Below, in pieces: positions 1 through 33,299 of a DNA stretch of 33,299 bases. How positions within the stretch are numbered: the first letter of the stretch is position 1; each line of letters opens with the position of its first letter. The stretch covers positions 1 through 33,299 of the IMG/VR virus record IMGVR_UViG_3300031539_000168; one strand, written 5' to 3'. Origin of the DNA: a virus. The translations under genes were made by a program, and so were the position numbers. The notes below the pieces were generated by a model, which saw nothing but the letters and a program-made list of their open reading frames with translations, searched no databases and was not told the origin of the DNA.

Positions 1-1378
1 TGAACATGTCTTTGATCTCAGACACGTCTTGAAACACCCAGTCTTCGTACACATCAGTAGGTGTCCCTTGAGCACCTACCACCTGTCTTTGTGCGAGGTT
101 AAAGTCGCTACCTGGGTTCCCGTTGATTACAAATCCTGCGATGTTGGCTTCTCGTGAAGCTGTGATTGCAGCGGCGATCAGGTTCTGCTCAGCATTTATG
201 CGTTTCTTGATTAGCTCAATAGACAGGTCACAATCCTGGGCATATGAGTCAGAGAACGCCATGTTGGCTGATGTCTTGCCTTTCCGATCTTCTGACTCAC
301 GGTTGGCTTGTAGTGTGGCAATTAGTGGACGATTAATATCCTGTGCCAAATCCTTCAGGTCTTGAGAGATAGCCCCTTGGTCGTTCCACTTCATAGAACG
401 CTTGCCTCCCTCACGATCGTTACGCATTAGGTATACGGCATCCACAAACACCAACCCTGGTTTGTGGTCCTCACATTTACGGTGAAGACCTTGAACACCA
501 CCACCGAACTTCCGGTCATCACGGTCACTGGTAATGATTAGTGATCCGCCTTTTCCAGTTTCTAGTTCAGTGGTCTTCTCATCGGCATACATACCATCCA
601 TTAGTGTGTAGAACGCATCCCGCATTGTCCCACCAAGTGGGTAGGGTATTTCGTGTAGATACCCCTTCTTCAGTGCTGAGTACGGAGCCCCTATCAATAG
701 GCATATGCAACGATCACGCATCACTGCAGGAGACATTTCACGTGTATAGATCAACACCTTCTGTCTCGAAACATTGTATGCGTGGACGCAACAGTATAGT
801 GCTACCCAAGTCTTGAGACTCTTGGGTCGACCATACAAGATGATGTACTCTCCATCCTGCATGCCTTGCGTTTCTTCGTTGAGGGGTTCCCATGGGTAGG
901 GTATCCCTCGCATGCTTAGGCCACGTTCCGCTTCTTCATAGCGGGCCACGGCTTCTTTCATATTCTCTGAGACGACGATGTCCGTTGAAGTGCGCCTCTT
1001 GGACATCATCTCCTTTACCTCACGTTCGAGGTGCGGGAGTGCTTCGTCTGGTTCATCAACCCACTCTCCTAGGAACCTGCTGAGTTTCCCAAGGCGAAGG
1101 CTGATGTCGTGGTTTCTGAACTCCTGTATGGCCGCACTGATGGTCATACGGTCTTCTTCTGGTAGATCGACCGTAGGGAACACATCCCAGATCATATCTC
1201 TTGTTGGTACGTTGCCGCGTGTTGATCGTGACCTAAAGAACTCGGTTAGGTACTCGAAGATTAACCGAGCATCGTGGTCTGCGAACGCATCTACAGTAAT
1301 CCCCGCATCAAGTACCTGCCTAAGTTCCCCAGTGTCAGCGATCTTTGCGACGAGTTTCAGCTCCTTGTTTACGCTCAC
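1..1378 (-). CDS. DnaB-like replicative helicase, RecA fold (3' end beyond window)
   Basis: Probably the 5'-3' hexameric helicase that unwinds the phage replication fork. 459 codons are visible and the reading frame runs off the left edge. A helical N-terminal region of about 170 residues is followed by a RecA-type core: Walker A variant GRPKSLKT at residues 183-190, YTREM at 211-215 (the DnaB H1a position), Walker B LVFVDA at 309-314, and TLQANR at 355-360, matching the DnaB H3 sensor with its arginine. The start is GTG at 1378, chosen because AGGAAAGGGA lies a few bases upstream. It is the last visible gene of the leftward operon, 12 bp after the Hfq-like gene. The order of motifs fits DnaB/gp41 helicases better than RecA or KaiC recombination proteins, but a RadA/KaiC-like ATPase cannot be fully excluded from sequence alone. 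Confidence 0.8.
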   Translation of the reverse strand, partial: MSVNKELKLVAKIADTGELRQVLDAGITVDAFADHDARLIFEYLTEFFRSRSTRGNVPTRDMIWDVFPTVDLPEEDRMTISAAIQEFRNHDISLRLGKLSRFLGEWVDEPDEALPHLEREVKEMMSKRRTSTDIVVSENMKEAVARYEEAERGLSMRGIPYPWEPLNEETQGMQDGEYIILYGRPKSLKTWVALYCCVHAYNVSRQKVLIYTREMSPAVMRDRCICLLIGAPYSALKKGYLHEIPYPLGGTMRDAFYTLMDGMYADEKTTELETGKGGSLIITSDRDDRKFGGGVQGLHRKCEDHKPGLVFVDAVYLMRNDREGGKRSMKWNDQGAISQDLKDLAQDINRPLIATLQANRESEDRKGKTSANMAFSDSYAQDCDLSIELIKKRINAEQNLIAAAITASREANIAGFVINGNPGSDFNLAQRQVVGAQGTPTDVYEDWVFQDVSEIKDMF

Positions 1379-1390
1379 TGTGTCCCTTTC

Positions 1391-1687
1391 CTACTGTTTT
1401 AGAAGTCTGATGGATATGACCGATCCCTTCATATAAACCGTTCGATAAGCACGTTCTTTGATTGTGTCTTCGATACACAGGTTATACCTGTCAGACCACA
1501 GTAATTTTCCATTTACGCCTTCCCGTCCTCCGTGGTATCCGCGGACTGAGATTACAACTTCTTTGTTGATCATAGTTTGGACTTCTGCGTGCCAGTTGTC
1601 CTTGGTGTTTAGTTGGTCTTTAAGCCGAGCAACCTGTTGTTCTAGCTCTGTGATTCGCTTCTCGTGGTCTGTTGTTTTCTTGTCCAT
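1391..1687 (-). CDS. Small Sm/Hfq-like protein with N-terminal coiled coil
   Basis: 98 aa. Residues 1-35 are charged with heptad spacing (KRITELEQQVARLKDQL) and should form a short coiled coil. Residues 40-95 read like one Sm fold: NKEVVISV aligns with the Hfq start of strand 1, GKLLWSDRYNLCIED with the Hfq GQIESFDQFVILLKN segment, and RTVYMKGSVISIRL with the Hfq YKHAISTVV segment. A frame start further upstream exists, but ATG 1687 is preceded by AGGAACAG and sits just after a strong hairpin. If the match holds, it would be an RNA-binding chaperone or regulator made with the replication genes. The alignment is by eye. Alternatives are another small SH3-like beta barrel, or a structural role. 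The coiled coil is not typical of bacterial Hfq. Confidence 0.55.
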   Translation of the reverse strand: MDKKTTDHEKRITELEQQVARLKDQLNTKDNWHAEVQTMINKEVVISVRGYHGGREGVNGKLLWSDRYNLCIEDTIKERAYRTVYMKGSVISIRLLKQ

Positions 1688-1711
1688 CTGTTCCTGACCG
1701 AACCTATGAAG

Positions 1712-1760
1712 TTGGACCACAACACCGGCTGGAGTCAATCCGGCAGATGTTGTGGTCCAA
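1712..1760 (-). other. Long hairpin upstream of the Hfq-like gene
   Basis: A 13-bp perfect inverted repeat (TTGGACCACAACA at 1712-1724 and its complement at 1748-1760) encloses a second CCGG/CCGG pairing. In the leftward mRNA it falls between the DUF932 stop and the Hfq-like start, ending about 24 nt before the ATG. No U-tract follows on either strand, so it does not look like an intrinsic terminator. An RNase III processing site or a translational control element is more likely. Confidence 0.75.
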
Positions 1761-1786
1761 TGCTTCGCGAGACACAAGATGTGGTG

Positions 1787-2926
1787 TTATGCAGCCAGCA
1801 GTTGCTTGGTGTGTCGACTACTCAACAACTGCCCTGCCATCGCCTCGTATTCGAAACGCTTGTCCATGTCGTCTGTGGATTGGGCCGCCCGAGTCACAGC
1901 CTGTAGCATCCCATACAACGAGGGCAGTGGTTCCTTTTCATAGGCCGCTGCGGCCTCTTCTTGAAAACGTTTTGATGCAGCCATTTTCTCAAGCTGCTTC
2001 TTCAACTCATCGAGGGGATCTTTGAGCTGTACATCTTTCATCTTCAAGAGTGTCTGTCTTGTACTTTCCCACCGAATAGGCGCTTTCTCAAACACCTTAC
2101 TCAGCTGTACGTCGATCTGTTCGTCATCAACTCTTCGGTGCTGACGGTACAGTAGTTGCGATTCCCCTTGTGTGATCATCATGCCATTGAGACACACCAG
2201 TCTGAAGTTGAACTCGTTGATAGATACAGCCGTGTAACCTACCTCGCTGTTCCGCATATGCATACCTGGGTACACGTAGTCTTGTGTTGGTAGCCCTCCT
2301 GTTGCTTTAGCAAGGGCGTAAGCATCACGCACCCGTGGGTCTGAGTGGCCCTCATCTACCGGACCCATGTCTATGCGTTCTCCGACGATGGTGTAGTGAC
2401 TGCAATGGTCATTTGCCCACCCTCCACGCTTACTGAGGTGTTCAGGCATGAAACGTAGAGAGGCTACGTTCCCACTGAAATTCCGCTCTAGGCGATCGAA
2501 GATGATCTCATCATCAATAGCGTAGTAGTTAGGGCCGAGTACAGCACGCAGATAACCATCACAGTTATCTACACCTGGAGCTCCATGCCTGAAACGGCTG
2601 GTACGGAACTTCTTCTGTTCTTTTGTTTTGGAGAACCGACGAGTCAGCTCCTCTTGTACCTGTTCGGCAGACACCAGTTCTGTGTTGAACCACTTGTCCC
2701 ACTGCACTCCCAATAGGGATCCCAGCTGCTTCTTAGACCAGTGGGTCATACCGAATGTGCCGACATTCGGTATTTCGATGTGAAGTTCGGGAGTGACCCG
2801 GATGTCTTCAAGCATCACATTCACATCCTGATTCTTCAGGCTATGCGCTTCAGCTACTTGATTCCGTACATGATCAAAGCTGAGGAGTCTCTTCTTCGTT
2901 TCTAGTTCCAAGCCCATCGCTGTCAT
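1787..2926 (-). CDS. DUF932 family phage protein
   Basis: 379 aa. GYLRAVLGPNYYAIDDE matches the typical DUF932 segment 'LSDRYxxIDN', and NSEVGYTAVSINEFNFRLVC plus NGMMI matches the family's other conserved block. DUF932 proteins are common on phages and plasmids near replication genes; their biochemical role is not established. The C-terminal third is charged and helical (KDPLDELKKQLEKMAASKRF). Start ATG 2926 is chosen because AGGAG lies 7 nt upstream; an in-frame start at 2983 has no such site. The first 53 bp overlap the 3' end of the preceding gene in another frame, an unusually long overlap even for this compact operon. Confidence 0.8.
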   Translation of the reverse strand: MTAMGLELETKKRLLSFDHVRNQVAEAHSLKNQDVNVMLEDIRVTPELHIEIPNVGTFGMTHWSKKQLGSLLGVQWDKWFNTELVSAEQVQEELTRRFSKTKEQKKFRTSRFRHGAPGVDNCDGYLRAVLGPNYYAIDDEIIFDRLERNFSGNVASLRFMPEHLSKRGGWANDHCSHYTIVGERIDMGPVDEGHSDPRVRDAYALAKATGGLPTQDYVYPGMHMRNSEVGYTAVSINEFNFRLVCLNGMMITQGESQLLYRQHRRVDDEQIDVQLSKVFEKAPIRWESTRQTLLKMKDVQLKDPLDELKKQLEKMAASKRFQEEAAAAYEKEPLPSLYGMLQAVTRAAQSTDDMDKRFEYEAMAGQLLSSRHTKQLLAA

Positions 2927-3218
2927 TTTCGTTCTCCTGTGAGTGTGTTCCCCCGAAGTGCCGGGGGAGTAGGTCCTGTTCAATTGAGTCCATTAAGTCT
3001 TTGAGTAGTTCCTTGGTTCGAGTCGACCAATCAAAAAACTCAACTACGATCTTTCCCTGTGTACTACACCCCTCAACCGCCCCATCTGGCCCACGTGTAA
3101 TATGCGCCAGCGCGTATCCCACACTGCTGATCTCTGGATCAGACTTAGGGACTACACGTATTTTTACATCAACGGCATGTAGGCCGTTTATCGGTGTTGG
3201 GTTGTCCCCTACCTTCAT
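2874..3218 (-). CDS. Hypothetical protein, operon member
   Basis: 114 aa, not recognised. The N-terminal 75 residues alternate hydrophobic and polar (VDVKIRVV, GKIVVEFFDW), suggesting a small beta-rich domain. The last 35 residues are acidic and disordered (SQENENDSDG, RNEEETP). Its ATG overlaps the stop of the upstream gene as ATGA (3215-3218) and has no clear Shine-Dalgarno, so translation is probably coupled. The acidic tail is encoded within the 53 bp shared with the DUF932 gene and may be tolerated mainly because of that overlap. Confidence 0.65.
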   Translation of the reverse strand: MKVGDNPTPINGLHAVDVKIRVVPKSDPEISSVGYALAHITRGPDGAVEGCSTQGKIVVEFFDWSTRTKELLKDLMDSIEQDLLPRHFGGTHSQENENDSDGLGTRNEEETPQL

Positions 3219-3517
3219 TCAATACCGCCGAGAGGTAGAGACCCATTTTTATCGTACTGCTTGATGTAGAGGCCCATTTCCTCCATCCCATCGATAGCTA
3301 GCTTTTCTGCGAGCATCGCTGCCTCTTCAGCCGCATCTTTAATGTGTGCTTTGGTCTGACCGCAAGTCAGTTTGACTGTAGCCGTTGCCTCTACTGTGAT
3401 CCCAGAGTCCCGTGTGCTGGACCATACTTTGAAGCCACGGGTCTGTGTGACCTCAGCTTTACCATCTCCGGAATCAAGCTCAATGTCAGCTTGGCCACGC
3501 CTGTTCTTCTGTACCAT
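3215..3517 (-). CDS. Hypothetical protein (DUF2997-like in size and composition only)
   Basis: 100 aa, not firmly recognised. A basic start (MVQKNRRGQADIEL) leads into beta-strand-like segments (AEVTQTRGFKVWSS, GITVEATATVKLTC) and an alanine/glutamate-rich helix (HIKDAAEEAAMLAEKL). ATG 3517 is preferred over an in-frame start at 3577 because AGGAGG lies 7 nt upstream. It forms an ATGA overlap with the next gene. The position inside the replication/repair operon suggests an accessory DNA-metabolism role, but nothing in the sequence proves it. Confidence 0.65.
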   Translation of the reverse strand: MVQKNRRGQADIELDSGDGKAEVTQTRGFKVWSSTRDSGITVEATATVKLTCGQTKAHIKDAAEEAAMLAEKLAIDGMEEMGLYIKQYDKNGSLPLGGIE

Positions 3518-3569
3518 TACGTATCCTCCTGTCCTATTAAAGAGACGAACTTGTAATTCCCAGGCCGCA

Positions 3570-4058
3570 CTAGTCACTGAGCACCGGAAGGGGTGGGAGT
3601 GTGAATGCTTTTGGAGTACCAGGCATGTTGGCGGGGTTCTGCAACTCCTCTACATACGCACGTCTCACGATCTCAGCATCGATCTCACCCTGCCGTAGCA
3701 AAGTCTCTAGCCGATCCTTATCCACTGTGTATATAACCGTCTCTGTCAGTATCTCATCGGACTGATTAGCCGGCAGTAGGTTAGCCAGCAACTCACCGTT
3801 GTAGAAACGCTTGTACTTCTTCTGCGCACCCATACCTTCAATGGTTAACTTGTCCAATTCTGAACGTTGGAGCTCAGACTTTAGCTGCCGCATTGCTGTG
3901 TCGAGAGCCCCGTTCCGTGCGTTCACCAGGGCATACAGTTCTTCTATGATTTCACGATTGTCAGCATCTTTCATGAACTCCTCAAGCTCATCTTCGCGGG
4001 CACGGTAGTCTGCAACCGCTCGTTCAGCTGCACTCGGCTTCGTACTAGTCTTCTTCAT
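3570..4058 (-). CDS. Hypothetical helical protein
   Basis: 162 aa, not recognised. It is highly charged and helical: AERAVADYRAREDELEEFM and the following 60 residues have coiled-coil character, then comes a segment with YKRFYNGELLANLLPAN and a C-terminal hydrophobic/proline tail (FTLPPLPVLSD). Its start overlaps the end of the uracil-DNA glycosylase gene by 14 bp, with AGGACG in the overlap as a possible ribosome site. Size and coiled coil recall phage Gam-type nuclease inhibitors or siphovirus Gp157 proteins, but I see no diagnostic motif for either. Confidence 0.65.
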   Translation of the reverse strand: MKKTSTKPSAAERAVADYRAREDELEEFMKDADNREIIEELYALVNARNGALDTAMRQLKSELQRSELDKLTIEGMGAQKKYKRFYNGELLANLLPANQSDEILTETVIYTVDKDRLETLLRQGEIDAEIVRRAYVEELQNPANMPGTPKAFTLPPLPVLSD

Positions 4059-4743
4059 TGCTCATCGTCCTGTCTGGAGGATCGATCCCCCTGTAGATTT
4101 TACGTAAGTGGTCTATAACGTCACAAGCAAGTGCGAAATCTTGCGCTGTCTTGATCCAATCACCGTCCTCACTATAGTTGACGGTACGGTCGAGGTGTAT
4201 AGGGTGGAGCATAGGCAGAACCGGATACCTGATCTCGGTGTGTCTTCCTTGTAGATGGAACGTCTGCATTATCCCACGTGTCTTTGTTATGCTTGATCCA
4301 ACCTTGCCACATAGAGCCTGCGTGGCAAGACCGCCAAGTGTGATGATGAGTAGGGGATCTACTATATAGATCGTTTCCATGAGACGATCTCTACACCCCT
4401 CTTTTTCAGCCTTGGAAGGCTTACGGTTCTCTATATGTAGAATACCTTCGTCATCAGGTACTTTCGCTGTAGGTCTGCACGCGACAACGTTAGTAACAAA
4501 TATGTCGCGTGCAGGATCTAGTCTTGCCAGATCGAGGAACTTTGCAAGTATGTCACCAGCTGGTCCTACGAAAGGCATACCTGTTCGATCCTCATGCGCG
4601 CCTGGTGTTTCTCCGACTATGAGTATGTCTGCTTCGGGGTTACCCTCACCAAACACTACCAGATTCCTGGTCTCAGCAAGACCGCATCGCTGGCAATTGA
4701 TCCACTCTTCGCGAAGAACTTGTAAAGCTTTTGGTCGATTCAT
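4045..4743 (-). CDS. Family-4 uracil-DNA glycosylase (4Fe-4S)
   Basis: 232 aa. Removes uracil from DNA to start base-excision repair; family 4 enzymes carry an iron-sulfur cluster. The motifs are all in place: Cys17 and Cys20 in CQRC, Cys89 in VVACRPT and Cys117 in KEGCRDRL provide the four cluster ligands; GETPGAHED at 44-52 is motif 1; MPFVGPAG at 56-63 follows; HP at 180-181 belongs to the HPxxL motif. Length matches family members (about 200-230). Many annotations call this family 'SPO1 DNA polymerase-related'. It overlaps its neighbours by 4 and 14 bp in the replication/repair operon. No DNA polymerase lies in the window, so it may be a stand-alone repair enzyme or a replisome accessory. 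Confidence 0.88.
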   Translation of the reverse strand: MNRPKALQVLREEWINCQRCGLAETRNLVVFGEGNPEADILIVGETPGAHEDRTGMPFVGPAGDILAKFLDLARLDPARDIFVTNVVACRPTAKVPDDEGILHIENRKPSKAEKEGCRDRLMETIYIVDPLLIITLGGLATQALCGKVGSSITKTRGIMQTFHLQGRHTEIRYPVLPMLHPIHLDRTVNYSEDGDWIKTAQDFALACDVIDHLRKIYRGIDPPDRTMSNEED

Positions 4744-5123
4744 TTTCCTCTCAAGTTTGATCCAGGCAACACTATCCCGGAATGTTGGGCTGACTTCTCT
4801 CGGTTAGCCTCTCTCAGTTGTTCCAAGCGCTGGTTGATGTCGTCAGACAGCACTCCGTCCTGTGCAGGGTCCAAGAAAGCGACAGGTTTCACCCACATGT
4901 TGAGCCCGGACGCTGACTGTCCGATGGGTAGGAGTAGGGAGATCTGTGCTGGTCCCTCCCGTGTCATGGTCAGCTTCGAGGAGTAGATGAACGTGTCATC
5001 TAGTTCGATAGCTTTGCCATCTTTAATAGCAACTCTAATTTCCGCAGCGTCTAGATGTGTTTTTCCGATGTACCACACGGTGGCATCGGACCCGTCGTTG
5101 ATAAGCATGAGTTTAGCGGTCAT
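4740..5123 (-). CDS. Hypothetical protein between UDG and SF2 helicase
   Basis: 127 aa, not recognised. The first 80 residues look beta-rich (AKLMLINDGSDATVWYIG, EIRVAIKDGKAIELDD, AQISLLLPIG), followed by a charged helix (DDINQRLEQLREANREK) and a Gly/basic tail. It has ATGA overlaps with both the SF2 helicase upstream (5120-5123) and the UDG downstream (4740-4743), so the three are probably translated as a coupled set and may act together. Confidence 0.68.
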   Translation of the reverse strand: MTAKLMLINDGSDATVWYIGKTHLDAAEIRVAIKDGKAIELDDTFIYSSKLTMTREGPAQISLLLPIGQSASGLNMWVKPVAFLDPAQDGVLSDDINQRLEQLREANREKSAQHSGIVLPGSNLRGK

Positions 5124-6568
5124 TCAGTGTCTCCTGTTGTTGCGTAAGGCCGTATGATCGTGTATTCGAGTGGTCCTCCCTGCTCCGTTGGCCAGTGTCG
5201 GAGCAGGTTCTTCATCTGACGCACCATTTTATGAAATGACGGCACGTGTATGTGGTCTATGATCACCATCACTGGTGTCTTCTTTCCAGGTCTGACTCGG
5301 AGTATGCGGCCCATACCCTGTTGCATGGTGCCCATACCTCCTTCGTCAATTTCACTACTCCCAAACGGAGTCAGGAAGAACATCGTGTCGAGGGTGTCTT
5401 CGTCCAACGCTTCCTTCACCAGCTGTAGTGTGCCAAAAGCGATAGGACACTTCTTCAATGTCTCGATGCGTGCCGCGGGCTTTTCTCTACCAGTACAAAG
5501 ACCCGAACCTGGGAACATTGCAGAGAGTGCACGGAGCTGGTCTACGCTATGACTGAGGGCTAGAACTTTTCTCCCTGAGCGCAGAGGCACACGTAACTTC
5601 TCCGCAATGAACTCGTTGTTCTCCTCCAGCTTACCGAGGTATGATCTCAGTTTCGGTATGCATAGTCTGCCGGCCTTATCAAAGACCTCTTTGCTGACTT
5701 CTTTATCGGAGGTGCGGACTTGTACGGGCGCCTCTTGTACGTATATGCGTGGCTTCAGTTCCTGCGATAGATCGCGGTGGAACACATCACCGATGTGGTA
5801 TTTGTAGACAGGCTCGAGCCCATCTTCTCGTGAGACTGTGGCGGTCAACCCAAACCTGGCACCAAAGAACATAGGTGCTGTGTGTGAGAATAGCGGTGCA
5901 GCCAAGTGGTGTACTTCGTCATAGTAGATCGATCCGAAGTACCGATCCATACCTTCTGGTATTTCTTCGTGCCTAAGGGCGAGAGAGTTGATCATAGCTA
6001 TGACTATCCCTCGCCCTTCCCAATCCCACTTACTTGGGTGGCCCTGTACAAAACCAATACCCCCCGGTACGTGGAGGAATTGGTTTATACGTTCAGGCCA
6101 CTGTTCCATCAGTGTTGTGTTGTTCACGATGACCATCGCTGGAACCTTACGGTGGGCAGCGTGGTGTAGAGCGAGTACCGTTTTTCCTTTCCCACAGGCT
6201 AGGTTGAGGATCCCACCGTGCGTCTTCTTCATTGCTTCGAACGCACGCCTTTGATCGTCCTTATCAGGAGTCTTGTAGTCCAGTGCTACGTTGCTTTTGA
6301 AGTCCACTCGTGGGTATTTGGTAGGTCCCATGTCTACGACGGGAAAAGCCAGGTGCTCGTACCGCTCTCGGCGGACGAACTCCCTTGGTACGATGATGTG
6401 TTCTCCTGAGTCCTTCCAAAGTTGGAGCCAGTCGATACCGTCGTCCCCCATGACAGGGAACTCCAGGCCGCTCTTAACGGCCGGCACGTTGATGTGTTTG
6501 CGTGGCAACCAAAGCTGCCTCCCCAGATACCCCTTGTCTGGGTCTCTCGATACCAGTCTGATTCGCAC
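5120..6568 (-). CDS. SF2 DEVH-box DNA helicase (UvsW/XPB-like)
   Basis: 482 aa. ATP-dependent DNA translocase or branch-migrating helicase, by analogy with T4 UvsW used in recombination-dependent replication and fork repair. Motif I ACGKGKT lies at 124-130, motif Ia MVIVNNTTLMEQW near 145-157, motif II DEVH at 217-220, motif III LTATVSR at 241-247, and motif VI QQGMGRILRVRPG in the C-terminal half. The N-terminal 100 residues form a separate basic domain. The start is GTG 6568, chosen because AGGAGG lies 5 nt upstream. It follows its own promoter and a nested hairpin (6663-6724) and heads a run of overlapping genes ending in the replicative helicase. A restriction-type helicase is less likely given the small size and context. 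Confidence 0.88.
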   Translation of the reverse strand: MRIRLVSRDPDKGYLGRQLWLPRKHINVPAVKSGLEFPVMGDDGIDWLQLWKDSGEHIIVPREFVRRERYEHLAFPVVDMGPTKYPRVDFKSNVALDYKTPDKDDQRRAFEAMKKTHGGILNLACGKGKTVLALHHAAHRKVPAMVIVNNTTLMEQWPERINQFLHVPGGIGFVQGHPSKWDWEGRGIVIAMINSLALRHEEIPEGMDRYFGSIYYDEVHHLAAPLFSHTAPMFFGARFGLTATVSREDGLEPVYKYHIGDVFHRDLSQELKPRIYVQEAPVQVRTSDKEVSKEVFDKAGRLCIPKLRSYLGKLEENNEFIAEKLRVPLRSGRKVLALSHSVDQLRALSAMFPGSGLCTGREKPAARIETLKKCPIAFGTLQLVKEALDEDTLDTMFFLTPFGSSEIDEGGMGTMQQGMGRILRVRPGKKTPVMVIIDHIHVPSFHKMVRQMKNLLRHWPTEQGGPLEYTIIRPYATTGDTE

Positions 6569-6662
6569 AGATGCCTCCTATGACGCATAATTTCAGGACA
6601 ACTGTCCAATAATTGTCGGCCAAGTGTGTGACATTATTGAGGACACACACCTACGTTTTTTC

Positions 6663-6718
6663 CCCACACGGCTTACCTGTCCTGGTAAGCCTCTTTTATA
6701 CACATGGAGCCGTGTGGG
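6663..6718 (-). other. Nested, mutually exclusive inverted repeats in the helicase leader
   Basis: An inner hairpin GGCTTACC (6670-6677) / GGTAAGCC (6684-6691) has a 6-nt loop. A larger perfect 11-bp inverted repeat pairs 6663-6673 (CCCACACGGCT) with 6708-6718. The two share 6670-6673, so only one can form at a time in single-stranded nucleic acid. The outer arm 6708-6718 lies entirely in the spacer of the proposed minus-strand promoter and the inner hairpin is at the expected transcript start. This may be a protein operator, or a 5'-end structure. Confidence 0.7.
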
Positions 6719-6724
6719 TGTCTA
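6695..6724 (-). promoter_or_regulatory. Sigma70-like promoter for the SF2 helicase operon
   Basis: Read on the minus strand, TAGACA (6719-6724) is separated by 18 bp from TATAAA (6695-6700); each hexamer matches the consensus at five of six positions. Transcription would begin near 6688 and run into the SF2 helicase gene. It lies between the small Cys-motif gene and the helicase, so the helicase operon could be driven independently of the upstream gene. Confidence 0.6.
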
Positions 6725-6727
6725 CCT

Positions 6728-7159
6728 TTACTCCCACCGCCAATTCCGGAAAAACTGGTATCCTTCGTAAAAGGCCCCTCGAAGGCTGCCTACAGCCATG
6801 TCTTTCCCCAAACGGTTTAATGGGTTCTCTCCTTCATGGATCAAACCGGGATCCCATGTTGAACCAGTATCCTCATCTACCCCACGGCCTCGTTGCCTAT
6901 CCGCACTACGACCTACGTAAGAACGTGTCGGGGTTGTACGGTAGCCGCTCTGCGCTACTCGAGATGCTGGGACAAAGCTGCGGTCCTCCCTCTGATACTG
7001 GCCAGTTCGTGCACTTGCGTTGTTGGTTACCTCTGCTCGACAAGAGTGTTGAAATCTACAGCTATCGCAATCCATATCTTCCGGGTCATACTGTCTTTCG
7101 TCCCCCCAACATACGGGCTTCTGTGAAGACATACTGTTAACCCTATCTGCGTATGACAA
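6728..7159 (-). CDS. Small Cys-motif protein, first gene of the leftward arm
   Basis: 143 aa, function unknown. Residues 17-40 hold a four-cysteine cluster (Cys17, Cys31, Cys34, Cys40) spaced C-x13-C-x2-C-x5-C with YDPEDMDCDSC. This layout recurs in small phage proteins and could bind zinc or an iron-sulfur cluster. The rest is Arg/Ser/Gly-rich and looks disordered, ending with an aromatic tail (YEGYQFFRNWRW). The start is taken as TTG 7159, because AAGGAG lies exactly 7 nt upstream; the first ATG (7132) has no comparable site. A plus-strand frame across the same DNA encodes a Pro/Leu/Ser-rich polypeptide with no recognisable domain and is rejected. Confidence 0.7.
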   Translation of the reverse strand: MSYADRVNSMSSQKPVCWGDERQYDPEDMDCDSCRFQHSCRAEVTNNASARTGQYQREDRSFVPASRVAQSGYRTTPTRSYVGRSADRQRGRGVDEDTGSTWDPGLIHEGENPLNRLGKDMAVGSLRGAFYEGYQFFRNWRWE

Positions 7160-7240
7160 TGATCTACTCCTTCTGGTGTCTAGGTTTGTGCGATGAGAAC
7201 AAAGACCTTATATCCGCCAACCTTCAAAATTTTCGGTACC

Positions 7241-7270
7241 TTGACACCGCGTTGTGTAGGTCCGTAGTAT
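7241..7270 (+). promoter_or_regulatory. Promoter at the head of the rightward virion module
   Basis: TTGACA (7241-7246), an 18-bp spacer and TAGTAT (7265-7270). The predicted transcript starts near 7277, about 19 nt before the ATG at 7296. It is located in the divergent gap between the leftward and rightward arms. The DNA shares TTGACAC, GGTCC and TATCATT blocks with the promoter at 28897-28925. Confidence 0.65.
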
Positions 7271-7295
7271 CATTGTGAGATCGCTTGGAGACTGC

Positions 7296-8483
7296 ATGCA
7301 GACTGGATCAATTGTTGATTTCTATGACGACCCTACGGGTATCGTCCTCAAAGAGAAACTAGCCCAGGCTAAGGTCCCGGAATTTATCCGGCGATCTGAG
7401 TTCCTGAATCAGGAAAAACGCGCAAGTCTTCCAGATGAGGCGTTTGCTTTGATCCTTGTGGATCGCGGACACAAGTTCCGAAAGTACGCCTGCGTTGATA
7501 AGGGCAACACAGCCCTCAACGTCATCTACTTCATGGAGAATCAGGACAAGCTGTCTCCAGAAGCGACAAAGGTGGCCGCGGCTAACCTGTTGGGTGCATG
7601 TCAGCAATTCAAACTCGCAGCACCATTGGCTTTGCGTAAGCTGGCGAACAAGAAAACCCTCCCACGTATGAAGGGTAAGAGTAAGGCTGCTGACCTCACC
7701 GGTACTGAGGTGATGCCTACTCAGAGCGATCCTGCTGCTGGAGATGCAGATATGCAGAAGTCTGCGTCGGCGAACTACGTCGATGTGACTGGTTTCAAAC
7801 CTGCGCCCCAGGTGCAGCATCGATCATACAGTAACTACTGTCTTACTAAAGAAGGACAGGGACGCTTTCCGATTGATAGCTACGGTCAAGTTCTAGAGGC
7901 TAACAAGTGGTTCCAAGATCACGGTGACAGCCTACACCCAGCAGACCGTCGCGAGTATTGTACCAAGCTCGCGTCTCGTGCGAACGAGATCGGTGTGAAG
8001 GTCACTGATCGGATTCGTAAATACGCAGGAGCAGGCTTCGCACCAGATGGTGAACTGCAGATGGCCGTGTCCACACGCATGCAGTTCTTCTCCAGCGGTG
8101 ATCCAGAGCGGGGCATGTTGGAGGGTATGATGGATAAGCATGCGAGTGCGAATCCAGATGTCTTTTGTGAGGCGCTTCGTCAATTCGATGAGTTGACTGG
8201 GTTGGATCAACACTGGGACCACCACGTTATGGATCCCTGGTATACCACCTATGGTATCAACAAGACGGCTGAAGAGGGTGAGTGGGTCTGGCAACAAGGC
8301 GTAGACCGTGTCACTGGAGAGCAGCTCGCCAAAGGCTGTCAAAATAACGTTGGTTTGATTACCCGTAAGTTCGGGGAAGAGCTCGCGTTGGAATTGTGCA
8401 AGGACCCTAAGAAGATTTTTGAGTCCTTGCCACTCGACTCGAAGCGTATCCTGTCGCGTATTGCGACCGACCCACAATTCTAA
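7296..8483 (+). CDS. Putative virion structural protein
   Basis: 395 aa, first gene of the rightward module. I do not recognise a named domain. The N-terminal 110 residues contain a compact segment (FALILVDRGHKFRKYACVDKGNTALNVIYFM), followed by a linker rich in Lys/Ala/Ser and a C-terminal globular region (WDHHVMDPWYTTYGINKTAEEGEW). KSAS and KHAS occur, members of the K-x-A-S motif that recurs in the virion genes here. ATG 7296 is preferred to an in-frame GTG at 7275 because TTGGAG lies 5 nt upstream and the GTG would overlap the predicted transcript start. Position ahead of the head genes suggests a capsid or internal protein, as inference only. Confidence 0.65.
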   Translation: MQTGSIVDFYDDPTGIVLKEKLAQAKVPEFIRRSEFLNQEKRASLPDEAFALILVDRGHKFRKYACVDKGNTALNVIYFMENQDKLSPEATKVAAANLLGACQQFKLAAPLALRKLANKKTLPRMKGKSKAADLTGTEVMPTQSDPAAGDADMQKSASANYVDVTGFKPAPQVQHRSYSNYCLTKEGQGRFPIDSYGQVLEANKWFQDHGDSLHPADRREYCTKLASRANEIGVKVTDRIRKYAGAGFAPDGELQMAVSTRMQFFSSGDPERGMLEGMMDKHASANPDVFCEALRQFDELTGLDQHWDHHVMDPWYTTYGINKTAEEGEWVWQQGVDRVTGEQLAKGCQNNVGLITRKFGEELALELCKDPKKIFESLPLDSKRILSRIATDPQF

Positions 8484-8495
8484 GGAGACAAATTC

Positions 8496-9239
8496 ATGAG
8501 TAAGTCATTCGGTGAACAGAGAGCACGTAAAGACCACCTTCTTCGTAGCGGTGGTCTTGGTGGGGAAATTGCTGACCTCCGCGCAGATGTCGAGGAGGGC
8601 ATGGATAATAATGAGGCCCGTGCGGGATTCCCTGAGCTCGACTGGATTGACGGTACTCCCCCAGCAGCAGCAGGCGGTACGGTTGTTTTGAAGGGGCGAA
8701 ACCTACTACAGGGTCAGACGTTTGATTCGTTGACCCTTGGTGCAGGCACCTCTGAACTCATCTTCACAGCGGTAAAGCCTGGTGACTCAGGCTTTAAGGT
8801 TTTGCTGACTGACACAGGTTCCATCTCAGCAGCATTCGCCAACGGTCTACTGACTGTAGGCCATGACGCAGGTGTCAGCACTGCTGATGCAGTCGCAACC
8901 GCTATCAATGTGGCGGCCACCAACGTTGGGCAGATTCGATGTGTCAGTGGTGGGGTGGGTACTGCCATCGTTCCTTCGACCGATTCAGTTGACGGTGACG
9001 CACTGGTTGGTGGTGTTGGTGACCACGCTGGAAACAAGGTTGAGGTGTCTGGTGTTGAGGCACTGCCTTTGCATGCGACAGGTACCTCTCCTGCGGCAAC
9101 TTGGGCAGACGATGCTATCTCTGTTGTTGTTCCTGATTTGACTGCTGAAGGAGATGCTCGTGCTGCGTCGGACATCGTGGCGACACGAATCCAGTCCAAC
9201 GGTGTGCAGTCTGCTCCAATCAGCAGCGTCCTTGGCTAA
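8496..9239 (+). CDS. Putative virion protein, beta-rich
   Basis: 247 aa, unrecognised. A charged N-terminal segment (GEQRARKDHLLRSGGLGGEIADLRADVEEGM) is followed by about 190 residues low in charge and rich in Ala, Gly, Val, Thr and Ser with regular strand/turn spacing (TVVLKGRNLLQGQTFDSLTLG, SELIFTAVKPGDSGFKVLL). That composition is usual for capsid decoration, head-fibre or tail-tube-like proteins. AAGGAG lies 9 nt before the ATG. It is the only gene of the block with such a beta-sandwich-like profile, and a highly exposed decoration protein is a plausible guess. Confidence 0.6.
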   Translation: MSKSFGEQRARKDHLLRSGGLGGEIADLRADVEEGMDNNEARAGFPELDWIDGTPPAAAGGTVVLKGRNLLQGQTFDSLTLGAGTSELIFTAVKPGDSGFKVLLTDTGSISAAFANGLLTVGHDAGVSTADAVATAINVAATNVGQIRCVSGGVGTAIVPSTDSVDGDALVGGVGDHAGNKVEVSGVEALPLHATGTSPAATWADDAISVVVPDLTAEGDARAASDIVATRIQSNGVQSAPISSVLG

Positions 9240-9246
9240 GCCATAA

Positions 9247-10119
9247 ATGGCTACGCCTGAAGAAAAGTTCCTGGCCCACCTTCAAGGGTCGGGCCAGGAA
9301 CCGGCAGTCCAGGATTCGGATAACCCTGATGACGAGTCCCACTTAGAAACAGGTGGGACTGATCGGGTTTTGCCTGAGGTGGAACAAGAAGAACAGGCTT
9401 TAGAGGCACGTCCTGGTCCGGAACAGGACCGCCCGTTTGCCCCCATTAGTAGCCGTAATCTGTTCGTACACCACGACACTCATCCAGTAGTGTTCGACTT
9501 GAAGATGCTCGACAAGTACCAGACTGACTGGTTCGAGTGGGAGCCGGATACGATGTGGCGGGAGATTTTGGAGGACTTTCATGTACCCTCTATATCTGAC
9601 CATGCCAAGGCCAAGATACAGGCCGTCCGAACCCTCCACATCAATGACTGGTTTTGGACCAAGTGGGAGGTGTTTTGTTGGCTGACGCAGGCCTTAAACA
9701 ACAACATCCCTGACTGGCAGGTGATTCAGAAACCTTCAGTCGCTCAGATGATGAACGCTGTAGAAATCACCAGTATGGTACGTAATGATGTGGAGTTTGG
9801 GTTGGAGGTACAAGGTTTCATGGCTGCAGCGGCAGCAGATGAGGGCGTTACCTTCGTGCCTAAGCCGATTCAGTTTTGTCAGGATGAGTTGGAGCACCTT
9901 ATGTTGGATAGGAAGATCGACATAGGTGCGTTAAACAAACAGATCCAAGAGAAGTACGAGCATGTTATCCGTCTACCTGATTCAGCCTGGACAGAACCTG
10001 GGCGGGAGATCTTGGGGGAGAATGTTGTCGACGTACAGGTAGCCAAATTAAAGGTTGCGTGGGATTATCTGTCTTTGAGGCGTCGCCAGCTCAACGAACA
10101 GCTCCACATACTGCAATGA
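9247..10119 (+). CDS. Hypothetical protein, probable virion or assembly role
   Basis: 290 aa, unrecognised. Residues 1-65 are acidic and disordered (DSDNPDDESHLETGG, EVEQEEQALEARPGPEQD). Residues 70-290 look globular and are unusually rich in Trp and Phe (DWFEWEPDTMW, NDWFWTKWEVFCWL), ending in a basic helix (KVAWDYLSLRRRQLNEQL). No strong Shine-Dalgarno precedes the ATG, which lies 8 nt after the previous stop, so translation is probably coupled. It overlaps the next gene through ATGA. Position next to the portal suggests a head-associated role. Confidence 0.6.
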   Translation: MATPEEKFLAHLQGSGQEPAVQDSDNPDDESHLETGGTDRVLPEVEQEEQALEARPGPEQDRPFAPISSRNLFVHHDTHPVVFDLKMLDKYQTDWFEWEPDTMWREILEDFHVPSISDHAKAKIQAVRTLHINDWFWTKWEVFCWLTQALNNNIPDWQVIQKPSVAQMMNAVEITSMVRNDVEFGLEVQGFMAAAAADEGVTFVPKPIQFCQDELEHLMLDRKIDIGALNKQIQEKYEHVIRLPDSAWTEPGREILGENVVDVQVAKLKVAWDYLSLRRRQLNEQLHILQ

Positions 10120-10922
10120 ACCACATTACACCCGCACACTTGGTCGGCTTCACCGCCGAACTCCGTAAGGAGGCAGACGCAGGGAAACTCAATCTCTTGC
10201 GTCGTGTTGGTACGTTTGGGGCCAAGCATTTGGGGGGTAGGTATGGTCGGCAGCTTGGCGTAGGAGCCCTTGCGGGTGGTGCTACTGGGGCGGGTTTGGA
10301 TGATGACAATAGGGTACGTGGTGCTATCCGCGGAGCTGTGGCCGGGGCAGGGTTAGCTAGTGGCCGCATACTTGCTACGGGAGCTGGTCGTGCTGCGGCG
10401 GCAAAGGGTTTAACGCGAATGGGCAAACGTCTACAATACCAAACCACTGGTACCGGTTTGGGTATGGGCCCTACAGCTAAACTTCGAGAAGCCCAGAGTT
10501 TGGGGTTGTTGAAGGCTCCTGGTGCTGGAGCGTCCAAGTCTGCACTTAAAAAGTACGACGCACACGTTGAGGGGTTTAGGAAGGGCTACGACAACCTGCC
10601 TGGGATTGTTCGTGGGGCTGTTACGCGCCCAGGGGACTTAGCCCGATCTGCGTGGCGTAGATCGGATATGTTAGGTAAAGGGTTTGCCGGTTTAGGTGCT
10701 GTTGAAGCTGGCCGTGCGGCTATGACTCCTAGTGAGGAGGGTGGTCCTGGTCGTGCTGAGAGATCTCTGAAGGCTCTCGGTTCTGCAGCGGGATGGATGG
10801 TGGCACCTACGGGACTTGTTGCCGGCACCCTTACAGGCATGGGTGGGGAGAAGGCGGGAAGGTTGTTGGGTAGGGGTGTTGACAAAACAGTAGGCGCTGT
10901 TCGTTCTGTAGGGGGTGCTTGA
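10116..10922 (+). CDS. Glycine-zipper-rich protein, possible internal or ejection protein
   Basis: 268 aa. After a short N-terminal helix (LVGFTAELRKEADAGKL), the protein carries Gly/Ala zipper stretches (GVGALAGGATGAGL, GAIRGAVAGAGLASG) that could insert in or pack against membranes, then basic segments (KGLTRMGKRLQ) and another hydrophobic Gly stretch near the C-terminus (GLVAGTLTGMGGEKAGRLLG). ATG 10116 forms an ATGA overlap with the preceding gene; an in-frame upstream ATG at 10059 lies inside that gene and lacks support. The profile suits a DNA-injection or internal head protein next to the portal. Function is inferred from composition only. Confidence 0.6.
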   Translation: MNHITPAHLVGFTAELRKEADAGKLNLLRRVGTFGAKHLGGRYGRQLGVGALAGGATGAGLDDDNRVRGAIRGAVAGAGLASGRILATGAGRAAAAKGLTRMGKRLQYQTTGTGLGMGPTAKLREAQSLGLLKAPGAGASKSALKKYDAHVEGFRKGYDNLPGIVRGAVTRPGDLARSAWRRSDMLGKGFAGLGAVEAGRAAMTPSEEGGPGRAERSLKALGSAAGWMVAPTGLVAGTLTGMGGEKAGRLLGRGVDKTVGAVRSVGGA

Positions 10923-12967
10923 TGTCTGGTGGGTTCTCAGGAGCAGCGTCATCCTCTGCAATGCGTTTTTCTGGTCGCGGCGGTAGCGGCGGTAGCGGTG
11001 CTGATCAAGGAATGCAATATCCGAGTCCATTCTTTGACATCGGACACACGTACCTCCCTGCCACAGTCAAGCAGATGTTTCGGTGGTGCAGGTATTACTA
11101 CCTGGTCAATCCACTGATTAATGCTGTCGTGTCTAAGATGTCTGAGTACCCAATCACGGACATCATCTTCGACACTGAACGTGAAGAGTTGCGGGACAAG
11201 TGGCAGGGATTCCTTATGGAACACTTGCGCTATCGATCATTCCAGGTCGAAGTAGGGTTGGACTACTACACCTATGGGAATGCTTTGGTTTCGATACACT
11301 TCCCATTCGTGAAGTACCTGTACTGTCACGCTTGTAATCATGAGGAAGCTGCGGGAGAGGCACAGTATAGGTTTCAGAACTACCAATTCACCTGGATCTG
11401 TCCCAAGTGTGATAGCCACGGTTTTGCTGGCGTACGCGACCACTACATTCGTTCCGCCAAAGGCATACGGCTACTCCGTTGGAACCCCGAGGACATCGAC
11501 ATTCGATACAATGAATCGAATGGAGAGTACGAGTACTACTACTCGATCCCAGTCCAACTACGTAACGATATTATGATCGGGAAAAAGTCCACGATCGAAT
11601 CTGTACCGCAACTCTTCATCGACGCTTTACGTTTGAAGAAGTCAGTAGTGTTTTCACGCGACAACATATACCACTTCAAACGCCCAACGTTGGCCGGAAA
11701 AGATCGTGGGTGGGGTACTCCTATGATCCTACCTGTGTTGAAGGACACGTTTTATCTACAGATCTTACGCAAAGCCCAGGAGGCTATCGCGCTCGAGCAC
11801 ATCGTACCGTTGCGCGTATTATTCCCACAGGCAGGCAGTGCCACGTCTGACCCATACACCACAGTTAACCTTAAGGACTGGAGGGACCAGATTGGGAACG
11901 AGATCAGACGTTGGAGAACCGACAATAACTACATCCCCATCCTCCCCCTCCCTATCGGACATCAGACTATCGGCGGAGATGGACGAGCACTACTCCTCTC
12001 GCAAGAGATTCGCGTATGGTCCGAACATATCGTCGCTGGTATGGGGATACCTGTCGAGCTCATATTTGGCGGCCTGTCGTACTCAGGATCGAACGTCTCC
12101 CTTCGTATGCTCGAGAACAGCTTCTTACGCTACCTCTCCGACCATCTTGCGCTCCTTAGATGGGTGATCAAGAGCGTCGCATCGTACCTGGGCTGGGCGC
12201 CGGTTAAAGCTCGATTCAAGCCGTTCAAGATGGCAGACGACTTGCAGCGTAAGGCGTACCTATTCCAGCTCAATCAAGCAGGTAAACTCTCTGATGAGTC
12301 TCTCTTGGCAGACGCGGATTACGATGCTCGTAAGGAAGACAAGTTGATGGAGCACGAAGCGGCCCGTCGCAACGCTTCACAAGAGAAGAATGCACTCCTG
12401 CAAGCCGAGACGCAAGGCAAGGCGGGTATGATCCAGCAGAAGTGGCAGAACAAAGCTGCTCGTGAACAGATGCAGGATCAGATGGCCATGCAAAGTGAGA
12501 TGGCTAAAGAACAAGCGGCTGTTGGTGCCGTTGCGCAAGACCATATGCTGGCCAGTCAGACGGCGGCTCAGTCGGGACAACCACCACCACAGCGCCCTCC
12601 TGAATTGGAACCTACCCCAAGGCAGCCTCAGATGCTGGAACCTCCGAAGGAGGTACAGTCTCCACTGTCTGCACAGACGATCCAAAGACATCCTGCCGGC
12701 ACATCAAACTCACAGATTGCTGGTGGTATGAACGTGGATTTGATTGTTGCAGCACGTAGGCTTGCTGATCGAATCATGAGTCAGCCAACACAAACACGCC
12801 CACAGATACTGGCTCGGCTCAAAGAGGTTAACCCACCTATGCACGACGCAGTGTTAGGGCTAATGATGAGTGGGGGCAATGGCCCCACTCAAGCTGCAGG
12901 GGCAGCCGCACGACCACTGCCTGAGCAGAAGCCGCCACGGCGTGGCCCTGAAGCAGCACTCGTCTAA
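10922..12967 (+). CDS. Portal protein with zinc-ribbon insertion
   Basis: 681 aa. Forms the dodecameric ring at the head vertex through which DNA is packaged and ejected. A Gly/Ser-rich N-terminus leads into a portal-type core: VNPLINAVVSKMSEYPI, YDYTYGNALVSIHFPF-like clip/wing segments, RWNPEDIDIRYNE, IYHFKRPTLAGKDRGWG and IPVELIFGGLSYSGSNVSLRM, the last typical of myovirus portals. The C-terminal 200 residues are Gln/Ala/Pro-rich. C135-x2-C138 and C160-x2-C163 form a rubredoxin-like zinc ribbon inside the core, which is unusual. ATG 10922 overlaps the preceding TGA as TGATG and follows AGGGGG. It ends against a convergent gene. Confidence 0.85.
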   Translation: MSGGFSGAASSSAMRFSGRGGSGGSGADQGMQYPSPFFDIGHTYLPATVKQMFRWCRYYYLVNPLINAVVSKMSEYPITDIIFDTEREELRDKWQGFLMEHLRYRSFQVEVGLDYYTYGNALVSIHFPFVKYLYCHACNHEEAAGEAQYRFQNYQFTWICPKCDSHGFAGVRDHYIRSAKGIRLLRWNPEDIDIRYNESNGEYEYYYSIPVQLRNDIMIGKKSTIESVPQLFIDALRLKKSVVFSRDNIYHFKRPTLAGKDRGWGTPMILPVLKDTFYLQILRKAQEAIALEHIVPLRVLFPQAGSATSDPYTTVNLKDWRDQIGNEIRRWRTDNNYIPILPLPIGHQTIGGDGRALLLSQEIRVWSEHIVAGMGIPVELIFGGLSYSGSNVSLRMLENSFLRYLSDHLALLRWVIKSVASYLGWAPVKARFKPFKMADDLQRKAYLFQLNQAGKLSDESLLADADYDARKEDKLMEHEAARRNASQEKNALLQAETQGKAGMIQQKWQNKAAREQMQDQMAMQSEMAKEQAAVGAVAQDHMLASQTAAQSGQPPPQRPPELEPTPRQPQMLEPPKEVQSPLSAQTIQRHPAGTSNSQIAGGMNVDLIVAARRLADRIMSQPTQTRPQILARLKEVNPPMHDAVLGLMMSGGNGPTQAAGAAARPLPEQKPPRRGPEAALV

Positions 12968-13404
12968 CAGCCTTCGTTCAAACGTTTCCGCTCGTTCTCC
13001 AACTGCCTTTCAAGTGCGTCGTCGACGCGCTGGTCAACCGCCAACCTATACCTGGTCCAAGTCTCGTTGTGATATTTCAAAGCCAACGCCTCCGCAGTAC
13101 GGAGGACAGCGGCCATGGACTCCACATCGAGGTTCAATGGACCGTCTAGATCTTTCTTGCGGAAAGTATCCAACAGCCGACTAGCCTCTTCTTTAGGGAC
13201 GTAATAGATCAAGCTCTTGGTTGACTGATCTTTTATGTACCCATCTGGGTTTACCCAGGTGTGCTTTTGGCTCAAGGTATTCCAAAGGAAGATGTTCTCC
13301 CATCGGTTGAGGACCTTGAGTCCGTAGATGTCTAGGTCTTTCCTCGTCTGGATTTTAGGCACCCCCGGATCGACAGTAAAACATGATCCGTATCTCGTGT
13401 GCAT
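12964..13404 (-). CDS. Hypothetical protein, minus-strand island
   Basis: 146 aa, unrecognised. It is mixed alpha/beta with aromatic-rich segments (LNRWENIFLWNTLSQKHTWVNPDGYI) and a C-terminal charged helix (DDALERQLENERKRLNEGC). AAGGA precedes ATG 13404 at good spacing. It is last in a four-gene minus-strand island, and its TAG overlaps the portal TAA on the opposite strand (12964-12967). As an oppositely oriented insert within the virion module it may be expressed earlier than its neighbours. Confidence 0.65.
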   Translation of the reverse strand: MHTRYGSCFTVDPGVPKIQTRKDLDIYGLKVLNRWENIFLWNTLSQKHTWVNPDGYIKDQSTKSLIYYVPKEEASRLLDTFRKKDLDGPLNLDVESMAAVLRTAEALALKYHNETWTRYRLAVDQRVDDALERQLENERKRLNEGC

Positions 13405-13416
13405 TTTTGATTCCTT

Positions 13417-13902
13417 TCATAAGACGCCTTTGTAAACCAAAGCGTCTCCCTCATCCGCATCTCCACCCCCAAAGATTGAAGTGATACATGCGGAACATAA
13501 GATCGCTCGTTTAGGTATCTGGTCATCCACTTCAAACTCTCCGTGCGCCCCAGCCCCACCAACGGAGATACGGAACGCCCACGGAGTCATACTGAAATCG
13601 TGATCACAGATATGACACTCCCACTGGTCGGGAGTGTGTTTCCAGTTGCTAAGGCCCGCTTGATCTGCCATTTGATAGTAGCAGTCAAAGTGGAACATTT
13701 TAACAATAGTGTGTCTGGGTTGCTTCTTGGGAGGCATACGCCAGTCAGCATAGAACCCACTAAATACTGGGTCTTTTTTGTGTGACAATACTCGGCCGGA
13801 CTCTAGGAGGATTAACTCATCCTCCCCAAAGTCTCTCTGGCAAAGTGGGCACGGATCTGTGGGTTTGACTGTTGGCCGGTTGATCCAAGCATATATGCTC
13901 AT
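13417..13902 (-). CDS. RING/treble-clef-like zinc protein
   Basis: 161 aa. Four ligand pairs are visible: C18-x2-C21, H71-x2-C74, C96-x2-C99 and C136-x2-C139, with a spacing that could hold two zinc ions in a RING-like or double treble-clef arrangement. Between them lie DPVFSGFYADWRMPPKK and an aromatic/Gly segment (WAFRISVGGAGAHGEFEV). No catalytic motif is visible, so a protein- or nucleic-acid-binding adaptor is most likely. ATG 13902 overlaps the upstream peptide's TGA as TGATG and follows TAGG. It is third in the minus-strand island. Confidence 0.7.
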   Translation of the reverse strand: MSIYAWINRPTVKPTDPCPLCQRDFGEDELILLESGRVLSHKKDPVFSGFYADWRMPPKKQPRHTIVKMFHFDCYYQMADQAGLSNWKHTPDQWECHICDHDFSMTPWAFRISVGGAGAHGEFEVDDQIPKRAILCSACITSIFGGGDADEGDALVYKGVL

Positions 13903-13979
13903 CAGAACCTACTGAGGAAGGAACCCATCTCCATTAGAAATGTGGAGATAAATGCCATTAGGAGAATTTCCCAAATCAT
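13902..13979 (-). CDS. 25-aa hydrophobic membrane peptide, translationally coupled
   Basis: A 25-residue ORF beginning MIWEILLMAFISTFLMEMG and ending FLSRF: one hydrophobic span followed by a basic C-terminus. It is joined to its neighbours by an ATGA overlap with the acidic 52-aa gene upstream (13976-13979) and a TGATG overlap with the zinc protein downstream (13900-13904). This exact fit, with no other gene in the gap, is the main evidence that it is translated. It could be a small membrane effector or only a coupling element. Confidence 0.5.
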   Translation of the reverse strand: MIWEILLMAFISTFLMEMGSFLSRF

Positions 13980-14134
13980 GACGAAGAATCTTCATCACTT
14001 TCGTCCTCGTCCTCAGTGTCTCCACTGATCTCGTCATCAATTTCATCAGAGAAGTCACCCAGACTACTGTCGTCCTCTGGATCAGCCATGAGTAGGTATT
14101 TGTTTGTATTTGAGTGTTCGTATGTTGTGTGCAT
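13976..14134 (-). CDS. Small acidic protein (52 aa)
   Basis: 52 residues. The first 18 are neutral (MHTTYEHSNTNKYLLM) and the remaining 34 are almost all Asp, Glu and Ser (DEIDDEISGDTEDEDESDED). TAGGAGAACAG lies directly before ATG 14134, one of the best ribosome sites in the window. It is the first gene of the minus-strand island. Very acidic small phage proteins are often DNA mimics or inhibitors of host nucleic-acid-binding proteins; that is inference, as no specific family is recognised. Confidence 0.65.
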   Translation of the reverse strand: MHTTYEHSNTNKYLLMADPEDDSSLGDFSDEIDDEISGDTEDEDESDEDSSS

Positions 14135-14285
14135 CTGTTCTCCTATGGTTGTTGTTTTGGACCGAATGACGGTTCCTTCTCCGGTACAATACTTATAACT
14201 CCAGCACCTCCTTTATTTCGGGTTTGCTAGGTTACCGAAGTGGGTGCTACTTTGATGTGTACGCACAACCACATAGGAGACACCC

Positions 14286-14441
14286 ATGGCACGACTTGAC
14301 CCAGAAGAGGGCCTCAGAGCTCTCAAAGATCGGGGAGAGACCAGCGCTATAGAAAGGTGGGAAGTAACCCACCCTACTACAAGCAAGATCAAAAATAAGA
14401 TTACCCGGACCCTACCTGGAGACATGCTATGGCTAGATTAG
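14286..14441 (+). CDS. 51-aa leader ORF duplicating the RNA polymerase N-terminus
   Basis: Encodes 51 aa. Residues 1-16 (MARLDPEEGLRALKDR) match the first 16 of the RNA polymerase that starts 143 bp downstream (MARLDPEEGFEVLKDR), with many synonymous differences. The rest (WEVTHPTTSKIKNKI, ending MLWLD) shows no resemblance to it. TAGGAGACACCC precedes the ATG, and the duplication includes the ribosome site. Its TAG ends 13 nt inside the polymerase gene in another frame, so translation is probably coupled. It could be a regulatory leader, a decoy peptide, or the remnant of an older 5' end. Confidence 0.55.
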   Translation: MARLDPEEGLRALKDRGETSAIERWEVTHPTTSKIKNKITRTLPGDMLWLD

Positions 14442-17400
14442 ATCCAGAAGAAGGGTTTGAGGTTCTAAAAGATCGGGTAAAGGAGACAGTCAAGGGACTC
14501 TTTCCGATCATTGGAAAGAAACACACACTTGAAGTAGACACTGTCGACATCAACGATTCGCTTAGCATCGACGACATCAGGTCGCAGAAGAAGGCGAAAG
14601 ATGCAGGTCGAACTTGGGCAGTGCCTGTAGAGGCCACTGTTAAACTACGCGACAGTGCTACAAATAAGATCATAGACACCCAGAAGATAAAACTACTGGA
14701 CCTGCCTAAGGTCACTCGTAGGTTTTCTCATATCGTCAACGGCCAAGAATATCAGATCGATAACCAGTGGCGTTTGAAGCCTGGTGTCTATTCGATGATC
14801 AAAGACGATGGCGCCTTGAAATCCCAGTTCAATCTATCGAAGGGACGAGGTTTCCACGTCAAGTTCGACCCAAAGGATAAGCGATTCCTTATGGAGTATG
14901 GGACTTCGAATATCCCACTAGCACCCCTCATGCAGGAGTTGGGAGTCTCTCCAGAGAAGATGAAGAAAGACTGGGGCGATCAAATCTCTGCGTCCAATGT
15001 GGAAAATAGAGAACAGGCCCTACTTAAGTTCTACAAAGCATCGACTGGACAAAAGACATCAGACACAGACCTTGCCCGCCAACACCTATGGGACACGTTT
15101 CAGAACACTGAAATGGGCAAAGGGGAGGTCAACAAAATCACCTTAGGTAAGAACTACCAGAGGGTGAATGGCGACTCTCTCTTGGATGCGTCTAAGAAAC
15201 TGTTGAGTATCTCGCAAGGCACGGCTACGCCAGATCCACGTGACTCTTTGATGTTCAAAGACTTGCACTCAGTAGAAGACTTCACAGCGGAACGTATCCA
15301 AAAGGGCGCGTATGATATCAACAGGCGTGTACGTAACACGATTGATCGTCGTACAAAAGTCAAGGACATAGTAGGGTCCGACATATTCAACCGCCCAGTA
15401 CAGAGGATGTTTACACATAATTCTCTGGCTAACGTTCCTGAGCAGACCAATCCGTTGGAGATGGTCTCAGGAGCCACTAAGACTACTATTACGGGCGAAG
15501 GTGGAATCAAGGGTGAGCATGGCATTTCTGATGAGGCAAAGCTGATCGACCCATCTCACCTGGGTTACTTAGACCCAATCCACACTCCAGAAGGCAAGTC
15601 TACTGGTGTCTCTTTGCGGTTACCTATCGGTGTTCATAAAGTAGGCCACGAGGTACGCGTCAAGATGTTCGACCCTAATACTGGGAAGAACAGGAACGTT
15701 GGTCCAGGAGCTGCAATGAATGCCACTATCGTACTTCCTGACCAAGTGTCTTGGGAGAATGGTAAGCCTAAGTTCCACGGCAAGACTGTGAAGATGTCTG
15801 GTCCTGGTAACGAGATTGTGGAGGGTGATCCTAAGAAGGCAGATCTCATTATGCGAGATCCGTCGCAGATGTTCTCTATAGCCTCAAACCTCATACCCTT
15901 TATGGCTGCTGACCATCCTAACCGTTCTACAATGGCGGGCCGGCATATGGAGCAGTCAATCCCCTTGGCTCAGCGTGAAGCCCCACTAGTGCAGGCTAAG
16001 TTTGGTAAGCGCACATTTGATGATGTATTGGGAGGCTTCGCCGCGATTAAGGCACCCTCTGGTATTTCAGATGGAACTGTTGTTGATTCGATCAAAGATG
16101 ATGCGATCATTCTAAAAGGGACCGATGGCAAGAAGAGGGAGGTTCAGATCTACAACCACTTCCCGTTGAACGCGGATAAAGCGTTCATCCACTCTACACC
16201 GTCTGTGAAGGTGGGAGACACTGTGAAGAAGGGCCAAATTCTGGCCGACAGTAACTTCACCAAGGGTGGGACCATGGCGCTAGGCACCAACATGCGTGTT
16301 GGGTACATGTCCTATAAGGGTTACAACTTTGAGGACGGCGTTGTCATCAGTGAAACGGCTGCAAAGAAGATGGCGAGTGAGCACCTTCACCGTAAAGCTA
16401 TGCAGCGTGACAAGAACTTCATCTTTGATAAGAACAAGTTCCGCGCTTACACGCCTGACGCTATGAACACGGAACAGTCAGACAAGCTCGATGACGAAGG
16501 TGTTATCAAGCCAGGCACTGTTGTTATGCCTGGCGATACTGTAGTAGCGGCGCTTCGTGAAAGGTTTGAGCATGAACGAGTAGAGGACTCTCAGCTCGCG
16601 AAGATCCACAAGTCTGCCGTAAAACCGTACCGTGACGCTAGCCTCAAGTGGGAAAAGGACATGCCAGGCATTGTCCAAGAGGTTGTAAAGAAGGGCAAGA
16701 ACCTTTCCGTAAACATAAAGACACTAGAACCTATGGAGATCGGCGACAAGCTGGCCGGTCGCCACGGTAACAAGGGTATCGTCACGAAGATCATCCGTGA
16801 CGATGAGATGCCACATACAAAAGATGGGGTACCCCTTGAGGTGCTACTCAACCCAACCGGTGTCCCAGGTCGTACTAACCTGGGGCAGGTTCTCGAGACT
16901 GCAGCAGGGAAGATCGCTCTAAAGACAGGGCAGCCTTACGTCGTAAAGAACTTCCAGCCTGGGGCTGATTTACATAAACAAGTGTCCGACGATCTGAAGG
17001 CCCACGGCATCAGTGACAAAGAGGAAATCTTCGACCCTGCTAATGGGCGGAAGATGGGAGATGTGTTGGTCGGACCTCAACACATGATCAAACTTAAACA
17101 CCAGGTAGATACTAAACTGCGTGCTCGAGCAGGCGGCCCAGGATATGCCTACGACCGTAACCTCATCCCAAAGGGTGGTGGTGCACACGGTGCACAGGCT
17201 TTGGGTACCTTGGGGCTGTACTCTATGTTGGCGCATGGGGCCAAGGCCAACTTACGTGAGATGCAGACGCTCAAGTCTGATGCTGAGCAAGGAGATCAGT
17301 TTTGGACAGCTCTACAAGCAGGTGAGATGTTGCCTGCACCGAGGACAACGTTCGCCTACAAGAAATTCAACAGCTATCTTAACGCCCTCGGAGTGAACGT

Positions 17401-20400
17401 TAAGAAAGAAGGCAACAACCTTCAGCTTGTCCCATTCACTGACAAGCAGATCTCTGACATGAGTAACGGAGAGATCAAAGACCCAGGAAAATGGGTACGC
17501 TCCAAAGACTTGAAACCCGAGAAGGGTGGGCTGTTTGATCCAGAAACAACTGGAGGTATGAACGGCACCAAGTGGGGGCATTACAAGTTACCCGAGGCGC
17601 TACCCAATCCTTTGTTCGAAGGCGCCGTACAGTCTTTGACAGGTCTTTCCGGGAAACAGTACAGTGACATCATCGCTGGCCGGAAAGCCATAGACACGAA
17701 GACTGGGCAAGTCACCGATGACATAGAAAACAATCTGGTAGGTGGCAAAGCGTTCGGCAGTTTGCTTGGCAAGATCAATGTGTCTGATGCATTGAAAGTC
17801 GCACAGACCGAGCTTAACAATCCCAACCTTAAAGGTAACCGTTTAGATCGGGCGCATAAAAAGGTCAAATACCTGTCTGCTCTAAAGAACGCAGACCTTG
17901 ATCCTAAGTCTGCGTACATGATGCAGAACGTGCCCATACTCCCACCGTCTATGCGTCCACTTTCTGTACTACCTAATGGTAGTTTGAACGAGGACGACGT
18001 GAACGGTCTGTACAAGAACATCGCCTTGTCTGCGTCCAAGTTCAAGGAGATGTCTCCTTTGATTCCTGACGATGACGAGTCTAAGGTAGAGATCAGGGAA
18101 GAAGTATACGACGGACTCCGTGCCCTCACAGGTCTGGGAGGTCATTCAAAACAGACCAGGCGTGGCATCCTTGATACGATCGGCGGAAAGCGGATTGAAC
18201 AAGGCACTGGTAAGAAGATAGGCTCCCCAAAAGAAGGATACTTCCAAGACAAACTAGTCCAGCGTAAACAAGATTTGTCTATGCGCTCGACTATTATTCC
18301 AGAACCCGCAATGGGACTGGATGAAGTGGGGCTGCCGCGTTCTGCGGCGACAGAACTCTACAAACCGTTCATTATCGGCGAGCTACGCAGACTCACAGGT
18401 ATGTCTCCGCTCCAGGCTCGAAAAGCGGTTAAGGAGGGCGGTGAGCTTGTCAACAGAGCTCTAGAACGTGTCATAGAAACACGCCCGGTACTGCTTAAGC
18501 GCGATCCCGCTTTGCACAAGTTCAGTATTCAGGCGTTCAAGCCACGGATTGTACAGGGTAAGGCAGTCCAGATTCACCCACTCGTGACATCCGGATACAA
18601 CGCAGACTTTGACGGCGACGCTATGTCTGCGTTTGTACCAGCTAGTCAGGAGGCTGTGGATGAAGCGAAGAAGATGATGCCATCTCACAATCTATTCAGT
18701 CCGTCTACGGGGGAGCTTATGTACACTCCCACACTTGAGACGAGATTAGGGTTATATGGTGTAACTAAAGAGGGCAATAAGACCGCCAAGAAATTCGGCA
18801 CCATTGGGGATGTTGAAAGCTCACACCGCAAGGGTGATATCAAGTTTACTGACCAGATAACTGTGGGAGGTCTGGCAGGCACCACAGGTAGGTTCATGGT
18901 TGCTGGTGCTCTACCATCCTCGATGCGTAAGAGCTTTCTACAATCTAAAACCCCTCTTGATGGCAAAGGTCAGGCTGAGTTACTTACTGCTGTTGCGCGT
19001 GATCATAAGAATGACTATGGGGAAGTGGTCAATAAGCTGAAAGACTTAGGCAACCAATGGTCCACAGATACTGCATTCTCGATCGGACTTGATGACGTGA
19101 AGCCAGAGAGAGCACTACGTGATTCTATCCTGGCCAAAGCAGATAAGGAGGTCGCTAAGCTATCCGGAAAAGATCGTGACGCTAAGGCCATAGATATCTA
19201 CGCGAAGGCTACCCAGGACATGCACGGTCGTATAGATCGTATGTCGGAAAATAACAGTAACCTTCTGATCATGCACCGGTCCGGCATCAAACCTACGATG
19301 GATTCCCTCCGTCAGATTAAGATGTCCCCTATGCTCATCGCTAATGCGAAGGGCGAAGTCATACCCACGCCTGTTCGGAAGTCCTTCTCGGAAGGATTGG
19401 ATATCTCAGACTACTGGACGAGTATGTCAGGTGCCCGTAAGGGGATTATCCAGAAGGTCCAGTCTGTTGAGAAACCAGGTTTCTTATCTAAGCAGGTAAT
19501 GAACTCGACCATGAACAACATCATCCTTGATGACGACTGTGGTACAGATAAGGGGATCAGTCTTGCTACGAGTGAGAAGGATATTCTCGATCGTTATTTA
19601 GCGGCGTCAGTTAAGTCTGGAAAGAAGACCTTTGGTGCCGGCACGTTGATAACACCAGACATTCGTAACTCATTACGCAATAATAAGATCGGGAAAGTCG
19701 TAGTACGTTCGCCTCTACGATGTAATCACGGTCCTGGATTATGTAAGAAGTGTTTCGGACTGGATGAGTCTGGAGAATCCCCAGAACTGGGGACCAACAT
19801 AGGTGTGCAGGCAGGGCAAGCGATTGGTGAGCGTTCTGTTCAGCTCGCCATGAAAGCTTTCCATACTGGGGGCACCGCAGCTACGAAGAACGTTCTTACT
19901 GACGAGTTCCAGCGGGTGCAGGACATGCTCCTATTCCCAAAGAATCTTCCAGGTTCAGCAACGCTGTCTAATGTTTCGGGCAGAGTAGAGAAGATGGATA
20001 AAGACCCTGCTGGTGGTCACAACGTGTTCATTGGTGGGCAGAGACACTACGTTCCGCAGAATCGGGGAGTACCTATCTTTGGGAATAAAGAAATCAAAGT
20101 AGGTATGAATGTGCGGAAAGGGGACCCTATATCTCGAGGGCCAGTTAATCCACACGACATGCTACCCCTTACAGGTGTTGAGCCAGTACAGAACTACTTG
20201 GCCAATGAGCTACACGGTATTTATGGCCGCCAAGGTATCCGTCGTCGTAACAGCGAGGTTGTCGTCAAGGCCCTTACAAACCTCACCAGGGTAGAAGACC
20301 CTGGTGACTCTGGTGATTACATTCGTGGCGACTTTGCACCACAAACACACGTCGCCAATCTTAATAGAGGGTTGAAGAGTGGACAACGTCCGATCGTACA

Positions 20401-20602
20401 CCAGCCTGTTTTGAAAGGGGTAAACGTACTACCTCATGAGATGCAGGAGGATTGGCTTGCACGCCTAAACCACGACAGGTTAGGTCAGACTGTCATAGAG
20501 GCCGCCCAACAAGGTTGGATCTCTAAGATACACGGACCACATCCAATACCTGCTGTTGTTTATGGTGCTGAGTTTGGCAAAGGTAAGCCTGGGGAATACT
20601 GA
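14429..20602 (+). CDS. Single-chain DNA-directed RNA polymerase (beta plus beta-prime fusion)
   Basis: 2057 aa holding both large catalytic subunits. Beta part: LDPIHTPEGKSTG at 381-393, NMRVGYMSYKGYNFEDG at 621-637, GDKLAGRHGNKG at 772-783 with both active-site lysines. Beta-prime part from about residue 1010: VPILPPSMRPL, GYFQDKLVQRKQDLSMRS, NADFDGD at 1391-1397 (catalytic Mg ligands), zinc site 2 (C1704, C1765, C1772, C1775) and trigger-loop segment QLAMKAFHTGG with H1812. The first beta-prime zinc ribbon is missing: GLFDPETTGGMNGTKWGHYKL (1034-1054) replaces it. No alpha, omega or sigma gene is nearby. GGAG precedes ATG 14429. Lying between portal and spike genes, it may be packaged in the virion, though it could equally serve late transcription. 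Confidence 0.93.
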   Translation: MARLDPEEGFEVLKDRVKETVKGLFPIIGKKHTLEVDTVDINDSLSIDDIRSQKKAKDAGRTWAVPVEATVKLRDSATNKIIDTQKIKLLDLPKVTRRFSHIVNGQEYQIDNQWRLKPGVYSMIKDDGALKSQFNLSKGRGFHVKFDPKDKRFLMEYGTSNIPLAPLMQELGVSPEKMKKDWGDQISASNVENREQALLKFYKASTGQKTSDTDLARQHLWDTFQNTEMGKGEVNKITLGKNYQRVNGDSLLDASKKLLSISQGTATPDPRDSLMFKDLHSVEDFTAERIQKGAYDINRRVRNTIDRRTKVKDIVGSDIFNRPVQRMFTHNSLANVPEQTNPLEMVSGATKTTITGEGGIKGEHGISDEAKLIDPSHLGYLDPIHTPEGKSTGVSLRLPIGVHKVGHEVRVKMFDPNTGKNRNVGPGAAMNATIVLPDQVSWENGKPKFHGKTVKMSGPGNEIVEGDPKKADLIMRDPSQMFSIASNLIPFMAADHPNRSTMAGRHMEQSIPLAQREAPLVQAKFGKRTFDDVLGGFAAIKAPSGISDGTVVDSIKDDAIILKGTDGKKREVQIYNHFPLNADKAFIHSTPSVKVGDTVKKGQILADSNFTKGGTMALGTNMRVGYMSYKGYNFEDGVVISETAAKKMASEHLHRKAMQRDKNFIFDKNKFRAYTPDAMNTEQSDKLDDEGVIKPGTVVMPGDTVVAALRERFEHERVEDSQLAKIHKSAVKPYRDASLKWEKDMPGIVQEVVKKGKNLSVNIKTLEPMEIGDKLAGRHGNKGIVTKIIRDDEMPHTKDGVPLEVLLNPTGVPGRTNLGQVLETAAGKIALKTGQPYVVKNFQPGADLHKQVSDDLKAHGISDKEEIFDPANGRKMGDVLVGPQHMIKLKHQVDTKLRARAGGPGYAYDRNLIPKGGGAHGAQALGTLGLYSMLAHGAKANLREMQTLKSDAEQGDQFWTALQAGEMLPAPRTTFAYKKFNSYLNALGVNVKKEGNNLQLVPFTDKQISDMSNGEIKDPGKWVRSKDLKPEKGGLFDPETTGGMNGTKWGHYKLPEALPNPLFEGAVQSLTGLSGKQYSDIIAGRKAIDTKTGQVTDDIENNLVGGKAFGSLLGKINVSDALKVAQTELNNPNLKGNRLDRAHKKVKYLSALKNADLDPKSAYMMQNVPILPPSMRPLSVLPNGSLNEDDVNGLYKNIALSASKFKEMSPLIPDDDESKVEIREEVYDGLRALTGLGGHSKQTRRGILDTIGGKRIEQGTGKKIGSPKEGYFQDKLVQRKQDLSMRSTIIPEPAMGLDEVGLPRSAATELYKPFIIGELRRLTGMSPLQARKAVKEGGELVNRALERVIETRPVLLKRDPALHKFSIQAFKPRIVQGKAVQIHPLVTSGYNADFDGDAMSAFVPASQEAVDEAKKMMPSHNLFSPSTGELMYTPTLETRLGLYGVTKEGNKTAKKFGTIGDVESSHRKGDIKFTDQITVGGLAGTTGRFMVAGALPSSMRKSFLQSKTPLDGKGQAELLTAVARDHKNDYGEVVNKLKDLGNQWSTDTAFSIGLDDVKPERALRDSILAKADKEVAKLSGKDRDAKAIDIYAKATQDMHGRIDRMSENNSNLLIMHRSGIKPTMDSLRQIKMSPMLIANAKGEVIPTPVRKSFSEGLDISDYWTSMSGARKGIIQKVQSVEKPGFLSKQVMNSTMNNIILDDDCGTDKGISLATSEKDILDRYLAASVKSGKKTFGAGTLITPDIRNSLRNNKIGKVVVRSPLRCNHGPGLCKKCFGLDESGESPELGTNIGVQAGQAIGERSVQLAMKAFHTGGTAATKNVLTDEFQRVQDMLLFPKNLPGSATLSNVSGRVEKMDKDPAGGHNVFIGGQRHYVPQNRGVPIFGNKEIKVGMNVRKGDPISRGPVNPHDMLPLTGVEPVQNYLANELHGIYGRQGIRRRNSEVVVKALTNLTRVEDPGDSGDYIRGDFAPQTHVANLNRGLKSGQRPIVHQPVLKGVNVLPHEMQEDWLARLNHDRLGQTVIEAAQQGWISKIHGPHPIPAVVYGAEFGKGKPGEY

Positions 20603-21855
20603 TGCCAACTACGTTCAACAACTCCCCTTCATCCTCAACACTAAAAGATGCACGTGTTGAAACGGGTACTGTGGCCAACGCCAACGGCAGGACCATGACT
20701 GTAGACTGGGTGTCACAATACAGTGGGCGTCAGATACTAGACATTCAAGTGATGTCTCCGTACTTCCACTTCAATAACGGAGAAGGGTTCTCTATTCTCC
20801 CGGAGGTGGGAGCCATATGTGCGGTGTGTTTCCCATCTGACGACGACAGTCCTTTCGTAATGGGTTTTTTAAGTGGCCCAGAACTCCTGGGAGCTGAGTC
20901 TTCAGACAACGTACAAGATCAACAAGATGATCCAGAAGTCAACGGGCCGGAAGATATGGAAACACCCATCACAACGTCCGCCGGCGGCTCAACTGAAACG
21001 GGAGAGGGGAATCAATCTGAAGTCACTTATCGTGGTGCTAGACCAATCCTAAACCCAGGTGACCAGATGTGGCAGGGGCGTGATGAGAACTTCGTCATCC
21101 TCAGAAGAGGTGGGGTTCTCCAGATTGGTGCTACCAAGATCGCTCAACGTGCCTACATTCCGATAGATAACTTTATCCGAGACTTCTGTGAGAACTATGA
21201 GCTTGTAACTGCATCAGGGTCACTGTCTTGGACTGTTGAGCGTCAGGAGAATGACCCCGAAGGTAATGCCCCAACAAACCTATCTCTTGTTGCTCGTGAG
21301 TTCGCACAAGATGCGAAAGCGTCAGTACGTTTGAGTGTAGGCAGTCTCGATGCTGTCGATCCTGTACCTGGAGACAGTACAGGAAAGTCATACATAGAAC
21401 TGGTTATTGCACCGCAGGGAATCAACCCAGACACTGGAGAGGTTGAAGGGACTCAAGTGTATGCCTTACGCTTGGACAAAGTAGGCAACAGTTTCCAGAT
21501 GCAGTCGGGTACTCGGACAGACAAGATTGGCGGCGCATGGGATGTTACTGTCGAGAAGAACCACAGTCTCACAGTTAAAGGAGATCGTAAGACCAGCGTG
21601 GGTGGTGTCGATTCGACTACGATCAAGGGCGACCACGTTGTTGAAGGCAGTGCTGGGAGCAAGGAAACTTGGACCGGATTAAAGTCGATCAGTGCGGCGA
21701 TACTGAAGCTTGGAGGGGATGCGGCTTCCGAACCCCTGCTGAAAGGGTTACAATCAGTAGCCTGGCTAGCATCACACTCTCATCCAGGTACAGGACCTCC
21801 TATTCAAGCCGCAGCATTACCTAGTATTCTTTCCACTACAGTGTTTACAAAGTAG
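20602..21855 (+). CDS. Baseplate central spike (gpV/gp5/VgrG-type)
   Basis: 417 aa. The membrane-piercing tip of the contractile tail. Residues 17-92 form the OB-fold of gpV/gp5 proteins (GTVANANGRTMTVDW, LPEVGAICAVCFPSDD, FVMGFLSG). An acidic/Ser linker follows, then a beta-rich region and a triple beta-helix with short repeats (WDVTVEKNHSLTVKGDRK, TTIKGDHVVEGSAG). H392-S-H394-P near the C-terminus is the HxH motif that coordinates iron at the tips of known phage spikes. No lysozyme domain is present, unlike T4 gp5. The start overlaps the RNA polymerase stop as TGATG, which ties the two genes' translation. Confidence 0.82.
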   Translation: MPTTFNNSPSSSTLKDARVETGTVANANGRTMTVDWVSQYSGRQILDIQVMSPYFHFNNGEGFSILPEVGAICAVCFPSDDDSPFVMGFLSGPELLGAESSDNVQDQQDDPEVNGPEDMETPITTSAGGSTETGEGNQSEVTYRGARPILNPGDQMWQGRDENFVILRRGGVLQIGATKIAQRAYIPIDNFIRDFCENYELVTASGSLSWTVERQENDPEGNAPTNLSLVAREFAQDAKASVRLSVGSLDAVDPVPGDSTGKSYIELVIAPQGINPDTGEVEGTQVYALRLDKVGNSFQMQSGTRTDKIGGAWDVTVEKNHSLTVKGDRKTSVGGVDSTTIKGDHVVEGSAGSKETWTGLKSISAAILKLGGDAASEPLLKGLQSVAWLASHSHPGTGPPIQAAALPSILSTTVFTK

Positions 21856-21861
21856 GTCAAT

Positions 21862-22158
21862 ATGCCGATGGCGCCTGCCGTTTTAGAGAAGCTGATCGTA
21901 GCAGAATTTGCAAAGAACCCGATGGGTGTGATGCCTAAGGGATCAGTAATAGCGACACAAACACTGCCAGATGGATCTTCGTCTTCTGTAGTGACTCCCG
22001 TGAACGGTCCAGTTTTTGTGGACCAACTTCTTGCAGGTGCGATTGCCAAGTCAGTCGCCAATGCGGTAGTAGCTTTTTTACAATCGAGTGCTGTGGTGAA
22101 TACCACGGGGCCTGCAGCCCCGGCTGGAGTCATTCTCAGTGTCGGAAAACTTTTGTGA
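21862..22158 (+). CDS. Small tail-associated hypothetical protein
   Basis: 98 aa, unrecognised. It is hydrophobic and low in charge, rich in Ala, Val, Pro and Gly (VLEKLIVAEFAKNPMGVMP, LAGAIAKSVANAVVAFLQSSAVV, GPAAPAGVILSVG). It follows the spike gene by 6 bp with a weak TAGG site and precedes the next gene by 8 bp. Position suggests a small baseplate or spike-adaptor component. It lacks the repeated PxxR/PAAR signature, so a PAAR cap is not supported. Confidence 0.6.
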   Translation: MPMAPAVLEKLIVAEFAKNPMGVMPKGSVIATQTLPDGSSSSVVTPVNGPVFVDQLLAGAIAKSVANAVVAFLQSSAVVNTTGPAAPAGVILSVGKLL

Positions 22159-22166
22159 GGTGAACG

Positions 22167-24179
22167 ATGGATCTCTTTATCGATAAAGAACTGACCTTTG
22201 AGAAGCTGGGTATGGAATCCCGGATGGGCGAGGACATGAACACGTGGCCACGTCAAATTTTGGATGAGTTAAACCGTCAAGCACCGTTCACCAGTGACTA
22301 CACACCCAAAGTTGTCCTCACTAAGCAGGACAACGACAAACGGTATGCGTTGGGGCAGATTGAGTTGACCAACAAGTTGGCCATCAACCCGCGTGATGAT
22401 GCGACTCCAAGAGGGATGAAGGGCTCTGAGAAGATTGCCATCCCAGTCATCATTAAAGACGGGGTGATGAAGCCCCTCGACATGATGTTGGCGGATGGTC
22501 GTGCCGAGCCTCTTACTGAGGACCGTGCCCGTCGTGCATTATTCCGGCCCAACCTGTTCGAGGCTATTCGAAAACGCCCAGGAGACATGAGCCTTATTGA
22601 GCAACTTTACCCTCCGCACCGACAGACTGGTAGCGGTGGTGGCCGCGGTATGGTGGCCGATGCAGGCACTGATGGCACGAAGCAAGCGTCTGCTGGCAGA
22701 CCGTCCTCATTGATGGACGCCATCCTTCCTACGATTCGAAAGTGTGATCTAGATAAGGTGGCACATCGTTTAGCAACCGATGTCACATTGCGTGCAGCTC
22801 TTGTAGGAAATGCCGCGACGTTACCATTTATAAACAAGCTGGCTTCTATCGAAGGGGTGCCTGATTATGGTCGTGTTGGGATGCGAAAAGTGGCGTCCTC
22901 TATACGACCGGACGTTATTCAGATTAAAAAGATCCCAGGTGGTTTCCGGGTTAAGACGGCCAGTAGCGAGGCCCTCATTCCAGATTCTGAGGACATCCCA
23001 CGTGCAGCTGCTATTGGGGAGTTTGGTGGTGACGTCGTGCAGAAAGTTGAGCAAGACGGCACTGTTACGCTGAACACCCAGCCTGCAGTCAAAGAGACGC
23101 TGGTCAACATAGAAGTCCCAGTTGCCCATCAGTTTGGGATCTATAAAGTACGTGAGAAGGACAGTGGGGCACAGAAGATGGGGTGGGTGTTCCCCAACGT
23201 GATGGGCCTTGACGGTGTGGTACTGCCCATGTCTGTCTTCTCTAATGGTTCTGATGCTGCGATGCAGGAGAATATCGCAGGAATCATGGTCGATAACAGT
23301 ACCGACTTGATTGATGAGCCTCCCTCGGGGTTCGGCTGCTTCTATTACGCTACGGCATCGGGTGCCCAAGCGCTCGTACCAGTAAACATAGAGGGTGAGG
23401 TGGAATCGGAGGAGGGCACTGGTTATGAGTGCGAAACCATCCTCGGTGATTCAGTGACTTTGAAGCTGGTTCCAGGCCTTAAAGAGTTGGACCAGTTGAG
23501 TGATAACACGTATGCAATCCCTGGGGATTGTGGGTTCATTCCTATGCGTGAAGTCACGGAGCTGGCCTCTAGTCCGGAGGAGTTCTTCAAGCAAGCATCT
23601 GCGCAGGCTCTACCTACCGCAGTCAGGGTTACCACTCAAGATGGGCGGTACTTCAGTTTTGAAGGGCAGCCTATCGAGAAAATAGCCAAGGTGACACCTA
23701 CCCGGGGGTTGGACTTAGATGACGCAGTGTTCTTAGGTGCAGTGCTTGGGCAATATCCCGAGAAGCTAGCATCTGATTTAGGGTCGATTCGTTCAAAGGG
23801 GCGGTATGAGATGTGGTTCACTGCTGAACCTGTTTCGTTATTTCGTGAGAAACACGCATCTGCACGGAAAGAGGCGGTCGCATTCTTGGAGAGACTCCCG
23901 GACATAAAGTACGATCTCCTGAAAGAGGCTGCTCCACTTGAGGACCCAACTGCGGTTGATAAGGTTCTTTCTATCGGATTCGTGAATCCGGAGAACCTTT
24001 CGATCTTTGCTGGTTATCTATCGGACTTTGAAACAACCGTAAATAAGTTGTCGGAGATTTTGATCGCAAGCCGTATGGGTTTGCAGTCAGTTGATGAGGG
24101 GGCTCTACAGAGATCGCTTGTTCACCTAGATAAAGTGATTGTCGGTTTGAAGTCTTTGAGCAAATTGCCACAAGTGTAG
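22167..24179 (+). CDS. Large virion protein with seven K-x-A-S motifs
   Basis: 670 aa, unrecognised; probably structural from its location. The N-terminal 150 residues look globular (MDLFIDKELTFEKLGMESRM, RYALGQIELTNKLAIN, DGVMKPLDMML). Then comes a Gly/Lys/Ala-rich segment, a central beta-rich portion (VAHQFGIYKV, MGWVFPNVMGLDGVVLPM) and a helical C-terminus. The tetrapeptide K-x-A-S occurs seven times (KQAS twice, KLAS twice, KVAS, KTAS, KHAS), far more than expected. GAGGTGAACG gives a good ribosome site. The central part could be a baseplate or tail component; repeated proteolytic processing is conceivable. Confidence 0.65.
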   Translation: MDLFIDKELTFEKLGMESRMGEDMNTWPRQILDELNRQAPFTSDYTPKVVLTKQDNDKRYALGQIELTNKLAINPRDDATPRGMKGSEKIAIPVIIKDGVMKPLDMMLADGRAEPLTEDRARRALFRPNLFEAIRKRPGDMSLIEQLYPPHRQTGSGGGRGMVADAGTDGTKQASAGRPSSLMDAILPTIRKCDLDKVAHRLATDVTLRAALVGNAATLPFINKLASIEGVPDYGRVGMRKVASSIRPDVIQIKKIPGGFRVKTASSEALIPDSEDIPRAAAIGEFGGDVVQKVEQDGTVTLNTQPAVKETLVNIEVPVAHQFGIYKVREKDSGAQKMGWVFPNVMGLDGVVLPMSVFSNGSDAAMQENIAGIMVDNSTDLIDEPPSGFGCFYYATASGAQALVPVNIEGEVESEEGTGYECETILGDSVTLKLVPGLKELDQLSDNTYAIPGDCGFIPMREVTELASSPEEFFKQASAQALPTAVRVTTQDGRYFSFEGQPIEKIAKVTPTRGLDLDDAVFLGAVLGQYPEKLASDLGSIRSKGRYEMWFTAEPVSLFREKHASARKEAVAFLERLPDIKYDLLKEAAPLEDPTAVDKVLSIGFVNPENLSIFAGYLSDFETTVNKLSEILIASRMGLQSVDEGALQRSLVHLDKVIVGLKSLSKLPQV

Positions 24180-24184
24180 CGGTC

Positions 24185-25081
24185 ATGCTTGAACGCTTAC
24201 CATTCGAGTACTTCATCAAGTACCTCATCTCGAAGGGATTCGAGGTGCCGGTGGTTGCGTCTGTGCTCCGAGACCACGGTTTGTATGGCGGTGTAGCTAA
24301 CGCCGTAACAGCTATCTCAAACAAGATGGAGATGCCTACTCCCTTTGTCCCGACTGAGGACAAAGGGTCAAAAGCAGACTTCATTCGTACAAAGGATTGG
24401 CTTCGTAGGGAGAAAATCAAAGACCTCTGGTATCCGAATAAGTCCGCTCAAGAAGCGTACCTCATACTGGCGCATCCAGAACTGAGAGAGAACGTACAAC
24501 AACTCCTACTATCGCCTCTCCGCATAGAGAATGTCGTGTCTCGGATCAATTCACACCATAAGTCGACCTTGACTGTGGATGGTTTGAGAACATTCGGGCA
24601 TTACTTCTGGAACAGAAACCTCCTCTCAATGGGTGAGTGGGTGGAGTACCTAAACAGTGTTCCAGGTTCTAAGAGAGCCAAGAAGATGCTACGGGTGTCT
24701 CCAGATATGGCAGACATGGTGGTTCCCTGGTTATCGGGGATGAGTGGGATGCCTACGAACCTTCACTCAGGAACCATCGCACGTCGTATGCGCGATTTGG
24801 CTTTTATGAAGGTCTTGGAGATTGAGCAAGAAGACGCCGGCATGGATCACTCTAAGACCATGAAGAACTATATGGACGTGATTCGTGGAGCAGAGTCCGA
24901 GTTGCGTCAATCGGACGTGGCATTGAAAGACGTATTGGGTGCTTTCGAGAAATTCCATATGAAGACCGACGAATCCAGAGTACCGTCGATAGAGGAAGTG
25001 GCTGGGCCGAACTACAGCCACTCTGGTGAGGGTACTGATGGGGACGAGGAAAAGAAGAGAGATCTATTAGGAGATACATGA
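24185..25081 (+). CDS. Helical hypothetical protein, candidate terminase small subunit
   Basis: 298 aa, mostly helical. QEAYLILAHPELRENVQQLLLSPLRIENVVSRI and the LTVDGLRTFGHYFWNRNLLSMGEWVEYL segment suggest a helix-turn-helix-like fold followed by an aromatic helix. A C-terminal acidic tail (SHSGEGTDGDEEKKRDLLGDT) ends in an ATGA overlap with the next gene. There is no clear ribosome site, so translation is probably coupled to the previous gene. Its location two genes before terL and its possible DNA-binding fold make it a candidate TerS. The evidence is weak, since no TerS signature is certain. Confidence 0.55.
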   Translation: MLERLPFEYFIKYLISKGFEVPVVASVLRDHGLYGGVANAVTAISNKMEMPTPFVPTEDKGSKADFIRTKDWLRREKIKDLWYPNKSAQEAYLILAHPELRENVQQLLLSPLRIENVVSRINSHHKSTLTVDGLRTFGHYFWNRNLLSMGEWVEYLNSVPGSKRAKKMLRVSPDMADMVVPWLSGMSGMPTNLHSGTIARRMRDLAFMKVLEIEQEDAGMDHSKTMKNYMDVIRGAESELRQSDVALKDVLGAFEKFHMKTDESRVPSIEEVAGPNYSHSGEGTDGDEEKKRDLLGDT

Positions 25082-25581
25082 TGGCTGAGATGAGACCGTT
25101 TTGGAAAACGACCGATGACAGTGAGACGACCGCACTCAAACAAGCACTCAGTGAGAAAAACATAGCGCCTGCTCTTGAGCAGGCGGTCCCCACGCTGACT
25201 AAGCTACCGATCAAAGACGATTTGTATGCCGAATACACGATCAAAGACGGTATGCTTCTGTATCATTTTTACAATGTGAAGCGTAAAGAGATCTTCGAAT
25301 CTGCTTTGAAAGCCATGGAGGATGCCCCAGCTGCAGAACAGAATAGGCTGGGGGTAGAGGCCAATGCGGCTCTCGAAAAGCATCCTTGGCCTTTAGAGTT
25401 TAGTGAAAACCTATCTTCTGTGTTTGTTGAGCACTTTCGACAACCGCTACTCAAAGTAGAGTACTACCTCGAGGTAGATAGCTGGTCTGTGATGCTACCT
25501 GAGCCAGAGTTGCCAGGTTCCAGAGCAAAGACACACTTGGAAGCAATCGCACCGTTTATAGCTTCCAAGTGTGTGGGCTAA
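25078..25581 (+). CDS. Hypothetical protein upstream of terL
   Basis: 167 aa, unrecognised. It has a charged N-terminus (MRPFWKTTDDSETTALKQAL), alpha/beta segments (YAEYTIKDGMLLYHFYNVKRKEIF), an Ala-rich helix and a C-terminal strand/loop region (LLKVEYYLEVDSWSVMLPEPELPG). Two ATGs sit at 25078 and 25081; the first overlaps the preceding TGA as ATGA. It closes the run of genes that began with the RNA polymerase, and a structured 209-bp gap follows it. Confidence 0.62.
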   Translation: MMAEMRPFWKTTDDSETTALKQALSEKNIAPALEQAVPTLTKLPIKDDLYAEYTIKDGMLLYHFYNVKRKEIFESALKAMEDAPAAEQNRLGVEANAALEKHPWPLEFSENLSSVFVEHFRQPLLKVEYYLEVDSWSVMLPEPELPGSRAKTHLEAIAPFIASKCVG

Positions 25582-25587
25582 ATGAGA

Positions 25588-25764
25588 CCGGCGTGAGCCG
25601 GCCAGATAACAGGAACCCCCACTGACTTCTCCCATAGTTGTCGAGATGTTGGCAGGGTTCCTGATGGTTACATGTTTGATTGTTAGATAACAGGACCGCC
25701 TCGATCTAGTAACTGGCCTAATGGGAACATTCAGTGGGCTACATCTCCAGCCAGTTACTGTCCT
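25588..25764 (+). other. Two structured intergenic units with complementary loops upstream of terL
   Basis: The gap 25582-25790 contains a GC-rich hairpin (CCGGC-GTGA-GCCGG, 25588-25601) and then two units, each opening with AGATAACAGGA (25604-25614 and 25685-25695). Unit 1 is closed by CAGGAACCC/GGGTTCCTG (25610-25618, 25655-25663). Unit 2 is closed by AGTAACTGGC/GCCAGTTACT (25708-25717, 25750-25759) with an outer AGGAC/GTCCT pair. The loop of unit 1 (CCCACTGA, 25618-25625) is perfectly complementary to unit 2's loop (25731-25738), and complementarity continues imperfectly. No U-tract follows. It could be a structured RNA, or a DNA site such as a packaging signal. Confidence 0.65.
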
Positions 25765-25790
25765 TATAACGCTAGGCAGTGTGTTTTTCG

Positions 25791-27635
25791 ATGAGTACCA
25801 TACATCTAAAAGAGCTCGAAATACTCAAGACCGCTAAGAAGATCAAACTGATCAACTCTTTTATATCTGGACCTGATGGACGGAGATATAGTGAGCCTTT
25901 TTACGATCTGGATGATGAAGGCAACCCTTGTGATTACGACTTTGATGTAGATGTACCCGATCCTACCTTAGATCAAATAACAGGCTTCCATGGAGATCCT
26001 GGCCTGGTAGGTGTTCGACCGAGTGAGTTTGCTGAGACAGCAATACGTATCCCAGAAGCTGGACGTGTCACGGATTTCACTTTTGAAGGACGTGAGTATC
26101 TGCGTAGGATCTACGACTCATCATCAAAGAAGGTCCTACTGAAGTGCGGGCGTCAGGTTGAGAAATCGACAACCGTTGCTAATAAGCTTATTTGTTACGC
26201 GGCCCTGATGAACCACTTCAGGGCTTTGTACGTTGCTCCTTCTGCAGATCAAGCCAAGGTATTCTCCAATGACCGTGTCCGTGACGTCATTGAGAACTCC
26301 CCACTGTTGAAGGCGTACACTCCAGGGGCTCTAAACCAGAACGTGTTCCGGAAGAAGTTTGTCAACTTCTCACAAATCACTCTAAGGTATGCTTATCTGA
26401 CTGCTGATCGCGTACGTGGCATCTCGGCCGATATGATCACTATCGATGAGATTCAGGACATCCTCATCGAGAACATCCCTGTCATCGAGCAATGTGCCTT
26501 CCACTCTCCAGTTAAGCAGTTTCTTTACTCTGGTACACCCAAGTCCCTTGATAACACCATAGAGCACTACTGGCAGGAGTTCTCCACTCAAAACGAGTGG
26601 ACTGTGCCTTGTGAACGCCATGGTACGCCAAAAGACCCAGGCTCTTGGCATTGGAATGTGTTGGACATTTCCAACATAGGTAAGAAGTGTTTGATTTGCG
26701 ATAAGTGTGGTGGGGCTATAGATCCCCAACACCCTCACGCACAGTGGACGTCTTTGAATCCGGTCGACAAGAACAATGCCGAGAAGGTCACGTTTGACGG
26801 CTACCGTGTTCCGCAGATCATGGTACCGTGGGTTGACTGGCAGGAGGTTGTTGAGGCCCTCGAGCAATACCCTCGTCCTAAGTTCATGAACGAGAAGCTG
26901 GGGATGTCTTACGACTCCGGCGTCAAACCCATTACACGTGCACAGCTTAAAGCGTGTTGCCGACCAGAACTTAGAATTTCTGACATCGACTCTATCAAGA
27001 GCATCATTGGCGGCAGACCAGTGTACTGCGGTATAGACTGGGGTACAGGAGAGAATGCCAGTTATACGATGATCTCTTTCGGTGCATACATAGGTACTGG
27101 CAACTTCACAATCTTCTATATCCACAGGTTTACAGGTCATGACTTGGAGCCTGATAGACAGTTGGATGCCATTCGCCAAATGGTTTCTCAGATGAACACA
27201 CGTATTGTAGGTACGGACTACGGTGGTGGCTTCTATCAGAACGACAAACTTATTAGGACCTTCGGTCCTAAGAGGGTATTCAAGTACAACTACAACTGGC
27301 GGCAGAAGAAACTCATCTACTGGGAGCCCAACCTAAAAAGGTTCATGGTCCATCGTACAGAGGTAATGAATGCCATCTTCACAGCCATGAAGGACCGGAA
27401 AATTGACCTACCTTGTTGGGACGATTTTCACGAGCCCTTTGGCTCAGACATCCTAAGCATCTTTACGGAGTACAATGAGCAACTCCGTATGGATCAATTT
27501 AAGAAATCCCCTGGAAAGACAGACGATGCTTTCCACTCAATCTTACTGTGTGTGTTGGCATCGATGATTGAGCATGAACGGCCGGACATCCTGATCCCAG
27601 GTAAAGAAACAGGTATCTCAATAAAACATGGCTAA
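25791..27635 (+). CDS. terL: Terminase large subunit
   Basis: 614 aa. ATP-powered motor and nuclease that packages DNA into the prohead through the portal. ATPase domain: Walker A variant CGRQVEKST at 119-127 (a Glu in place of the usual Gly), Walker B MITIDE at 215-220, coupling motif SGTP at 247-250. A zinc-ribbon-like insertion follows (C274, then CLICDKC with C300, C303, C306). Nuclease domain: CGIDWGTGENAS with the first metal Asp, VGTDYGGG with the second, and KTDDAFHS with the third acidic site. ATG 25791 is chosen over an in-frame GTG at 25779; neither has a good ribosome site, so the start is uncertain. A bidirectional hairpin follows the stop. Confidence 0.92.
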   Translation: MSTIHLKELEILKTAKKIKLINSFISGPDGRRYSEPFYDLDDEGNPCDYDFDVDVPDPTLDQITGFHGDPGLVGVRPSEFAETAIRIPEAGRVTDFTFEGREYLRRIYDSSSKKVLLKCGRQVEKSTTVANKLICYAALMNHFRALYVAPSADQAKVFSNDRVRDVIENSPLLKAYTPGALNQNVFRKKFVNFSQITLRYAYLTADRVRGISADMITIDEIQDILIENIPVIEQCAFHSPVKQFLYSGTPKSLDNTIEHYWQEFSTQNEWTVPCERHGTPKDPGSWHWNVLDISNIGKKCLICDKCGGAIDPQHPHAQWTSLNPVDKNNAEKVTFDGYRVPQIMVPWVDWQEVVEALEQYPRPKFMNEKLGMSYDSGVKPITRAQLKACCRPELRISDIDSIKSIIGGRPVYCGIDWGTGENASYTMISFGAYIGTGNFTIFYIHRFTGHDLEPDRQLDAIRQMVSQMNTRIVGTDYGGGFYQNDKLIRTFGPKRVFKYNYNWRQKKLIYWEPNLKRFMVHRTEVMNAIFTAMKDRKIDLPCWDDFHEPFGSDILSIFTEYNEQLRMDQFKKSPGKTDDAFHSILLCVLASMIEHERPDILIPGKETGISIKHG

Positions 27636-27643
27636 GAAAAAGA

Positions 27644-27663
27644 GGAAGGGCACATGCCCTTCC
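27644..27663. terminator. Bidirectional terminator between terL and the convergent gene
   Basis: GGAAGGGC-ACAT-GCCCTTCC forms a perfect 8-bp stem in the 37-bp gap between the terL stop and the stop of the minus-strand gene. Read on the minus strand it is followed by TCTTTTTCTTA, a good U-tract; on the plus strand by TTCTCGTTCTT, a weaker one. Confidence 0.8.
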
Positions 27664-27672
27664 TTCTCGTTC

Positions 27673-28215
27673 TTAGTCTACGATCGTTTCTACCACCGCT
27701 TCTACGGCGTCCTCCATGAGGTATTCCACGAGGCGGTAAGCCCCGTATCCCACAGCACCCCAGAACGTCACGCGTCCGAAACCGTCCAAGGCAGCAGACA
27801 TCTTGTTCGGCCCGCCCTTTGTTCGGAACCGGTAATACGGTGCTGTGACGAGTGCTTCGCCGTAGCTGTCGACTCGATGAGCGCCTCGGTTGGCCAACGA
27901 TTCGGTGTGCTCATCGTTGGCCTCGTAGTAGAGGTCTTCAGCAAGTTCGATGACTTTGTCTTTTGGAGCTTGTTGCCCCAGGATCAGCTGTGCCATCTGC
28001 GTGGCGTGTCTTTGAGCATCTTTATGCTCACCCGCTCTGATGCAGTGTTTCATGCTGATGTGCACGGTTGAAATACCCTCCTGCGATGACTCGTTTTGTT
28101 GGGTGTTTCCATTAGCCAACACCTCGTCCAGACGATCTAATACGTCGATACCTTTGCAGGGGAGATCGGTAGGCACGTTTGTTTCTTTGGTCTCTTCAGT
28201 CTTGTTTCTTGACAT
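27673..28215 (-). CDS. Hypothetical protein sharing a segment with the prohead protease
   Basis: 180 aa. Residues 14-29 (VPTDLPCKGIDVLDRL) match residues 350-367 of the prohead protease (VPTNLPCK, two extra residues, DVLDRL) at nearly identical DNA level. The middle has a helix with KHCIRAGEHKDAQRHATQMAQLIL; the C-terminus has a hydrophobic/aromatic amphipathic stretch (VTFWGAVGYGAYRLVEYL). GGAAGGA lies about 8 nt before the ATG. Convergent with terL and read through a terminator hairpin at its 3' end. A competing plus-strand frame over the same DNA starts inside terL and shows no domain. Function is unknown. Confidence 0.72.
   Translation of the reverse strand: MSRNKTEETKETNVPTDLPCKGIDVLDRLDEVLANGNTQQNESSQEGISTVHISMKHCIRAGEHKDAQRHATQMAQLILGQQAPKDKVIELAEDLYYEANDEHTESLANRGAHRVDSYGEALVTAPYYRFRTKGGPNKMSAALDGFGRVTFWGAVGYGAYRLVEYLMEDAVEAVVETIVD
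28128..28177 (-). repeat. Inverted near-identical repeat, copy A (in the 180-aa gene)
   Basis: In the gene's direction this 50-bp block has 25 of 26 bases plus 20 of 20 bases identical with copy B at 31727-31782, the two parts being separated by 4 bp here and 10 bp in copy B. The difference of 6 bp keeps both reading frames. The copies are in inverted orientation and 3.5 kb apart. Confidence 0.9.
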
Positions 28216-28333
28216 TGGTCTGGTCCTTCCACTGTGTCTGCGTTTTCAACATGACGGCGCAATAAACCGAAGGTGGGAGATTAGATTTTCCACCTCACAA
28301 TCCTTATCTCAGATAATAGTGATCTTTTTCGCA

Positions 28334-28831
28334 CTAAATGATCGTAGACAGATCGTCACCCCTGAGAAGTACTTTTGTGCGCCCAGATATACCCTTCGGG
28401 TACTTACGGACCATAACCACTGCGACATCTCTGATGTTTTTGAGTCCCTTGTTCAACACAGCGTACAATTGCTGAACTTGGTAGTCAGTGCTGACCAACT
28501 TAGAGGTACGTACTCGGGTACATAGTTTGGTACACAGAACGTAGAACGGTTCCCATGTGTGGTCGTAGTCGACAATACTTTGGAGGCGTGTGTACTCGTA
28601 TTCTGAGAGCTGCAAGAATATCTCTGCCCACCTTTCTACGACCTCCATATCGAATCCCTTGGGCGGAATCGCTAACAAATGGGCAGCATCCTGGTACAGA
28701 GACAGTAGCTTCTCATCATCCAAGTCTCGTAACCCTGATAGGTCTAAGCCATTTATGCGGAGAAGGAACTCCACCTGGCGCTCAAGACTTGCTACTCTGG
28801 CCTCTAGTACTCTTTCGGAACGTCCGGACAT
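28334..28831 (-). CDS. Hypothetical coiled-coil protein
   Basis: 165 aa, unrecognised. The N-terminal 25 residues (GRSERVLEARVASLERQVEFLL) form a heptad coiled coil. The remainder is mixed helical with charged and aromatic residues (VVERWAEIFLQLSEYEYTRL) and a basic C-terminal region (VVMVRKYPKGISGRTKVLLRGDD). ATG 28831 is taken as the start, with GGGAAG upstream; an in-frame GTG at 28903 would overlap the rightward promoters at 28841-28925. It is separated by 118 bp from the next gene of the same strand; that gap holds small hairpins but no clear promoter. A plus-strand frame across the region is rejected. Confidence 0.65.
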   Translation of the reverse strand: MSGRSERVLEARVASLERQVEFLLRINGLDLSGLRDLDDEKLLSLYQDAAHLLAIPPKGFDMEVVERWAEIFLQLSEYEYTRLQSIVDYDHTWEPFYVLCTKLCTRVRTSKLVSTDYQVQQLYAVLNKGLKNIRDVAVVMVRKYPKGISGRTKVLLRGDDLSTII

Positions 28832-28840
28832 CTGGACAAC

Positions 28841-28870
28841 TTCCCACGATCTGGATGATGTGGCTATAAT
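28841..28870 (+). promoter_or_regulatory. Upstream tandem promoter with perfect -10
   Basis: TTCCCA (28841-28846, four of six matches), an 18-bp spacer and a perfect TATAAT (28865-28870). It is located 55 bp upstream of the stronger promoter at 28897-28925, so the head genes may have tandem promoters. Confidence 0.45.
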
Positions 28871-28896
28871 GCAGTGGTTCAGTTCGTGCAGGCTTG

Positions 28897-28925
28897 TTGA
28901 CACTGTAAGACCTGGTCCATATCAT
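28897..28925 (+). promoter_or_regulatory. Strong sigma70-like promoter for the second head-gene block
   Basis: TTGACA (28897-28902), a 17-bp spacer and TATCAT (28920-28925, five of six). The expected start near 28932 leaves a leader of about 16 nt before ATG 28948. It is the best consensus promoter in the window and shares TTGACAC, GGTCC and TATCATT blocks with the promoter at 7241. Confidence 0.72.
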
Positions 28926-28947
28926 TTCCAATGTTTATGAGGATTCA

Positions 28948-29871
28948 ATGAACGATCAGCCTGGCTCTGTCCCACTTGCGCTTGTCCAACAACAGGCGGC
29001 TAACCCAATTGACCCCGAGCAGCTAGAGCTGATGGGGAAACAAGCAGCCAAGTTGTACCGTTCTCAAGGGTGTCGTTTGAACGATGCTGTTGTGCAGATA
29101 GTCAAAACAGCACAGCTCGCACCTGAGCAGGTAAAGAGGGTGTGTGAGTTTGCGAACACATCAGCGTACCTGGAGGAGTTCGAGAAGGCTGGTGAGATGC
29201 GGAATATCACCTTTGACGGAGGGCCGGCAAACCCAGGTGTGGTCCTTCAAGAGCTGAATGACGGCACCGCTCCTGCCATTCACCAGGTGGATTCGTCAGA
29301 CTATAACGAGCCTGTGAGCAGCTACAAGGTGGCCGCAGCAGGGGACGATTTCCTGGCCAGAGCTTTCGGGCATGGTGGTATGCAGAAGGTTGCCGAGGCC
29401 AACCACAGTTTACACGCTGATCCCATTGAGGATTTACGGGATATGCGTATCAAACTGTCCAGTATGCGTGACAACTTCAACAGTACTCTGAGCAGCATGC
29501 GTGTTGGACTCGATGACGTTGAGTCTGACCTTCTGAAAGAAGCTACGCAGGCTGTTGTAGATGGTGTCAGTTTGGGTGACATTCGTAGGGCATGGGGCCA
29601 AACTGGTGCAGATGACTTCTTTGTGAAGAAGGCCATGGTTTCGATTGGTAAACACCTACAGGCTCGTGGAGTAGATAGAGACGCCCTATCGGTGTCCTAT
29701 ACGAAGGTTGCCGGCGCTGGGATTGTGGCAAACCCAGCGCATCCTTTGATGTCGAAGTTTGCTGCTTTCGCCAAAATGAGTCGTGAGCTTATGAAGCTCG
29801 GTTACGCCGTTGAAGTGGCTGAAACCGAGCTTGCAAAGGTGAATGCCCAAATTAAAAGGAGCATCTCATGA
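28948..29871 (+). CDS. Putative head/internal protein
   Basis: 307 aa. Residues 20-80 carry a helical domain (LMGKQAAKLYRSQGCRLNDAV, TAQLAPEQVKRVCEFANTSA) of the kind found in proteins of large phages encoded close to the capsid genes; I know of no assigned function. The middle (FLARAFGHGGMQKVAEANH) is followed by a long coiled coil (DLRDMRIKLSSMRDNFN) and a Lys/Ala-rich C-terminus. Eight K-x-A tripeptides occur. TGAGGATTCA precedes the ATG and a strong promoter lies just upstream. It is likely a virion or assembly protein at the start of an operon leading to the protease and scaffold. Confidence 0.62.
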   Translation: MNDQPGSVPLALVQQQAANPIDPEQLELMGKQAAKLYRSQGCRLNDAVVQIVKTAQLAPEQVKRVCEFANTSAYLEEFEKAGEMRNITFDGGPANPGVVLQELNDGTAPAIHQVDSSDYNEPVSSYKVAAAGDDFLARAFGHGGMQKVAEANHSLHADPIEDLRDMRIKLSSMRDNFNSTLSSMRVGLDDVESDLLKEATQAVVDGVSLGDIRRAWGQTGADDFFVKKAMVSIGKHLQARGVDRDALSVSYTKVAGAGIVANPAHPLMSKFAAFAKMSRELMKLGYAVEVAETELAKVNAQIKRSIS

Positions 29872-30182
29872 CTCCAGAACGACTAACACTGTTATCGGGA
29901 TTGATAAAGGAGGCTAGACCCGGTGGTCTGGTTCCTGCTGTATTAGGTTCTGCAAAAGACTTGTGGGGGGCAGTTGCCGGCGGGGCAAATGTGGCTTCTA
30001 GGGTCATTAAGAGATCTCCGCATCTCCCCGATGCTTTGGGGACAGCTGTGAAGTACTCCCCCCATGCCGCTGCAGCATACGGAGGCAAGAAGGTGTACGA
30101 TTCACAGCCCGTGCAAGATGCGAAGTGGAAGTTCCAAGTCTGGAATGCACGCCGAAAGCAACAAAAGGCAATGGGGTACTGA
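29868..30182 (+). CDS. Small hydrophobic/basic hypothetical protein
   Basis: 104 aa, unrecognised. A short N-terminal helix (ERLTLLSGLIKEARPGG) resembles those of the next gene and of the Gly-zipper protein at 10116. It continues with a moderately hydrophobic segment (VPAVLGSAKDLWGAVAGGANV) and a basic Trp-containing C-terminus (DAKWKFQVWNARRKQQK). ATGA overlap with the preceding gene and AAAGGAG upstream. It could be an internal head or DNA-ejection component, by composition and place only. Confidence 0.58.
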   Translation: MTPERLTLLSGLIKEARPGGLVPAVLGSAKDLWGAVAGGANVASRVIKRSPHLPDALGTAVKYSPHAAAAYGGKKVYDSQPVQDAKWKFQVWNARRKQQKAMGY

Positions 30183-30183
30183 A

Positions 30184-30681
30184 ATGGCAAATGCTGTTGA
30201 TGATTTTTTGAAGGAAGCGGGGTTCTTATCAGACCTTGGAAGGGGTCTGATGGGTGAAGGTGGGAAAGGTTTTGGTCACGCTGTGGGACAAAACCTATTG
30301 GGTGCTGGGATCGCGGTAGGTGTGGGTGCCGCCTCAACAGGGGCTTACAGTGCTTTTAAGAAGATCATGGACTATAGAGCGAGTCCTCGCGATTACCAGG
30401 CGATGATGTCGGCACACCCATCCCTCAAGAAAAAGCCCGCTCGCCAGGTACAGATGCTTTACAATTCGCTACGCACTACAGCACCTGATATGGCGAAAGA
30501 CCCACTGATTGCCGGGTCTTTCATACGAAACATGATGGCTGTCCAACCTGATGAAGGTCTGGCCATCCCCATGGATACAGTGAAGACACTGGCTGATACG
30601 CAAAAAGGCATATCGGACGCACGCTCAAAAGACAAAGCTCCCGATTTCTTTAACCCCCTACTCCGCCCAAGTATCGGCTAA
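30184..30681 (+). CDS. Hypothetical protein with Gly-rich hydrophobic segment
   Basis: 165 aa. The N-terminal helix (AVDDFLKEAGFLSDLG) is followed by a glycine-rich hydrophobic stretch (GHAVGQNLLGAGIAVGVG), possibly membrane-active, and a C-terminal globular part (RQVQMLYNSLRTTAPDMAKDP, then AGSFIRNMM). ATG 30184 is used, following GGGG and directly after the previous stop; a longer in-frame version beginning at 30064 lies inside the preceding gene and is unsupported. It belongs to the protease operon and is probably a head-internal or ejection-type protein. The C-terminal segment recurs, in my recollection, in other large-phage structural genes. Confidence 0.58.
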   Translation: MANAVDDFLKEAGFLSDLGRGLMGEGGKGFGHAVGQNLLGAGIAVGVGAASTGAYSAFKKIMDYRASPRDYQAMMSAHPSLKKKPARQVQMLYNSLRTTAPDMAKDPLIAGSFIRNMMAVQPDEGLAIPMDTVKTLADTQKGISDARSKDKAPDFFNPLLRPSIG

Positions 30682-32525
30682 TGATCATAAAGGTCTGCCA
30701 GTTTACCGCCCAGGCTGAGGGCGGACGCCTTGTTCAGGTCTTTCATCCAGGAGAGATGGAGAAGGCTGCTTCGTTTTTCGGTATGGGGAAAACTGCCGCA
30801 CCAATGTTACCAAAGGTGCAGCAGTATCTCGAGCAGCTGGCACCTCATCCTAATAAGATCTATGTCTTGGTCAACGCCTTGGGTGCGGGAGAGTTTTGGG
30901 GATCGAACATCAATGGTGACTATTTCCCAGAGAGTTCGCTAATCCATAAAGGTATGGACTGGGGATACGAGACGTTCTACAACGCTTACCCATTCAAGCA
31001 TCATGTCAACAAAGACCCCTCCCGCTCATTCGGAAAAGTGGAGTTGGCTTGTTGGCACGACGACATGAAACGTGTCGAGTTGGTGGTCTCAGTCGATCGA
31101 GAACTTGCTCTGAAATTTGGTGCTCAAGATGTCGTAGATAAGCTCGAACAGGGGATGTTTCCCGATGTATCGATGGGCTGCAAAGTCCCCTACGATCTGT
31201 GTTCTATCTGTTTGGATTGGAAGAGCTACCGTAGAGCACAATCTACTTTCGAACCCGGCAAACACAAAACGGTAGGACAGGCTGTCCTACTCTCCCACAG
31301 GAAGACACCAATTAGAGGGGTGTCTGTAACACGGGATGACTACTGTGAGCACCTCGGCAAGATGCTCAACAAGATCCTCCCCGATGGCCGTAAAGTCTAC
31401 GCGATCAACGACTATCCTCGATTCTTTGATATCAGTTTCGTATTTATTGGGGCCGATAAGACCGCTAAGGTCATGGCCAAGTTGGCCACTGCTCACATCG
31501 GCAGTGGGGCAGCTGTACCATCGTGGTATGTGGCTGAACAGCTTGGTTACCAGCCTGAGACGGAAAAGGGTTTTGAAAAAGCCGCATCTGCTCAGACGCA
31601 CGTTTCCATGGAGAAATCGGCGGGTATCTCTGAGGTGTTAGCCGCTCTGCGTGAGAAGAAGGCTTCCCAACGGAAGAGGGCAGAGATTATAAAGGACGTT
31701 GCTCCGAGCCAATTTGGCGGAAAAGCCGTGCCTACCAATCTCCCCTGCAAAGATCTCCCAGACGACGTATTAGATCGTCTGGGTGAACACCCAAGCCTGT
31801 CTGAGGCCCTCTCTACGCCTTCATCTATGGGGATTGTGCTGAAACCACGCGAGTTTCAGCGTGTTCTCACCATCCACATGGGGCAGCGTTCATTGGCTGA
31901 CGAGCTGGATAGTCAGGGTCTGACTATCCCACCTGTGGACGATGTTGCCCCCGCCGCACCCATGGGTGCACAGCACTTTAGTGACATTTTGAAGAAGCTA
32001 CTCCTGCCTCACATTGGTGAGCGGAGTATGTTGGAACCCCCTCTTAAACGCCGAATCATACAGATCACTGTGTCTGGTGGACCAACCGTGAATGAGGGTC
32101 CCGTAAAGCTAGCTTCAGTTACCCCCTTCCTAGAGAAGATCTCTGCTGCATATAATGGCTACATCGAAGACACCCTCGGCTGTCTTTATACGGCAGAACA
32201 TGTTATTGAGCAGAACCCAGATCTTGCAGCAAAAGTCTTCAACGTTGGAGTTGGGGACCTATTCCAAAAAACCGCCGCAGGTATCGATCCCAGGGTTGTA
32301 TTTGGATCGATCGCTGGTGGTTTTGCGTTGTCTCAATACGCAGACTGGAAGCGGAGGAAGGCTATGATGGGATCAGGCCCTCCAATTGGAGCCGTCACGG
32401 ATATGGTGGCTCAGAATCCGAAGATGCTTATGGCCTTAGCGGGCCTGGTGGCTTTACAACAACAAGGCTCTTCTATACCAAGACGTCTTGGTGCTGGTAT
32501 AAAGGGTCTAATCACAGGTAACTGA
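30681..32525 (+). CDS. Prohead maturation protease with long C-terminal extension
   Basis: 614 aa. Proposed serine protease of the prohead (assemblin-like fold). In residues 60-175: GSNINGDYFPESSL at 74-87, the candidate catalytic His in KHHVNKDPSRSFGKV (H107 or H108), an adjacent strand pair, and the candidate catalytic Ser in DVSMGCKV (S164), in the order H then S as in U35-type proteases. A zinc-like CSIC (174-177) and a later YCEHL follow. IRGVSVTRDD and NDYPRFFDISFVFIGADKTA continue the domain. The C-terminal half, Lys/Ala-rich, may be scaffold. KAAS (twice), KKAS and KLAS occur. The start overlaps the preceding TAA as TAATG. Residues 350-367 carry the repeat shared with the minus-strand gene. 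Confidence 0.68.
   Translation: MIIKVCQFTAQAEGGRLVQVFHPGEMEKAASFFGMGKTAAPMLPKVQQYLEQLAPHPNKIYVLVNALGAGEFWGSNINGDYFPESSLIHKGMDWGYETFYNAYPFKHHVNKDPSRSFGKVELACWHDDMKRVELVVSVDRELALKFGAQDVVDKLEQGMFPDVSMGCKVPYDLCSICLDWKSYRRAQSTFEPGKHKTVGQAVLLSHRKTPIRGVSVTRDDYCEHLGKMLNKILPDGRKVYAINDYPRFFDISFVFIGADKTAKVMAKLATAHIGSGAAVPSWYVAEQLGYQPETEKGFEKAASAQTHVSMEKSAGISEVLAALREKKASQRKRAEIIKDVAPSQFGGKAVPTNLPCKDLPDDVLDRLGEHPSLSEALSTPSSMGIVLKPREFQRVLTIHMGQRSLADELDSQGLTIPPVDDVAPAAPMGAQHFSDILKKLLLPHIGERSMLEPPLKRRIIQITVSGGPTVNEGPVKLASVTPFLEKISAAYNGYIEDTLGCLYTAEHVIEQNPDLAAKVFNVGVGDLFQKTAAGIDPRVVFGSIAGGFALSQYADWKRRKAMMGSGPPIGAVTDMVAQNPKMLMALAGLVALQQQGSSIPRRLGAGIKGLITGN
31727..31782 (+). repeat. Inverted near-identical repeat, copy B (in the protease gene)
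   Basis: Partner of 28128-28177: 26 bp (one mismatch), a 10-bp spacer instead of 4, then 20 identical bp. It encodes residues V350-L367 in the frame of the protease. Confidence 0.9.
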
Positions 32526-32527
32526 TC

Positions 32528-32574
32528 TCGGTGAGCGTTAGAGGCTTCGTACCTCGAGGATAAATGGTCACCGA
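32528..32574 (+). other. Two-level hairpin in the leader of the scaffold-like gene
   Basis: TCGGTGA (32528-32534) pairs with TCACCGA (32568-32574); inside lies GAGG-N7-CCTC (32541-32555). It sits in the 91-bp gap between the protease and the next gene and is followed by two CGAGAAACA copies before the ribosome site. No U-tract, so a leader structure or attenuator is more likely than a terminator. Confidence 0.45.
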
Positions 32575-32616
32575 AACGAGAAACAACTCAACCGAGAAAC
32601 ACAGGAGATCCAAACA

Positions 32617-33299
32617 ATGGATGAAGAACTAGCAGCAATCTATGGTACCGGCTCGTCCGCTACCGAGGATGATATCGAGAAGGTGGCCGCAGCAGAGATG
32701 TTGGACAAGCTCGCAGAGGCAGAAGGCGTTGATCTCAATGACTTCTCCGATGATGAGATCTTGGGCATGATCTCAGAGCTTTCGCATTCGACTAAGACGG
32801 CATCGGCTCAGCAGGAGGAGGAAGAGGTCACAGATGAGGCTCAAGAGAAGTTGGCTGAAGCCGACTTTTTGGGTCGCGTCATGGCACACTCCATGCACCA
32901 AGAACTGGAAAACATCCAGAAGGAGGCCTTGAGCACGGGCGAAATCGGTATGAAGGCGCGTCACCTTGCAAAGAAGTTCCCCGGTGTCAGTGACATCCTG
33001 GCTGGTTCAGCAACCCGCAAGGGCGGCAGGAGCGTCGTAGAAGGTGCTCGAACCGGTGCTGCAAAGGCCGTTTCAAGGAGCGGCATTCCTACCCGTCAGC
33101 AAGGTCGCGCAGTTTCCAAGCTGCAGAACCTGATCGCGGCTGGTGGCAAGAAGACCATGGGCAGCGGCAGCAGGCAGATCGCCAAGGGTGTCGGCAAGGG
33201 GGCAGCCACTGTCGGTGGTGTCGGCCTTGCCGCTTACGGTGCCAAGAAGGCCCTCGAGAAGGAGAGCTCTGCTCTCGAGACTCTTGCTGAGGAGCGCGC
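32617..33299 (+). CDS. Scaffold/internal head protein (3' end beyond window)
   Basis: 227 codons visible; the frame continues past the right edge. An acidic N-terminal half with coiled-coil potential (DIEKVAAAEMLDKLAEAEG, QQEEEEVTDEAQEKLAEAD) is followed by the helix FLGRVMAHSMHQELENIQKEA, then a basic Gly/Ala-rich part (KGGRSVVEGARTGAAKAV, GKGVGKGAATVGGVGLAAY). AGGAGATCCAAACA precedes ATG 32617. Its location behind the protease, and its charge profile, suit a scaffold or internal core protein just before the major capsid gene. Codons turn markedly G/C-ending after about 32900, as in highly expressed genes. Confidence 0.6.
   Translation, partial: MDEELAAIYGTGSSATEDDIEKVAAAEMLDKLAEAEGVDLNDFSDDEILGMISELSHSTKTASAQQEEEEVTDEAQEKLAEADFLGRVMAHSMHQELENIQKEALSTGEIGMKARHLAKKFPGVSDILAGSATRKGGRSVVEGARTGAAKAVSRSGIPTRQQGRAVSKLQNLIAAGGKKTMGSGSRQIAKGVGKGAATVGGVGLAAYGAKKALEKESSALETLAEER

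Follow-up and report, generated by a model that had tools for sequence, protein, structure and literature searches.

How does a protein carrying both large subunits of a cellular-type RNA polymerase (RNAP) come to be encoded among the structural genes of a virus, and what would it do there? The question is raised by one locus in a stretch of viral DNA of 33,299 nucleotides, the whole of which is referred to below as the window.

A complete beta and beta' polymerase on one chain

The locus (14429..20602, plus strand) is an open reading frame (ORF) of 2057 aa with an ATG start and no internal stop. Pfam profiles identify seven bacterial RNAP domains on the chain: the beta domains Rpb2_2, Rpb2_3 and Rpb2_6 (E 2.6e-63) within residues 183-904; and the beta' domains Rpb1_1, Rpb1_2 (1.4e-28), Rpb1_3 and Rpb1_5 (6.3e-20) within residues 1132-1962. 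By alignment, the beta part spans residues 1-996 (14429..17416, plus strand) and is followed, with virtually no linker, by the beta' part, residues 997-2057 (17417..20599, plus strand). The alignment also places the catalytic residues, all on the plus strand: the beta active-site lysines, equivalent to E. coli K1065 and K1073, in GDKLAGRHGNKG (residues 772-783, 16742..16777); the catalytic Mg motif of beta', NADFDGD (residues 1391-1397, 18599..18619); and the trigger-loop histidine, residue 1812 (19862..19864), equivalent to E. coli H936. The original prediction that one 2057-aa frame holds the full catalytic motifs of both subunits is thus confirmed by ORF, Pfam and alignment. The models of both halves also match the bacterial subunits, as the proposed structural check had envisaged: residues 1-1030, modelled with AlphaFold at pLDDT 85, match bacterial beta (E 4e-76, TM 0.78), and residues 960-2057, modelled at pLDDT 87, match bacterial beta' (E 7e-68, TM 0.84). 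With both barrels, NADFDGD, the two lysines and the trigger loop, the ORF thus belongs, by sequence and model, to the DNA-dependent RNA polymerases of the two-barrel (cellular) type.

The beta' N-terminal zinc-binding domain, whose site in the alignment is GLFDPETTGGMNGTKWGH (17555..17566, plus strand), is missing from all ten aligned members of the fused family; it is kept in the aligned bacteria and in phages of the mReC type (multi-subunit RNAP-encoding Caudovirales, PMC7481178). No RNAP alpha (PF01193) was found in the 27 fused-RNAP genomes searched, a search in which the controls worked. In addition, residues of the rifampicin site are altered (in the alignment, E replaces E. coli D516, G replaces H526 and T replaces S531), and the enzyme may well be insensitive to rifampicin. 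A phage-specific docking tail at the C-terminus was considered and dropped, the region being, by eye, the end of bacterial beta' (EAA..G...G...IP).

Gene neighbourhood and relation to the Arash/D69 lineage

The lineage used for comparison comprises Salmonella phage Arash and the Vibrio phages D69, D148 and D181 (the 'Arashvirus' lineage). The D69 RNAP is homologous over 97% of the window protein, and Arash gp206 and gp216 together are homologous over nearly all of it, the Arash RNAP being about 33% identical to the window's. As in the window, the beta-beta' junction is fused in this lineage, the portal gene lies just upstream, and the terminase large subunit (TerL) and virion proteins are homologous. 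The cultured relatives differ in that beta' is split after the catalytic barrel, near residue 1480, that the D181 beta is itself split by a homing endonuclease gene, and that the catalytic motif of Arash and D69 reads AADYDGD rather than NADFDGD. The beta' split is found only in L003, L004, L005, L075, L078, L079 and L080; a concatenated tree puts this split group within the fused group, and a tree of beta' only gives the unsplit group a support of 0.57. By its homologous RNAP, fused at this junction and encoded next to the portal gene, the window belongs with the Arash/D69 RNAP lineage; since its beta' is unsplit, as in most relatives, it is related to the split subgroup without being part of it. 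The accessible sections of the Arash paper use the names 'beta' and 'beta prime' for the two parts, with no mention of a fusion.

Upstream of the RNAP gene lies the gene for a portal protein of 682 aa (10919..12967, plus strand; PHROG portal, E 4e-4), whose family profile matches the annotated portal of Arash with an E-value of 1e-184. Downstream, all on the plus strand, are genes for a spike-like protein of 417 aa (20602..21855), which has weak matches to Gp5_trimer_C and Phage_base_V and whose profile matches Arash gp238, the product of a gene adjoining the PAAR tip gene; a conserved structural-block protein of 670 aa (22167..24179), found at 62 loci; TerL (25779..27635; PHROG 675, E 7e-59), listed with a GTG start, although the true start, judged by eye, is probably an ATG near 25791; and homologues of the Arash virion proteins gp220 (307 aa, 28948..29871) and gp222 (614 aa, 30681..32525). 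In nearly every relative the RNAP gene lies within the structural block, beside the portal gene, whereas two-subunit phage RNAPs with annotated surroundings are encoded beside replication genes.

The RNAP gene does lie between portal and spike genes, as had been predicted, but minus-strand ORFs separate it from the portal gene, so this position does not imply a single operon. The predicted TGATG overlap with the spike start is also real, the last base of the RNAP stop codon being the A of the spike-like ATG (position 20602). Co-translation with the spike, which had been offered as evidence for a virion role, is a weak argument because the arrangement is not conserved: the spike-like gene is the downstream neighbour of the RNAP gene at 49 loci, and overlap or abutment (<=4 nt) is seen in 14 of 49 relatives, the remaining gaps ranging from 6 to >4000 nt.

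Three features precede the gene. A short ORF of ~51 aa (14286..14441, plus strand) repeats the RNAP N-terminus (MARLDPEEGLRALKDR) and ends just inside the RNAP start. The conserved family motif CTTATAAC (14192..14199, plus strand), which precedes the RNAP start by 237 nt, is a candidate promoter or unit-boundary element; the only other exact copy in the window is at the TerL start (25763..25770, plus strand). Finally, a possible sigma70-like promoter of the RNAP gene, TTGCTA-18-TACTTT (14224..14253, plus strand), was noted by eye on the alignment, where its positions match in relatives; a consensus scan did not return the site. Such sigma70-like elements would mean that expression could precede the 'late' stage.

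Virion proteomics and the role of the polymerase

The best explanation, which we consider probable, is that the locus encodes a late-made, virion-packaged, working single-chain RNAP that acts with a phage sigma and transcribes phage genes after injection. This RNAP of the tailed-phage Arash/D69 lineage would be expressed along with the late genes and be packaged, like the phage sigma factor, in the virion. Presumably injected with the DNA, it would transcribe phage genes without waiting for the host enzyme, or in its place, and the conserved phage sigma would set promoter choice.

In the published proteomics of purified Arash virions, gp206 is the most detected protein, with 3516 spectra and 128 unique peptides. 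It is accompanied by gp216 (the beta' C-part; 1210 spectra), the sigma gp10 (467) and the SNF2 helicase gp217 (1148). These figures correspond to 2.3, 2.0, 2.0 and 2.4 spectra per residue for gp206, gp216, sigma and the helicase, respectively, with 1.5 for the portal and 4.3 for the capsid. The table has some odd-looking rows, such as a primase with 932 spectra but 2 unique peptides. Unique peptides per 100 aa number 8.4 for the RNAP, 6.6 for the beta' C-part, 10.3 for sigma and 8.1 for the helicase, compared with 5.5 for the portal and 9.8 for the capsid, and with 1.4 for ribonucleotide reductase, 0.6 for ligase and 0.2 for primase. Homologues of the sigma detected in Arash virions occur in 17 of 23 family genomes at an E-value limit of 0.1, and in 16 of these at E <=1e-13; in addition, the gene for this sigma sits within the tail-gene run in both Arash and D69; no homologue is present within the window's 33-kb fragment.

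Since the homologue in Arash is the most detected protein in the published virion data, the window's phage probably delivers its own transcription machinery by injection, packaging being taken by analogy with Arash. The original suggestion that the enzyme is either packaged in virions or produced alongside late proteins is, to that extent, supported by the Arash data and by the structural-block position in nearly all relatives. The main alternative, which we regard as rather unlikely, is that the RNAP is a non-virion enzyme made during infection for middle or late genes, and that the signal in Arash particles is carry-over of abundant intracellular protein. Carry-over is allowed for by the Arash authors, whose preparation also contains non-structural enzymes, among them ribonucleotide reductase and other cytoplasmic enzymes. 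In addition, DPBB-type RNAP loci number one per genome in all 27 relatives, and one two-barrel locus could supply a single enzyme for all stages; a search for a second, T7-type RNAP (PF00940) gave no match, and its positive control gave none either. However, unique peptides per 100 aa group the RNAP, beta' C-part, sigma and helicase with portal and capsid and set them apart from ribonucleotide reductase, ligase and primase, and the location of the gene in the structural block, unlike that of two-subunit phage RNAPs, also argues for the packaged enzyme.

Origin of the fusion and comparison with known polymerases

The fused-RNAP family forms its own clade with support 1.0, separate both from the bacteria and from the two-subunit (mReC-type) RNAPs of phages, a result that answers the phylogenetic check proposed with the original prediction. 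Supports are from FastTree, and an interim IQ-TREE tree gave the same clades; the sample held 26 diverse bacteria including Helicobacter, and 5 mReC-type isolates in place of the original mReC contigs. If one phage had recently captured an rpoB-rpoC pair from a host and then fused it, as in Helicobacter, this would explain why the order of beta and beta' is that of the bacterial operon, and why the sequence resembles bacterial subunits more closely than mReC-type ones, both in beta (HMM scores of ~440-545 versus 226-254 bits, full-length) and in beta' (600-730 versus at most 450 bits). Such a capture is nonetheless very improbable, as the family is monophyletic, falls outside all 26 bacteria at about twice their depth, shares the loss of the zinc-binding domain, and matches bacterial genomes at <=30% identity throughout. 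A search of genome contigs for a prophage or host clue found no host, the matches being only to bacterial rpoBC at 25-30% identity.

The fused RNAP is found as one uninterrupted ORF in >60 further contigs, at 33-70% identity, with the portal gene on one side and, mostly, a spike-like gene on the other. Of these relatives, 49 have a full-length single ORF; another 12 single ORFs contain large in-frame inserts, and 1 has an upstream extension. An artefact of assembly or sequencing that linked two ORFs, which had been named as a ground for rejecting the fusion and for which no supporting point was found, is effectively ruled out by these independent copies and by the identical beta/beta' junction within single ORFs of the cultured phages Arash and D69.

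Several known systems share part of this architecture. Like the window's phage, mReC are tailed phages whose beta and beta' are clearly bacterial-like and branch outside cellular RNAPs, but their beta and beta' genes are separate (PMC7481178), and mReC-type RNAPs keep the zinc-binding domain and form a different clade. A Gp23-type major capsid (PF07068) is present in 7 of 7 two-subunit mReC-type phages and in 0 of 27 fused-RNAP genomes, the window being a fragment; two-subunit isolates stood in for the original mReC contigs in these comparisons. Membership of mReC is rejected on capsid, fusion and tree. The RNAPs of phiKZ/AR9-type jumbo phages are likewise two-barrel enzymes that lack alpha, with one form carried in the virion; they differ in that beta and beta' are each split, giving four or five chains and two enzymes per genome, and they have no recognisable sigma and far weaker sequence similarity (PMC7598289). 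The window has one chain, with one locus per genome in its 27 relatives, and is not of this type.

The crAss-like, YonO and P23-45 RNAPs do carry both barrels in one polypeptide, and those of crAss and P23-45 act from the virion, but their beta/beta' sequence is unrecognisable beyond the DxDGD region (PMC10770324); the window protein has the whole bacterial domain set, all seven Pfam domains, and falls outside this minimal-chain class. The Helicobacter and Wolbachia rpoBC proteins, the best NCBIfam matches, fuse bacterial-type beta and beta' in the same order, but they are cellular, retain the zinc-binding domain and are ~2890 aa long, and the tree indicates that the fusions are not related by descent. 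The view that phage subunits are usually split therefore holds for phiKZ-like phages but overlooks the single-chain crAss-like, YonO and P23-45 enzymes already known. The window protein differs from these in that one phage chain carries complete beta and beta' sequences that are easily recognised as bacterial-type. A literature search, supplements and preprints excluded, found no description of this fused phage RNAP, although one survey mentions 'derivatives with fused DPBB domains' (PMC10770324).

Until now, the virion-packaged two-barrel RNAPs described were either heavily split (phiKZ) or cryptic in sequence (crAss, P23-45). A packaged RNAP with nearly the whole bacterial beta/beta' body on one chain, and with a sigma, would be a tractable system; the fused RNAP offers a single-gene, bacterial-type enzyme for experiments in vitro, and one relative, Arash, is already in culture. 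More tentatively, a widespread lineage may package a holoenzyme, consisting of a one-chain RNAP without alpha and zinc-binding domain plus its own sigma (and, in Arash, an SNF2 helicase), that serves as the sole enzyme throughout infection, from injection until lysis, recognising a promoter code of its own and working independently of host RNAP. The finding raises the questions of how a bacterial core assembles without alpha, what purpose the zinc-binding domain serves, and how phage transcription can run from the phage's own injected enzyme.

The fused polymerase and its family

In the 33,299-base virus record, the ORF at 14429-20602 translates without stops into 2057 amino acids, bearing out the prediction of a single-frame polymerase. 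Pfam places beta domains at residues 183-904 and beta' domains at 1132-1962; a PDB sequence search matched bacterial beta' chains (E 1e-106), and the top NCBIfam matches are fused beta/beta' models, those of Helicobacter and Wolbachia. Alignment with bacteria confirms the predicted catalytic motifs: the aspartates, two beta lysines and the trigger-loop histidine are retained, and the second zinc site keeps its four cysteines. Each half was modelled separately with AlphaFold from 45 family members, and the models match bacterial beta and beta' in predicted fold (beta half, pLDDT 85, TM 0.78 to solved bacterial beta; beta' half, pLDDT 87, TM 0.84 to solved bacterial beta'). Viral models found in BFVD with the beta half were all at TM 0.64 or below.

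Scans of IMG/VR for relatives of the polymerase returned one and then at least 75 loci. Among the matches listed, 49 encode the complete enzyme as a single ORF of about 2000-2200 amino acids, 13 further have longer single ORFs (12 with large in-frame inserts, one with an upstream extension only), and ten are broken off at contig ends. Seven records, including the cultured Salmonella phage Arash and the cultured Vibrio phages D69 and D181, have beta and beta' fused with beta' split near residue 1480, on the C-terminal side of the catalytic barrel; this resembles a site common to jumbo-phage and cyanobacterial beta' (PMC7598289). An assembly or sequencing artefact is ruled out by single-ORF copies in many contigs and by the fusion in cultured phages. 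The fused polymerase is real and defines a family, with one two-barrel polymerase locus per genome (27/27).

The three inserts tested (loci L024, L061 and L070) contain LAGLIDADG homing-endonuclease domains, and in one of them (L070) an intein splicing domain was recognised. Other enlarged polymerase ORFs occur in L022, L023, L026, L039, L040, L055, L066, L068 and L069, and enlarged portal or TerL ORFs (about 950-2060 amino acids) in L011, L015, L024, L069 and L070; the inserts and enlarged ORFs look like intein-rich late genes. In D181 (L005), a homing endonuclease gene at 4459-5407 divides the beta part into two ORFs; beta is undivided at that site in its close relative D69.

The beta' N-terminal zinc-binding domain is cleanly absent from all ten family members shown in the alignment, whereas the bacteria and mReC-type phages shown there, the latter with separate beta and beta' genes, possess it. 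The flap-tip segment and clamp helices are retained with changed residues, and the rifampicin-pocket residues differ from bacterial ones. FastTree trees of beta, beta' and the concatenation (root left open for lack of an archaeal outgroup) each recover a monophyletic family (support 1.0) and monophyletic bacteria (0.94-1.0). Two-subunit phage enzymes fall outside both. A Gp23-like capsid gene (PF07068) was found in all seven two-subunit phages tested, three above the curated cut-off, and in none of 27 fused-polymerase genomes; the Arash capsid weakly resembles the HK97-type Phage_capsid family. Two unannotated, unverified wastewater records (L098, L099), labelled as phages of Enterococcus and of Staphylococcus, carry ordinary bacterial rpoB-rpoC pairs, which look like host or community contamination.

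Gene neighbourhood and a candidate promoter

Named by the window proteins, the order kept in the family is c402 - (d247, e290, f287) - portal - polymerase - s417 (spike-like) - u670 - v298 - w167 - TerL. The polymerase of the fused family thus lies in a structural block, whereas the two-subunit genes of Carin-5 (L091), YerA41 (L092) and RHph_TM3_3_6 (L095) have replication-type neighbours, near DNA polymerase genes and, in the first two, also topoisomerase genes. The window's replication genes (2-6568, minus strand), encoding a DnaB-like helicase, a uracil-DNA glycosylase-fold protein and a ResIII-type DNA helicase, are transcribed away from the structural block.

The stop/start overlap with the spike gene, behind the co-translation of the original prediction, proved a local feature: the polymerase and s417 genes overlap or abut within 4 nt in 14 of 49 relatives. 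Minus-strand ORFs separate the portal from the polymerase in the window, and the polymerase therefore probably needs its own promoter. One minus-strand ORF just upstream (13976-14089) encodes 37 very acidic residues, and relatives have similar acidic stretches at this position. A short ORF at 14286-14441, ending just inside the polymerase start, repeats the first 16 polymerase residues (MARLDPEEG..LKDR) with many synonymous differences; L043, L060 and L019 have partial, similar duplications upstream of the polymerase.

The 8-base element CTTATA(A/C)C may be a late promoter. In close relatives (L006-L070) it lies upstream of the polymerase in 24 loci, of TerL in 20 and of c402 in 10; the window has two exact copies, at 14192 and 25763 (0.8-1.0 expected), and a variant at 7207. 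All 16 copies in three large contigs are on the late-gene strand. Alternatively, the opposite strand, which reads G[GT]TATAAG with a conserved AA close to position -35, could act as a divergent promoter. As a candidate phage promoter, CTTATA(A/C)C marks the unit starts of c402, the polymerase and TerL in close relatives.

A probable virion-carried polymerase

The Arash virion proteome (PMC10585845) is headed by gp206, in which beta continues into the N-terminal portion of beta'; it was detected by 3516 spectra and 128 unique peptides, with 100% of its sequence covered. It also lists gp216, the rest of beta' (1210 spectra), the SNF2 helicase gp217 (1148), the sigma factor gp10 (467), the portal (877) and the capsid (1333), as well as gp238, gp220, gp221 and gp222, the homologues of window proteins s417, x307, y205 and z614, respectively. 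Normalised here by protein length, these data give spectra per residue of 2.3 for gp206, 2.0 for gp216, 2.4 for gp217, 2.0 for gp10, 1.5 for the portal and 4.3 for the capsid. In the same table some proteins oddly combine 2-3 unique peptides with several hundred spectra and near-full coverage; the unique-peptide column seems safer.

The Arash virion sigma is a divergent FliA-like factor whose gene sits within the tail-gene run in Arash and D69. Of 23 family genomes, 17 encode a homologue within E 0.1, and 16 of these matches reach 1e-13 or better; several contigs also have Sigma-70 domain matches. SNF2-type helicase matches occur in 16 of 24 genomes (13 above cut-off); in Arash alone was one seen immediately after the polymerase. 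A search of 27 genomes, in which the controls worked, revealed no alpha subunit.

The main rival is that the polymerase was carried over into the Arash particle preparation, an alternative that the authors allow (PMC10585845). However, in the same table cytoplasmic enzymes (primase, ligase, ribonucleotide reductase) have 0.2-1.4 unique peptides per 100 residues, a density that sets them apart from the polymerase parts, SNF2 helicase, sigma, portal and capsid. The idea of a virion-carried or late-made enzyme gains from the Arash homologue at the top of the list and loses the general spike overlap. Packaging in the window phage is inferred from this one published relative, and the likeliest role of the fused enzyme is that of a polymerase carried in the virion.

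Follow-up and report, generated by a model that had tools for sequence, protein, structure and literature searches.

A candidate translational operator at the start of a phage single-chain RNA polymerase gene: an RNA hairpin relocated by partial duplication of the initiation region

Introduction

Some phage polymerase genes are known to carry operator hairpins. The closest described case is gene 43 of phages T4 and RB69, which encodes the DNA polymerase and is subject to an autogenous translational operator; in T4, the hairpin lies about 40 nt upstream and is recognized partly via conserved loop bases (PMC3014915). Archaeal L7Ae controls its own expression by binding a k-turn located in the 5' UTR of its mRNA (PMC5539422).

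The stretch of DNA analyzed here, referred to as the window, is the complete IMG/VR record IMGVR_UViG_3300031539_000168 (33,299 bases). It resembles the gene 43 case in that a phage polymerase gene bears an RNA hairpin close to the site where its translation begins, with a single gene presumably under control; this hairpin is located at the initiation region of the polymerase and is conserved in relatives. Conserved loop bases as in T4 are not found among the copies, whose loop columns vary; unlike in gene 43, it is the base of the stem and the internal loop that are conserved. Further differences are that the usual site lies within the coding sequence, that the gene encodes a multisubunit-type RNA polymerase, and that binding of a protein to the element is hypothetical. 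In the window, the start of the polymerase gene is present in a second, upstream copy. The feature preserved in this leader copy is a small folded RNA, not a short protein, and probably constitutes a switch on polymerase synthesis.

Results

The polymerase gene (14429-20602, + strand) encodes a fused beta-beta' multisubunit-type RNA polymerase of 2057 aa, identified by its Pfam domains, which occur in the order Rpb2 domains 2, 3, 6, then Rpb1 domains 1, 2, 3, 5; its N-terminus is MARLDPEEGFEVLKDRVKET. It follows a portal-like gene (10919-12967) and precedes the large terminase gene (25779-27635). The jumbo phage enzymes covered by one review consist of several chains (PMC7598289), whereas beta and beta' form a single chain in the window; this chain shares about 31% identity with proteins that lack annotation in the Vibrio phages D181, D148 and D69. 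A very acidic 52-aa ORF on the - strand (13976-14134) is transcribed divergently and has its intergenic region in common with the polymerase, and a similar divergent ORF is apparently present in some relatives.

A 51-aa leader ORF (14286-14441, + strand; sequence MARLDPEEGLRALKDRGETSAIERWEVTHPTTSKIKNKITRTLPGDMLWLD) duplicates the initiation region of the polymerase. Both reading frames begin MARLDPEEG...LKDR, with 13 of the first 16 residues identical, and the similarity ends at about codon 16, with none farther 3' and none upstream. Synonymous differences are found in 7 of the 13 shared codons, two codons differing at two bases. GGAGACA stands 5' of both starts (14276-14282 for the leader, 14418-14424 for the polymerase), and the 3' end of the leader overlaps the polymerase start by 13 bp in another frame (14429-14441). 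The common N-terminus, the synonymous differences, the similar ribosome sites and the overlap were pointed out in a preliminary description of the sequence and are confirmed here; the location that it gave, 14286-14490, has the correct start and an end that lies past the stop of the ORF. Second copies were scanned for within 1.5 kb upstream of the polymerase in 80 relatives: the window scored 67 and the related locus L012 scored 65, while every other best match scored at most 27, and thus the duplication is not due to chance. These two leader ORFs, the only ones known, are strongly diverged from each other. A short ORF whose stop overlaps the downstream start (TGATG in L012) is reminiscent of leader ORFs with translational coupling; unlike the usual coupled leader, the ORF here copies the start of the downstream gene itself.

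Two scans of IMG/VR yielded more than 100 contigs with related polymerases (loci are numbered with the prefix L); a scan of genome contigs found no relative. About 30 related polymerases have the N-terminus MARL(S/D)PEEGFxxLKDRV in common. Comparison of the corresponding nucleotide sequences establishes a structured RNA hairpin, present once per genome, at the start of the polymerase gene in these phages. Its commonest position is polymerase codons 5-18. In 17 one-copy relatives, codons 8-13 (mostly GAG GGN ... CTC) form a 6-bp stem with a 6-nt loop, and in L008 five of the six pairs are formed. The flanks of this stem, CCNG and CGGG, make up a second, outer stem, and the internal loop is asymmetric and purine-rich, one strand contributing A or AA and the opposite strand a stretch that ends in GA. 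In the window, the relocated hairpin occupies 14299-14335 (+ strand): the inner stem pairs 14307-14312 with 14319-14324, and the asymmetric internal loop and a weak outer stem are also present. A second perfect hairpin with a 6-bp stem and a 6-nt loop, GGTGGG-AAGTAA-CCCACC (GGTGGGAAGTAACCCACC), is predicted by folding at 14356-14373 (+ strand), within the leader ORF and 3' of the element.

The inner helix is paired at 98.7% across 26 distinct sequences, and its covariation score of 0.302 compares with 0.156 +/- 0.016 for shuffled alignments (0 of 500 reached it) and at most 0.151 for slid controls. The 17 coding-start sequences alone give 98.9% pairing and, again, a covariation above all shuffles and slid controls. 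The wobble base of Gly9 and the first base of codon 12 form G-C, C-G or U-A pairs, with eight changes on the polymerase tree. Only three of the 247 columns with a conserved residue are also invariant in their codon, namely E8 GAG, L13 CTC and D15 GAC; all three fall inside the element, for which the chance probability is about 2e-5. Given each gene's own codon usage, an equally good stem would arise with a probability of 0.004-0.12 per lineage. Since single-sequence folding energies are mostly unremarkable (z 0.27 for the window copy, with its weak outer stem), the evidence for the hairpin comes from comparison. The stem includes several G-T positions, which pair only as + strand RNA; this argues for an RNA rather than a DNA palindrome bound by a repressor, which we disfavor.

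The upstream hairpin of the window scores 40.9 bits with model R1, a value that is partly circular, and 22.8 bits (E 1.5e-4) with model R2, which was derived solely from phages whose hairpin lies in the coding start. The hairpin was also found in the coding start of six loci fetched after the models had been made (L100, L105, L107, L115, L116 and L131). A pattern composed of the stem and its invariant neighbors has 58 matches in 1.07 Mb of fetched sequence, in which loci from the two scans overlap; apart from one stray match, there is one per phage, situated at the polymerase start or its leader. Model searches of whole records recovered one strong copy per record and no further one, and a multi-gene regulon is therefore unsupported. 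Rfam returned no family match above the gathering score for window positions 13900-14900. The model finds no copy in L034, L112 and L117, where the coding stem is lost; upstream of their polymerase start (locus position 3001), other hairpins can be traced by eye, some of them flanked by GAAGA or GAUGA.

A promoter-like box, CTTATAAC (14192-14199, + strand), is common to relatives upstream of the polymerase start. The distance from CTTATA to the hairpin is 97-124 nt in phages with a coding-start hairpin and 115 nt in the window. The only other CTTATAAC of the window is located at 25763-25770, just 5' of the earliest start that the terminase ORF could have (25779); two occurrences are no excess over chance. 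Most close relatives also possess a conserved box resembling TCTGGTAGCTTG, situated 3' of the CTTATA box and 5' of the ribosome site (14224-14233 in the window). The ribosome site of the leader ORF, CACATAGGAG (14270-14279, + strand), recurs in the same or nearly the same form before the polymerase start in L013, L029 and L030. In the window and L012, the leader copy thus follows a box and a CACATAGGAG that in other relatives introduce the polymerase gene directly; the leader therefore occupies the ancestral initiation site, and the start now used by the polymerase arose later. The coding-start position is probably ancestral for the hairpin.

Six loci possess the hairpin upstream of the polymerase start (the window, L012, L015/16, L017, L033/56 and L099, the last fetched after model building), and R2 recovers every upstream copy with 18.8-28.3 bits. 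At the real polymerase start of the window, the coding copy (14442-14478, + strand) is decayed, with a broken stem and an R2 score of 13.9 bits (E 0.13). The closing pair of the coding stem is lost as GAA...CTA in the window, L012 and L033, as CTG in L017 and as CTA in L099, where the stem is likewise broken. L015/16 is the exception, having retained the coding stem, and L016 has both copies. An upstream copy is hence accompanied by loss of the coding closing pair in 5 of 6 loci as against 0 of 22 without one, counts that ignore relatedness. The hairpin persists in all six upstream copies, the ORF with its ribosome site in two (window and L012); in L015/16, L017, L033 and L099, the ATG, the ribosome site or the frame has been lost and the RNA stem retained. 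At least four location changes are required on the tree, in which L099 is not included. L017 is the sister of the window in this tree (support 0.99), and a single relocation event may therefore account for both.

These comparisons show that part of the initiation region was duplicated in some lineages, including that of the window. The hairpin persisted in the upstream copy and disappeared from the downstream one, which took over as the real polymerase start. Accordingly, the leader ORF represents the old initiation region, and its peptide is a consequence of carrying the hairpin. Keeping the hairpin in the leader copy and losing it from the coding copy (E8 GAG to GAA, L13 CTC to CTA) also accounts for the synonymous divergence. 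Neutral tandem duplication is rejected, given that the upstream stem is kept while the coding copy decays.

Discussion

We propose that the leader hairpin and its relocation represent a translational operator which reaches the polymerase through stop-start coupling, and we assign this reading a probability of about 0.62. A bound factor, possibly the polymerase itself, would block initiation at the ORF that bears the hairpin. The hairpin lies in an initiation region in every case. Most commonly it is found just 3' of the start codon; in L015/16, L017 and L033 it adjoins or overlaps the ribosome site of the polymerase, and in the window and L012 it is part of the leader ORF that overlaps the polymerase start. 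The 3' outer arm overlaps that site in L016 and L017, and in L033 the site is paired in the predicted fold. For the window, we envisage that a repressed leader would also repress the polymerase, by translational coupling. The basis for proposing coupling is the position of the leader stop (14441), 13 nt into the polymerase gene, together with a predicted pairing of the polymerase ribosome site (14416-14424, + strand; GGAG at 14418-14421), in which 14416-14420 pair with 14443-14447 in polymerase codons 5-7; ribosomes translating the leader would open this pairing. The predicted cost of opening is 13.9 kcal/mol at the polymerase start and 8.4 kcal/mol at the leader, the former being within the spread of values predicted for other window genes. 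As to the ligand, naming the polymerase is a guess by analogy with gene 43 of T4 and from the presence of one site per genome.

It is less likely, though deserving of consideration, that the hairpin acts otherwise on the mRNA, by protecting its 5' end, as a nuclease processing site, or as a transcription-level signal for the polymerase. In agreement with such a role, the hairpin occurs once per genome and lies 71-124 nt 3' of CTTATA in every phage with the box found close by. However, no U-run follows the stem, after which comes AAAGAUCGGG, and it is hence no intrinsic terminator or attenuator; moreover, its abutting or overlapping of the ribosome site in L016, L017 and L033, and its place just 3' of the start codon elsewhere, speak against this view.

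What is more difficult to maintain is that the leader is a functionless remnant, the 5' end of the resident polymerase gene left behind after the entry of a diverged polymerase start by recombination. The leader does stand at the ancestral site, and both copies resemble diverged orthologs; but a dead remnant would not retain a covarying stem, let alone through repeated location changes with decay of the coding stem, and we consider this very improbable. Recombination may nevertheless have been the origin of the second copy.

A selected leader peptide (a decoy, a tag or a nascent-chain regulator) is likewise very improbable: the window and L012 do retain the ATG, the ribosome site and a MARL(D/S)PEEG frame, yet the remaining upstream copies keep the stem without the ORF, and the Ala (GCT) at codon 12 of both leaders is a base change that turns a stem G-U, as found in most coding-start copies, into G-C. 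Loss of the ORF in most upstream copies, persistence of the hairpin in all of them and the G-C pair conferred by GCT together indicate that the RNA is preserved and not the peptide. The preliminary description had reasoned from preserved peptide and diverged DNA to selection on the peptide, or else to a duplication retained for a purpose, with leader control among the options. Its view that the duplication is not neutral stands, and the leader control that it listed agrees with our reading; selection on the peptide does not stand, the ORF having been lost in four of the five other upstream loci, and a localization, packaging or cleavage tag finds no support in an ORF that is not kept. Most homologous phages possess one copy only, an outcome that largely corresponds to what the same description had named as speaking against its proposal. 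As a caution for similar cases, conservation of a peptide despite divergence of its DNA does not necessarily signal selection on that peptide.

If our reading holds, the locus is a case of an RNA control element that left a coding sequence by duplication and was then erased from the coding copy, with several stages of this process visible across lineages. The literature searched contains no account of a coding-start operator moved out in this way, which is no proof of absence. As far as the same literature shows, no regulatory handle on this group of single-chain beta-beta' phage polymerases has been described before, and the element would be the first.

A kink-turn has two stems separated by a three-nucleotide bulge and, after it, sheared G.A and A.G pairs. 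The element is similar in having an asymmetric internal loop with three nucleotides and then GA, an invariant A opposite, and two flanking stems. The GA of the bulged strand and the opposite A are invariant; at position 2n, where G is expected, every copy other than that of L131 has A, C or U, and the register of the internal loop is shifted in several copies relative to a kink-turn. Based on these features it is possible that the element is a kink-turn; a literature search on non-consensus kink-turns found nothing. A phage-encoded L7Ae ligand was rejected, as no gene of the L7Ae family was found in ten related phage records. We advance only as a speculation, rather unlikely as a whole, that the fused beta-beta' polymerase controls its own translation via an RNA element within its coding sequence, possibly a kink-turn, and that this element repeatedly left the coding sequence through start-site duplication, with new leader ORFs as by-products.

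The coding-start copy of L131 (3014-3050), which was fetched after the models had been built, fits the kink-turn consensus fully (AGA opposite AAAGAC), with CCCUA-GA opposite AAA-GA-CAGGG. In L035, the common element is absent, and a strong hairpin (2937-3003) is located directly 5' of the polymerase ribosome site; as folded, this hairpin, AUCCCC-UGU-GA-GGAC-GCA-GUCC-GA-GGGGAU, can also be read as a consensus kink-turn.

Follow-up and report, generated by a model that had tools for sequence, protein, structure and literature searches.

A short inverted repeat between a presumed prohead protease gene and a variable minus-strand gene of an uncultured phage, probably left by templated copying

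Short-patch double illegitimate recombination in bacteria produces ectopic patches that range from a few bases to several tens, and in Acinetobacter it is a single-strand process. The Rickettsia palindromic elements are mobile palindromes that occur in many copies and lie in frame in unrelated genes. Templated insertions and template switches are described in yeast and cancer (PMC11724301, PMC8604942, PMC8421209), and coding inverted repeats of up to 284 bp, each within one gene and in conserved protein regions, are described in the mitochondria of nematomorphs (PMC6649704). Phage DNA of an uncultured large phage, the complete 33,299-base IMG/VR virus record IMGVR_UViG_3300031539_000168 (the whole of which is called the window), carries a short inverted repeat inside two unrelated genes; no report of phage copies of such a kind was found in the open-licence literature. 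The genes and the two copies are arranged as follows.

25779-27635, plus strand: terL, terminase large subunit, which anchors the syntenic block on its left side (Pfam and PHROGs scans).
27673-28215, minus strand: minus1, a fast-evolving 180-aa ORF that is conserved in a C-terminal segment of some 50 aa; the recipient.
28128-28177, minus strand: the recipient's 50-bp copy, which covers minus1 residues 14-29, VPTDLPCKGIDVLDRL.
28334-28903, minus strand: m2, a conserved gene of unassigned function between the copies (tblastn in relatives).
28948-29871, 29868-30182 and 30184-30681, plus strand: three conserved genes between the copies (synteny).
30681-32525, plus strand: presumed prohead (capsid maturation) protease, 614 aa; the donor (tblastn to a gene of Gordonia phage Stormageddon).
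31727-31782, plus strand: donor segment in the protease gene, protease residues 350-367, VPTNLPCKDLPDDVLDRL, native in relatives.

The window also encodes a probable portal protein (weak match) and a fused RNA polymerase of 2057 aa. The RNA polymerase gene has its first 16 codons (MARLDPEEG...LKDR) duplicated just upstream (14286-14339 and 14429-14482) with 70% DNA identity and 13 of 16 residues in common, and the upstream duplicate opens a short ORF that begins at 14286 and overlaps the RNA polymerase start. The other RNA polymerase starts found in the relatives' loci are single copy each.

The two copies of the inverted repeat are separated by 3.5 kb and, read in the coding direction, measure 50 nt in minus1 and 56 nt in the protease gene. 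The preliminary description placed them correctly, and it was also right that they differ in length by 6 bp, which BLAST aligns as one 6-nt gap, and that both encode the shared peptide in the same frame, the frame of their ORFs. The first 26 nt match at 25 positions and the last 20 nt at all 20, and the middle reads GTAT (4 nt) in minus1 and ATCTCCCAGA (10 nt) in the protease; the earlier figure of 45 identities in 46 aligned bases holds for these outer blocks and omits the 4-nt middle of the shorter copy. Over the whole pair BLAST gives 47 of 50 identical bases and the gap (56 columns, 83.9%, E 6.15e-7), and a query of positions 28100-28230 against the entire record matches itself and one other place only. 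The best self-match in 100 windows resampled under an order-2 Markov model has an E of 0.002, and none of the 100 is at or below 6.15e-7. The repeat between minus1 and the protease is real, and a chance match is ruled out.

The codons at the shared residues are identical in 13 of 13 cases (P = 1.4e-7 if codons are drawn independently from the usage of the window), indicating that the DNA itself was copied. On this codon comparison, a conserved peptide with independently chosen codons is excluded as the source of the pair. The option of a recent copy, raised earlier, is supported by the codon identity and now gains a direction, from protease to minus1, whereas the option of a conserved motif whose codons have diverged in relatives falls for this pair, since the codons are identical and minus1 relatives do not have the peptide. 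The sequence is a metagenomic contig, which is how an assembly or chimeric-read artefact might enter; such an origin is barely credible, however, since the identity blocks (26 and 20 nt, interrupted by a difference of 6 nt) would be too short and too imperfect for an assembly join, and a comparable case is present in an independent contig (L038, below).

The 614-aa ORF is likely to be a prohead protease by its tblastn match, 28% over residues 50-280 (E 1e-4), to the Stormageddon gene annotated as capsid maturation protease; it has no match among Pfam and PHROG models. Its predicted structure is a poor model (mean pLDDT 50, pTM 0.31) with no match in the PDB at E 0.001 or better, T4 gp21 ranking 20th at E 0.75, and the model and the PDB search appear neither to support nor to refute the name. 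Single-protein scans with the protease and with minus1 gave no close relatives, and relatives of moderate identity were gathered through terL (13 loci) and through an alignment of the protease (the best 80 of the 252 matches that were confirmed). The protease stretch PSQF..KA......DLP...LD.LG is matched by pattern in 44 of 92 loci, a set that includes duplicates and the window and in which the others are simply unmatched by the pattern. P342, S343, Q344, F345, K348, D358, P360 and L367 are invariant in all 15 aligned proteases. In the minus1 copy, D-L-P-D, with the protease-invariant D and P, is replaced by G-I, and one N is changed to D.

Intein-like in-frame insertions at conserved motifs, read from sequence alone, are present in the protease genes of L059 (6684-9467, after PDVSMG), L039 (2162-5125) and L084 (7998-10808), the last two after GAGEFWG or its equivalent. 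The terL genes of L028 (819-3962) and L079 (1816-4734) also carry intein-like in-frame insertions, presumably in the Walker A region and in a nuclease-like motif, respectively. The window has no such insertion in its protease gene or in its terL.

The minus1 gene belongs to the gene family of the terL-m2 gap and has its conserved C-terminal segment: in a search of 372 gap ORFs from 60 distinct gaps, a profile built from same-place ORFs without the window matches the C-terminal part of minus1 (HMM E 3.2e-6). The C-terminus alone is conserved in this family, and the N-termini are variable. The minus1 relatives are without the segment, their N-termini being too divergent to align, and the shared peptide is absent from the 11 other minus1-set ORFs listed from relatives. 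The flanks on both sides of the minus1 copy are unrelated to those of the protease segment. By tblastn minus1 has no homologue in the relatives' loci; it has no match in viral_contigs and no credible homologue among phages (one match, E 0.9). An empty site was found in no relative, the closest full-length proteases among the best 80 of 252 matches being about 60% identical. A scan with VPT[ND]LPCK matched four records, which were dropped, the peptide lying in one short unrelated ORF in each. Since the segment is native to the protease and absent from minus1 relatives, the alignments identify the protease as the donor.

The preliminary description proposed that recombination between the copies would invert the DNA between them. 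The geometry is suitable: the copies are inverted and in the same frame, with identity blocks of 26 and 20 nt, and homologous or site-specific recombination would flip 3.5 kb and exchange the N-terminal parts of minus1 and the protease, producing two in-frame chimeras. However, the predicted m2-to-protease inversion is present in none of the 73 contigs that carry terL and protease, in a survey of 82 contigs (window included, duplicates removed) of which 9 are incomplete. The arrangement is window-like in 71 of the 73, and m2 is opposite to the protease in all 35 contigs holding both. In addition, scans of 25 distinct window ORFs (18 by Pfam, 17 by PHROGs; the record is a fragment) reveal no recombinase domain, one of the chimeras would truncate the protease, a conserved late protein, near residue 367 and lose its conserved C-terminal part, and no second copy of the peptide is present in the 13 loci searched. 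An inversion of 3.5 kb between the copies is allowed by the geometry and is unsupported; a rare inverted form may occur in the population, and an invertible switch is very unlikely. In the remaining two of the 73 contigs terL itself is flipped relative to the m2-to-protease block (L014 8894-12544 and L015 4843-8493).

Comparable copies were sought by self-comparison of all loci and of 17 further records with the window (2.19 Mb), and pairs less than 300 bp apart, multi-copy repeats and paralogue-like groups were left out of the tally. Twenty single pairs of 120 bp or less remained, one of which (G015) is a terminal repeat. Only the pairs of the window and of record G001 are at least 40 bp long, at least 94% identical outside gaps, placed with both ends in ORFs and different from leaders. 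The G001 pair, in locus L038, is a perfect 49-bp direct pair. Its donor is a structural-block gene of 102 aa (7109-7157), and its recipient a minus-strand ORF of 75 aa that lies in the terL-m2 gap (4237-4285). The copy runs antisense to this ORF and encodes another peptide, indicating that it was DNA, and not a peptide, that was copied there. Three of nine other records match the L038 repeat once each (86-89% over 35 bases), always in the donor gene. The recipient ORF has no known homologue, and its putative coding status and the probable direction of copying rest on the donor being conserved.

A perfect 28-bp inverted pair in G004 links the portal gene, in the same frame, to the N-terminal part of a minus-strand ORF that is unrelated and the homologues of which align only from about residue 82. 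Of the 60 distinct gaps that separate terL from the 28948 gene, 2 hold a copy of about 50 bp; such copies are rare in the relatives, and their recurrence rests on few cases. The reading frame of the copy is kept in two of the three cases (the window and G004). A 23-bp match in the terL-m2 gap of L020 (E 0.002) was rejected, the recipient peptide AEMLKDLGY being present also in the sister locus L021 and so native.

A different reading is that a functional peptide is shared, a 16-residue motif such as a head-targeting or cleavage signal having been borrowed from the protease, so that minus1 could enter the prohead or undergo processing, and kept by selection. The peptide and its frame are indeed kept, in a region strongly conserved in proteases, and the portal-derived copy of G004 is likewise in frame. 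However, the most conserved part, D-L-P, is absent from the minus1 copy, which argues against a kept protease-like function, the 11 other minus1-set ORFs do without the peptide, the antisense L038 copy encodes a different one, and zero synonymous changes fit recency better than long selection. This reading is unlikely, and the frame and peptide kept in the window and G004 could hint at selection on the peptide.

A 59-bp pair in G002 (95% identity; L103 1049-1107 and L104 7688-7746, that is, G002 21049-21107 and 47688-47746) precedes minus-strand genes and was set aside as a non-coding copy of a leader with a ribosome site and a promoter-like sequence. The same record contains a palindrome-like element, GCAATTAGAC..GTCTAATTGC, a possible operator found at three dispersed places; a TTTGACA box accompanies two of the copies.

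L103 10949 (G002 30949): palindrome-like element.
L105 4196 (G002 64196): palindrome-like element.
L107 10860 (G002 110860): palindrome-like element.

Leader-like repeats of this family, such as the 59-bp pair, together with the high nucleotide identity of the window's copies, would suit a DNA or RNA regulatory element common to both genes, for example an operator or an mRNA site. Such an element is nevertheless extremely improbable, since both copies in the window lie inside coding sequence, the record has no third place with the repeat, its exact 26-mer has no match in viral_contigs, and the L038 repeat is of unrelated sequence. The marks of a diversity-generating retroelement are absent, as the matched blocks differ by one A/G exchange, with their other adenines unchanged, and no reverse transcriptase is found among the window ORFs scanned (Pfam, PHROGs). 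The many copies of a Rickettsia-type mobile palindromic element are not seen either, with two places in the record and none for the 26-mer in viral_contigs.

The repeat is quite probably the product of a single short templated (ectopic) copying event from the protease gene to minus1. A stretch of the coding strand of the protease, about 50 nt long, would have served as template or filler DNA, and the piece would have been inserted near the 5' end of minus1, or have replaced local sequence there, in the opposite genomic orientation, with the reading frame staying open in minus1 and the protease. The likely route would be a template switch during replication, at the fork, or the capture of single-stranded DNA in the repair of a broken end. 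The copy may have been tolerated because the N-terminal part of minus1 is variable and weakly constrained, and it would afterwards have changed slightly (N to D; D-L-P-D to G-I) or would have originated from two adjacent pieces. The near-identity of the copies, their shared codons, the direction in which they were copied and the variability of minus1 are demonstrated; we infer the replication or repair mechanism, the recency of the event and the lack of function of the copy.

It is conceivable, and at present doubtful, that among the large phages of this family accessory minus-strand genes repeatedly receive, in their 5' parts, short copied pieces (about 25-55 bp) of conserved virion genes; if true, new N-termini would arise by a templated route, which would also sustain change in the hypervariable terL-m2 region. 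What was suspected to be a DNA switch becomes a small readable case in which a gene gains coding sequence of a neighbour in one step, and together with L038 and G004 it points to a means of measuring the frequency with which pieces of structural genes patch phage accessory genes.

The copy is ordinary in kind and recurrent enough in these phages to be mildly interesting. Like the Rickettsia palindromic elements, it is short DNA in frame in unrelated genes; unlike them, it has two copies, one of which is native gene sequence. Like the patches of short-patch double illegitimate recombination, it is a short ectopic piece of DNA. It resembles the nematomorph repeats in being inverted and inside coding sequence with both arms encoding protein, and differs in that its arms are 3.5 kb apart and in two unrelated genes (PMC6649704). 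The templated insertions of the yeast and cancer papers are eukaryotic, whereas in the window's phage contig the copy is a fixed state, with neither the event nor an empty site observed (PMC11724301, PMC8604942, PMC8421209). The window copy nevertheless has a near-identical and intact donor elsewhere in the same genome, and it is like those insertions in being a short copy that leaves the donor intact, has unrelated flanks and may lie in either orientation.
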